DNA of 41,839 nucleotides from a virus: positions 1-41,839 of the IMG/VR virus record IMGVR_UViG_3300025011_000086. One strand, given 5' to 3'. The notes beneath the pieces are model-generated. The model was not told where the DNA came from. It saw only the letters and a program-made list of their open reading frames with translations, and did not search any database. The stretch's first letter is position 1; each line of letters begins with the position of its first letter. Shown piece by piece: positions 1-41,839 of this stretch. A program made the position numbers and the translations under genes.

Positions 1-82
1 CTACAGGTCCGCCAGTTCAGCGACGGGCAACAGTTCCGCCAGTTCAGCGACGGGCTACAGTTCCGCCAGTTCAGCGACGGGC
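1..82 (+). repeat. 27-bp tandem repeat array, left part
   Basis: Three units with the same two variable positions as at 41579-41839, ending where the degenerate unit (KASAAIVTG) begins. They continue the right-end array across the artificial break. Confidence 0.95.
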
Positions 83-283
83 AAAGCGTCCGCGGCAATC
101 GTCACCGGAGATAACGGTCGCGCGAAGGCGGGTGAGTATGGGTGTGTTGCTCTCGCATGGTGGAACGCAAAATATCAGCGATATGAGATGCGATGCGCGC
201 TGACCGGCGCCGGACCGGATAGCTTGAAAGCCGATGTGTGGTACAGGCTCAACGCAAAAGGCGAATTTATCGAAGCGGAGTAG
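2..283 (+). CDS. C-terminal part of 27-bp-repeat protein (DUF7666-like)
   Basis: Partial: the frame is open from base 2 and stops at 281-283. It begins with three copies of the nine-residue repeat ATG[DYN][RS]SASS, then a degenerate copy (KASAAIVTG), then a non-repeat tail that includes GCVALAWWN and ends WYRLNAKGEFIEAE. The same repeat and frame are found at the right end of the window (gene starting at 41177), so the two are halves of one gene broken by the linear representation. Repeat-plus-tail proteins of this kind are widespread in phages and are usually labelled DUF7666; no biochemical function is known to me. The repeats would be expected to stack as a beta-solenoid, which is an inference. 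Confidence 0.8.
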   Translation, partial: YRSASSATGNSSASSATGYSSASSATGKASAAIVTGDNGRAKAGEYGCVALAWWNAKYQRYEMRCALTGAGPDSLKADVWYRLNAKGEFIEAE

Positions 284-285
284 TC

Positions 286-408
286 ATGCACGGCCTTGAC
301 ACCCCACCGAAAGACCCCCGCGGAACGGTTGCCAGCGTGATCGGCATCCTCGTTGTCGTGTACCTCCTGGCGATGGTAGCCTGGAATCTCTGGGAGACAT
401 TGCAATGA
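286..408 (+). CDS. Small single-TM protein (40 aa)
   Basis: A short frame starting three bases after the preceding stop. It has a polar N-terminus (MHGLDTPPKDPRG) followed by one hydrophobic helix (about residues 14-34, VASVIGILVVVYLLAMVAW). Its stop overlaps the start of the next gene (ATG at 405), typical of translational coupling in a phage operon. The function is unknown. It could be a small membrane effector, but position alone does not show that. Confidence 0.5.
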   Translation: MHGLDTPPKDPRGTVASVIGILVVVYLLAMVAWNLWETLQ

Positions 409-734
409 CCGCCTCGAACCTCCTCAAGCGGCTCATCATCAGCGACCTCGGCGCACGGGGCCACCTGGCGTGGAGTAACAACACGGTGGGAATCTGGGAC
501 CCGCAGCGCCACATCTTCCGAAAGAACAAGGACCGCTCTGCGATCGGGACGGCTGATATCGTTTGCTGTTTGAAGGGCGGCCTGTATCTTGAGCTGGAGG
601 TGAAGACCGGGGAGGACACTCAGAGCACGGCCCAGCAGCTGCACGAGCGGGCGGTGAAGCAACGGGGAGGACTGTATTTCTTGGTAAAGGACTATGATAA
701 CTACAAACAACTCAGAGACTGGCAAAGGTGGTGA
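405..734 (+). CDS. VRR-NUC-like PD-(D/E)XK nuclease
   Basis: 109 residues. The motifs GTAD (48-51) and ELEVK (63-67), followed by Q-rich helix positions (Q73, Q77, Q78), form the D...ExK core of the PD-(D/E)XK fold. The length and motif order match small phage VRR-NUC proteins, which are thought to act as structure-specific nucleases in recombination or junction resolution. The ATG overlaps the stop of the upstream 40-aa gene. A role in resolving replication or packaging intermediates fits the neighbouring DNA-metabolism genes (HNH, PolX-like), but the substrate is inferred. Confidence 0.75.
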   Translation: MTASNLLKRLIISDLGARGHLAWSNNTVGIWDPQRHIFRKNKDRSAIGTADIVCCLKGGLYLELEVKTGEDTQSTAQQLHERAVKQRGGLYFLVKDYDNYKQLRDWQRW

Positions 735-737
735 GGG

Positions 738-1412
738 ATGAGAAAGTGTTCCATGTGCAAGTTGCTCTACCTGGAGTCAGAATTCAGCCGGGATAAGAGC
801 CGAAAGGACGGCTTGAGCCTATCCTGCAAGCATTGTGAACGGGAGAGGAATGCAAAGAGCTACCAGAAGAATCTTGAGGCAAATAGAATGCGTCGGCGTG
901 AATACGCTGCATCTCACAAGGCCGAAGCTAGCGAGCGGTCAAGAAAGCATTATTTGGCGAATAGAGAAGCCTGTCTTCGTCGGGCGAAGGCATATCATGC
1001 GAGCGATCCCGAGAGATGGAAGGAATATCAGCGCGACTGGACGAAGGCCAATCGAGAGAAGCGGAACATCGTTGAGAGGAGATGGAGGGCGAAGAACCCT
1101 GAAATCTACCGTCAGCATTTGGCCAATCAGAAAGCCAACCGACGTGGAGCACCTGGGAAGGTCAGCCCAAAGGAATGGCAACTGATCAAGCAGATATATG
1201 AATTCACATGTCCATCTTGCGGATTGAGCGAGCCCCAGATCAAACTCCAACGTGATCACATTATCCCTGTGAAATTGGGCGGTCTAAATGTTTTTGGCAA
1301 CATACAACCCTTGTGTGGGGACTGCAACCGCAAGAAATCGAATACGATCAAGAAATTCGAGCCGATCAAAAATGAAATTCGAGGAAGCGAAACAGATAGC
1401 GGAAAAGTATAA
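738..1412 (+). CDS. HNH endonuclease with N-terminal zinc knuckle
   Basis: 224 residues. The N-terminus has paired Cys motifs (CSMC at 4-7, CKHC at 30-33). The centre is long, highly charged and Lys/Arg-rich. The C-terminal HNH module has CPSC near 157, then RDHIIPVKLGG, GNIQPLCGDCN and KKS, supplying the catalytic His and the two zinc-binding CxxC pairs. A free-standing HNH enzyme this size may be a homing endonuclease or a packaging-associated nicking enzyme. It sits between the VRR-NUC and PolX-like genes, away from the terminase genes, which slightly favours a mobile homing gene. The last 41 bp overlap the next gene. Confidence 0.85.
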   Translation: MRKCSMCKLLYLESEFSRDKSRKDGLSLSCKHCERERNAKSYQKNLEANRMRRREYAASHKAEASERSRKHYLANREACLRRAKAYHASDPERWKEYQRDWTKANREKRNIVERRWRAKNPEIYRQHLANQKANRRGAPGKVSPKEWQLIKQIYEFTCPSCGLSEPQIKLQRDHIIPVKLGGLNVFGNIQPLCGDCNRKKSNTIKKFEPIKNEIRGSETDSGKV

Positions 1413-1854
1413 GGCGATTCTGGCACCATTTTGCGAGAGAATTGAAATAGCTGGCTCAATTCGACGTCGTAGGGAAGAGTGCCGTGATGTTGAACTAGTG
1501 GCAATTCCTCGAAGTCGTGATATGTATGGTTTCGTCACCGAGGTGGGGAAGCTGGAGAAGGCAAAGGGAGAGCCGACGGGGAAGTACACGCAGCGGTATC
1601 TGCCGGAAGGGATCAAGCTCGACCTCTTCATGGCAACCCGGGACAACTGGGGCCTCATACTGGCGATACGGACCGGGAGCGCAGACTTCTCGCACCGGGT
1701 TCTGGCATGGGGCTGGAAGCGAAAAGGGTACAAGAGCGAGAACGGGATTCTCATCGCACAAGACGGGAATCGCCGCTTCATCCGGGAAGAGGAAGACCTG
1801 TTTGATCTGATAGGCATGGGGTTTGTGGATCCCGTGCGAAGGGAAATGAGATAA
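1372..1854 (+). CDS. PolX-family nucleotidyltransferase-like protein
   Basis: 160 residues from the ATG at 1372; an upstream in-frame ATG at 1288 would overlap the HNH domain more deeply and adds no family sequence. The palm signature is visible: AGSIRRRRE (27-35), then D39-V-E41 and LDLF with D84, the three carboxylates of the DNA polymerase beta superfamily. A thumb-like segment follows (RTGSADFSHRVL...KRKGYKSENGI). It is a minimal version, with no 8-kDa lyase domain and no PHP domain. It could fill short gaps or add nucleotides to DNA or RNA. The start lacks a clear ribosome site, so translation is probably coupled to the HNH gene. Confidence 0.75.
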   Translation: MKFEEAKQIAEKYKAILAPFCERIEIAGSIRRRREECRDVELVAIPRSRDMYGFVTEVGKLEKAKGEPTGKYTQRYLPEGIKLDLFMATRDNWGLILAIRTGSADFSHRVLAWGWKRKGYKSENGILIAQDGNRRFIREEEDLFDLIGMGFVDPVRREMR

Positions 1855-1968
1855 ACCAAAAATCCCCGCCGATGCGTGAAACGCATTGTTCTGAGTAGGA
1901 AACCAGTCGCGAGGTGCGATACGAGAAGCACAACCGCCCTTGATGCGGCGGCGGGAAAGGAAAGCGAA
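1855..1968 (+). other. Gap with GC-rich inverted segments
   Basis: 114 bases between the PolX-like gene and the small basic protein. It contains CCCCGCCGATGCG early and GATGCGGCGGCGGG late, which could pair partly, and a ribosome site (AAAGGA) at the right end. No promoter of recognisable quality and no convincing ORF are seen. Confidence 0.3.
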
Positions 1969-2184
1969 ATGAGCGAAGCCAGGGAAAAGCGGAACGCGGA
2001 GATTCGTGAACAATACGAGAGATTGCGTCGGGTAAGGGGGCTAACGAGCGATAATGCGATCGATGCAATCTTTTGCTCCAAAGAAAACAAGGCTTGGTGC
2101 CTCAAACGCGACACGATCAAGCTCATCGCAGTGTGGAAGAACTATGGCAAACAGAAGCATAATGGAACTTACTCTAAAACTTAG
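1969..2184 (+). CDS. Small basic helical protein, possible late regulator
   Basis: 71 residues beginning MSEAREKRNAEIREQYERLR. The ATG at 1969 is chosen because AAAGGA lies just upstream; an in-frame ATG at 1876 lacks a ribosome site and has an atypical leader. The protein is mostly charged helix, with a pattern (RVRGLTSDNAIDAIF...RDTIKLIAVWKNYG) like small helix-turn-helix phage proteins in which a recognition helix ends the chain. I do not recognise a named family. It lies immediately before a strong promoter and terminator that precede the late genes, the place where lambda-type phages keep their antiterminator, so a regulatory role is possible but unproven. Confidence 0.55.
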   Translation: MSEAREKRNAEIREQYERLRRVRGLTSDNAIDAIFCSKENKAWCLKRDTIKLIAVWKNYGKQKHNGTYSKT

Positions 2185-2185
2185 G

Positions 2186-2214
2186 TTGACGAACCTTTAG
2201 CAAATCGTTATCAT
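2186..2214 (+). promoter_or_regulatory. Sigma-70-type promoter ahead of late operon
   Basis: TTGACG (2186-2191), a 17-bp spacer and TATCAT (2209-2214): five of six matches to both consensus boxes at ideal spacing. The expected start is near 2221. It begins right after the stop at 2184 and points at the terminase genes, so it is the natural late promoter candidate. Confidence 0.75.
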
Positions 2215-2220
2215 TGCATC

Positions 2221-2296
2221 GGTTGATCTGATCCATCAACCAGTATTCTCCTCCTAAAACCCCGGACCCGTGCACGGGCACGACCGGGGTTTTTAT
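2221..2296 (+). ncRNA. Putative ~75-nt leader or small RNA
   Basis: The predicted transcript from the 2186-2214 promoter would start with a 7-bp hairpin (GGTTGAT 2221-2227 with ATCAACC 2235-2241) and end at the terminator at 2256-2296. Promoter, 5'-terminal hairpin and terminator fit into about 110 bp with no ORF. This is the architecture of a small stable RNA, or of a leader whose terminator must be overridden for late expression. Which one cannot be decided from sequence. Confidence 0.5.
2256..2296 (+). terminator. Rho-independent terminator before terminase genes
   Basis: AAAACCCCGG pairs with CCGGGG followed by TTTTTATTTT. An inner GTGC/GCAC element extends the stem. The T-tract makes it a classical intrinsic terminator in the rightward direction, only about 40 bp after the predicted late start site. 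Confidence 0.85.
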
Positions 2297-2313
2297 TTTG
2301 TACGGAAGGACAA

Positions 2314-2763
2314 GTGGATGTGGGCCACAAAGCAACAAAAGTGCAGATGCTTGAGCGTATCGAGAAGGTCAAGGAGCTGCTTCTCACCTGGAACACTCGC
2401 TACCTCATCGTGCAGTACTGTGCGAAAGTGTATGGAGTAAGGCCGCGCATCGTCGATCGATACATCGCCAGAGCGACAAGAGAGATCGAGGAAGAGTATG
2501 AACCGGACCGCCTCAAAGAACTCAAGAAGCATATCGCCCGCCGGGAACGTCTGGCCCGGAAAGCTCTGGCAAAGGGACAGCTCAAAGTCGCGCTCGACAT
2601 CGAAGACAGCATCGCAAAGCTCAAAGGTTTGTTTGTCGATCAGATGAAGCACAGCGGCTTCGTCGGAGTGTTTGATCCTACCCAATGCTCAAAGGAACAA
2701 CTTGAACGGATACGAGCAGGCGAGGACCCGGGTATTGTCCTCCAGCAGAATTCAGATAAGTGA
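2314..2763 (+). CDS. Terminase small subunit (putative)
   Basis: 149 residues from a GTG at 2314 with GGAAGGA six bases upstream. It is a helical, highly charged protein with an HTH-like N-terminal segment (YLIVQYCAKVYGVRPRIVDRYIARA) and a coiled-coil-like middle (ERRERLARKALAKGQLKVALDIEDSIAKLKG), the usual layout of small terminase subunits that bind the packaging site and form a ring. It lies directly before the large subunit, and their frames overlap. The assignment rests on organisation and position more than on diagnostic motifs. Confidence 0.7.
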   Translation: MDVGHKATKVQMLERIEKVKELLLTWNTRYLIVQYCAKVYGVRPRIVDRYIARATREIEEEYEPDRLKELKKHIARRERLARKALAKGQLKVALDIEDSIAKLKGLFVDQMKHSGFVGVFDPTQCSKEQLERIRAGEDPGIVLQQNSDK

Positions 2764-4333
2764 CACCCTGCGCGTACGCGCGGCGGCCGAGCTTGAATTG
2801 CGGAGACGGATCGAGAATGAAACAGCTCACCTCGATCGCCAGATGCGTGAAGCGGCCGAACGTGAACGAGTCACCTACTACCAGACGCACCCGATCGATT
2901 ACATTGTCGATCGTTTGAGGATCAGACGCGAGACCATTCAGTGGAGCACCCTCCCGCAGTATGCAACACACAAATGGGACGGCGATGTCGATCCCCTGGC
3001 GAAGATCCTCGAATACGTCGCCGAGTCACACTGGGTCGGCGTTGAGTCGGCGGTCGGTGTCGGCAAGACGTTCGTCGGTGCAGCTCTGATCTTCTGGTTC
3101 CTTGAGAATTTCTTTCAGTCGAGGGTCATCACGATCGCGCCGAAAGAAGACCAGCTTGCGAAAGGGATCTGGCGCGAGCTCAATCTGAAATTCCCGGCCT
3201 TCGGCAAGGGCGAGATGATGTCGAAGGAACTCCGGCTCGATCCACGGCCGGAAGTGTGGGAGGCTTCACAGTTCACCGCCGGCGTCAAAGCGTCAGAGAT
3301 TCAAACCAGCGCGACGAAAGCTCAGGGCATCCACGGCGAACACCTCCTCATCATCTTCGAAGAGACACCTGGCGTCGCCGAAGCTGTCATGACCGCAATC
3401 AAAGACCGAATGAGCGCACCCCACAATATCATCGTTGCCTTCGGCAATCCCGATCATCAAGGCGACACGCTCCATGAATTCTGCAGGATGGACCGGGTGA
3501 AGTCGATCCGGATCTCCGGCTTCGATCATCCGAATGTCGTGCTCAAGGATCCCAATTTCATCCCCGGCGCGCAGACGGAGATCGGTTTGAAGACGCTGCT
3601 CGACGGCTACAACAAGAACGAGAATCATCCGCTGTATCTCTCCCGGGCCAAAGGCATCTCGCCGGCGCAAGGCGCGCACTCGCTGATCAAGTGGGAGTGG
3701 TGCGAACGAGCATCACGGCGTCATCCGGATCAGGCGTTGAAAGGCGAGCGCGCCCTCGGCGTTGACGTGGCAAACTCAGAAGCCGGTGATGACGCTGCTA
3801 TCGCCGAAGGAGTGGGTAGTTGTTTGGAAGTGGTTGACGCCTTCCCCTGCCCGCGTGCGGACCTCCTGGCAACCAGCCAAGTCTACTCCCGGATGCAGCT
3901 GAAGAAGATCGACGCCGGCTATGTCGGCATCGATGGCGTGGGGGTAGGGGCTTCGACGGTGAACAAGATGTATGAGCTTGGCGAAGAGATCGTCAACATC
4001 CAGTCCGGAGGCGGACAGATCGAACTTCCCGACACCGAGCAGAAGATGCACGAGATCTTCAACTGCCTCCGCTCTCAGGGGTGGTGGATCCTCGCTCGTG
4101 ATCTCGAACGGCCCGACTCTCACCTCGTGCTGCCGTACGACAAGGAACTTTTTAACGACCTCTGCACGCCGACGTGGGAAACCCGTTCGGGTAAAATCTG
4201 CATCGAGGCGAAGGAAGCAATTAAGAAGCGGCTCGGCCGGTCCCCGAACAAGGGTGACGCCGTGATGTATTGGAATCTTGTCCGGCGCGGATGGATGGCA
4301 ACGGCAAAAGATATCTTTGTCGGTCGACTGTAA
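2672..4333 (+). CDS. terL: Terminase large subunit
   Basis: Packaging motor ATPase/nuclease. On the 553-residue reading (TTG at 2672), Walker A is ESAVGVGKT (124-132), Walker B is HLLIIFEE (224-231), and coupling-motif-like AFGNPDHQGD follows. The RNase H-like nuclease has D365 (ALGVDVANSEAGDD), D421 (GYVGIDGVGVG) and a late D in NKGDAVMYW. The start is uncertain: TTG 2672 overlaps the small subunit by 92 bp and its ribosome site (GGAG) is only three bases away; ATG 2842 is an alternative but has no ribosome site and would trim the N-terminal helix. It drives genome packaging into the prohead together with the portal. Confidence 0.92.
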   Translation: MILPNAQRNNLNGYEQARTRVLSSSRIQISDTLRVRAAAELELRRRIENETAHLDRQMREAAERERVTYYQTHPIDYIVDRLRIRRETIQWSTLPQYATHKWDGDVDPLAKILEYVAESHWVGVESAVGVGKTFVGAALIFWFLENFFQSRVITIAPKEDQLAKGIWRELNLKFPAFGKGEMMSKELRLDPRPEVWEASQFTAGVKASEIQTSATKAQGIHGEHLLIIFEETPGVAEAVMTAIKDRMSAPHNIIVAFGNPDHQGDTLHEFCRMDRVKSIRISGFDHPNVVLKDPNFIPGAQTEIGLKTLLDGYNKNENHPLYLSRAKGISPAQGAHSLIKWEWCERASRRHPDQALKGERALGVDVANSEAGDDAAIAEGVGSCLEVVDAFPCPRADLLATSQVYSRMQLKKIDAGYVGIDGVGVGASTVNKMYELGEEIVNIQSGGGQIELPDTEQKMHEIFNCLRSQGWWILARDLERPDSHLVLPYDKELFNDLCTPTWETRSGKICIEAKEAIKKRLGRSPNKGDAVMYWNLVRRGWMATAKDIFVGRL

Positions 4334-4345
4334 GGGATGATGACC

Positions 4346-5740
4346 ATGCAAAAACCACGCAGCATCTGGCAACGAGTGAAAGAGCTGATTCCGTTTTCGA
4401 ATCGGTTCACGTTCTTCTCCAACTATCCGACGTTTCATACTGTCTGGATGCACAGCGACCCGGAGTCGTTTGCTGAGAAGGGCTACGCTGAGAATGTCTA
4501 CGTATTCTCGGCGATCAGGCAGATCACGACAAAGTGCGCGGCCATCCCCTGGCGGATCTACAACATCACGAATGGGAAAGCGCTCGCCCGGTTCAAATCG
4601 CTCGACGGGAAATCAAGAGCGTCTGAAGAAGGTCGCCGCCTGAAGGATGAGGCACTCGAAGCCAACGACACACATCCACTCAACGACCTGTTTTACAAGC
4701 CGAACTACCTGCAGAATTGGAGTGAGTTCGTGGAGAGTGTGATTGCCTTCAAGCATATCATGGGCAACGCGTTCATCTGGGGCGGCCGTCTCGACACGGG
4801 TGAAGAGAAGGGCAAGATCAAATCGATCTTCCCCATGTCGCCCTCGGTGGTGAAAGTAAAGGCGGGGCCGTACCCGGCGCCGATCGACGGCTACGAATTC
4901 CACAACAAGCCGGTCCCGAAGGAAGACGTGCTGCACCTCAGATACTTCGATCCACGGCTTACGGGCACGCGCATCGGACTCTCGCCGATCGAGGTGCTGC
5001 TAAAACAAGTGACGATGACCAACTCGTTCACCGAGACGAATACGACGCTCGTGCAGAATCTTTTCCGGATCCCGGGCATCCTCAGCATCCTGGGTCTGAA
5101 GTCAACCGACAAGGACAAGCGACAGCAGATTCGTGAACAGTTCATTGAGGACCAGGGGGGCGAGAACCGGGGCCTTCCAGTCATCGTCGGATCGGATATC
5201 AAGTGGCAGGATATCGCCTACAACCCGAAAGACGTCGACTGGATCAATGGCTTCAAGATCTCGGCGCAGCAGATCGCCATGGGTTTCGAAATGCCTCCGG
5301 AGCTGCTCGGTGACTCGGAGCATAAAACCTACAACAGCATGCCCGAAGCGATCCGGTATTTCTATTTCGGCAAGATCATCCCCGAGATGGCGGCATTGAG
5401 GGACGGACTTAATCAGTGGCTCGTGCCGCAATGGGAGCTGAAGCCGGATACGATCTGGATGGACTTCGACATCAACGGCATCGAGATCCTGCAGGAAGAG
5501 CGGACGGCTGTGATGGACCGGGCTGTGAAGGGACTCGACGGCGGACTCTACACGATCAACCAGGCGCTGAAGAAGATCGGAGAGCCTGAGATCGGAGACG
5601 AGGGTGAGGTCAGATTCATTCCGCTCGGGGCACAAATCTTCGGGCCGGGCGACCTGCTCGCGGGGACTCAGGGCAGCACTCCGCAAGAGCAGCTCGCCCT
5701 AGCGATCGAATATCTCAAGAAAGCGGGAGTCAGGCTTTGA
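4346..5740 (+). CDS. Phage portal protein (HK97 family)
   Basis: About 464 residues. ATG 4346 is chosen because AAGGG at 4332-4336 is then at good spacing; ATG 4337 and 4340 are also in frame. Family features are YAENVYVFSAIRQITTK near the N-terminus, HPLNDLFYKPN, GNAFIWGGR, LHLRYFDPR...GLSPIEVL and a C-terminal crown-type helix. It forms the dodecameric channel at one head vertex, docks terminase and later joins the connector. Its 3' end overlaps the next gene. Confidence 0.92.
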   Translation: MQKPRSIWQRVKELIPFSNRFTFFSNYPTFHTVWMHSDPESFAEKGYAENVYVFSAIRQITTKCAAIPWRIYNITNGKALARFKSLDGKSRASEEGRRLKDEALEANDTHPLNDLFYKPNYLQNWSEFVESVIAFKHIMGNAFIWGGRLDTGEEKGKIKSIFPMSPSVVKVKAGPYPAPIDGYEFHNKPVPKEDVLHLRYFDPRLTGTRIGLSPIEVLLKQVTMTNSFTETNTTLVQNLFRIPGILSILGLKSTDKDKRQQIREQFIEDQGGENRGLPVIVGSDIKWQDIAYNPKDVDWINGFKISAQQIAMGFEMPPELLGDSEHKTYNSMPEAIRYFYFGKIIPEMAALRDGLNQWLVPQWELKPDTIWMDFDINGIEILQEERTAVMDRAVKGLDGGLYTINQALKKIGEPEIGDEGEVRFIPLGAQIFGPGDLLAGTQGSTPQEQLALAIEYLKKAGVRL

Positions 5741-6552
5741 TCTGGACGCCGATCGAAAACAGATCTGAGGAACAGAAGCGGATGCTCTGGCTCGGCACAC
5801 AGGCCGAGCGCCAGCGCTACATCTACTGGGCGAAGGTGAAGATCGGCAAAGCTCTCCGGACGCAGGCGAAGCTTGCTGCCGATGCGATCGAGAAAGCTGT
5901 TGCTCCGGATGTTGCATCTCAGGCGGTCGGAGAAGCAATCGACAAATCAAAGCCGGTCATCACCGCGGTCTATCACCGGCTGTATATGATGATCGCTCCG
6001 GTCTTCGCCAGCAAGGTCCTCGCATCGATCAAGGCAACGCCGGCACAGGAGTCACAGTGGCACAGGCTCGTGAATGAATATCTGACATCGCCGGAGACAG
6101 AGAGCAAGATCGTCGGAATCAACGACGTCACGAAACGGCGCATCATGACGGTCATCGATGAGAACCAGGGCAAGAGCCTGATAGAGATTGCGAATGCGAT
6201 CAGGACGAACGTGATGCTTGATCAGATCTCCATGGGTCGGGCAATGGTGATCGCTCACACCGAGACTGTCACGGCCTCCAACTGGGGATCGCTCATGGGG
6301 GCGAAGACCTCGGGTGCGAACGTGAAGAAGCAGTGGATCTCGACCCGGGACAATGCGACACGGGGCCTCAAGCCGACAGACGAGTTCGACCACTTTCACA
6401 TGGACTCGAAGGGAGCGGAGCTGGACGGAGTGTTTGACGTGCCGATGCGCCCCTCCGGAGTCGAGCAGCTTCAGTTCCCCGGGGATCCGACAGGGAGCGC
6501 AGGGAACATCATCAATTGTCGTTGTACGATCGGTTATTTGAGGAAGGGTTGA
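5737..6552 (+). CDS. Minor head protein, SPP1 gp7/Mu F-like
   Basis: 271 residues, starting at TTG 5737 overlapping the portal stop (TTGA) with GGGAG upstream. The C-terminal half carries the family signature: AHTETVTASNWG, FDHFHMDSKGAELDGVF, LQFPGDPTGSAGNIINCRCTIGYL. The paired Cys near the end are typical. Such proteins sit with the portal in the procapsid and are often delivered with, or guide, the DNA. The order portal, minor head, protease, capsid is the standard HK97-type order. Confidence 0.88.
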   Translation: MIWTPIENRSEEQKRMLWLGTQAERQRYIYWAKVKIGKALRTQAKLAADAIEKAVAPDVASQAVGEAIDKSKPVITAVYHRLYMMIAPVFASKVLASIKATPAQESQWHRLVNEYLTSPETESKIVGINDVTKRRIMTVIDENQGKSLIEIANAIRTNVMLDQISMGRAMVIAHTETVTASNWGSLMGAKTSGANVKKQWISTRDNATRGLKPTDEFDHFHMDSKGAELDGVFDVPMRPSGVEQLQFPGDPTGSAGNIINCRCTIGYLRKG

Positions 6553-6555
6553 GCA

Positions 6556-7356
6556 ATGAAGAATCAATCTCGTTTCGAGCAACTGGGCGATCTCTACCGG
6601 CGAAAGGGCATGGCGACGCATCAGCATTGCGAATTGAAGTCCATGGTCAAAGACGTCGACACAAAGAACGGGATCATCACCGGCTACTTCTCGGCCTTCG
6701 ACAACGTCGACTCCGACAATGAGATCGTGGTGCCCGGGGCATTCCGGCGCACGATCAGGGAGCGGGGGCCCGGCGGTTCCAAGCGCGTTGCGTTTCTTCG
6801 CCAGCATCGGCCGGATCTTCTCCTCGGCCGCCCCTCAGTGCTGAAGGAAGACAAGTTCGGGCTGTATTTCGAATCGACGATCAGCCAGACGAGCTACGGC
6901 AAAGACACCATGATCCTCTATCAGGATCAGGTGATCAACGAGCACAGTATCGGCTATGATGTGGTCAAGCAGGAGCGCACACAAGACAAACCGACCAGGT
7001 TGCTCGAGCTCAGACTCTGGGACGGTTCGGCCGTCACCTGGGGAGCGAACGATCAGACGCCGTTCCTCGGATTCAAGTCTGTGCAGGATTGGACAAAAGC
7101 ATTTGATCAGATCGACAGCATCAACAGGGCGCTCACCGACGCGGTAACGGATGACACGGCGATGCAGATGGAGATCTGGATCAGACAATTTCAACAGAGC
7201 ATGAAGGATTTCGTTCAGAGCCTGAATGCGGACGACTCGCAAGCAATTGCACTCGCCGCCGCATCGAAGGCCACGCGGTCAGAGATCGCTTCAGCGCTTC
7301 GCAAGCAACTAAGCGATATGGAGTCATTCACCAAACAGAAAGGGGTATCGTCATGA
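6556..7356 (+). CDS. HK97-type prohead protease
   Basis: 266 residues. The serine-protease motifs are visible: H84 in FLRQHRPDLLLGRP and S131 in NEHSIGYDV, followed by LLELRLWDGSAVTWGAND. The fold is the herpesvirus assemblin/U35 type. It cleaves the scaffold (delta) region from the capsid protein after prohead assembly. The C-terminal ~90 residues are helical and probably serve for incorporation. The stop overlaps the capsid start (ATGA). Confidence 0.9.
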   Translation: MKNQSRFEQLGDLYRRKGMATHQHCELKSMVKDVDTKNGIITGYFSAFDNVDSDNEIVVPGAFRRTIRERGPGGSKRVAFLRQHRPDLLLGRPSVLKEDKFGLYFESTISQTSYGKDTMILYQDQVINEHSIGYDVVKQERTQDKPTRLLELRLWDGSAVTWGANDQTPFLGFKSVQDWTKAFDQIDSINRALTDAVTDDTAMQMEIWIRQFQQSMKDFVQSLNADDSQAIALAAASKATRSEIASALRKQLSDMESFTKQKGVSS

Positions 7357-8795
7357 AGTACATCTTGCTGCTCATCATGCTGCTCGCCTTCGTTCCAATG
7401 GCGGGCGCAGCGTTCCACGAGTACCAGCTTCCGAAGACGATGAAGCTGTTCTGGATTCACACCACACTCACCTCGAAGTTCCATTTCGTCTGGTCTCTCA
7501 TCAAGACCTGGGTGCGGAGGGTCCCTGTGCCGTTTGCGTTCGAGGTCATTGACGAAACAGAGATCAAGACACTGCTGGAAAAGCAGAAGAAGGCATGGTC
7601 GGATATCTCTGTCAAGCTGACTGAAATCGAAGAGGCACAGAAAAAAGGTATCACGACTGCCGATCTGAAAAGGGAAATCGAAGACCGCCTGAAGGACTTC
7701 GGCAAACTCGCAGACGAAGCACGCGAAGCCCAGAAGAAGGAATTCGCAAAACGAGTCGACGAGCTCGAGATCAAGATCAAAGCGGGTCAGCTTATGGGTG
7801 TTGGACCTGTTGAGACGGCGGGAAGTATTATCGCCAAACACGAGTCGATCGTTGCTCTGCAAGGTAAGAACGTTCCGACCGGAGTGCGCCTCAGCTTTCC
7901 GCTGAAGTCGTTCGGCCGGAAAGACGTACTCGGCACAACTGGAAGCGCCGGCGATCTTGTTGTTCCGTTCCGTGTGCCCGGTATCATCCAGCCCGTTCCG
8001 AACCAACAGCTTCGTATCCGTGATCTGCTCGGAGTGACGCCGATCTCGACGCCTCTCCTCCAGTATGTCCGGTCGACGTTCTTCGGCTCCGATTCGGGAT
8101 CATCCGGACAGTTGACCGGAAACGCCGGTGTTGTCTCGGAGGGAAGCGAGAAGCCGAAGGCGGATCTGAAGTTCGAAGAGGCACAGGCTGTTGCCTCGAC
8201 GATTGCGACCTGGCTGCCGGCGTCGAAGCAGATCCTTGCCGACGCACCACTGCTCCGGAACTTCATCGACACACAGCTGCTGTATTCGGTGTTGCTCGAG
8301 GAAGAGCTTCAGATCCTCTACGGCTCGGGTGTTGCTCCGAACCTCGAGGGTATCACGCTCCTTGCCGGTGTCTTTACGCCAGTTGCCGGCGAGACCCGTA
8401 TCGATGGACTGCGCCGGATGATCGGCCAGGTAATGCAGGCCCGGTTCCCGGCGACGGGGTTTGTGGTCAACGGAATGGACTGGATGGAGGTCGAGCTTGA
8501 GAAAGATGGCAATCTGCGCTATCTGATCGGCGACCCCAACGCAGTGCTTGGAAGCCGCATCTGGGGGCTGCCCGTTGTGCAGTCTGAGTCCATGCTCCAG
8601 GGCAACGCCCTCTGTGGTGCCTACGGTCTGGGTGCGACGCTGTATGATCGGGAAGAGGCGAACGTCGCAGTCTCGGAATCACACGACAAGTTCTTCATCC
8701 AGAACATGGTCGCGATTCGCGCAGAAGAGCGCATCATGCTTCCGATTTTCCGGCCGCTGGCATTTGTCTACGGCGGGCTGCAGGCGTCAAGCTAA
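7353..8795 (+). CDS. Major capsid protein (HK97 fold) with signal-like N-terminus
   Basis: 480 residues. Residues 64-145 are a charged coiled coil typical of a scaffold delta domain; the HK97-fold part follows (GDLVVPFRVPGI, TGNAGVVSEGSEKPKADLKFEEAQAVASTIATWLPAS, PNLEGIT, VVNGMDWMEVELEKDGNLRYLIGD, DREEANVAVSESHDKFF). Unusually, residues 1-20 (MKYILLLIMLLAFVPMAGAA) read like a signal peptide or membrane helix. The start is supported by AAAGGGG upstream and ATGA coupling to the protease gene. The hydrophobic segment lies in the part expected to be cut off by the protease. The sugar cassette follows it. Confidence 0.92.
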   Translation: MKYILLLIMLLAFVPMAGAAFHEYQLPKTMKLFWIHTTLTSKFHFVWSLIKTWVRRVPVPFAFEVIDETEIKTLLEKQKKAWSDISVKLTEIEEAQKKGITTADLKREIEDRLKDFGKLADEAREAQKKEFAKRVDELEIKIKAGQLMGVGPVETAGSIIAKHESIVALQGKNVPTGVRLSFPLKSFGRKDVLGTTGSAGDLVVPFRVPGIIQPVPNQQLRIRDLLGVTPISTPLLQYVRSTFFGSDSGSSGQLTGNAGVVSEGSEKPKADLKFEEAQAVASTIATWLPASKQILADAPLLRNFIDTQLLYSVLLEEELQILYGSGVAPNLEGITLLAGVFTPVAGETRIDGLRRMIGQVMQARFPATGFVVNGMDWMEVELEKDGNLRYLIGDPNAVLGSRIWGLPVVQSESMLQGNALCGAYGLGATLYDREEANVAVSESHDKFFIQNMVAIRAEERIMLPIFRPLAFVYGGLQASS

Positions 8796-8823
8796 TTTGT
8801 AAGGGGAACGGATAGGTCATTCG

Positions 8824-8854
8824 TTGGGGGCGGCTGACAGGCGGTCGCCCCCAA
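8824..8854 (+). promoter_or_regulatory. Strong hairpin between capsid gene and sugar cassette
   Basis: TTGGGGGCG (8824-8832) pairs perfectly with CGCCCCCAA (8846-8854) around a 13-nt loop. There is no T-tract after it, so full intrinsic termination is not expected. A partial terminator, an mRNA 3'-end stabiliser for the capsid message or a processing site are the likely uses. AAGGAGG follows just before the NanE start. Confidence 0.6.
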
Positions 8855-8879
8855 TCCCCTTAGAAGACAAGGAGGATGA

Positions 8880-9527
8880 ATGTTCAAGCGCGGTATTATC
8901 ATCTCGATTCAACCAACCCCCGGGTCAGCCTTCGACTCAATCCCCAGCGTCTGCGATTTTGCAATCATGGCCGAGGATGCTGGCGCCGTGGCGGTCAAGA
9001 TCGAAGGTATCGGCCGCATCGAAGCCGTAAAGACCCGCATCGAGATACCTGTCATTGGTATTATCAAGGAAGGCGGAAGCCAGGCGGTCCGGCATCTCAT
9101 CACACCAAAGAAAAGCCTGAGCGATCTGATCTTCTCTGTCGGGGCCGACTACGTGGCAACCGAGTCGCTCGCTGCGATCGGAGACTATCACGGCCACGGC
9201 AGGTCCAGGCTGATCTACGAGGCGGATTCCATCGAGACCTCGAAGGTTGCGCAGGATCTCGGAGTTGCTGCGATAGCGACAACGCTCTACGGGTACACAG
9301 AACAAACTCAGGGACGCCTCTCAGAGGATCCGGACTTCAAGGCGCTCAAAGAACTCTCCGAGACGCTGTCATCCCCGGTCATTGCAGAGGGGCGCTATAG
9401 GACAGCATCCGATCTTCGGGAAGCGATACGGTTGGGCGCACACTCAATTTGCATTGGGACCGCGGTTACTCGTCCGGATGTTGTGATCAAGCAATTCGTT
9501 GTTGAGTGTGGAAACATGATCCTATGA
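8880..9527 (+). CDS. nanE: ManNAc-6-P/GlcNAc-6-P 2-epimerase-like (NanE)
   Basis: 215 residues forming a TIM barrel, with a strong ribosome site (AAGGAGG). NanE-type positions: Q11 (IISIQPTPG), GAVAVKIEG (35-43), PVIGIIKEGG with K63, D116 in YEADS, IATTLYGYT (132-140), PVIAEGRYRT with E170, and GTAVTRP. K63 and E170 fall where the catalytic Lys and Glu of bacterial NanE lie. Known reaction: interconversion of ManNAc-6-P and GlcNAc-6-P. Ahead of NeuB it would supply the ManNAc-type substrate; the needed dephosphorylation would have to come from the host. Related isomerase-type barrels are the main alternative. Confidence 0.85.
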   Translation: MFKRGIIISIQPTPGSAFDSIPSVCDFAIMAEDAGAVAVKIEGIGRIEAVKTRIEIPVIGIIKEGGSQAVRHLITPKKSLSDLIFSVGADYVATESLAAIGDYHGHGRSRLIYEADSIETSKVAQDLGVAAIATTLYGYTEQTQGRLSEDPDFKALKELSETLSSPVIAEGRYRTASDLREAIRLGAHSICIGTAVTRPDVVIKQFVVECGNMIL

Positions 9528-10330
9528 AGAAACCCTATGTGATATGTGAAGTAGGATGTAATCATCAAGGAGACCTGGAAACGGCGAAGCGAATGATCCG
9601 AATCGCCGCGGACTTCTGCGGGGTCAATGCTGTGAAATTCCAGAAGCGTGACATCGAGCAATACCGTGGCAATCCGGAATACTACGGACACCGGAAGGCG
9701 CTCGAGTTCACGATCGAGCAGCACGCCGAGCTGCAGGACCTCTGTGCATCATTCGGGGTCGACTACGGCTGCAGCGTGTTCGATGTCAAGAGTGTGAATG
9801 AGATTCTATCACTCAGCCCGTCATACATCAAGTTCGGGAGTGCGGTCAATCAACGGGAAGATATGTGGAGAGCGCTCTGTGGCAAGATCAATGTGCCATT
9901 GCATGTATCTCTCGGAATGTTGGCCAGGCACGAGCGGGCGATGGTGGTAACTGAATTTGAGATGCTGTTTGGAAGTGAGACAGTCTTCTATCACACCACG
10001 ACAGGCTATCCGATCAAATCAGATCAGGCTTGCCTACTCGAGCTGCAGCAGTTGCGGACGATGACGGACTGCCCGATCGGTTATTCAGGCCATCACCAGG
10101 GCGTCGCTCTCGACCTGGTTGCCTTTGCTCTCGGGGCACAGTATATCGAGCGGCACTTCACCCTGGACCGGACGCAGAAGGGAACGGATCACGCGGCAAG
10201 TCTTGAGCCTGATGGAATGCGAAAAGTGGTCAAGTACCTCGCCGACGCAGCAGAGGCGATGGAGTACAAGCCTGAGTCCGGACTTGTGGACTGCGAGATC
10301 GAGAATCGAAAGAAGTTCAAAGGAGAGTGA
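9524..10330 (+). CDS. neuB: Sialic acid (nonulosonic acid) synthase NeuB, no SAF domain
   Basis: 268 residues from ATG 9524, which overlaps the NanE stop (ATGA). Family marks: VICEVGCNHQGD (7-17), AVKFQKRD (36-43), KFGSAV, LHVSLGM, YHTTTGYPI, IGYSGHHQG (185-193), ERHFTLDRTQKGTDHAASLEPD (209-230). These belong to the PEP-condensing TIM barrel that joins ManNAc (or a related hexosamine) to PEP. Typical NeuB is about 340-350 residues with a C-terminal antifreeze-like SAF domain that caps the neighbouring subunit's active site. Here the chain ends at NRKKFKGE, where that domain would begin. Either the substrate is unusual or the cap is dispensable or supplied elsewhere. Confidence 0.92.
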   Translation: MKKPYVICEVGCNHQGDLETAKRMIRIAADFCGVNAVKFQKRDIEQYRGNPEYYGHRKALEFTIEQHAELQDLCASFGVDYGCSVFDVKSVNEILSLSPSYIKFGSAVNQREDMWRALCGKINVPLHVSLGMLARHERAMVVTEFEMLFGSETVFYHTTTGYPIKSDQACLLELQQLRTMTDCPIGYSGHHQGVALDLVAFALGAQYIERHFTLDRTQKGTDHAASLEPDGMRKVVKYLADAAEAMEYKPESGLVDCEIENRKKFKGE

Positions 10331-10331
10331 T

Positions 10332-10523
10332 ATGCCTTCGCCAGAAAATTTGACAATCACATACGAGATCGAGCCTATCGTAAAGCTGAAATGCTTTGCG
10401 ACTGACTGCGACCATCATCTCGGATGGGCGGGAATGGCGTGCTGCAATTTGAAGATCATCAGTATCGGCAAAAAGGAATCAGGCTCATCGCACGAATGCG
10501 ATGACTACAAGCAGAAGTCATGA
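10332..10523 (+). CDS. Small Cys/His-rich protein in sugar cassette
   Basis: 63 residues, AGGAGAG just upstream of ATG 10332, and stop overlapping the NeuA start. It contains CFATDCDHH, a CC pair (ACCNL) and a later HECDDY: five Cys with clustered His, enough for a metal-binding knuckle. No family is recognised. Its position between neuB and neuA and the tight spacing suggest it is expressed with them; it may be a small accessory factor or unrelated. Confidence 0.65.
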   Translation: MPSPENLTITYEIEPIVKLKCFATDCDHHLGWAGMACCNLKIISIGKKESGSSHECDDYKQKS

Positions 10524-11203
10524 AGATCGTCGCCCTCATCCCCATGCGTGCCGGTAGCAAGCGAATCCCCGGCAAGCACGTCACCCCGATCGGCGGCTTC
10601 TCGCCGGCACTGCGAGTCTTGAACGCTGCACTCGGGACGATGGAGATTGAGACGGTCTATGTCGCAACGAACGACCCGGAGGTGAAGACAGCGCTCGAGG
10701 GGAAAGAGAAACACTTCCGATACTTCCCTCGATCGGAGAAAAGTGCGACAGACACGGCGAGGACGGAATCCTTGATCGGGGAGTTCCTGCAGCACGTCGA
10801 TTGCGATATCGTCGTGCTCCTCCAGGCAACAAACCCCTTCACGAAGGCCTACCACCTGAAGAAGGCTCTCGCACAGATGGAGGAGCAGAAAGCAGACTCG
10901 GTCGTCTCGGGTGTTCTGATGAAACGGTATTTCTATGCGAAGCTCGGCCATGTCATGATCGAACCGGAAAACCGGGATACCTTGCGTCGGGTCGGCCTGG
11001 CGAATGTAAGGGGCCTCTTCGTCGAGAACGGGGCCTTCTACATCTTCCGGAGTTCGGCCTTCCGGATGACGGGCGACATCTTGAGCGGCGTTGTGGTCGG
11101 TTATGAAATGGGCTTTGAGTCTCTGATCGAGTTGGACGAACCGGCCGATTGGAAACTGGCAAACTCAATACTCTCGGATCCGCACTATGCAATCACGCAA
11201 TGA
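10520..11203 (+). CDS. neuA: CMP-sialic acid synthetase NeuA
   Basis: 227 residues. The nucleotide-binding motif [14 protein letters not shown] is at 7-20; YVATND (47-52) and Q102-ATNP (CTP contact) follow; VENGAFYIF (168-176) and ELDEPADW (204-211, metal and base binding Asp) complete the family pattern. It couples CTP and a nonulosonic acid to CMP-sugar, the donor for sialyltransferases. The length is normal for single-domain NeuA. It starts by ATGA overlap with the Cys-rich gene and runs 17 bp into the next gene. Confidence 0.93.
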
Positions 11204-11774
11204 GATTCCACAGTTTCTGAACGCTCATTCACTCCTCGGCGATGGCGTCGAGGTTGGTGTTTTCGGCGGCTATTTCTCTGAGGTCCTTCTTGCTACATGG
11301 AAAGGCCGCAAGCTCTTCAGCATCGATGCATGGGCTGATCTTCCAGACTACGACGATTCGCTCTTCATGACAAACAAGCCCGTCAAGCGCTCGACTGAAT
11401 ACTCGCTCGATGACTGGAATCACGTCATGATGGAATGCCAGAAGTTGCTTGCCCGATTCGGTGCTCGATCGGAGATCATCCGAGAGCGAAGCCCGGAAGC
11501 TGCTGCTCGCTTCGCTGATGGCTCGCTCGATTTCATCTACATCGACGCGAATCATTCATACGAAGGCGTGCTCGCTGATCTTCGGGCTTGGTGGCCGAAG
11601 CTCAAGATCGGCGGTCTCTTCTCCGGGCATGATTATTTCAACGGCGGTCGTCGGGCTACGATCTACGGTGTCAAGCAAGCCGTCGATGAATTCATCAAAG
11701 GCCGGAAGGTCGTCATCAACGTCACGACAGACAAATCGACGCCGAGTTGGTTCTTCATCAAAGGCGCAGAATGA
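11187..11774 (+). CDS. Class I SAM-dependent methyltransferase
   Basis: 195 residues. The SAM motif is [15 protein letters not shown] (18-32), with an acidic strand end FSIDAW, and a later [18 protein letters not shown]...[11 protein letters not shown] segment typical of the Methyltransf_24-type enzymes associated with sugar and surface-polysaccharide loci. It probably O-methylates a sugar in the cassette. It overlaps neuA by 17 bp and ends by ATGA overlap with the glycosyltransferase. This gene and the next favour GCT for alanine and are rich in TCGATC-like strings compared with flanking genes, which suggests separate acquisition. Confidence 0.85.
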
Positions 11775-12508
11775 AGTTGATCACCTTCGCAACGGAAGAT
11801 TATCTCATCGGCTCTCGTGCGCTGCTCGCTTCATTATTGGCGAATGCGAAGCTCGACGCTTTTGAGTTCTTGATCATGACCGATGGCATGATATCCGAAG
11901 CATCTCGATCATCGATCTTGAAACTGAAGCCGGATGCAGTCTTCATCGATCGATCAAGCGTCGGTGAAGTGCATCTCGGAAGCGGACAATCGATCAAGAA
12001 GCAATCATGGCGCTTGGCATTGCAGAAGCTCGCGATCTTCAATCTCCCGGCTGATGGCGTCCGGCTCTATATCGATTCAGACATGATCTGCATCGGATCG
12101 CTCAAAGAAGCAGAGCGATGGACTCATCTCACTGCTCCGGTTGTCTTCGGCATCTCGCTCCCGGCATCGATCAATGGTCGCCCGATGTTCTCTTCGGGCA
12201 TCTTCGCCTTTGAATCTTCGAGCGATCTCTTCGAGAAGCTTCAAGCTCATGCTGCTTCGATGGCCGATATTTCTTTTGGCGACCAGCAAGTCTTGAATGA
12301 ATACTTCTCGCTCAATCACCCGGACGAGGTCCATCTCGTCGGAATAGAATTCGAGATGCTCAAGCGAGTGCAACGGCATCATCCGCAAATATGGAGTGCT
12401 GTCGGCAACAATAAGCGCATGATCCACTTCGTCGGACGTAAACCTTGGCAGTCACCGCCGGAAGCAGGCTATCAAGAACTGGATAGACTCTGGAAGAAAT
12501 ACGCATGA
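11771..12508 (+). CDS. GT8-type glycosyltransferase
   Basis: 245 residues from ATG 11771 (overlapping the methyltransferase stop). It begins [22 protein letters not shown] and has the metal-binding DxD at 102-104 ([13 protein letters not shown]), then [21 protein letters not shown] (171-179) and [10 protein letters not shown] near the end. These are features of retaining GT-A enzymes of family GT8 (glycogenin/LgtC-like), which add hexoses from UDP-sugars. In this cassette it could build the acceptor on which the nonulosonic acid is placed. The acceptor is unknown. Confidence 0.85.
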
Positions 12509-13311
12509 CCTTTACTGAACTCGTCACAGGCAAGTCGGTTGCGATCATCGCCCCAGCTGCATATCTGTTGGGGTCGCGTCAGCGCGCAAGGATCGAGAGC
12601 TGCGACCTGGTTGCCCGGATCAACCGCGGCTTCCCGGTCCCGCCAGGCATGGTTGAGGACATCGGCGAGCGGACGGACATTCTCTATCATCTCCTTATGG
12701 TCGGGATGGCAGCGAGCGAGCAGGTATTCAAGCCCTGTGTCGGGAAAGTGGGGTTCATTGTGAGCACGCGCCACGAGGGTGAGCCCCGGGTGCCTCAGTT
12801 CAAACGGATCAACCGGGGGCGGGTGCCCTTCGAGTGTGTCCCGTTCTCGCTGATTCAGCAGGTCAAGCTCCGGGTCCGCAAAACTCCGAACGCGGGGGTT
12901 ATTGCCGTGACGCATCTGCTCTCGATGCCGATCAAGTCGCTGTACCTGACGGGCTTCTCGTTTTACGAGGACGGGTATTATCCAGGATACAACGAGACCG
13001 CCGGCCGAATCCTCGGGGGTCAAGCGGGCCACGATCAGGTGACATCGAAAGCCTATATGAAAGCATTGCTCGCTTCGACTACAGTCCCGCTTTCGATGGA
13101 CGGCGCCATGGCGCAGATCGTCGGCCGATCCAAGGAGATCAACGAGCAGTTGCTGGAGATCCACGCGGTAAAACACTTAGACATCGTCAAACTCCGGGCA
13201 ACGATGGCGCAGCGGCATGGAGCCGAGACAATTATGCCGGGCGATACAATGCTGAAGACAAGACGAGATGCAGACATTCTCATCCGGAAAGGCAGGGCGG
13301 TACTGGTATGA
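12505..13311 (+). CDS. GT29/sialyltransferase-like glycosyltransferase
   Basis: 268 residues, coupled to GT8 by ATGA. Residues 11-57 (SVAIIAPAAYLLGS ... CDLVARINRG ... DIGERTDIL) match the large sialyl motif of GT29 enzymes, which contacts CMP-sialic acid. Residues 127-156 (TPNAGVIAVTHLL ... IKSLYLTGFSFY) match the small motif, and GHDQ gives a candidate catalytic His at 176. No signal peptide or TM helix is seen, so it should act in the cytoplasm. With NanE, NeuB and NeuA upstream it is the obvious final transferase. GT29-type enzymes are best known from eukaryotes; prokaryotic and phage members are less studied. Confidence 0.8.
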   Translation: MTFTELVTGKSVAIIAPAAYLLGSRQRARIESCDLVARINRGFPVPPGMVEDIGERTDILYHLLMVGMAASEQVFKPCVGKVGFIVSTRHEGEPRVPQFKRINRGRVPFECVPFSLIQQVKLRVRKTPNAGVIAVTHLLSMPIKSLYLTGFSFYEDGYYPGYNETAGRILGGQAGHDQVTSKAYMKALLASTTVPLSMDGAMAQIVGRSKEINEQLLEIHAVKHLDIVKLRATMAQRHGAETIMPGDTMLKTRRDADILIRKGRAVLV

Positions 13312-13502
13312 CAAGGCTCAGAGCGAAAAAAGATATCTACATCGACGGCGTCATGGTCCTGCGCGGCGGCTTCTATACGGTCGACGATAATGTTGCGCGT
13401 CTGCACATCCGGGACGGCAAAGCCGAACTGGCGCCCCGGACGAAGCCGGGAGCGGGAGAAGGAAGGCGCACAAAGGTCGCGGGAGGCAGGGGGCAAAAAT
13501 GA
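13308..13502 (+). CDS. Small basic protein (64 aa) before connector
   Basis: ATG 13308 overlaps the sialyltransferase-like stop, and its own stop overlaps the next start (ATGA both ends). The N-terminal half (LRAKKDIYIDGVMVLRGGFYTVDDNVARLHIRDGKAEL) resembles the small beta-rich proteins often encoded just before gp6-type connectors; the C-terminal half is Gly/Arg/Lys-rich and probably disordered. The function is not established. Confidence 0.65.
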   Translation: MTRLRAKKDIYIDGVMVLRGGFYTVDDNVARLHIRDGKAELAPRTKPGAGEGRRTKVAGGRGQK

Positions 13503-14116
13503 AGAGTCTCTATCAGACACGGCGCCAGACTGAGCGTGAAGCCGAGGGCCTCGAGCTGAAGGTCATCACGCAGCCCTTGGTTGAACCGGTCACGCTCGAG
13601 GAGGCGAAAACCTTTTGCAGAATCGACGGCACGGACGATGATGCGCAGCTCGAGAAGCTGATCATCGCCTGCAGGAAGGAAGCCGAGCGTGTCGCAAACC
13701 GGGCGTTCATCACGCAGACGATCATGGCCCAGTGGGAGAGAATGCACGACTACGTGATCCTGCCCCGACCGCCTCATCAGTCGATCGTGAGTGTGGAATC
13801 GTTCGACGGGACCAACTGGAATACCGTCAGCTCATCCGGTTATCGGTTGACGGGCCTCAGGTGCTTCCGGATCGACACGTCGCGGAAGTTCTCGACCTCA
13901 ACATATCTCGAGTATCCATTCCGGGTAGAGTTTCAGGCTGGCGAGGGAGACGATGAGCAGCACGTCGACGAACGCATCGGCCGGGCAATTCTCGAAATGG
14001 TACTCGTGGCCTATGATAACCGCGGCCAGGTGAAGACGGCCGACGGCGCCGAGCTCACGGGGCTGATGACGCCAACGGCCGCGCAGCTGCTGAGTGGCTT
14101 AACGAGTTACAGGTGA
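13499..14116 (+). CDS. Head-tail connector, gp6-like
   Basis: 205 residues. The family pattern is EPVTLEEAKTFCRIDGTDDDAQLEKLIIACRKEAERVANR near the N-terminus, followed by a beta domain and a helical end (IGRAILEMVLVAYDNRG). gp6-type proteins form a ring under the portal and start the neck. The start overlaps the previous gene. Position after the capsid region, separated only by the sugar cassette, fits the standard order. Confidence 0.85.
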   Translation: MKSLYQTRRQTEREAEGLELKVITQPLVEPVTLEEAKTFCRIDGTDDDAQLEKLIIACRKEAERVANRAFITQTIMAQWERMHDYVILPRPPHQSIVSVESFDGTNWNTVSSSGYRLTGLRCFRIDTSRKFSTSTYLEYPFRVEFQAGEGDDEQHVDERIGRAILEMVLVAYDNRGQVKTADGAELTGLMTPTAAQLLSGLTSYR

Positions 14117-14120
14117 TACC

Positions 14121-14516
14121 ATGTCAAGCGGGATTGAAATACGCCGGCTGCCTCCCTTCAAACATCGCATGCGTGCATCAGACTTCCGGTGCCGGGCCGT
14201 GCTCCAGGAGCAGATCCTCACTCCCGACGGCGCCGGCGGGACCACCCAGCACTGGGATGACATCGGGCCCTTCTGGACGAATATATTGCCGATGAGTCTC
14301 TATGAGGTTCAGCAGGCTGCGCTCGTTGGCTCGGTGGTAGATACAAAGGTGGTGATGCGTGACCCGGGGGACCTGACGCTCAAGCTCTCGGCAACGGGGG
14401 CCGTCTCTCGGTTGCTTCGGTTCGTTTATGGCACGCACATCTACAAGATCGCCGGGATTCTCGACTACGGCGAGATCGTTGTGGCAGTATGTTCGGAGAT
14501 CCAACCCACAGCCTAA
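14121..14516 (+). CDS. Head closure / head-tail adaptor protein
   Basis: 131 residues of mainly beta structure: VLQEQILTPDGAGGTTQHWDDIGPFWTNILPMS, then a central DTKVVMRDPGDLTLK and a C-terminal THIYKIAGILDYGE. This is the pattern of SPP1 gp16-like head-closure proteins, which close the portal channel after packaging and dock the tail. Its TAA overlaps the next ATG. Confidence 0.8.
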   Translation: MSSGIEIRRLPPFKHRMRASDFRCRAVLQEQILTPDGAGGTTQHWDDIGPFWTNILPMSLYEVQQAALVGSVVDTKVVMRDPGDLTLKLSATGAVSRLLRFVYGTHIYKIAGILDYGEIVVAVCSEIQPTA

Positions 14517-14971
14517 TGCCAACAGGAAACTACATATCGTTCTCGGTGAGCAACGCGCAGATCGCAAACGTCATCTCACAGATCAACGCAGCGACCGCCA
14601 TTCAGCGCGAGGCAATCAAAGAGGAAGTGGCCACGTCGACGCTCATAATCGAAAGCGAGGCCAAACGCAATGCTCCGGTCGGAGGCAAGGGAAAATTCGG
14701 CGGCATCTTGCGGGCCCGGATCTTCTCACAGATTGGAGCAGGCGGTTACGGCGGCCGTGTGTGGTGTGACGTTCCGTACGGCCCGTACCAAGAGTTCGGG
14801 ACCGGCGCCCTGGTCGACGTGCCGGAGGGCTGGGAAGCATTTGCTTTGCAATTCAAAGGCAAAGGGATTCGCCAGGTCAACATTCCCGCCCAGCACTTCA
14901 TCTTCAATGCCTGGGTGAAAGAGAGTCAGAATTTCGTCGCCAACATCAAGAAGATACTGGGGGTCAAATGA
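14516..14971 (+). CDS. HK97 gp10-like tail completion protein
   Basis: 151 residues from ATG 14516 (TAATG overlap; an earlier ATG at 14489 would overlap further). It has a long helix (ATAIQREAIKEEVATSTLIIESEAKRNAPV) and the family strands RVWCDVPYGPYQEFGTGALVDVPE, then the PAQHFIFNAW end. HK97 gp10-family proteins help complete the neck and tail. The order gp6, closure, gp10, terminator is conventional. Confidence 0.85.
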   Translation: MPTGNYISFSVSNAQIANVISQINAATAIQREAIKEEVATSTLIIESEAKRNAPVGGKGKFGGILRARIFSQIGAGGYGGRVWCDVPYGPYQEFGTGALVDVPEGWEAFALQFKGKGIRQVNIPAQHFIFNAWVKESQNFVANIKKILGVK

Positions 14972-15387
14972 GGGATTCTGCTCTCGCAGTTCATCAAGCC
15001 TATTACACGCGTCTGCACAATGCCTCGGGGCTGTGGGATGTGTACGATCGTCCGCCTGGCACAGCTGCATTGCCATTTATCCTGATCGAATCGGTGACAA
15101 CGCAGGATGCCTCGACGAAGACCACGCGCGGCCAGATTGCGATCGTGCAACTGAGCGCGAACGCTGGATATACCGGTGATGCCGGCGGGAAGAAGGACGC
15201 CGAGGCCATGGGGAGCCTGATCTCACAGGTGATCGACGACCGGAATAACAGGATCGATTGTGCGAGCGAGTTCCACATCATCACAACGAAACTTGAGACG
15301 GCCGCGACGATCGAGGAGCAGAGGACAGAACCGAAGAATGTAGTGCGGCGTGTGCTGAGGTTTCGTCACCACGTCGAAGAGTTGTAA
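14968..15387 (+). CDS. Tail terminator / completion protein
   Basis: 139 residues, coupled by ATGA to the gp10-like gene. It has an N-terminal helix, a strand LPFILIESVT, then a STKTTRGQIAIVQLSA region and a helical DAEAMGSLISQVIDD, in a length and position typical of DUF3168/gp17-like proteins that cap the tail tube. The assignment depends on order and topology rather than catalytic motifs. Confidence 0.7.
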   Translation: MRDSALAVHQAYYTRLHNASGLWDVYDRPPGTAALPFILIESVTTQDASTKTTRGQIAIVQLSANAGYTGDAGGKKDAEAMGSLISQVIDDRNNRIDCASEFHIITTKLETAATIEEQRTEPKNVVRRVLRFRHHVEEL

Positions 15388-15414
15388 CCACACTTAACTA
15401 GAAAGGATACTGCA

Positions 15415-15825
15415 ATGGGTGCCAGAAACGGAACAGAGATGTTGCTTTACATCGATATCTCAAGCACGCCGACGGCGATCGCTGGGCTGACCTCGAACGA
15501 CTTCAACGTCAACGGCGAGACGATCGACGTCACAACGAAGGACTCCGCTGGCTGGAAAGAGATCCTTGCCGGCCTGAATTCCTTCGGCTTCTCGGCTGAC
15601 GGCGTGTTCGATGAGTCAGCAACCTTTGGCTACAACGACCTGCTCACAGCGATGAAGCTCAAACAGCCTCTCACGGTCCGGATCTCGACGGAGATCTCCG
15701 GCGAGTACTATCAGGAGGGTCTGGTCATCATCACATCCCTCAAGAAGGGTGCCCCGATGGAAGACAAGGTCACGTTCAATGCGACCTTCGAAGGCTCCGG
15801 CGAACCAACACACTCAACCATCTAG
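15415..15825 (+). CDS. Major tail (tube) protein
   Basis: 136 residues, AAAGGA upstream. It has the beta-rich tube-protein pattern MGARNGTEMLLYIDISSTPTAIAG...NGETIDVTTKDSAGWKEILAGL, SFGFSADGVFD, and KVTFNATFEGSGEPT at the end. Proteins of the TP901-1 tail-tube type share the DVTTKDS...W and late G.-strands. It polymerises round the tape measure. The small size is normal for a short non-contractile tail tube. Confidence 0.85.
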   Translation: MGARNGTEMLLYIDISSTPTAIAGLTSNDFNVNGETIDVTTKDSAGWKEILAGLNSFGFSADGVFDESATFGYNDLLTAMKLKQPLTVRISTEISGEYYQEGLVIITSLKKGAPMEDKVTFNATFEGSGEPTHSTI

Positions 15826-15834
15826 AGGTGATCC

Positions 15835-16269
15835 TTGAACGAGATGACTGGTTTCAAAGAGATCGAGATCGGCGGCAAGAAGCGGCCGGTGAAGTATGGC
15901 TGGAACACGCTGGCGCTTCTGGAAGAGCGGACCGGGGTCAACGCGCTCAACCCCATGGAGATATCCCGCGCAGCTCTGACAGCATCGTTTCAGACCGCCA
16001 TGATCGATATCGGTCTGCAGGAGGGCTGCCGGGTGATGAAGGCGCCGGTTGATTTCACGCGTGAGGATATCGGCGCGTGGCTCGATACCGATGGCTTCCG
16101 CAGGGTTCGGGAGTTTCGGGACCTCTTCACCAAGGCAATCAGTGACGCATCGATGATCGGGATGAGTGAAGAGGAAAAAAAAAGCCTCGCAAAACTCTCA
16201 GCTGGTCTGATGTCAGAGCAATCGCCTTCGGAGAGCTCGGACTCTCCCCAGCCGAGTTCTGGGACCTGA
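15835..16269 (+). CDS. Tail assembly chaperone, unshifted form (gpG-like)
   Basis: 144 residues from TTG 15835, with GAGG six bases upstream; ATG 15844 would be poorly spaced. It includes FKEIEIGGKKRPVKYGWNTLALLEERTG, typical of tail chaperones that coat the tape measure before tube assembly. The frame has a run of nine A at 16175-16183 (GAA AAA AAA AGC) at which a -1 slip would join the next frame. The unshifted C-terminus (SEQSPSESSDSPQPSSGT) is low in complexity. Confidence 0.85.
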   Translation: MNEMTGFKEIEIGGKKRPVKYGWNTLALLEERTGVNALNPMEISRAALTASFQTAMIDIGLQEGCRVMKAPVDFTREDIGAWLDTDGFRRVREFRDLFTKAISDASMIGMSEEEKKSLAKLSAGLMSEQSPSESSDSPQPSSGT

Positions 16270-16496
16270 GCGTCACCGATTTCAATCTGCTCGTCAAGCA
16301 TCACCGGAAGGCAGTCGAAGAGGAGTGGCGCCGGGTACGTTGGCTCGGCGCCATGATCGCCAACATGAGCGGCAAGCAGCTGAGGCGGAAGATGCGAGAG
16401 TCGGAATTTATTCGGCTGCCCAGCGATGAAGCGGAGAGCTCAGGGGTTATGTCCAAAGAGCGGTTTGAACAGTTGAAGAAGAAATGGGCCAACTAA
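15835..16496 (+). CDS. Tail assembly chaperone, -1 frameshift product (gpGT-like)
   Basis: The A AAA AAA stretch at 16176-16182 is a canonical -1 slippery heptamer. After slipping, the frame runs to TAA 16494-16496, adding about 104 residues (KPRKTLSWSDVRAIAFGELG...) with the typical GELGLSPAEFWDLSVTDF and LKKKWAN ending. The total is about 220 residues. No good independent start exists for the downstream frame, and gpG/gpGT frameshifting is a conserved feature just before the tape measure gene of siphophages. The extension would bind the tape measure or tube. Confidence 0.85.
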
Positions 16497-16497
16497 T

Positions 16498-18177
16498 ATG
16501 AGTCAGCCTATTCTGGAAGTAGGCATTGGTGCAGATCTGTCGCCCTTTGAAAAGGCCATCGGCGAGCTCCGTCAGGAGATCCGGCAGCTCGGAACATCGA
16601 TCGGCGCGGCCGGCCAGCAGGCGACAGGCGGGTACACGCGCGCCATGGGCCAGGCCGGGAAAACAACCGATGATCTTTCGGGTTTCATCCGGACACAACG
16701 AGCGGAGAGCCGGCAGCAGAATTACCTCTTCCGCGAGGGCGCCGGCATAATCGGTGCTATTACGTTCTCGATGCTTGCGCTGTCGAACGCAACCGGGAGC
16801 AACTCAAAGGAAATGCAGCGCCTCAATTCCGTCCTCGTTTCCGGATATTCGACATTTCAGGCGGCCGACTTCGCCATGGCAGCTCTCGGGATCTCAACAG
16901 GAGGCGTCGCAACCGCGTTCAAGCTCATCGTCGGAGTCGGGGCGGCCGTTCTAACCTTCCTTGGATCGGCAAAGAAGGAAACGGCCGATCTCACGCGCGA
17001 GACGTTAGCTCTTAATGCCGCGCTGAGAAACACCGATGCGGTGCTCGCGAACAGGGCGGCCCGAACAAAAGGCTTGAGTGACAAACGAATCCAGAGCGAG
17101 CTTGATCTCCGATTGCGCACGATCGCCATGTTTGAGCAGGATCTTGCCGGTATAGCTACACTCCTGGCAACCGCCAGCGATGAAGACAAGAAGAAGCTCG
17201 AGGGATCAGAGGCGATCATCAAGTCGAGGGTGAACACGGAGTGGGACTTGGTGAAGGCTTTGATGGAAGAGAGAAAGCGTCGAGAGGAAATTCGAGACAA
17301 TGCGCGAGGTGATAACGTTCCACTGGAAGCCCGCCTAGCGTTCGAGCAGATGATCAACGACGAGATTGTCCGCCGAATGCAGCTGGAGATTCAGGACAAC
17401 ATGCGCAATCCGGAACCTGTCGGCGATATCTTCACTTGGCAGAACCCGATACCCAAAAAGCCCTTCGGAGGCGAAACGATCACAGGAGATTCTGCTGAGA
17501 CTCTCGCCCTCAAGAGCATCACAACGGGCAGGCTTGCCGTCGATGCGTTGATTCGCAACAAGCAGGAAGAGATGAAGATATGGAAGCAATCGCATGAGTT
17601 TGAGATGAGCCTGCTCGACGGTTTGAAATTCGGGGTTGTTGCTGCGTTTGACGAGATGCTTATGGTCCATCGTCAGGCCAAAGATACCTGGGATGCGATC
17701 TGGATCGCGATGCAGAACACTGTGATTTCATCTCTGGTTAACATCGGCGCGCAGCTTCTTCAGAACGCCGTGATAGGTCAACTCGCTACGGCGGCAGCAA
17801 CTGCTGCGACCGTAGCAAGCATGGCCGCCATAGCAGCATCGGCAGCCCCTGCGGCTTATGCTGTGTCGGTTGCAACTTTTGGAGGTGCGGCTTTGGCGGG
17901 AACGGCCGCATATCTAACCGGATTAGCTACTATACAGGCTGCCTCGCTGATACCGGGACTCGCCGGCGGCGGTCTCGCCTACGGCCCTATGCTCGCGATG
18001 GTGGGAGACAACCCCAATGCCGCGTCAGATCCGGAGGTAATCGCTCCGTTCTCTAAACTGCAAACACTGATGGAGCCTCAGAAACATCGCATCGAGATCG
18101 TCGGCCGGATCCGCAACCGCGATCTCTATCTCGTCTACAACGGATATCTCAGCAATCTCAACCGGATCGACGCCTAA
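16498..18177 (+). CDS. Tape measure protein (short)
   Basis: 559 residues, starting just after the frameshift frame stops. It has coiled-coil N-terminal helices (FEKAIGELRQEIRQLGTSIG), hydrophobic segments around 80-100 and 140-158 (FKLIVGVGAAVLTFLGSA), a charged helical centre and an Ala-rich membrane-like stretch before LAGGGLAYGPMLAMVGDN. This is standard tape-measure composition. The length is small, predicting a short tail (roughly 80-90 nm if about 0.15 nm per residue holds). Confidence 0.88.
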   Translation: MSQPILEVGIGADLSPFEKAIGELRQEIRQLGTSIGAAGQQATGGYTRAMGQAGKTTDDLSGFIRTQRAESRQQNYLFREGAGIIGAITFSMLALSNATGSNSKEMQRLNSVLVSGYSTFQAADFAMAALGISTGGVATAFKLIVGVGAAVLTFLGSAKKETADLTRETLALNAALRNTDAVLANRAARTKGLSDKRIQSELDLRLRTIAMFEQDLAGIATLLATASDEDKKKLEGSEAIIKSRVNTEWDLVKALMEERKRREEIRDNARGDNVPLEARLAFEQMINDEIVRRMQLEIQDNMRNPEPVGDIFTWQNPIPKKPFGGETITGDSAETLALKSITTGRLAVDALIRNKQEEMKIWKQSHEFEMSLLDGLKFGVVAAFDEMLMVHRQAKDTWDAIWIAMQNTVISSLVNIGAQLLQNAVIGQLATAAATAATVASMAAIAASAAPAAYAVSVATFGGAALAGTAAYLTGLATIQAASLIPGLAGGGLAYGPMLAMVGDNPNAASDPEVIAPFSKLQTLMEPQKHRIEIVGRIRNRDLYLVYNGYLSNLNRIDA

Positions 18178-18180
18178 ACA

Positions 18181-21100
18181 ATGGCCTACGGCGAAAAATA
18201 CTACGCAACTACCATCGATTACTTCAACATCGAATGGACTCTTAAGATACTCCGGGATGGATTCGCCGGAGCTGCGACAGAGCTCCGGGCCGCTCGATCC
18301 GGATTGCGGCTGATCTATGAGGGCGAGAACGAGGACGTTTTCTCCAGTTCAATTCTGGCTTCCCGCGTTGAATGTGATCTGATGGTGCAAGACTCAGGCG
18401 TCGAAGCCGATCTGGAGGCAATGGTCGGAGAATCGGAAGATGCGTGGCGCTGCGAGTTGTGGATTGGAGCTTCGCTCAAATGGCGCGGTAAACTGCTCAT
18501 CGATACGCATAATCGAGCCAGGGCATCATATCCATACCCCGTCACACTTGTTGCGACAGACGGCCTGGCCAGGCTGAGGGATATCCCATTCGAGGACGGA
18601 GGGGGCAATCCATATACCGGCCGCGAGACTCAACTCGAGATCATCGTCAAGATCTTGAACAAACTCGGTCACGAGCTGCAGTTCGTTACAACGGACGAGT
18701 GGTTCGAATCGCAAATGCTCTCCACGCAGGACGATGATCCACTCGCCCAGGCGGAAATCGATCAGGGCATCTATTGGGATAGTTCCAGCGAGTCCAGTTG
18801 GATGTGCTATGACGTCCTCATTGACATCCTCAAGAGAAAAAGCCTGCAGCTCCTGATGGTGCATGGGGCATGGTTCCTGACACAACTGACGGAGTGTGCC
18901 AAGTCGGCCCTGATAGAGAGAAGATACAATTCAGACGGGACGCCCTACGTCGTTCCATCCGTCATTGTCGATCGGTCCTTCGAGGTGGACCAGGTAAACG
19001 CCTGGATTGAGGCCGGAGGATCGGATGAGATTCAGAAGCCGGTCGATAGTGTAAGCGTCGGGTATAATCACGGAGAGCTGGACAGCTATCTCAACAATGG
19101 TTCGTTCGAGTACTGGGAAGTCGGCGATCTTGTACCCGATGGCTGGACCGTAGTTGCAGGTCTTGGAAGCATCGAAAAGGGAACAGAGCACGTCACAGGC
19201 AATTATTCTGTCCGAGGCCTCGAGTGTCTCGGTAGCCCTGGTTCGCCGGTAGATCCCGACGATCTCGTGCGATTTACGCAGGAGACTCCATTCCCGATCA
19301 TCAGGGGTAATAGTGATGATACCGAGATGAGTCTCTCATTCCAGGCGAAGTACACACTGCGAGATCCTCCAGATCCACTCACAACCAAGAGAGCATATTG
19401 GGCGCTCACGTACGGAATCTATGCAATCTGGAAGAATGGCGATCAGTACGAGTGGTTTGACAACGGCGGCAATCCTTACTGGAACGAATATGCGCCTACC
19501 GAGGATTGGACGGAATTCAGTTTCTCCTTCCCGGCACCTTTGACAACATCAAAGATCACCGCGCTCTTCACGACGATCTATGAAGATCCTGGCTTTACTG
19601 TCACTCCGGGTTGTGTGGATTCCATCTTTGTCGACGATGTGTTGATCGAATCACAAGCCATTCCGGTTCCTTCCACCGTGCGGACGAAGGCGATCCTGAT
19701 CGACTCACTTTCAACCGCCGGTTACGATTTGGGCATTGTGCATCACGGCGATGGACCGGTCATCGACGCCCAATCCCGCCTAACGATAGCGAGCGGGGCC
19801 CTGGATACTGTGCTCTGGACGGAGCGGGACTCCTCTTCATACGTCGACCTACCCTTATCGGAACTGCAGGTAAAAAAAGTTGCGAGCGCGCAGCAATCTG
19901 CATCGTTGGTTCTCTCTGCGACAATCCTGGGAGAATTCGGTGCCACGTCGATACTTCTGGTTGGGGCAAAGCGATATATATTTCGCGGTGGAGTGTTCGA
20001 TCTTGAACGAGCCGAATGCCAGGGAGTCTGGCAGGAGATCAAAGACGATCAGCAAGGTGCGGATATCGTAGTAAGCTATTCCGATGAATCTGGCGGAGCA
20101 GGCGGAGGAGCTGGCGGTGGTGGCGGCGGTGGGACTGTGACTATAGATGTGCTGGCGCGATTCACGGAACAGGCGACCACCATCATTGCCGCCGTAAACA
20201 AGTTCCATTCCAACTCTTGGGATGGCGTGCTCGATGGAACGGGACATATTAGCACGCCTGGCACCATCGGCTGGATTGTTGCCGGCGGGGATGATTTCGA
20301 GTTCATCAAAGGGTCCGACGACTACATTCGCGGCAGCAGCTCGACGCTTGAAATCGCTCTCACGAGTGAATTGCCGATCCGCCGCGCAAAGGACACGGAT
20401 GCGCTCAGCATCATCAACCCGACAGACTCTACCGCACTTATCCAACAATCCTCGCCATGGCTTCTTCTCACATGCCACGCCTGGGACACGACTACGAGCG
20501 GAGGCATGGACACGGAGGTTCCTTGGAGAATCAGGAATGAGGCATACGCCTCGCCAGGTCATGGGGGCGGAGTCCTCGTCTTCAAAGTCGAGTCGCAGTA
20601 CATCCGGAGGCCGTTCGCCATCGATGAGCAGGGACGCATGCTCCTCGCTTACGGAAGCGGACCGTTCAGCGATCAAGACACCGGGCCGTACTACGGGTTC
20701 AACGGAGAAGACTTTGGACAATGGCCGATCATCCTCGCTGCGAACATCGGCGGCCTGAACAAGGTCGTGGTCGGATGGCCGGAGAATGCAATCACGACGG
20801 ACCTCTATGTGACGGGGAAGACCTATCACTATGACGCTCCGATTCCGAACACGAACGACCTGACGTCGTTGGGGACAACATCCAATCAATGGTCAGATCT
20901 TTTTCTTGCTTCCGGTGGAGTGATCAACTTCGCCAATGGGAATGCAGCGATCACTCACTCGACCGGCGCGATTACGCTCTCAACAAGGACTGGGATAGGA
21001 TTAGCGCCGGGAGCGGCTGCTTTCTATGTAAACGCTTCGCTTGGTAGAGCACAATTCATCAATCCAACTGGTGATGCTTATATCGGAATTGGAAGATCGA

Positions 21101-23352
21101 CAGCAGGCGCAGATCGCTATCTTATGGGATTCACTGGCACAGGAGCGACGGGCCACGGTATCATTTCAGGTGGAGCATATAGTTTTTGGTTCGATTTGGC
21201 CGGAAAAGGAATTGGATTAAATACTATAGCAGCAATCGATGGAATGCACGTCCAATCCACTTCCACGCAGCTGCGGCTTGCTTGCGACGCCAGCAATTTC
21301 ATCGATCAGCTGTCTGACTCCACAGGCGGCTGGATCGCAAAGTATAAAGATGGTGAACGCATCCTAACTCTTTCACCTAACAACGTAAGCACAAATGCCT
21401 TCATCGGTTATCAGGCAGGCAGGACAACCGCAACAGGTGGCGGAAACTTCGGCGGAGGATCTGGGGCTTTGTTTTCAATCACCAGCGGCACATACAATCT
21501 TGGCTTCGGGCACCAAGCGCTTTTTTCTCTGACTGATGCCACCAGCAATTCGGGGATCGGGATGTATGCCCTTCTTAGCAATGTGCACGGAAACTATAAT
21601 GTAGGCATCGGAAGGGAAGCCGGCTATAATTGCACCACAGATGCCGGCGTGTTCATCGGTTTCCGTGCTGGCTACCATGAAACCGGCGCGGGCAAGCTCT
21701 TTATCGACAATGCAGCGCGTGCTTCTGAAGCTGATGGCCGGCTGAAGGCCATGGTTTATGGTGTGTTCAATTCGACACCTTCAACGCAAACCATCACGTT
21801 CAACGCTTTAGCCACCGTTCAAAATGACATGGGCGTTGATGGCTTTACGGTTTACAATCCGACACCTGCCACTGCCATCCAGCAGCAACACAGCCCATGG
21901 CTTACACTGACGTGCCACGCTTGGAATACCGATGGTGCCGGTTCATCTGAAGACGTGCCATGGCGCATCCGATCAGAAGGCTATGCTTCTCCAGGCCATG
22001 GCGGTGGCTGCTTGGTGTTCCGTGTCAACGCACAGTATCATCGCCGGCCGATCGCTGTGGATGAACAGGGCCGCATGATTCTTGGCTACGGTGCAGGGCC
22101 GAAAGCTTATGAAGGTGATAACATCTACGGCTTCGCGGGCGAAGACTTCGGGGCTGGAGGAGGAGCGGGAACGGGCAACTGGCCGATCATCCTTGCTGCT
22201 GATATTGCCGGACTCAATCGCGTTGTGGTTGGTTGGCCAACCGAGAGCATCGTTTCCGATCTCTACGTGACCGGGAAGATTGCCGTGAGCCTCTTGAATG
22301 GAGAAACCCTCGCAACATCGTGCACTCTCTCGAGCGGAACGGGTGTCCCTGGGGCGGCTGAACCGAATGGAAGTCTGTACATGCGGCGGGACGGGGCAGC
22401 CGGCACAAGTCTCTACATTCGAACATCTGGAGCCTGGGTCGGAGTCGCAACGGGCATCACTTCGCTCAACGGACTCTCGGGAGCATCTCAGACGTTCGTC
22501 AATGATACTAACGTGACGATAGTTTCAGCCGGGACAACTCACACCGTCACCTGGTCGGGGACCTTAGCTGCTGCACGCGTCGGCAACCTTCCAGCCTCGA
22601 AGATCACAAGCGGCACCTTTGCCGACAGCTTTCTTGATACGATCTCAACAGCCGGGAAAGTCTCGGGGGGAGCGATAACTAGTGGCACGATCGGCGGAAG
22701 CACAATCTTCAACTCGAGCGGCGCAATAACCACCACCGGGGTGCTCACGGTGACCGGTGCATCGTATGTCCGGAGTGTGATAGTTAAAAATCCCACCGCC
22801 TCAACGGCCGGATCTCAGGTCCAACACTCGCCCTACATCGAACTAATCTGTCAGTCCTGGGACACTTCGAACTCTCGCAATGACGAGGTTCCATGGAGGC
22901 TCCTCAATGAGGCTTATGCCAGCTCGGGACACGGCGGCGGTTGTTTGGTGTTCTACACAAGCTCCCAATATAATCGGAGGCCTTGGGCGATAGACGAGAA
23001 TGGGCGAGGCATTCTCGGAACAGGAGTTGGCCCCTACACAATTAACGGGGAAACGATCTACGGATTTCACGGCGAGGATTTTGGCTCATACGGCAACTGG
23101 CCCTTGATCCTGGAAGGATCAATCGCTGGGCTTAACAAGGTGGTAGTTGGAAGTCCACCGAATGATGTGACTTCCGATCTCTACGTTACCGGTGTTATTT
23201 ACACGATGACGAGCGGAGCTCGCGGAACGGCTCACCAGGTAGTGGGAGCACAACAAGCCGCTATCGCCAACGCTACAGACGCCCCCTCGGTCATTGCCAG
23301 GCTGAACGATTTGCTTGGTGCTTGTCGAACTCACGGACTCATCGCAACCTAA
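18181..23352 (+). CDS. Large tail fibre / receptor-binding protein
   Basis: 1723 residues. The N-terminal ~480 residues look like the baseplate-type domain of fibre-bearing phages (LRDGFAGAATELRAARSGLRLIYEG, LWIGASLKWRGKLLIDTH, ATDGLARLRDIPFEDG), then a carbohydrate-binding-like stretch (LNNGSFEYWEVGDLVPDGW). A Gly-rich hinge near 20092-20136 leads to three copies of one domain (PWRI..EAYASPGHGGG..., ending DLYVTGK) and YadA-head-like repeats (GYQAGRTTATGGG...IGMYALLSN...VGIGREAGYN). The C-terminus ATDAPSVIARLNDLLGACRTHGLIAT is a trimerisation-type tail. It is likely the host-binding fibre. Confidence 0.85.
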   Translation: MAYGEKYYATTIDYFNIEWTLKILRDGFAGAATELRAARSGLRLIYEGENEDVFSSSILASRVECDLMVQDSGVEADLEAMVGESEDAWRCELWIGASLKWRGKLLIDTHNRARASYPYPVTLVATDGLARLRDIPFEDGGGNPYTGRETQLEIIVKILNKLGHELQFVTTDEWFESQMLSTQDDDPLAQAEIDQGIYWDSSSESSWMCYDVLIDILKRKSLQLLMVHGAWFLTQLTECAKSALIERRYNSDGTPYVVPSVIVDRSFEVDQVNAWIEAGGSDEIQKPVDSVSVGYNHGELDSYLNNGSFEYWEVGDLVPDGWTVVAGLGSIEKGTEHVTGNYSVRGLECLGSPGSPVDPDDLVRFTQETPFPIIRGNSDDTEMSLSFQAKYTLRDPPDPLTTKRAYWALTYGIYAIWKNGDQYEWFDNGGNPYWNEYAPTEDWTEFSFSFPAPLTTSKITALFTTIYEDPGFTVTPGCVDSIFVDDVLIESQAIPVPSTVRTKAILIDSLSTAGYDLGIVHHGDGPVIDAQSRLTIASGALDTVLWTERDSSSYVDLPLSELQVKKVASAQQSASLVLSATILGEFGATSILLVGAKRYIFRGGVFDLERAECQGVWQEIKDDQQGADIVVSYSDESGGAGGGAGGGGGGGTVTIDVLARFTEQATTIIAAVNKFHSNSWDGVLDGTGHISTPGTIGWIVAGGDDFEFIKGSDDYIRGSSSTLEIALTSELPIRRAKDTDALSIINPTDSTALIQQSSPWLLLTCHAWDTTTSGGMDTEVPWRIRNEAYASPGHGGGVLVFKVESQYIRRPFAIDEQGRMLLAYGSGPFSDQDTGPYYGFNGEDFGQWPIILAANIGGLNKVVVGWPENAITTDLYVTGKTYHYDAPIPNTNDLTSLGTTSNQWSDLFLASGGVINFANGNAAITHSTGAITLSTRTGIGLAPGAAAFYVNASLGRAQFINPTGDAYIGIGRSTAGADRYLMGFTGTGATGHGIISGGAYSFWFDLAGKGIGLNTIAAIDGMHVQSTSTQLRLACDASNFIDQLSDSTGGWIAKYKDGERILTLSPNNVSTNAFIGYQAGRTTATGGGNFGGGSGALFSITSGTYNLGFGHQALFSLTDATSNSGIGMYALLSNVHGNYNVGIGREAGYNCTTDAGVFIGFRAGYHETGAGKLFIDNAARASEADGRLKAMVYGVFNSTPSTQTITFNALATVQNDMGVDGFTVYNPTPATAIQQQHSPWLTLTCHAWNTDGAGSSEDVPWRIRSEGYASPGHGGGCLVFRVNAQYHRRPIAVDEQGRMILGYGAGPKAYEGDNIYGFAGEDFGAGGGAGTGNWPIILAADIAGLNRVVVGWPTESIVSDLYVTGKIAVSLLNGETLATSCTLSSGTGVPGAAEPNGSLYMRRDGAAGTSLYIRTSGAWVGVATGITSLNGLSGASQTFVNDTNVTIVSAGTTHTVTWSGTLAAARVGNLPASKITSGTFADSFLDTISTAGKVSGGAITSGTIGGSTIFNSSGAITTTGVLTVTGASYVRSVIVKNPTASTAGSQVQHSPYIELICQSWDTSNSRNDEVPWRLLNEAYASSGHGGGCLVFYTSSQYNRRPWAIDENGRGILGTGVGPYTINGETIYGFHGEDFGSYGNWPLILEGSIAGLNKVVVGSPPNDVTSDLYVTGVIYTMTSGARGTAHQVVGAQQAAIANATDAPSVIARLNDLLGACRTHGLIAT
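20416..20820 (+). repeat. Fibre repeat domain, copy 1
   Basis: Encodes the first of three homologous ~135-residue units: SSPWLLLTCHAWDTTTSG, EVPWRIRNEAYASPGHGGG, QYIRRPFAIDEQGRMLL, YGFNGEDFG, WPIILAANIGGLNKVVVGWP, DLYVTGK. Copies 2 and 3 follow at 21853 and 22783. Confidence 0.85.
21853..22279 (+). repeat. Fibre repeat domain, copy 2
   Basis: Second unit: HSPWLTLTCHAWNTDGAG, DVPWRIRSEGYASPGHGGG, AVDEQGRMILGYGAGP, GFAGEDFGAGGG, WPIILAADIAGLNRVVVGWP, DLYVTGK. It differs from copy 1 mainly in an added Gly-rich loop. Confidence 0.85.
22783..23194 (+). repeat. Fibre repeat domain, copy 3
   Basis: Third unit: HSPYIELICQSWDTSNS, EVPWRLLNEAYASSGHGGG, QYNRRPWAIDENGRGIL, GFHGEDFG, WPLILEGSIAGLNKVVVGSP, DLYVTG. 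It is the most divergent copy and precedes the C-terminal trimerisation-type end. Confidence 0.85.
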
Positions 23353-23367
23353 TCAAAGGAGGTTCCA

Positions 23368-23619
23368 ATGCTTAAGCTGAAGCTCTATGTCGTTGGCGTG
23401 TCGAAGGAGAATCCTTCCGATACAAACCACAACGTGCGTATTCGCGTTTTTGACTCCGAAGGTGCAACCACTGCAGCCACAATGCCAATCGTCGGCAGGG
23501 GCGCCAGCGCCGGTGTGCTGGGCGAGATCACGCTGCAGGTCGCGGATGCAGATGTGCAGCCGTGGAAGGATGCCGGAGGTAAGTTTTCAGAGGAAGCGGA
23601 TTTCGAATTCCCCGCCTAA
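23368..23619 (+). CDS. Hypothetical protein after fibre (83 aa)
   Basis: It has a strong ribosome site (AAAGGAGG) and starts MLKLKLYVVGVSKENPSDTNHNVRIRVFDSEG. The composition suggests a small beta sandwich (IRVFDSEGATTAATMPIVG, GEITLQVADADVQPW). No family is recognised. Its place just after the fibre suggests a virion or fibre accessory protein. Confidence 0.65.
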   Translation: MLKLKLYVVGVSKENPSDTNHNVRIRVFDSEGATTAATMPIVGRGASAGVLGEITLQVADADVQPWKDAGGKFSEEADFEFPA

Positions 23620-23667
23620 GCGTGGGCCCACCCAACCGCACTTTCACTGTATTGAAGGAGGAAGAGT

Positions 23668-24135
23668 ATGCGTCAATGTCGGATTCTGTTAACCGTCTTC
23701 GACCGGCTTACCATCATGAATCGGCTTCCAGGCGAAGCTAAAATTGAGACGGGCATTGTGATTCAGGACATCCGTGAAAAACTCAAACTCACGCAGGGCG
23801 ACGTCGAAAGGGTCGAACTGAAGACCGTCTTCGCCGATGTTGAAACCTTCAGGGAAAAAATCTCCGAACTCAAAGATCTACCGGCCGGCCTGATTGACAC
23901 AATTGTGGATCTCGCTGTCGAGAATTTCCCCTCAAAGGGTGAAAACCTGCAGTTGAATCCGGCGAAGGACGAAGCAATTGCATTCGATCTGACTGAGCTT
24001 GAGGTTCCTTTGATCAAGGCGGACCTCGAGCGTCTGAATAAGAGCGGGAAGTTGCCAACTCAATCGAATTGGATAGCTCTATTTCGGAAGTTCCAGAAGG
24101 CTGAGCTGCTGGTGGAAGAGCACGCCGCGAACTAG
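23668..24135 (+). CDS. Hypothetical protein (155 aa)
   Basis: GGAGGAAGAG precedes the ATG. It has a coiled-coil-like helical centre (IQDIREKLKLTQGDVERVELKTV, FREKISELKDLPAGLIDTIVDLAVENF) and no hydrophobic segment. The function is not recognised. The first ~17 residues are of lower quality, and ATG 23716 (MNRLPGEAK) is a possible alternative start. Confidence 0.6.
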   Translation: MRQCRILLTVFDRLTIMNRLPGEAKIETGIVIQDIREKLKLTQGDVERVELKTVFADVETFREKISELKDLPAGLIDTIVDLAVENFPSKGENLQLNPAKDEAIAFDLTELEVPLIKADLERLNKSGKLPTQSNWIALFRKFQKAELLVEEHAAN

Positions 24136-24151
24136 GACGAAGGGAGTCTCA

Positions 24152-24526
24152 ATGCCGGCAGAAGATACCCATGTCGCCCTCAAAGAGTTCATCGAAACAA
24201 TCATCAAGGGCCACGAAAAGCTGAACGAGGCGCGTTTCCAGGCCATAGAGCGTGCCGTCGATGTAGCCAACACGCAGATGGAGAAGCGTCTTGAGGGGAT
24301 GAATGAATTCAGGGACAGCCTCAAAGATCAGGCATCCCGGTTCTTCACAAGGGACGAATTTCACTCGGCACATGGCCCGGTTCTCAAAGACATAGAAGCC
24401 TTGAAGCTCTCGCGGGCAACGCTCGAGGGCAAAGCATCGCAGAAGTCCGTCAATGTTGCCTATGTAATCTCGGTAATCGGTATAGTCATCTCACTCATCG
24501 CTCTAGCTATTCATCTTGCTAAATAA
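24152..24526 (+). CDS. Coiled-coil protein with C-terminal TM helix
   Basis: 124 residues. A charged helical body (LKEFIETIIKGHEKLNEARFQAIERAVDVANTQMEKRLEGMNEFRDSLKDQASRFFTRDEF) is followed by one TM helix at the end (VAYVISVIGIVISLIALAIHLAK). Proteins of this plan are common in phage lysis cassettes and are often called holin-like, but no lysis motif is diagnostic. It opens the lysis cluster. Confidence 0.7.
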   Translation: MPAEDTHVALKEFIETIIKGHEKLNEARFQAIERAVDVANTQMEKRLEGMNEFRDSLKDQASRFFTRDEFHSAHGPVLKDIEALKLSRATLEGKASQKSVNVAYVISVIGIVISLIALAIHLAK

Positions 24527-24547
24527 ACCGCCCCTCACGGAGGCACC

Positions 24548-24658
24548 ATGCCGTTCATCTCATTTGAAAAGACCGTTACGATCAAAACAGGTTCATTCCT
24601 AATATGGCTGGGCGTCGCGGTGATCGTCGGCGTTGTGCTCGGCGCTCTCATCTTCTGA
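24548..24658 (+). CDS. 36-aa single-TM peptide in lysis cluster
   Basis: MPFISFEKTVTIKTG followed by one hydrophobic helix (SFLIWLGVAVIVGVVLGALIF). GGAGG precedes the start. It is very short but sits in an otherwise unbroken gene array between two membrane proteins. It could be a small holin or antiholin; function unproven. Confidence 0.6.
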   Translation: MPFISFEKTVTIKTGSFLIWLGVAVIVGVVLGALIF

Positions 24659-24665
24659 GGTGCTT

Positions 24666-24992
24666 ATGACAGATCTCGACGTTGAACAGCCGAAGGAGTA
24701 TACCCGGCTCCAGCGGTTCCTTTACGATAGCAAGAGGCATGTGCTGCCCTTGCTAATCCTCATCCTTCCACTCCTGGCGCTCGTGATCTTTGCCGACCCG
24801 GTTTGGCTCCAGGATACGCTCCACGTCGTCATGACAGCCATTCCCAGGATAGGCGTCCTCGTAGCTGGCTGGTTGCTCATAATGACGTTCGTCTTCCCAA
24901 AGCTTGGCCTTCAGAACAGGATCAAAGATGACCCGCTTGCCGTTGCTGTTTTTGCTGGCTTGCTTCTCCTCAGTATTGCCATCACGCTTTGA
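24666..24992 (+). CDS. Three-TM holin candidate
   Basis: 108 residues from ATG 24666 (GAGG upstream); an earlier in-frame ATG at 24633 lacks a ribosome site. The N-terminal ~25 residues are charged (MTDLDVEQPKEYTRLQRFL), followed by three hydrophobic segments (VLPLLILILPLLALVIF, IGVLVAGWLLIMTFVF, LAVAVFAGLLLLSIAITL). Size, topology and location directly before the lysozyme gene make it the best holin candidate. It overlaps the lysozyme start by 65 bp. Confidence 0.7.
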   Translation: MTDLDVEQPKEYTRLQRFLYDSKRHVLPLLILILPLLALVIFADPVWLQDTLHVVMTAIPRIGVLVAGWLLIMTFVFPKLGLQNRIKDDPLAVAVFAGLLLLSIAITL

Positions 24993-25566
24993 GGCCCGGT
25001 TCGCTTTTCGCTGGGATGCTCACCTCAGAGCCTGCGTCGATTCCGTTTACGGTATCACGGACAACCGGGCTCTCGATCGGCTCGCGCAGCTTTATTGTGA
25101 GAGCGCTTTCAATCCTCGAGCGGTGTCCGATTATGGCGGATGGAAGAAGGCGAAGCTCGACACCCTGACGGCACTTCTCACGGGCAAAGGGGCCGGCGGC
25201 CTTGCTCAGTTCATCTGGCAGACGGCGAAGCGATACGGTGCTGATTCTGTCCAGATGCTCTTCGATCCGCTCTGGTCGATCAAAGCCGAGTGCCGATATA
25301 TGAAGGGCATCTCTCGATATCTCGCAACGACGCGCAACCCCAAGGCTCGGCGTGCTCTCATGATCGATCGGAAGTTCGGGGAGCTCTGCGCAACGGCTGG
25401 CTACAACACCGGAGAAGGCAGGATCAGGGACAGGCTCAACAGGTATGGAGCAAACTGGCAGAGTATCGGTTCTTCAATCTTACCCGAGCCGAGGCTCTAC
25501 GCTGAAAAAATAGCCCTGGTTAGCACACAGATGCGCTTAGAGGCGCGTTGGAGGGCTCTGCTATGA
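24928..25566 (+). CDS. SLT-type lytic transglycosylase (endolysin) with signal sequence
   Basis: 212 residues from ATG 24928 (AGGA six bases upstream; within the holin gene). It starts MTRLPLLFLLACFSSVLPS, a signal or anchor segment, so export by the Sec route, possibly as a signal-arrest-release enzyme, is likely. The SLT motifs are AQLYCESAFNPRAVSDYG (the Glu is the expected catalytic residue), AGGLAQFIW, and later AGYNTGEGRI. It would cut the glycan strands of the wall at the end of infection. Confidence 0.88.
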   Translation: MTRLPLLFLLACFSSVLPSRFEARFAFRWDAHLRACVDSVYGITDNRALDRLAQLYCESAFNPRAVSDYGGWKKAKLDTLTALLTGKGAGGLAQFIWQTAKRYGADSVQMLFDPLWSIKAECRYMKGISRYLATTRNPKARRALMIDRKFGELCATAGYNTGEGRIRDRLNRYGANWQSIGSSILPEPRLYAEKIALVSTQMRLEARWRALL

Positions 25567-26084
25567 AACCGTCAACGCTGTTCTTTTTGATCGCCTCACT
25601 TCTTCTCGCACTCGTTGCCGGAGCGTACCTCTGGCGCAGCGTCTTCTCCAGGTCGAGCACCGTCACGGTGACGCGCTGGCTCGATCGGCCGGTTGTGGTC
25701 CCGCCGAAGATTATCACACTCCAGGGGAAGCTGGTCCTAGTCGCCGATACCTCCCGTCGGGCCCGGGAGGATAGTCTCATCGCCGAACTCAAGCACCGGG
25801 ACCGGCTCGATTCTCTCGCTCGCTGGCGCGGTCAGAGCTTCTCCGCAACATTCCCCGATACCGTCGAGGCAAAGGATTCGCTTGGCACGTTCTACCTGCG
25901 CGAGGTCCACAAGATCGACGTGGATGGGTCGACACAGAAGATCACGAAGGCCACCTCATATTACGACGGCAAGTTTCGAATCGCCTACACGAAGACGACT
26001 GAGACGGTCTACGAGATCGACTGGCTCGTCACGGTGGGCGCAGCGCTCGTGGCCGTTCTCATCGCCCTTTTTGCCCTCAAATGA
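25563..26084 (+). CDS. Two-TM lysis-associated protein (spanin-like?)
   Basis: 173 residues from ATG 25563, overlapping the lysozyme stop. An N-terminal TM (TLFFLIASLLLALVAGAYLW) and a C-terminal TM (WLVTVGAALVAVLIALFALK) enclose a periplasm-type middle with a charged stretch (REDSLIAELKHRDRLDSLARWRG). It has no lipobox and no embedded Rz1, so it is not a classical spanin pair, but a third lysis partner is expected at this site. The function is inferred from place and topology. Confidence 0.6.
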   Translation: MKPSTLFFLIASLLLALVAGAYLWRSVFSRSSTVTVTRWLDRPVVVPPKIITLQGKLVLVADTSRRAREDSLIAELKHRDRLDSLARWRGQSFSATFPDTVEAKDSLGTFYLREVHKIDVDGSTQKITKATSYYDGKFRIAYTKTTETVYEIDWLVTVGAALVAVLIALFALK

Positions 26085-26102
26085 CTGTAAGTGATTTGTA
26101 AG
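26085..26102 (+). repeat. Arm-type integrase repeat, copy 1
   Basis: CTGTAAGTGATTTGTAAG. It matches 16 of 18 bases of the copy at 26253-26270, in the same orientation, on the other side of the tRNA-like core. This is the arrangement of integrase arm-binding sites. Confidence 0.7.
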
Positions 26103-26194
26103 TAACCGGGGCAGAATGTGCGTTTTGTGTGATTCATGGACGAGCGGAACTTGCGTTTCTGCATAAAATCTAGCATATTCTACCACGTTTCATA

Positions 26195-26217
26195 GGTTCA
26201 AGTCCTGCCCCCGCTAC
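26195..26217 (+). other. attP core: 3' end of a tRNA gene
   Basis: GGTTCAAGTCC followed by TGCCCCCGCTAC. It reads as the T-loop (TTCAAGT) and 3' acceptor strand of a tRNA, without the rest of a tRNA. Temperate phages that integrate in tRNA genes carry such a 3' fragment so that insertion restores the gene. It lies beside the integrase 3' end and between two arm-type repeats. Confidence 0.75.
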
Positions 26218-26233
26218 TACTTTTCCTTAATAA

Positions 26234-26285
26234 AAACCCTGATTTTCGCTTGCTGTAAGTGATATGCAAGCGGCTTTCAGGGTTT
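26234..26285. terminator. Bidirectional terminator between lysis genes and integrase
   Basis: AAACCCTGA (26234-26242) pairs with TCAGGGTTT (26277-26285), and inner CGCTTGC pairs with GCAAGCG. It is followed by T-rich sequence in both directions (CTTCTTTTT on +, TTTTTATT on -), as expected for a shared terminator of convergent genes. It overlaps the last bases of the integrase gene. Confidence 0.8.
26253..26270 (+). repeat. Arm-type integrase repeat, copy 2
   Basis: CTGTAAGTGATATGCAAG, 16/18 identical to copy 1. It falls in the inner loop and stem of the hairpin at 26234-26285. Confidence 0.7.
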
Positions 26286-27308
26286 CTTCTTTTTACGGGG
26301 GAGATGGAGGAGGTTCATGTCGCTCCGGATGGACGCACTGACGGGGTGAGTATACTTGAGGGTGGTAGCGTAGCTGGAGTGTCCCATAAGCTCCTGCAGG
26401 TTGCGCTGTGCGGCCCCGTGGCTGCCTAACCAGGTGCCGAAGGTGTGACGGAGAGAGTGGATCCGGACGTTGCGTTTGAGGCCCGTCTTTGCGACGGCCC
26501 GTTTGAAGCGGTTGTAGAGTGCGCTCCCGGTGAGTGGTATCAGCCTGCCGTCATTTCCTGCCCGTTTTATCAGCCTTTTCAGCACGCCCCGCAGCTCATC
26601 ACTGATCGGGATCGCCCGGTAATTCGATTGTTTGAACTGACGGATTTTGAGGATCCGGCTGCTGAAGTCGATATCACCCCTCTGCACCTGCAGGCCCTCT
26701 TCCCGCCGGCAGCCGGTGAGGATGTAGAAGTCGATGATCTCGCGGAGGAATGGATCCTTGATTCCGGCGTGCAGTGCCCGGTAGTCATCCTCAGAGAGAT
26801 TGTCCGGCGGCCGCTTCTCTACCTTTGGTTTGGCCACCTTCGCACACGGATTGCCCCCAGCATAGCCCTCCTTTACAGCCCAGGCGAACAGTGTCGAGAA
26901 CGTTGTAAGATCGTTCCGGATCGACTTCTCCTGGACTCCCTTCTGGCGCCGGAACCTGACATAGTCTTCGAGCAGAGCTGGAGTGATCTTGGAGAGCCTC
27001 AAATCCCTGCCGAGGAAGCCCCCCAGGGCGTTGAACGCGAGGGTGTAGGTCCTCACAGTCCCGGGGCGCATCGAGCCTGCCTGCTTGTGGCGCAGGAACA
27101 GTCCGACAGCCTCTGACCAGGCGACGGACTTCACGGGTCCGGGCTTGATGCCATAGCTTCCCAGCAGCAGGTCGTTCTCTTCTTTCGCGCGTATCACCTC
27201 GGCAATCCGGGAGTTCTCCGTGCGGAGAGACTTCGCCGGGCGTCCCAGGTGAGCCGCATAGGAGAGATACCAGATACGCTTTCTTTTGTACTTCCAGACA
27301 AGTCCCAT
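26277..27308 (-). CDS. int: Tyrosine recombinase (phage integrase)
   Basis: 343 residues from ATG 27308 on the minus strand, one base after the stop of the next gene upstream; a longer frame to 27431 has a low-quality leader. An N-terminal arm-binding/SAM-like part (GTVRTYTLAFNALGGFLGRDL, RQKGVQEKSIRNDLTTFSTLFAWAV) precedes the catalytic domain: R in TGCRREEGL, HSLRHTFGTWLG (HxxR), LMGHSS and the nucleophile Tyr in LKYTH. It catalyses attP x attB recombination. The adjacent attP-like site supports function. Confidence 0.93.
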   Translation of the reverse strand: MGLVWKYKRKRIWYLSYAAHLGRPAKSLRTENSRIAEVIRAKEENDLLLGSYGIKPGPVKSVAWSEAVGLFLRHKQAGSMRPGTVRTYTLAFNALGGFLGRDLRLSKITPALLEDYVRFRRQKGVQEKSIRNDLTTFSTLFAWAVKEGYAGGNPCAKVAKPKVEKRPPDNLSEDDYRALHAGIKDPFLREIIDFYILTGCRREEGLQVQRGDIDFSSRILKIRQFKQSNYRAIPISDELRGVLKRLIKRAGNDGRLIPLTGSALYNRFKRAVAKTGLKRNVRIHSLRHTFGTWLGSHGAAQRNLQELMGHSSYATTLKYTHPVSASIRSDMNLLHLPRKKKKP

Positions 27309-27309
27309 G

Positions 27310-27567
27310 TCAGTTGGGGGGATGCTCCCTGTCGTACTCTTCGAGGGTAAGCTCTTTGATGAGTTCTGGTTGCTTTGAACCGGAGAATTCGACATACATC
27401 CGGACGTTTGTAGCAGGGAACGGCAGCCCACAAGCGGGGCAGTTCAGCATCCGCACAGCGAATACGCCAGTGTCTTCGGTCTCGGTTTCCCGGCCGCAAA
27501 GATGCATGCCGACGTAGGACATGCGGATCTCGAAGGCGAAGCCCTGAAGGTGTTTGGAGGGGAGCAT
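27310..27567 (-). CDS. Zinc-ribbon hypothetical protein (85 aa)
   Basis: It contains a CPACG knuckle (LNCPACGLPFPA), an acidic C-terminus (LIKELTLEEYDREHPPN) and an extra upstream Cys (MHLCGRE). The stop is one base before the integrase ATG, so the two are probably co-translated. The start could be ATG 27567 or ATG 27522. No function is recognised. It belongs to the minus-strand lysogeny block. Confidence 0.6.
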   Translation of the reverse strand: MLPSKHLQGFAFEIRMSYVGMHLCGRETETEDTGVFAVRMLNCPACGLPFPATNVRMYVEFSGSKQPELIKELTLEEYDREHPPN

Positions 27568-27573
27568 GGGGAA

Positions 27574-28128
27574 TTAGTTCGCTTTCATCCGCTGACGGAG
27601 AGCTGCTTCATCCATAGCCTTTGGCTCTTCAAGAACGGTATAGATGACCCTTTGTCCATCAGCAGATTCAATGCGGATCTTGAAGTCCGCATATCCAATG
27701 ATCTTTGATTGTTTAAGGTCGTAGGTGACATCAAGAAAGAACGCTGGTTTTGGGAATACCAGCGAGCCAAGCCAGGTGAATTCCGCCATATCAAACTCTC
27801 TGTAAACGCACTGCATTTTCTCCTCAACTACCCCCTTGTAGATCAGCTCCTTCAGATACCCCGTCGGACGATTAACATCCTCAATCGACCGGAAGACGAT
27901 CTTTGTTTCTTTCAAAATCGGCTCATTGTAACCGCTCTTATAAACCTGTTGGCGGGATGCCGGATCAGGCTTTCGCACTCCGATGGCCCATCGCACAATC
28001 GGATTACCCACAGATGCTTCAACGCTCTTCCCGACTTCGTACTGTTTCATCAGAAACGGCACGGGAGAGGAACAGCCACTCGTCACCCCCAGGAATAAAA
28101 TTGGAATAATTCTACCGAGCTTCTTCAT
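27574..28128 (-). CDS. Predicted lipoprotein (lysogenic conversion candidate)
   Basis: 184 residues with AAGGAGG upstream of ATG 28128. MKKLGRIIPILFLGVTSGCSS is a lipoprotein signal with the lipobox Cys at 19. The mature protein is globular, with a beta-rich region (AFFLDVTYDLKQSKIIGYADFKIRI). No family is recognised. Its location between repressor and integrase, read from the lysogenic strand, is where superinfection-exclusion or conversion genes are often found. Confidence 0.75.
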   Translation of the reverse strand: MKKLGRIIPILFLGVTSGCSSPVPFLMKQYEVGKSVEASVGNPIVRWAIGVRKPDPASRQQVYKSGYNEPILKETKIVFRSIEDVNRPTGYLKELIYKGVVEEKMQCVYREFDMAEFTWLGSLVFPKPAFFLDVTYDLKQSKIIGYADFKIRIESADGQRVIYTVLEEPKAMDEAALRQRMKAN

Positions 28129-28138
28129 GGTTGCCTCC

Positions 28139-28573
28139 TTATGTCCTCTTTCGTTTCCCCCGAAACCGGGCCTGCTTCTCCCCTACAGCAACAGCCGTTT
28201 CAACGAAAGTCTGATAAGCAACAGGCCCAAGTGCACGCTTTAACTTCTCGCGGTCACTGATGCACTGATCCAAATCGGCTGCTGTCCGGATCCCCCGATC
28301 CCTGAGCAGCTCCAGCATTTGTTGATCGTCCGCGCTGAGTGTCGGCTTTTCTTCCTTCTCTCCGGTCATCAGCCACTTCAAATCGCATCCTAATTCCCTG
28401 AGCTTGGCCTGCATCTTATTGCCTGGCACGCGGTCACCCACGAGATAATTCCGCAACGCTCCAGGATCCATTTCTAACGCCTCCGCATATCTTGTCATCC
28501 AGCCCCATGCCGTCCCAAATCTGGCCTGACCAAACTCCTTGAATCTGCTAGCTATTTGGGCGTTGCTAGGCAT
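28139..28573 (-). CDS. CI-like repressor (XRE-type HTH, no peptidase)
   Basis: 144 residues. The N-terminal HTH covers about 18-62 (WGWMTRYAEALEMDPGALRNYLVGDRVPGNKMQAKL, then CDLKWLMTGE, typical of phage repressors). The C-terminal half is a short helical region without the Ser/Lys peptidase of LexA/CI, so induction by RecA-stimulated self-cleavage is not expected. It is divergent from the Cro-like gene. No ribosome site lies before the ATG; a -10-like TATTAAT (28579-28585, minus strand) ends five bases before it, so it may be translated from a leaderless mRNA. Confidence 0.85.
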   Translation of the reverse strand: MPSNAQIASRFKEFGQARFGTAWGWMTRYAEALEMDPGALRNYLVGDRVPGNKMQAKLRELGCDLKWLMTGEKEEKPTLSADDQQMLELLRDRGIRTAADLDQCISDREKLKRALGPVAYQTFVETAVAVGEKQARFRGKRKRT

Positions 28574-28586
28574 GGAAGATTAATAA

Positions 28587-28600
28587 TGTTCTTTTGGACA
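28587..28600. promoter_or_regulatory. Candidate operator, imperfect palindrome
   Basis: TGTTCTTTTGGACA: TGTTC and GGACA are inverted with one mismatch. It lies between the repressor start and the rightward promoter. A second imperfect palindrome, TTGACAAATATGTTCAA (28609-28625), covers the -35 box. Both are plausible repressor/Cro sites; binding is not shown. Confidence 0.4.
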
Positions 28601-28608
28601 GATTTCTC

Positions 28609-28637
28609 TTGACAAATATGTTCAAATGTATTATACT
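28609..28637 (+). promoter_or_regulatory. Early rightward promoter
   Basis: TTGACA (28609-28614), 17 bases, TATACT (28632-28637): the -35 is a perfect sigma-70 box and the -10 has five of six matches. It points to the Cro-like gene and the early operon. The overlapping palindrome at 28609-28625 would let repressor block RNA polymerase. Confidence 0.85.
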
Positions 28638-28672
28638 CTCCCATCACGAAAACCGATTTACGGGGTAAAGCG

Positions 28673-28939
28673 ATGGACACCAAGACAAGCGAAAATAGCT
28701 CAAAAGCCGGGGAAAGTCAACCTGTGGATGACGGCCTGCAGGTGCGCATCCGGATCATCATGATGAAGCGCCTTCCGGGCTTCCGATTCCTTGACCAGCA
28801 GTATCTCGCCAAGAAGCTCAGGCGCAGCGAGACGGCGATCAGCCTCGCGCTCGCTGGCAAGCGGTCTCAGCTTCTGGCCCGGATCATCCGTCATCTGGAT
28901 TGGCTCGAACGCAAGGATATGGAGAAGAAGGCCGCCTAA
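28673..28939 (+). CDS. Cro-like DNA-binding protein
   Basis: 88 residues, first gene after the strong early promoter and divergent from the repressor. The helix-turn-helix is visible at QQYLAKKLRRSETAISLALAGKRSQLLARIIRHLDWL. The N-terminal ~24 residues are polar and disordered. Position and size fit Cro. There is a 99-bp regulatory gap before it and tight packing after. Confidence 0.75.
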   Translation: MDTKTSENSSKAGESQPVDDGLQVRIRIIMMKRLPGFRFLDQQYLAKKLRRSETAISLALAGKRSQLLARIIRHLDWLERKDMEKKAA

Positions 28940-28989
28940 GCAAGATAGCAAACCTGTCCCGCACCGGTTGCACAACAAAGGAAACGCCC

Positions 28990-29439
28990 GTGCATTCCTT
29001 CAACACCGAAACTGAACGCCTCGCCGAAGACTTCAAAACCAGCTGTCTTCAGGTAGCCACAGAGCTTGGCATCACCCAACAACAGATTGCCGATTCCACC
29101 GGCTTCAATCATGGCACGATCAGCCGCTGGTTCTCGGCTGGCTACTTCCACTTCCCGGCCTTCCTTGTGCCGCTGCTGAACACGGAGCAGCTCCGCCCCC
29201 TGGCGAAGGCAATGCTGGAGTTCCAGGCTCACCGTCTGGGGTACATACTCACCCGCTCGGCCTGTCCTCAGAAGCTCAATCAGTCCATCGAAGACGAAGC
29301 AAACGAGATCGTGATCGCGCTCGGCAAGGCGATCGATACAGCCCGCACCTGCCCCTCGAAGAAGTCTCTGATGATGAAGGCCCTCGATGCGATCATTGAG
29401 GCTGCTCAGCGCGCGAAGATGGAGGTCGAGAGAATCTGA
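28990..29439 (+). CDS. CII-like HTH regulator
   Basis: 149 residues from GTG 28990, chosen because AAAGGA lies seven bases upstream; an earlier ATG at 28900 is out of place inside the Cro-like gene. The HTH is LQVATELGITQQQIADSTGFNHGTISRWFSAGYF, with a helical C-terminus. The second regulator of an early operon is often a CII- or lysogeny-type activator. Its exact targets are unknown. Confidence 0.7.
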   Translation: MHSFNTETERLAEDFKTSCLQVATELGITQQQIADSTGFNHGTISRWFSAGYFHFPAFLVPLLNTEQLRPLAKAMLEFQAHRLGYILTRSACPQKLNQSIEDEANEIVIALGKAIDTARTCPSKKSLMMKALDAIIEAAQRAKMEVERI

Positions 29440-29726
29440 TGGACGCCCCAAAACTCCTATCGCCAAAGTCTATCGCAAAGCTGCTCGATTGCTCACTCTC
29501 GATGTTTTATCGGGACGTCAAGGAGAAGAACTTTCCAGCGCCGGATGTGAAGCTGTGGGGCGACAGCACACGCGGCTTCCGTTGGCACGCAGATACGGTT
29601 CGGGGGTTCATCATCTGCAAGCAAGTGCGCCGATCATACGCTGTCGATGAAGATGCAGAAGCCCCGCCGTTCGTTCCGATCGATGTCGAGAAGATACTCA
29701 AACTCAACAGGAGGAAGGTCGCATGA
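29439..29726 (+). CDS. AlpA/excisionase-like winged-helix protein
   Basis: 95 residues; the start overlaps the previous stop (TGATG). It has LLSPKSIAKLLDCSLSMFYRDVKEKNFPAPDV and GFRWHADTVRGFI, the MerR-like HTH and wing of AlpA/Xis family proteins, which bind att sites or activate other phage genes. It is not beside the integrase, so an excisionase role is possible but not fixed. Confidence 0.75.
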   Translation: MDAPKLLSPKSIAKLLDCSLSMFYRDVKEKNFPAPDVKLWGDSTRGFRWHADTVRGFIICKQVRRSYAVDEDAEAPPFVPIDVEKILKLNRRKVA

Positions 29727-29857
29727 AACATGCATACGTACGCAACTACAAAGTGCCATGGTCGCACTTCCGCGTCTGGATCTGGAGGGAGTCAACCCTC
29801 GTCACGTTCGCACTCGGATTTGGCCAGCAACGGTTCACGCTCAACTTCCCCAGGTGA
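29723..29857 (+). CDS. Small hypothetical protein (44 aa)
   Basis: ATG 29723 is preceded by AGGAGGA and overlaps the previous stop by four bases. The sequence starts MKHAYVRNYKVPWSHFRVWIW and ends FGQQRFTLNFPR: basic and aromatic. It ends in a GTGA overlap with the next frame. No family is recognised. Confidence 0.55.
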   Translation: MKHAYVRNYKVPWSHFRVWIWRESTLVTFALGFGQQRFTLNFPR

Positions 29858-30294
29858 ACCAGGTGTCGATTATATCCGACCGTCGGGATTACCATTCGGT
29901 CTTTGTTCGTAACGGCATCGACGTTGTGGAACTCGTGGGTACGCATCCCTGGCGGACGCTGTTCAAGGCTGTGATGATCGTACAATTCAGGCAACTCAGA
30001 AGGAGGATCCATGCAGAGAGGAAAGAGAACAAGCCGATTCCCCATGCCGCTTTTACTGCGGGTCATCGATTTAGCGTATCGCATTCAGGCAACCTCTACA
30101 CGCTTCCGCCACCAGGTAGAAACTGTCCATGCTGCATTGTCCCGATCAGCAGCAGCATTCCGCTTAAGGGCGCGGCAATGGACCAACTCCGAGGCGCGAA
30201 GCCGCCGAAAGCGCATCAGGGCCGAAGAGGAACGGCGACGACTGATGAGAATCGGCCGCCGACTGACACGCACGATTTGAATTTCCCAGCCTGA
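29854..30294 (+). CDS. Hypothetical protein, partly overlapped by next ORF
   Basis: 146 residues from GTG 29854 (GTGA overlap with the preceding stop). The first ~50 residues (VSIISDRRDYHSVFVRNGIDVVELVGTHPWRTLFKAVMIV) look coding. The rest, from about 30011, shares bases with another frame that has a perfect AGGAGG. The C-terminal part (NCPCCIVPIS...DENRPPTDTHDLNF) may be real or just unread frame, so its end is uncertain. Confidence 0.45.
   Translation: MNQVSIISDRRDYHSVFVRNGIDVVELVGTHPWRTLFKAVMIVQFRQLRRRIHAERKENKPIPHAAFTAGHRFSVSHSGNLYTLPPPGRNCPCCIVPISSSIPLKGAAMDQLRGAKPPKAHQGRRGTATTDENRPPTDTHDLNFPA
30011..30280 (+). CDS. Arg-rich hypothetical protein (89 aa)
   Basis: AGGAGG at 30001-30006, four bases before ATG 30011, is among the best ribosome sites in the window. 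The protein is strongly basic (MQRGKRTSRFPMPLLLRVIDLAYRIQ..., ending RRLMRIGRRLTRTI) and predicted helical. It lies inside the previous frame in +1 register, so one of the two must be partly non-coding unless genuine overprinting occurs. The function is unknown; nucleic-acid binding would suit the charge. Confidence 0.5.
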   Translation: MQRGKRTSRFPMPLLLRVIDLAYRIQATSTRFRHQVETVHAALSRSAAAFRLRARQWTNSEARSRRKRIRAEEERRRLMRIGRRLTRTI

Positions 30295-30387
30295 GCTGTT
30301 CCTCCCTCGCGGGGCCGTCCTCACGGTGCGGGCGGTCCCGCCGGCTGGGGTCAAGAGTCTAGCACCACATCAGGAAGACACGGAAGA

Positions 30388-30894
30388 ATGAAGACTCGGA
30401 ACGATCTGACGGGACGGCGATTCGGAAGGCTAACTGCAATCAGATTTTCGCACACAGACGCAAATCGGAAAGCATACTACGATTGCGCTTGTGACTGCGG
30501 AGCGACGAAGCTCATTCGGAAGGAAAGCCTCGTCAGCGGACATACGAAGAGTTGTGGATGTCTTCTCGTTGATTCGAGTCGTGAACGCCTCGGCAAGATC
30601 GCGCGCACCCATGGGCTTCGCCACACAGCAGAATATGAAGTCTGGGCGACGATGAAACAGCGGTGCTCGAATCCGAACTCGCCGAAATATAGGGACTACG
30701 GTGGTCGTGGAATCAAGGTGTGCGAACGCTGGCTCAACAGCTTCGAGAACTTCCTAGCCGACATGGGACGCCGACCCGGGGCGGGCTTCTCGATCGATCG
30801 AATCGATAACGACGGAGACTATGAGCCGGGAAACTGTCGCTGGGCAACCGCAAGTGAACAGGCGAACAACCGGAGGACCAGAAAAGCTTCTTAA
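30388..30894 (+). CDS. HNH/AP2-like phage endonuclease
   Basis: 168 residues. An N-terminal [16 protein letters not shown] module and zinc-type Cys ([15 protein letters not shown]) are followed by [61 protein letters not shown], which is the well-known ending of phage homing-type HNH-related proteins. It probably moves itself within phage genomes. A 107-bp gap precedes it with GC-rich inverted repeats but no gene. Confidence 0.8.
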
Positions 30895-30940
30895 CACGCG
30901 CTTCATCAGGATCAAATAATCTCTAGGAGGAGATAAAATC

Positions 30941-31987
30941 ATGGGTCAGCCTACAAATCTACCGGCAACTCTGCCGAACCTGCCGACGGTCAAGTCGCAG
31001 GATCAATTGAAGCAAGCGCTTCAGCTCTTCGATTCCACGAAGTTCAATATCCTCGTTCCCGCCGCAATGAACTTCAGCTCGCCGATGCACAAGGTGGCCT
31101 TCGAACTCGTCTTCATCAACCCCGAAGTGGATGCAAAGAACAACGGCCCGGATATCTACAGCACGGACGGCGGGAAGACGTTCACCTTTCACGCCAAGGC
31201 CGCGAACAAGATCGCCGGAGCTGCCGGGATTAACTGGAACGATTCGAAAGCAGAAGAGGTCCAGTACGATACCGGCGGGCGTGTGAACACCGTGCAACAT
31301 CAGGTAATGTGGTCTATCAAGCGCCCAAACGGAACAACGCGAAGCGGAGTGACCACCGGGAGTTATAACTACGCCGAGGACTCTGCACGCTTTGGAAAAG
31401 CTCAGGCAGATTCACGCCGACACTTCGCCCTCCAGCTTGCCGAATCGAATGCAAAATACCGGGCCATCTTTGACGCCCTCGAAATGTTGCCGCGGCAGTT
31501 GAAGCGCGAGGACTTCGCCAAGCCTTTCGTTGTCCCCTGCATTATTGAGGACATCTCGGACATGATCAAGGACGATCCCGAGATGAAGCGCATGGTCGTC
31601 GCTCACTCGCTGGGAATCACTGATCAGATCTACGGTCCTCAGACTCAGCAGCGGGAGGCGAAGGTAGACCCGAACCTCATCCAGGGTGCACGGGCCGAGG
31701 TAGTGGATGATCCGAAGCCTGGCGTGACCGTTGCCGCTGGCGGTGAGCTGAAGTTCGATCTGAAAACCGAGACGGGCTACAAGGATAGCTGGGCCCTCAA
31801 GTCCACCGACGAGCGAGATGCTGAGCTGAAGCGGCTGCTCACAGTGAAAGCGGTTGAGTTTCCCGCCGGCACGATCTTCGGAGAATTGGCGGTCGCTCGC
31901 CAGGTGGATGCTCTGTGGTACTACAACGGTCTGCCGGCGCCGGATAAGAAGGCGCCGTTCCCCTGGGAGAAGGGAGGACAAGCCTGA
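30941..31987 (+). CDS. Putative ssDNA-annealing/recombination protein
   Basis: 348 residues with AGGAGGAG upstream. The centre has AANKIAGAAGINWND, QHQVMWSIKRPNGTTRSG, then SRRHFALQLAESNAKYRAIFDALEMLPRQLKREDFAKPFVVPCII. The pattern AKxRAIxxxL...KPFVVP recurs in a phage family next to recombination genes and resembles single-strand annealing proteins. It is directly coupled (TGATG) to SbcD- and SbcC-like genes, so a recombination role is likely. I cannot assign it to RecT, Erf or Sak with certainty. Confidence 0.55.
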   Translation: MGQPTNLPATLPNLPTVKSQDQLKQALQLFDSTKFNILVPAAMNFSSPMHKVAFELVFINPEVDAKNNGPDIYSTDGGKTFTFHAKAANKIAGAAGINWNDSKAEEVQYDTGGRVNTVQHQVMWSIKRPNGTTRSGVTTGSYNYAEDSARFGKAQADSRRHFALQLAESNAKYRAIFDALEMLPRQLKREDFAKPFVVPCIIEDISDMIKDDPEMKRMVVAHSLGITDQIYGPQTQQREAKVDPNLIQGARAEVVDDPKPGVTVAAGGELKFDLKTETGYKDSWALKSTDERDAELKRLLTVKAVEFPAGTIFGELAVARQVDALWYYNGLPAPDKKAPFPWEKGGQA

Positions 31988-33165
31988 TGCGAGTCCTACA
32001 TTTTGGCGATGCCCACTTTGAGAAGGACAAGATCGACAAGTGCCGGGCGTCGGCCAACTTCATCGTCGATCAGGCCACGGAACTCAAGCCCGACCTGATC
32101 GTCAACGCCGGCGACACGTTCAACCGGCTGCAGTCACTGAATGACAAGAGCGCAATCTCCCTGGCGAAGTCGTTCATCATGCGGCTCGCTGACGTTGCTC
32201 CGGTCGTTATCATCAAGGGCAACGAGAGTCACGATGCGCGGGGATGTCTGGAGGTCTTCACCGCCCTGGACACGAAGCACCCGGTCTATGTCACCGAGGG
32301 CTGTGAGACGGTCGGATTCTTTAATGTCGATGGTCACCGCTGGTTCGATAGTATCGCCGGGGACGCGACAGACTGCAACCTCGTTCTCCACCTCTTCAGC
32401 TACCCGGAGAAAGCCTGGTTCCTCCGGGACAAGCCGAACGCATCGATCGACGAATCGAACCTCCTCATCCAGACAGCTATCAAGCAGATCTTCACCGGCT
32501 TCGGGGCGATCTCGATGGACTCCAAGTGTCCCGTAATCCTCGTTGGGCACGGCAACATCTCAGGCTCGAAACTCTGCAGCGGTCAGGAGCTTGTCTCTCA
32601 GGACATTATGCTCTCCAAGCATGACCTCGCGCTCGCTCGCGCGGACGTGCAATGCTGGGGACACATCCACGAGTGCCAGGAGTTCATGCCACACGGTTGG
32701 TACTCCGGATCCACCTTCCACAACAACTGGGGAGAGGTGACGCCAAGGTTCGTTCTCCTTCATGAAGTGAACCGGGAAGCCTGTGTGACGACGAAGATTC
32801 AGATTCCGTCGAGGGCGCTGGCGCTCATAGAGACGGCTATAGCCGACGGTCCCGCCCTTGAACTGCTTGAACGCAGGGTTGATCTCGCCGAGATTGCCGA
32901 CGCAGCGGTTCGCATTCGCGTGCATGGAACAAAGGAACGGCAACTCACCTTGACCGACGATCAAGTTGAGGGATTCTTCCCCGGCGCCTTCTCCTACCAG
33001 ATCGAGCGCATCACAACCCCGACCGAGCGCACCCGGTCCGCCGAGATCACTAAAGCCAAGACGCTCACCGAGAAGGTTGTCGAGTGGGGAGCGGTCACTA
33101 ACCAGGAAATCAAGCCCGACGTGCTCACGCTCGCCGGCGATGTCGAAAGGAGCGTCACGTTATGA
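31987..33165 (+). CDS. SbcD/Mre11-like metallophosphoesterase
   Basis: 392 residues. Metal-binding motifs in order: GDAHFEKDK (D9, H11), VNAGDTF, IIKGNESHDARG, VGHGNISG and CWGHIHECQ. The third motif is GNESHD instead of GNHD, with two extra residues. The C-terminal ~130 residues would be the capping/clasp region. It should form a nuclease complex with the SbcC-like ATPase encoded next, opening DNA ends or hairpins for recombination. Its stop overlaps the following ATG. Confidence 0.88.
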   Translation: MRVLHFGDAHFEKDKIDKCRASANFIVDQATELKPDLIVNAGDTFNRLQSLNDKSAISLAKSFIMRLADVAPVVIIKGNESHDARGCLEVFTALDTKHPVYVTEGCETVGFFNVDGHRWFDSIAGDATDCNLVLHLFSYPEKAWFLRDKPNASIDESNLLIQTAIKQIFTGFGAISMDSKCPVILVGHGNISGSKLCSGQELVSQDIMLSKHDLALARADVQCWGHIHECQEFMPHGWYSGSTFHNNWGEVTPRFVLLHEVNREACVTTKIQIPSRALALIETAIADGPALELLERRVDLAEIADAAVRIRVHGTKERQLTLTDDQVEGFFPGAFSYQIERITTPTERTRSAEITKAKTLTEKVVEWGAVTNQEIKPDVLTLAGDVERSVTL

Positions 33166-33458
33166 ACGAGTTGCAAACAAAATTCGTCGCCCAGGCCAAG
33201 AAGCTCGAGGACCTCGCACGCCAGATCAAGCAGGCCAATCAGGACCTCTACAACGCCATGCGGGATTTGCCTTTGGGAGAGATGTTTCAGGATCCCGCTG
33301 ACGGCGTTGTCTACCAGGTCATCATCCCGAGCGGCACATTCGTTGAGTACAAGGCGCTCGGCTACATCCGCACGAAAAAAGAAGGGGAGACGAAGGGCTC
33401 GCTCTCGATGAAGGAAGCTGAGGCGGCCGGGTTTGTCCTCGGAGGGCCGAAGGCATGA
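33162..33458 (+). CDS. Small helical protein between SbcD and SbcC
   Basis: 98 residues, coupled at both ends by ATGA overlaps. The N-terminal half is a coiled-coil-like helix (LQTKFVAQAKKLEDLARQIKQANQDLYNAM), the C-terminal half a small mixed segment. No family is recognised. Being placed inside the SbcD-SbcC pair, it may be an accessory subunit. Confidence 0.7.
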   Translation: MNELQTKFVAQAKKLEDLARQIKQANQDLYNAMRDLPLGEMFQDPADGVVYQVIIPSGTFVEYKALGYIRTKKEGETKGSLSMKEAEAAGFVLGGPKA

Positions 33459-35869
33459 AGCCACTCAGTCTGAAACTACGTGGGGCCGTCGGGATTCACG
33501 ACGGCCTCGGACTGGACGATGTCTCGATCGACTTCGGGGGATTCCAATCCGGACTCATCGCGCTCGTCGGCCCAAACGGCTCGGGGAAGACGACGATCCT
33601 CGAGAACCTCCACCCGTACCTGCAGCTGGCGAGCCGTGAGGGTTCGCTCTCCAATCACTTCCGGCTCCGGGATTCCTACCGGGACTTCACGTTCGAGCTC
33701 GCCGGACACGTCTATCGATCCTACATCCTCATCGATGCGAAGACAGCGAAGACCGAAGCCTATCTCTATCGTGATGGCACGCCGCTGTCGGACGGCAAGG
33801 TCAACACCTACAAAGCCGAAATCGAGAAGCTGCTGGGCTCTCCGGAGCTCTTCTTCCGCAGTATCTTCTCCTGTCAGAACGCCGAGAGCATTACCTCCCT
33901 CACGGCCGGGAAGAGAAAGGAGCTCTTCCTCGAGCTGCTGGGGCTGCAGCGGTATGATCTCTATGCCGAGCACTGCAAGGTCCAGGCAGATGAAGTGGAA
34001 AAGGATATCGCCGGCCGACGTGGAAGGCTCGAGCAGATCGCCGCGCAGACCTCACGGGAGGCGGTTGTCGTCTCTGAGCTGGAGAACTGCCGGAAGGAAC
34101 TCGCAGTCGTTGAGGCGGACATAAAGATCGGGGAGACCCAGGTCAAGCTCAGGAGTGAGGAGATCGCCAACCGTGAATCCCGGGTTGCGGAGGACAAGGC
34201 GAAGCACACCATGGTGCATGACCTGGGGAACGAGGTGAGCGTACTCGAAGCCAAGAAGTGGAAGCTCGACAAGGACCACAAAGAGCAGCTGGAGAAACTC
34301 GGGCTGTCGAAGAAGGCTATCGAGGAGGAGATCAAGCGGAAGCAGCAGATCGTCGATCATAAGCACGAGATCGAGCAGAGCGTCATCCGGTTGCAGACTC
34401 TTCGACTGGAACTCAAGGATATCAACGAGCGCCGCGAGCAGGTCCTAGCGATCGAGCGGGAGCAGGAGAAGGGCCGGGAGAAATATCAAACCGCCCTCTC
34501 CGATTACAAGTTGGCCTGCGTTGCGATTGCCAACGAGCAGTCGGGACTCGAGCGGGAAAAGAAAAACCTGATTGAGCGATTCGAGAGCGATCTCCTCGTT
34601 TGCAGGCGCGAGCTGATGGAGGCACAACGCACGGCCGCTCTCGTCTCGGAGGTCCCTTGCAACACGGTTCCGGGACTGCCAGACCGCTGCAAGTTGTTAT
34701 CTACGGCAATCAACGCGAAGAATCTGATTAGAAGTATTGAGCTCAGAATGGGCGAATTGGGGGACCATGATTATCGATGGAGTAATGGACTCGGTGCTCT
34801 GGCAGCTCAGTATGAGACGAGTCGAACTCGGGCAGCGGAGCTAGTCGAACCCACAAACCACGTTGACGATCAGTTCGCCGGGCGCATTGCTTCTGTCGGC
34901 TTTGACCCCGCCAGACACCTCACCGTCTGCAAAGAGATCCAGACCCTCGAGGCGAAGAAGTGGGAGAGCCTGCTCGAGGAGCTCCGGGTTGCTGAGGCAA
35001 CGATCGAGGAGAAGCAGAAGGCTATCGCTGAGATCGCCGCCCGGGTGATAGAGACCGGCAACAAGCACCACATCGATGCGTTCAATCTCGGCCTCGAGGC
35101 CACGGAGAAGCGTGCGAAGTGGGAAGAGATCAAGGCAACACTCCTCGCGCCTGAGTTCTACGAACAGCTCCAGGTGCTCAGGAATGCAATCGTCATCGCC
35201 CAGGCTGAGCTGAAGGCTCTCACGGACAAGCGCTCGGGCATCGTCGGCGATATTCAGTTCCGCCAGGAGATGCTGAAGCAGCTGGATGAGGCAGAGGCGG
35301 AAGCCCGATCGATCACGGCCGACCTGCAGAAGATTCTCTCGCAGCTCGAAAACTGGCGGCTCCTGCAGCGGGCCTGCTCTAAGGACGGGATCCCGGCATT
35401 GGAGCTCGATGCGGCCGGTCCTGCCGTCTCACGCATCGCCAACGAGCTCCTGGCCTCGACGTTCGGCACCCGCTTCCAGATCTCATTCGAGACGACGAAG
35501 ATGTCGAAGGACAACAAGAAACAGCTGGAGACATTCGAGATCCGGGTCTACGGCGCCGACGGCGAGAAACGGATCGAGGATCTGAGTGGTGGGGAGAGAG
35601 TATGGATTGAGAAGGCCATCCAGGAAGCGATCGCAATCTACCTGAGTGAGAAGTCCGGGAAGGAGTACCTCACGAGCTACGCCGACGAATCCGACGGCGC
35701 CCTTGATCCGGACAACAAGCAGCACTTCCTCGATATGCTCCGGGAGTCGTTCAAGCTCGGACGCCGGCACTATACGTTCGTCATCACGCAGACGCCGGAG
35801 ATCTGGGGGCAGATACAGCAACGCGTTCACCTTGTGCCGGCTGAGGGTAGACTGGAATTCGTGTACTAA
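33455..35869 (+). CDS. SbcC/Rad50-like ATPase
   Basis: 804 residues. Walker A GPNGSGKT at 39-46, Q-loop IFSCQNAE, ABC signature LSGGERVWIEKA from 710, and Walker B YADESDGALD around 740-750. The long middle is coiled coil with a hook-like turn, CNTVPGLPDRCKLL, in which the two Cys are nine apart rather than the usual CxxC. With the SbcD-like partner it forms a chromosome-end processing machine, useful for recombination-dependent replication of phage DNA. Confidence 0.9.
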   Translation: MKPLSLKLRGAVGIHDGLGLDDVSIDFGGFQSGLIALVGPNGSGKTTILENLHPYLQLASREGSLSNHFRLRDSYRDFTFELAGHVYRSYILIDAKTAKTEAYLYRDGTPLSDGKVNTYKAEIEKLLGSPELFFRSIFSCQNAESITSLTAGKRKELFLELLGLQRYDLYAEHCKVQADEVEKDIAGRRGRLEQIAAQTSREAVVVSELENCRKELAVVEADIKIGETQVKLRSEEIANRESRVAEDKAKHTMVHDLGNEVSVLEAKKWKLDKDHKEQLEKLGLSKKAIEEEIKRKQQIVDHKHEIEQSVIRLQTLRLELKDINERREQVLAIEREQEKGREKYQTALSDYKLACVAIANEQSGLEREKKNLIERFESDLLVCRRELMEAQRTAALVSEVPCNTVPGLPDRCKLLSTAINAKNLIRSIELRMGELGDHDYRWSNGLGALAAQYETSRTRAAELVEPTNHVDDQFAGRIASVGFDPARHLTVCKEIQTLEAKKWESLLEELRVAEATIEEKQKAIAEIAARVIETGNKHHIDAFNLGLEATEKRAKWEEIKATLLAPEFYEQLQVLRNAIVIAQAELKALTDKRSGIVGDIQFRQEMLKQLDEAEAEARSITADLQKILSQLENWRLLQRACSKDGIPALELDAAGPAVSRIANELLASTFGTRFQISFETTKMSKDNKKQLETFEIRVYGADGEKRIEDLSGGERVWIEKAIQEAIAIYLSEKSGKEYLTSYADESDGALDPDNKQHFLDMLRESFKLGRRHYTFVITQTPEIWGQIQQRVHLVPAEGRLEFVY

Positions 35870-36139
35870 CCGTTGCGGTTGCTGTGGCGGAAGCGTCGTC
35901 AGTGGACGGCGAACTAAAGACGCGAATGCTGCGTGAGTGAATGACAGCTCCGGTATGCAAGCGACTGTCTCGAAAACTCTCAGGATGTTAGGGGCGCGAC
36001 TCGAAGCATCTGAGACGATAGCTCTTACTAAGCAGTGTTCAAGGTTCAGTGGCGCATACTTGCAAGGGCGAACGAAAAACCACTGAGTGCAGGTATCGAA
36101 TCCTGCCAGCGACCGCATTCATTTTTGACCGGAACATTG
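35870..36139 (+). other. 270-bp gap with stacked hairpins
   Basis: No convincing gene. Two inverted repeats stand out near the right end: CAGTGG...CCACTG (about 36047-36086) and GCAGG...CCTGC around TATCGAAT (about 36089-36106). The second resembles a tRNA T-arm but has an eight-base loop and no matching acceptor stem, so no tRNA is called. Structured leader RNA for the next gene is possible. Confidence 0.35.
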
Positions 36140-36553
36140 ATGGGCGCATTTCTCACAGAGCGCGTGCTGAAGGTCAGGGGCGGGAAGATCGAGTGTCCCG
36201 TCTACGCCGACGATGGCACGCAGGTCTTCGTCACGGTCGAGACGGTCCCAAAGAAACGCACACTGAAGGCCAACCGCTACTATTTCGGTGCGAAGGTGCG
36301 CAAGATTTCGGAGATGACCGGGATGAAGGTTCCGGACGTGCACGAATCACTGAAGGTCGCATTCAATCCGAAAGAGATACCGAACCTTCTGACCGGGGAG
36401 ATGGTGACGATCGGCGGCAGTACGCGGGAGATGACAAGCGAGGAGTTCAAAGTGTTCTCTGACAAGGCGGATGAAGTTCTGGAGTTCCTCAACGCCAAAT
36501 TCCCAACGCAAGAAGAATACTGGAAACGACTAGAGGAGAACCATGGACACTGA
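36140..36553 (+). CDS. Hypothetical phage protein (137 aa)
   Basis: Starts at ATG 36140; the first in-frame ATG (36049) lies in the structured gap and adds non-coding-like residues. MGAFLTERVLKVRGGKIECPVYADDG, KKRTLKANRYYFGAKVRKISEMTGMKVPDVHESLKVAFNP and a helical C-terminus. The YYFGxxV..I....G pattern is shared with recombination-associated NinB-type proteins, but weakly; I treat it as unknown. The stop overlaps the next gene by 11 bp. Confidence 0.6.
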   Translation: MGAFLTERVLKVRGGKIECPVYADDGTQVFVTVETVPKKRTLKANRYYFGAKVRKISEMTGMKVPDVHESLKVAFNPKEIPNLLTGEMVTIGGSTREMTSEEFKVFSDKADEVLEFLNAKFPTQEEYWKRLEENHGH

Positions 36554-36773
36554 GCTTGTGCTGAAGGTTATTCTGAAAAAGCATTTCAACATCGAACCGG
36601 AGCGCGTCACGCGAGAGACGAAGGTCGAGGAAGACCTGGGACTGGACGCGGTGGAACAATCAGAGCTTCAGGAGTTGCTGGAGACGGAACTGCGAATCAC
36701 TTTCAGTCCCTACGAGTGTGATAACATGGCGACGATTGGGGATTACCTTTTCGCAATCGAGAGGCAGCAATGA
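36543..36773 (+). CDS. Acyl-carrier-protein-like protein without the serine
   Basis: 76 residues, GAGGAG upstream. The pattern ETKVEEDLGLDAVEQSELQELLETELRITFSPYEC...TIGDYLFAIE follows ACP helix by helix (DLGxDSLxxxEL...EEEF.I.......TVGDxxxxI). The phosphopantetheine Ser of the DSL motif is replaced: here DAV, with Ala36. So it probably cannot carry an acyl arm and may instead act as a protein-binding decoy or regulator. It overlaps both neighbours. Confidence 0.75.
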   Translation: MDTELVLKVILKKHFNIEPERVTRETKVEEDLGLDAVEQSELQELLETELRITFSPYECDNMATIGDYLFAIERQQ

Positions 36774-37087
36774 AGCGCATAGTGGCAAACGCTGTAAAAA
36801 ACTCTCAGCAACGGCCCCTGTTCGATCCAAACGCCTCCATCCGGGCAGAGTATCGCCGGAGACTCCGGCCCCTCTTATGGCGTTTACGGCACGAACGGCC
36901 ATTGAGGCTAATCGCCAGGAAGCTCGGGATTTCTCACACGGCGCTGGCCTATATCCGGGACAATCCGGAGCGGCCGGTGACAAGAAAAACCATGCTCAAA
37001 ATCATACGCGCAACGGCCAAGCAACGGCGAAAGCACGCGCCCGAAGCATTGAGCTGGGCGATGACGTCACGATGTCTAGTAATCTAG
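36770..37087 (+). CDS. Small HTH-type protein
   Basis: 105 residues, ATG overlapping the previous stop. It is very basic, with a clear helix-turn-helix (PLRLIARKLGISHTALAYIRDNPERPVTRKTMLKIIRAT). It stops a few bases before the ribosome site of the ParB-like gene. A DNA-binding regulator of the replication block is the simplest reading. Confidence 0.65.
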   Translation: MKRIVANAVKNSQQRPLFDPNASIRAEYRRRLRPLLWRLRHERPLRLIARKLGISHTALAYIRDNPERPVTRKTMLKIIRATAKQRRKHAPEALSWAMTSRCLVI

Positions 37088-37098
37088 GAGGACAGGTC

Positions 37099-38757
37099 AT
37101 GAAGGAAGAAGTGCAGGTCGTAGCGATCGACAAGATCGACAAATCGAAAACAAACCCGCGGCAGTTCTTCGACCCCGCGGCAATGAAGGATCTCACCGAG
37201 AGCATAGCATCCCGTGGGATCGAGGATCCGCTCAAGCTCCGGCCGAAGGGTGACCGGTATGAATTGGTGGACGGTGAACGCCGGCTTCTCGCGGCCAAGG
37301 CTGCCGGGGCGAAAGAGGTCCCTGCGATCGTCCGGCCGTACACGGACGAGGAGGCAGTCGAGGTCCAGCTCATCTCGTTCACGCAGCGGGTTGACATCCA
37401 TCCGCTCGATGAGGCCGAGGCGTACGCTCAGCTCCAAGCGAAGCATTTTGTCATTGAGGAGATTGCGAAGAAGGTGGGGAAGGAGCGGTCCTACATCGCC
37501 AAGCGGCTCCAGCTCGTGACACTGATTGAGCCGGCGAAGAAGGCATTCAGGGAGAACAGGATCTTCCTGGGGCATGCCATCCTGATCGCACGGCTGCAGC
37601 CGAAGGACCAGGAGAAGGCGCTGGATGAGGCGATTGAAATGTCGGGAGAGTCCGACATGCCGATCAGCGTTGAATCTCTCGCCCAGTTCATCCGGCAGGA
37701 ATTCGAGCTCGATCTGCGGAAAGCCTCCTTCGACAAGAAGAACTCGCTCCTTGTCGAAGATGCCGGCAGCTGCACGAATTGCCCGAAGCGCTCCGGGTAC
37801 AACAAAGACCTCTTCAACGACATCACGGCGGCCGATCACTGCATGGATCCCGGATGCTTCGAGGCGAAGATGGGGGCGCACATCCAGATTCGCCTGGCTC
37901 AGTTGAAGGGTAAGGGCGAGACGGTTGTCCTGATCACTCCCGAGCTGCGCAAGCCGGAGGGGTACCCGGAGAGCATTACGACCCGGAGCTATTCTGTGGT
38001 GAAGGCTGGATCGTGCGGGTACACGAAGGCCGGCCTGGTAGTGGGGGGCCCGAGCCGTGGAAAGGTGGAGACGATCTGCAATGAGAAGACCTGCACGAAG
38101 CACGGGGGGAGGAATCCGCGCAGCGTCTCAAGCACGCCCAGCAAACCGAAATCTCCGGAGGCGCAGGAGAAGGAGCGGCTGAAGAAGATCAAGGATGACA
38201 TCGACCGGGATGTGGACGAGAAACTTCAAGATGCGCTGCTCCCCTTGATTGCAAAAGCACTCCCCGATCGACTGCGCCGGCAAGATCTTGAGCACGTTCA
38301 GAGGATGGCTGTTGGCGCTCTCTGGGGGAAATATGAGAAGAATATTCTGAAGATCATCGGGGTGAAGGGGGACCTGAGGAAATGGAGCGACAAGCAGCTC
38401 GCCAAAGTGACCATGCTCCTTCTTATCGGCGATCGTATCGAAAACGGCTACGAGCAAAACGCTGCCATCATCGAGGCGAAGAAACTCGGGATCGACGCGC
38501 CCTCGATCGAGAAGGGCATACGTGCCGAGGTGGAGAAGCTGTATGCGGAGGAGTTGAAATCCAAGCTTCAGAGGGCGGATGGGCCCACGAAGGACGTATG
38601 CCGGATCTGCAACTGCACGCCAACGAGTGCATGCGTTCTTACGGGCGGTCTCACCTGCGCTTGGACTGACAAGACTCACACGCTTTGCAACAATCCGAAA
38701 TGCCTGGCGGCCGATAGGAAGGCGAAGAAACCTGCCAAGAAGAAATCGAAGAAGTAG
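37099..38757 (+). CDS. ParB/Spo0J-like protein with C-terminal zinc domain
   Basis: 552 residues from ATG 37099, AGGAGG eight bases upstream; the frame is open further left but without a start signal. ParB N-terminal domain: VVAIDKIDKSKTNPR, and GERRLLAA at 59-66, the box that binds CTP in ParB. An HTH follows (VIEEIAKKVGKERSYIAKRLQL). The C-terminus has CRICNCTPTSACVLTGGLTC...LCNNPKC, a Cys-rich knuckle. No ParA is present. It may organise or protect replicating phage DNA, or regulate transcription, rather than partition a plasmid. Confidence 0.85.
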   Translation: MKEEVQVVAIDKIDKSKTNPRQFFDPAAMKDLTESIASRGIEDPLKLRPKGDRYELVDGERRLLAAKAAGAKEVPAIVRPYTDEEAVEVQLISFTQRVDIHPLDEAEAYAQLQAKHFVIEEIAKKVGKERSYIAKRLQLVTLIEPAKKAFRENRIFLGHAILIARLQPKDQEKALDEAIEMSGESDMPISVESLAQFIRQEFELDLRKASFDKKNSLLVEDAGSCTNCPKRSGYNKDLFNDITAADHCMDPGCFEAKMGAHIQIRLAQLKGKGETVVLITPELRKPEGYPESITTRSYSVVKAGSCGYTKAGLVVGGPSRGKVETICNEKTCTKHGGRNPRSVSSTPSKPKSPEAQEKERLKKIKDDIDRDVDEKLQDALLPLIAKALPDRLRRQDLEHVQRMAVGALWGKYEKNILKIIGVKGDLRKWSDKQLAKVTMLLLIGDRIENGYEQNAAIIEAKKLGIDAPSIEKGIRAEVEKLYAEELKSKLQRADGPTKDVCRICNCTPTSACVLTGGLTCAWTDKTHTLCNNPKCLAADRKAKKPAKKKSKK

Positions 38758-38763
38758 ATCCAG

Positions 38764-38844
38764 GGCGCCGTGGATGAAATGGCACAATCGCCGGGAGAGT
38801 GCACGTCTCGCCGGAACTTGCTGGTTCGAGTCCAGCCGGCGCTG
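38764..38844 (+). tRNA. tRNA-like element with enlarged anticodon arm
   Basis: Acceptor GGCGCCG (38764-38770) pairs with CGGCGCT (38837-38843), with one G-U. A D-arm with GG in the loop and a perfect T-arm GCTGG-TTCGAGT-CCAGC are present. The anticodon arm is 24 nt instead of 17: CCGG, GAGA, loop GTGCACG, TCTC, bulged G, CCGG. The loop would show GCA (Cys) after a U33. No 3' CCA is encoded. It is either an odd Cys tRNA or a tRNA mimic. Confidence 0.55.
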
Positions 38845-38873
38845 CAACTGATCAACGAGTCAGGAGCCAACCC

Positions 38874-39281
38874 ATGATTGAACTCGTAACAGAAGGCAAG
38901 CCCGGCAAATCCGTCGATCCATCGACGGCGGCCAACCTGGAAGCCCGGGCCCGGTATGCGAAGCTACACCTCAAGGTCCTCCGGCTGATCATCCGTCACC
39001 GCAACGGCGCCCACATCAAGGGCGAGAAGATCGGAGAGCTCTACAGTATTCATCCCCGGGTTGTGGCTGAGATCGTCGGTCACCTGCGGCGCTCCGGGTT
39101 CTGTGTGTGCTCGGGCGACGAGGGGTACTGTTACGCCGACACGCTGGAGCAGTGGATGGAAGACCTGGAGAAGGAGAAGGGCCGGGGAATCTCCATCCTC
39201 GGCCGGGTGAGCGAGTCCCGTGAGAACACAGTCAACACGCCGGAGATCTTCGACGAACCGCAATCCGAAAAGGCAGCGTAA
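38874..39281 (+). CDS. Winged-helix-like protein ahead of replication initiator
   Basis: 135 residues from ATG 38874 (AGGAG seven bases upstream); the longer in-frame ATG at 38799 lies inside the tRNA-like element. The central region LKVLRLIIRHRNGAHIKGEKIGELYSIHPRVVAEIVGHLRRSGFCVCSGDEGYCYAD has the helix-helix-wing layout of a winged helix. It stops just before the initiator starts. A role in controlling replication is likely but not shown. Confidence 0.65.
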   Translation: MIELVTEGKPGKSVDPSTAANLEARARYAKLHLKVLRLIIRHRNGAHIKGEKIGELYSIHPRVVAEIVGHLRRSGFCVCSGDEGYCYADTLEQWMEDLEKEKGRGISILGRVSESRENTVNTPEIFDEPQSEKAA

Positions 39282-40250
39282 ATGCCAGATCTGAATCTCG
39301 ACCTCGATTACTTCGAACATCCAAAAACGAAACGACTCATCGGCCTGCTGGGGAAAGGGGCAGAAGTGCTGCCAATCAAGTTATGGGCTTACTGTGGAAA
39401 GTACCACAAGGAGCACGGCAGGCTTACCGGCTATTCTACCCAGGAGATTGAGTCAATCGTCGGATGGTGGGGTGATCCGGGCGTGTTCGTCGCGGCAATG
39501 GTGAAGGTGAGCCTCCTGGACGAGGAGGCTGGAGACTATGCCTGCCACAACTGGGCGAAGCGGAACGGGCACCTGGAGGCCCTGAGCGAGAAGAACCGTG
39601 CCGCCGCCAATGCCCGGTGGAACAAGCTGAGGAAGCAGCGGCTTGAAGGGATGCAGACCGATGCACCTGGCATGCCACAGGCATCGGTTGTGCATCCGCC
39701 AGGTATGCCCCAACCAACCAACCAACCTGCCAACCAACCAACCGACCAGAAGCAACAGCCCGGCGAGGCGCCACGGACACAACCGCCATCGTGTAAGGAC
39801 CTTGCTGAGGGCAAGATGAACATGGAAACCTTCATCCGGGTGTGGTGGGGGGCTAAGGAGGGGAATCTCTCCTACCCCGTGCTTGTCCAGTTCGTCCAGC
39901 TCGCCCGGGTTCACGGCGATGCTGCTGTGGGAGAGGCGATCATCCAGGCCGCCAATCAGAACGTGAGGAGGCTCTCGTACGTCCGGGGCATTCTCACGCC
40001 GAAGGCGAAGGAACAATCGAGGCAGTCCTCCGCACCGAGAACGGGGGAGGCGATGCCCGTCGGCCAGCTAATGGGGAAGGTGATGAAATTCCCGTGCGAA
40101 GATCATCCGGAGATCCTCGTTGCCGAGGGTGAGCAGTGTCCGAAGTGCTATCCGAAGTGCGAGAAGTGCGGGGAGTACCACTGGACGGGAGAGACGTGCG
40201 AGGAGTGGAAGACGAGGATGCCTGAAATCAGAAAACTAGCCCAGCAGTAA
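39282..40250 (+). CDS. Phage replication initiator / replisome organiser-like
   Basis: 322 residues. The N-terminal part (LNLDLDYFEHPKTKRLIGLLGKGAEVLPIKLWAYCGKYHKEHG) resembles the DnaD-like or replisome-organiser winged helix of phage initiators. A Gln/Pro/Asn linker follows, encoded by AACC repeats. A helical domain comes next, then a zinc-ribbon end (CPKCYPKCEKCGEYHWTGETC). It probably opens the origin and loads the host helicase; no helicase is encoded here. Confidence 0.7.
   Translation: MPDLNLDLDYFEHPKTKRLIGLLGKGAEVLPIKLWAYCGKYHKEHGRLTGYSTQEIESIVGWWGDPGVFVAAMVKVSLLDEEAGDYACHNWAKRNGHLEALSEKNRAAANARWNKLRKQRLEGMQTDAPGMPQASVVHPPGMPQPTNQPANQPTDQKQQPGEAPRTQPPSCKDLAEGKMNMETFIRVWWGAKEGNLSYPVLVQFVQLARVHGDAAVGEAIIQAANQNVRRLSYVRGILTPKAKEQSRQSSAPRTGEAMPVGQLMGKVMKFPCEDHPEILVAEGEQCPKCYPKCEKCGEYHWTGETCEEWKTRMPEIRKLAQQ
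39711..39747 (+). repeat. AACC-type direct repeats in initiator gene
   Basis: CAACCAACCAACCAACC, then TG, then CCAACCAACCAACCGACC. The repeats code for the linker of the initiator. Iterons inside the initiator gene are the classical lambda-type origin arrangement, so this may be the replication origin; it may also be only a low-complexity linker. Confidence 0.4.
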
Positions 40251-40283
40251 ACAATTCAGTCAACTTTCGAAGGAGGATTTCAA

Positions 40284-40691
40284 ATGCGTCCACAGACAAT
40301 ACTCCGCTCGCTGTCACGGAAACTGAGCGAGGAGCAACTGATCAAGATCGGTTCTGAAATGGCCGACGTCATCAACAAGATCGAGGAGATCGAAGTTGCC
40401 AAGAAGCGCGTGACTCCGCTTCGGGAAGAGCTTACGCTCCTCGGCAGTAAATATGCCAACGGAGCCGAGGTGGTAGAGATGGAGTGCACCGTTCATTACA
40501 ACACTCCGGAGGCCGGCAAGAAAACCATCATCAGGCCCGACACCGGGGAGACGGTCGAGGTCGTTGATATATCGAAGGACGACCTGCAGGAGGATCTGGA
40601 GTTCTCAGACGCAGATGTGGTGGATGAGACGAAGCAGCTCGAAGGCCACAACGATCTCGCAATCCCGGAGAACCCACGCAATGCCGCTTAG
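40284..40691 (+). CDS. Hypothetical protein (135 aa)
   Basis: AAGGAGGA upstream. The N-terminal helical region (LSRKLSEEQLIKIGSEMADVINKIEEIEVAKKRVTPLREELTLLGSKY) leads to a beta region (VVEMECTVHYNTPEAGKKTIIRPDTGETVEVVDIS) that is repeated in many phages next to replication genes. No function is known to me. It overlaps the next start by 11 bp. Confidence 0.65.
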   Translation: MRPQTILRSLSRKLSEEQLIKIGSEMADVINKIEEIEVAKKRVTPLREELTLLGSKYANGAEVVEMECTVHYNTPEAGKKTIIRPDTGETVEVVDISKDDLQEDLEFSDADVVDETKQLEGHNDLAIPENPRNAA

Positions 40692-40986
40692 ACGGGTTTG
40701 CGATCGGTGTGAACCGGAGAGTCCCGAGCTGGCAGTGGCGTCAGCTCGGGCCAGCCTCGATATGATCCTCGCCAACACCCGTCACCTGCTCAAGGTCCGC
40801 AAAGGCGCGGAGAAACTGAAGGCCGCCCAGGACTTCGATGCGATGCTGAAGCGGGGTGAGGATCTGACGCCCGGGCAGCTCTCCTACATCGACGGCATCC
40901 TGGAGGCGGTATGGGACGGCGCCGGCTATGAGTCGGTGAACGTCCATCACGACAAACCAAGATTCAGCATGAGGAATCCGAAGTAA
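40681..40986 (+). CDS. Hypothetical protein with N-terminal Cys pair (101 aa)
   Basis: ATG 40681 overlaps the end of the previous gene. VCDRCEPESPE gives a CxxC, then long helices (SARASLDMILANTRHLLKVRKGAEKLKAAQDFDAMLKRGEDLTPGQLSYIDGILEAVW). The LTPxQLxYIDxIYE-like motif appears in small phage proteins of unknown role. It is a likely early gene. Confidence 0.65.
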   Translation: MPLRRVCDRCEPESPELAVASARASLDMILANTRHLLKVRKGAEKLKAAQDFDAMLKRGEDLTPGQLSYIDGILEAVWDGAGYESVNVHHDKPRFSMRNPK

Positions 40987-41000
40987 GGAGGAGATCGGTA

Positions 41001-41177
41001 ATGAGAATCAAGAACTACACATCCGATGTTCCGGTCGAGCGGAGTATAGCGCTCATCGAGCACGAACTCGTACGGGCCAAGGCAACGCACATCGCCAAAT
41101 GGTACGATGCCGACGGCAAGGTCGAAGGTCTGATGTTTCAGATCAACCTGCCAGCAACGAAAGCGGGAGCGAAGTAA
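41001..41177 (+). CDS. Small conserved-type hypothetical (58 aa)
   Basis: AAGGAGGAG ahead of ATG 41001. It starts MRIKNYTSDVPVERSIALIEHELV and has KATHIAKWYDADGKVEGLMFQINLPAT, the pattern of a short family found in many phages next to DNA-metabolism genes. The function is unknown. Its TAA shares the A with the ATG of the repeat gene (TAATG). Confidence 0.7.
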   Translation: MRIKNYTSDVPVERSIALIEHELVRAKATHIAKWYDADGKVEGLMFQINLPATKAGAK

Positions 41178-41839
41178 TGAAAAAAATACCTGCGCACCAA
41201 TGGACCAATGAGAATGGGGAGGTGTTGATCCTCCGGTTCTCGGACAAAAACGGCAAGTCATATAATGGCTTTCAACATCCCATGACTGTGGGAGAATCGG
41301 TCGTCGAGCCGAAATGGAATGAGGCTGCGGTTTGCGGTGGTGGCATCCACGGCTGGCCGTGGGGTATTGGATTGGGTGAAGGCAAGGAGTGTGAGTGGGA
41401 GTCGCTCTGGCAAGTGTACGGAGCAAAACCGGAAGAGGTCGTTGGGGAGATCGAAGGCGGCCAGAAGTGCAAATTCAAAACCGGCACGCTGCGCTTCCTC
41501 GGAAAATGGGACGAAGCGATGAAGTTCATTCTCTCGGGCCAAATCAAATGGGTCGAGCAGTGGGCTGGAGAAAAACATGCGACGGGCGACAGGTCCGCCA
41601 GTTCAGCGACGGGCTACAGGTCCGCCAGTTCAGCGACGGGCTACAGGTCCGCCAGTTCAGCGACGGGCAACAGTTCCGCCAGTTCAGCGACGGGCGACAG
41701 TTCCGCCAGTTCAGCGACGGGCGACAGTTCCGCCAGTTCAGCGACGGGCTACAGTTCCGCCAGTTCAGCGACGGGCGACAGGTCCGCCAGTTCAGCGACG
41801 GGCTACAGGTCCGCCAGTTCAGCGACGGGCGACAGGTCC
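41177..41839 (+). CDS. N-terminal part of 27-bp-repeat protein (DUF7666-like)
   Basis: Partial: 221 codons to the window end, where the last base completes a codon. The first ~134 residues are a unique domain (HQWTNENGEVLILRFSDKNGKS..., AAVCGGGIHGWPWGIGLGEGKECEW...). The chain then enters ATG[DYN][RS]SASS repeats, at least nine full copies plus part of a tenth. In frame it continues at position 2 of the window after a gap of 17 + 27n bases. The architecture (domain, solenoid-like repeats, tail) belongs to the DUF7666-type family. The function is unknown. Confidence 0.8.
   Translation, partial: MKKIPAHQWTNENGEVLILRFSDKNGKSYNGFQHPMTVGESVVEPKWNEAAVCGGGIHGWPWGIGLGEGKECEWESLWQVYGAKPEEVVGEIEGGQKCKFKTGTLRFLGKWDEAMKFILSGQIKWVEQWAGEKHATGDRSASSATGYRSASSATGYRSASSATGNSSASSATGDSSASSATGDSSASSATGYSSASSATGDRSASSATGYRSASSATGDRS
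41579..41839 (+). repeat. 27-bp tandem repeat array, right part
   Basis: Unit GCGACGGGC-NAC-AGK-TCCGCCAGTTCA. All bases are identical from unit to unit, including synonymous sites, except the first base of codon 4 (G, T or A: Asp, Tyr or Asn) and the third base of codon 5 (G or T: Arg or Ser). Three more full units lie at 1-82. Confidence 0.95.

Follow-up and report, generated by a model that had tools for sequence, protein, structure and literature searches.

Ltp of phage TP-J34 is the product of a lysogeny-module gene that is transcribed in the prophage, and it prevents DNA injection, according to the part of the source that was available (PMC3952083). In the TP-J34 record int, ltp, orf3 and CI are oriented in one direction; like the lipoprotein gene described below, ltp belongs to the lysogenic strand and has the repressor gene (CI) to one side and the integrase gene to the other. 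Differences are an annotated terminator and promoter between ltp and int, and the Gram-positive host. The target of Ltp is reportedly the tape measure protein, as worded in a 2013 title by Bebeacua. Llp of T5 and Cor are also superinfection-exclusion phage lipoproteins, but they are much smaller than the protein studied here. For Llp, with approximately 61 residues, the accessible sections of one source describe a periplasmic protein that makes FhuA unable to bind phage and a gene, llp, that adjoins the receptor-binding gene (PMC9586334). In E. coli, phages are also excluded by Lpp021 and Lpp010, two lipoproteins from mEpimmI coliphages, with phage lambda among those affected by Lpp010, as stated in an excerpt of PMC11893012; the two proteins have 72 aa and 82 aa, respectively, and their genes are found beside that of host-specificity protein J. 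Repressor-linked cargo has been described for prophage BTP1, where bstA lies downstream of cI and is transcribed from the cI promoter, and in lambdoid prophages, according to the same partly available source, a region beside the repressor commonly serves as an accessory site (PMC7067206). In the available portion of PMC6193963, lipoproteins are mentioned in general terms only.

The DNA analysed here, referred to as the window, is a single virus record of 41,839 bases. It contains a block of four genes on the minus strand, encoding a repressor, a lipoprotein, a CPACG protein and a tyrosine integrase, with gaps of 10, 6 and 1 nt. The repressor (28139-28573, minus strand; 144 aa) has a CI-like N-terminal helix-turn-helix (HTH), with phrog_2328 as the best match among PHROG repressor families (5.3e-6). 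The sequence-only reading had described lysogenic-strand genes for a lipoprotein and a CPACG protein, flanked by repressor and integrase, which was confirmed with exact coordinates of 27574-28128 and 27310-27567, both on the minus strand. A Shine-Dalgarno sequence for the lipoprotein, AAGGAGG, could be read directly at 28134-28140 (minus strand), where it overlaps the repressor stop codon. The integrase gene (26277-27308, minus strand; 343 aa; PF00589 1.2e-25, phrog_1 1.9e-58) is overlapped at its end by a terminator-like hairpin with a subsequent U run (26232-26287, minus strand), for which -25.7 kcal/mol and a z of -6.03 were calculated, with equally stable structures in 0 of 200 shuffled sequences. 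Beyond the hairpin, a sequence resembling a tRNA 3' end (26195-26219, plus strand) was noticed by eye; this possible core may represent attP, and ARAGORN detected no tRNA at these positions. Upstream of the repressor, a divergent, rightward sigma-70-like promoter was assigned by consensus match only (28609-28637, plus strand; TTGACA-17-TATACT, 11/12). Nothing convincing was found for a leftward promoter, with a single 9/12 match at 28720-28692; chance alone would give approximately three promoter-like sites in the scanned region. A simple scan from repressor to integrase gave no terminator-like site on the minus strand, which is weak evidence because the same scan overlooked the long hairpin after the integrase. 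From this arrangement we infer that the four genes would form one leftward lysogenic operon with the lipoprotein co-transcribed with the repressor. What points to expression of the lipoprotein in the lysogen is the gene anatomy, namely a start 10 nt past the repressor stop codon.

A clear lipobox had been claimed for the lipoprotein (184 aa), and it was indeed found as VTSGC with Cys19 as the predicted lipidation site, preceded by a predicted signal peptide of 18 aa (28075-28128, minus strand) and followed by Ser at position +2. With the pattern used, such an N terminus occurs in 2 of the 160 window ORFs of at least 80 aa in all six frames. That the gene is real follows from the homology of its C-terminal domain to phrog_1353 (E 2e-13). 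This conserved domain comprises residues 91-168 (27625-27858, minus strand) with the motifs YREF, PAF, YDL and IGY. As the match covers only positions 157-225 of the 230 in the phrog_1353 profile, and the middle region is absent in our family alignment (A2, see below), the window lipoprotein shares the phrog_1353 domain and is not a full-length member. It is also strongly diverged from the family, with a best identity of 34% and an end branch of 5.74 in the tree. Its gene has a GC content of 0.48 vs 0.56 for the window. Pfam, NCBIfam and PADLOC returned no family for this protein, and viral-contig scans with single window proteins as queries were unproductive. An AlphaFold2 model built from 73 sequences (mean pLDDT 78.7, low-confidence stretch at residues 61-84) consists mainly of beta strands after the signal peptide; a fold search of this model against PDB and BFVD gave nothing at E 0.001, and VIA reached a best Z of 4.8, too low for use. 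Spanins are smaller than this protein, and an o-spanin was rejected due to this size, the location on the lysogenic strand and the large distance to the endolysin gene (24904-25566).

The CPACG protein (27310-27567, minus strand; 85 aa) is probably the product of a real gene. Its ORF leaves only 7 nt uncovered between the lipoprotein and integrase genes, and its GC3 is 0.70 vs 0.70-0.76 for the integrase, capsid and portal genes and the gene at 30941-31987; among 2000 first-order Markov sequences built from the same stretch, 30 contained a complete ORF of this length. A zinc ribbon has two Cys pairs. The three Cys found here, one CPAC pair and a further Cys within HLC, together with the missing family match and the missing PDB fold match leave the zinc ribbon proposed by the sequence-only reading not established; judged from its residues, the protein may nevertheless have a metal site of three Cys and one His. 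Across four libraries nothing exceeded the curated cut-offs or E 0.1, and tblastn in phages was unproductive. Structure models were built from one sequence, with confidence in one of five (80.7; 43-45 for the rest), and comparison with PDB gave no fold match at E 0.001. Nothing in the evidence connects the CPACG protein to exclusion.

The function of phrog_1353 is unassigned in PHROGs, with relatives in Acinetobacter phage Ab1656-2, Moraxella phage Mcat28, an E. coli phage-like plasmid and Fels-2, and our literature search did not find the family discussed, under that name or otherwise. A tblastn search (E 0.01) detected relatives in six phage records (of 50,697) and nine plasmid records (of 72,556), and, with an E. 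coli family member as query, in 34 phage records. An alignment-based scan led to 181 confirmed stretches in viral contigs, of which 80 were kept, and to 68 genome loci; near-copies are frequent among the 80 viral loci, with 28 in one cluster. The 142 proteins of at least 180 aa were viewed as 76 cluster representatives (23 viral, 53 genome), 72 of which were aligned with the window protein in A2, omitting L094, L097 and L149 for odd length and L042 for no stated reason. Like the window lipoprotein, the phrog_1353 proteins have the homologous C-terminal domain and a lipobox and are phage-borne; they differ in being mostly 216-245 aa long with the middle region present, and in their frequent location near a tape measure gene instead of in a lysogeny block. 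With start codons picked to allow a lipobox, one was found in all viral relatives except two cut by contig ends (78 of 80), and in 58 of the 66 genome relatives uncut at the 5' end (68 found). Pfam added only the generic attachment model LPAM_1, in 2 of 73 family members. The residue after the lipobox Cys decides on outer-membrane placement (the +2 rule). A lipobox is present in 70 of the 76 representatives; in these, the residue was Ala in 37, Thr in 22, Val in 10 and Ser in one, and never Asp, which suggests an outer-membrane location.

When the family profile was aligned to Ltp by hhalign, 24 columns were matched, all in or around the signal peptide, and the mature proteins remained unaligned. 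No PDB chain of Llp or Cor was hit by the family profile at E up to 1, nor was one among the listed Foldseek and VIA matches. Phages mEp021 and mEp010 were absent among the 34 phage records matched by the E. coli family member, and assignment of the window lipoprotein to the Lpp021/Lpp010 family was rejected due to size and the lack of a match.

Our best reading, with about even weight for and against it, is that the protein would be an outer-membrane lipoprotein that is made in the lysogen and blocks the entry of other phages, in the manner of Ltp or Llp. All four genes of the block would be transcribed leftward as one lysogenic operon; after export and lipidation at Cys19, the lipoprotein would reside in the lysogen outer membrane, facing the periplasm; and superinfecting phages would be blocked there, most likely at DNA injection, via the incoming tail or tape measure. 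Outer-membrane location and exclusion are predicted from the features described above. The tape measure as target is the weakest step, with injection deduced solely from the tape-measure neighbours of the relatives. When neighbouring genes were called by a simple ORF picker, a same-strand ORF of at least 750 aa was located not more than three genes away in 15 of 23 viral and in 7 of 53 genome representatives, and all four of the large neighbours examined matched tape measure families. In the Acinetobacter phage Ab1656-2 the family gene lies two genes ahead of the tape measure gene, and in the E. coli phage-like plasmid it immediately follows it. A different place, between replication gene A and portal gene Q, was found in Fels-2 and in Klebsiella phage 4LV2017, the latter with a reverse transcriptase nearby. 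In the window phage the lipoprotein gene does not adjoin the tape measure gene.

These neighbourhoods also bear on a mode of exclusion we regard as unlikely, in which the lipoprotein would bind an outer-membrane receptor from the periplasmic side instead of stopping injection. Llp with FhuA is the precedent, the small lipoproteins Lpp021 and Lpp010 exclude coliphages, at least in the parts of the sources available, and the +2 residue is compatible with the outer membrane. However, Lpp021 and Lpp010 are small and encoded beside J, and llp lies beside a receptor-binding gene (same partial sources), whereas the family of the window protein is often encoded near a tape measure gene. We consider it similarly improbable that the lipoprotein alters the host envelope to an end unrelated to phage exclusion, or that it serves a general envelope function acquired by some phages. 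For 46 of the 53 genome representatives no neighbour of tape-measure size was found, some of these loci being near contig ends. Chromosomal relatives occur without obvious phage genes, and some (L104, L111, L152) are beside genes read by eye as housekeeping, which would fit such a role, as would the low GC content, suggesting a recent arrival of the gene in the window phage. Against it stand the tape-measure-size gene near 15 of 23 viral representatives and a DNA methyltransferase that occupies the corresponding slot in a sibling phage.

Relatives of the window lipoprotein share the linkage to a repressor: in three other loci, the lipoprotein gene is immediately preceded by a co-directional repressor-like gene. 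In L109 (Pigmentiphaga) this gene encodes a CI-like repressor (phrog_4, 7.2e-48) and stops 120 nt short of the lipoprotein gene. L029 likewise has a CI-like repressor (phrog_4, 8e-27), whose gene runs 17 nt into the lipoprotein frame when the script-chosen TTG is taken as start, or stops 10 nt short of it if the next ATG is used. The weakest of the three is L098, where an HTH gene of 118 aa (phrog_3, 8e-6) ends 10 nt upstream and no recognised phage genes are found around it. The underlying scan comprised 88 proteins (60-450 aa) encoded on the same strand one or two genes upstream of the 76 representatives, and among the 25 commonest families listed, phrog_8 and phrog_3 were matched by 4/88 and phrog_4 by 3/88; as candidates were then chosen by eye and ten proteins tested, the number of repressor-linked loci is at least three. 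An upstream HTH gene in L055 was read as an antitoxin and excluded from this count. It is one of a pair of small genes (2457-3247) that precede the family lipoprotein gene, matching phrog_5393 and, for the HTH protein, phrog_5119, and a similar pair in Ab1656-2 is annotated as DUF4258 and HTH; the pair in L055 is perhaps a toxin-antitoxin pair. L029, L109 and L098 fall into different tree branches, a hint of separate moves. For the four repressor-linked rows the tree requires two changes, of which the starred branches force only one, and judged from these sequences the repressor-linked members may share one origin. The window row itself cannot be placed in the tree due to its long end branch.

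Sibling phages allowed a comparison of the region behind the repressor. L161 and L163 (one contig) and L164 were 100% identical to the window over the compared stretches, except for the repeat joint of L161. This joint concerns a tandem repeat array (27 nt, 9.7 copies) at the window end (41579-41839); in L161, the same phage in another assembly, the array is followed by the sequence that starts at window position 1, which makes a circular or circularly permuted genome probable. The window also carries an SbcC-like gene (phrog_77), a ParB-like gene (phrog_3264) and, at 38764-38845, a tRNA-Cys, all within 33455-38845. More distant siblings are L162, with a protein 85% identical to the product of 30941-31987, and the record behind L166 and L168, with a major capsid protein 70% identical to that of the window. 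Neither lipoprotein nor CPACG protein was found in the five sibling records searched, four of which are fragments of 15-29 kb; as two of these four are identical to the window phage over the 7.4 kb compared, the telling absences are those in L162 and L168, where tblastn of the repressor regions at E 1 showed no lipoprotein and, for the CPACG protein, matches at chance level only. Instead, the repressor of L162 is followed by genes for what by eye is a small membrane protein (PADLOC PycTM, 3.1e-4) and for a DNA methyltransferase (5611-7362; phrog_67 9.2e-65, PADLOC MTase_II 1.5e-56). The C terminus of this methyltransferase showed, by eye, a possible Mrr-like nuclease domain. In L168 only a C-terminal integrase part (5507-5926), 74-75% identical to that of the window, is located beside the repressor. 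The differing sibling content and the lower GC content of the lipoprotein gene show that the slot after the repressor holds variable cargo. In BTP1, where cargo is likewise found downstream of cI, BstA is presumably not a lipoprotein. The repressors of L162 and L168 are 48% and 40% identical to the window repressor over residues 1-77 and 6-77 only, respectively, and have a LexA/UmuD-like C-terminal domain (phrog_811) that is absent from the window repressor, so that induction of the window phage may not depend on RecA. This missing domain and the integrase remnant of L168 could also reflect a recombination scar that left functionless foreign genes as passive cargo, but intact ORFs, a good Shine-Dalgarno sequence, tight spacing, conserved family residues and the intact hairpin make such decay very unlikely.

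A possible role of the window lipoprotein in phage exclusion, which the sequence-only reading suggested for genes at this place and which is plausible, is in part supported by the TP-J34-like gene order, the repressor-linked relatives, the relatives near tape measure genes and the exchange of cargo among siblings. Counted against it were the divergence of the protein and its absent middle region, the lack of a tape-measure-size neighbour for most genome relatives, the lack of a fold match, the Ltp alignment confined to the signal peptide and the lack of a convincing leftward promoter. For the family as a whole, it is conceivable, though on balance rather doubtful, that lipoproteins of the phrog_1353 type represent, in Gram-negative hosts, a widespread equivalent of Ltp that blocks entry by acting on the tape measure or on injection. 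Often carried beside the tape measure gene, they would have moved, perhaps repeatedly, into the repressor operon and would be made in the lysogen there. The proposed exclusion role and the genomic place are known from other phages, and the lipoprotein family is an uncharacterised one; the published Gram-negative exclusion lipoproteins we encountered are much smaller than members of phrog_1353. In phages, family genes are found in two places, either close to the tape measure gene or behind the repressor, and this suggests that the family takes part in superinfection exclusion in Gram-negative hosts.
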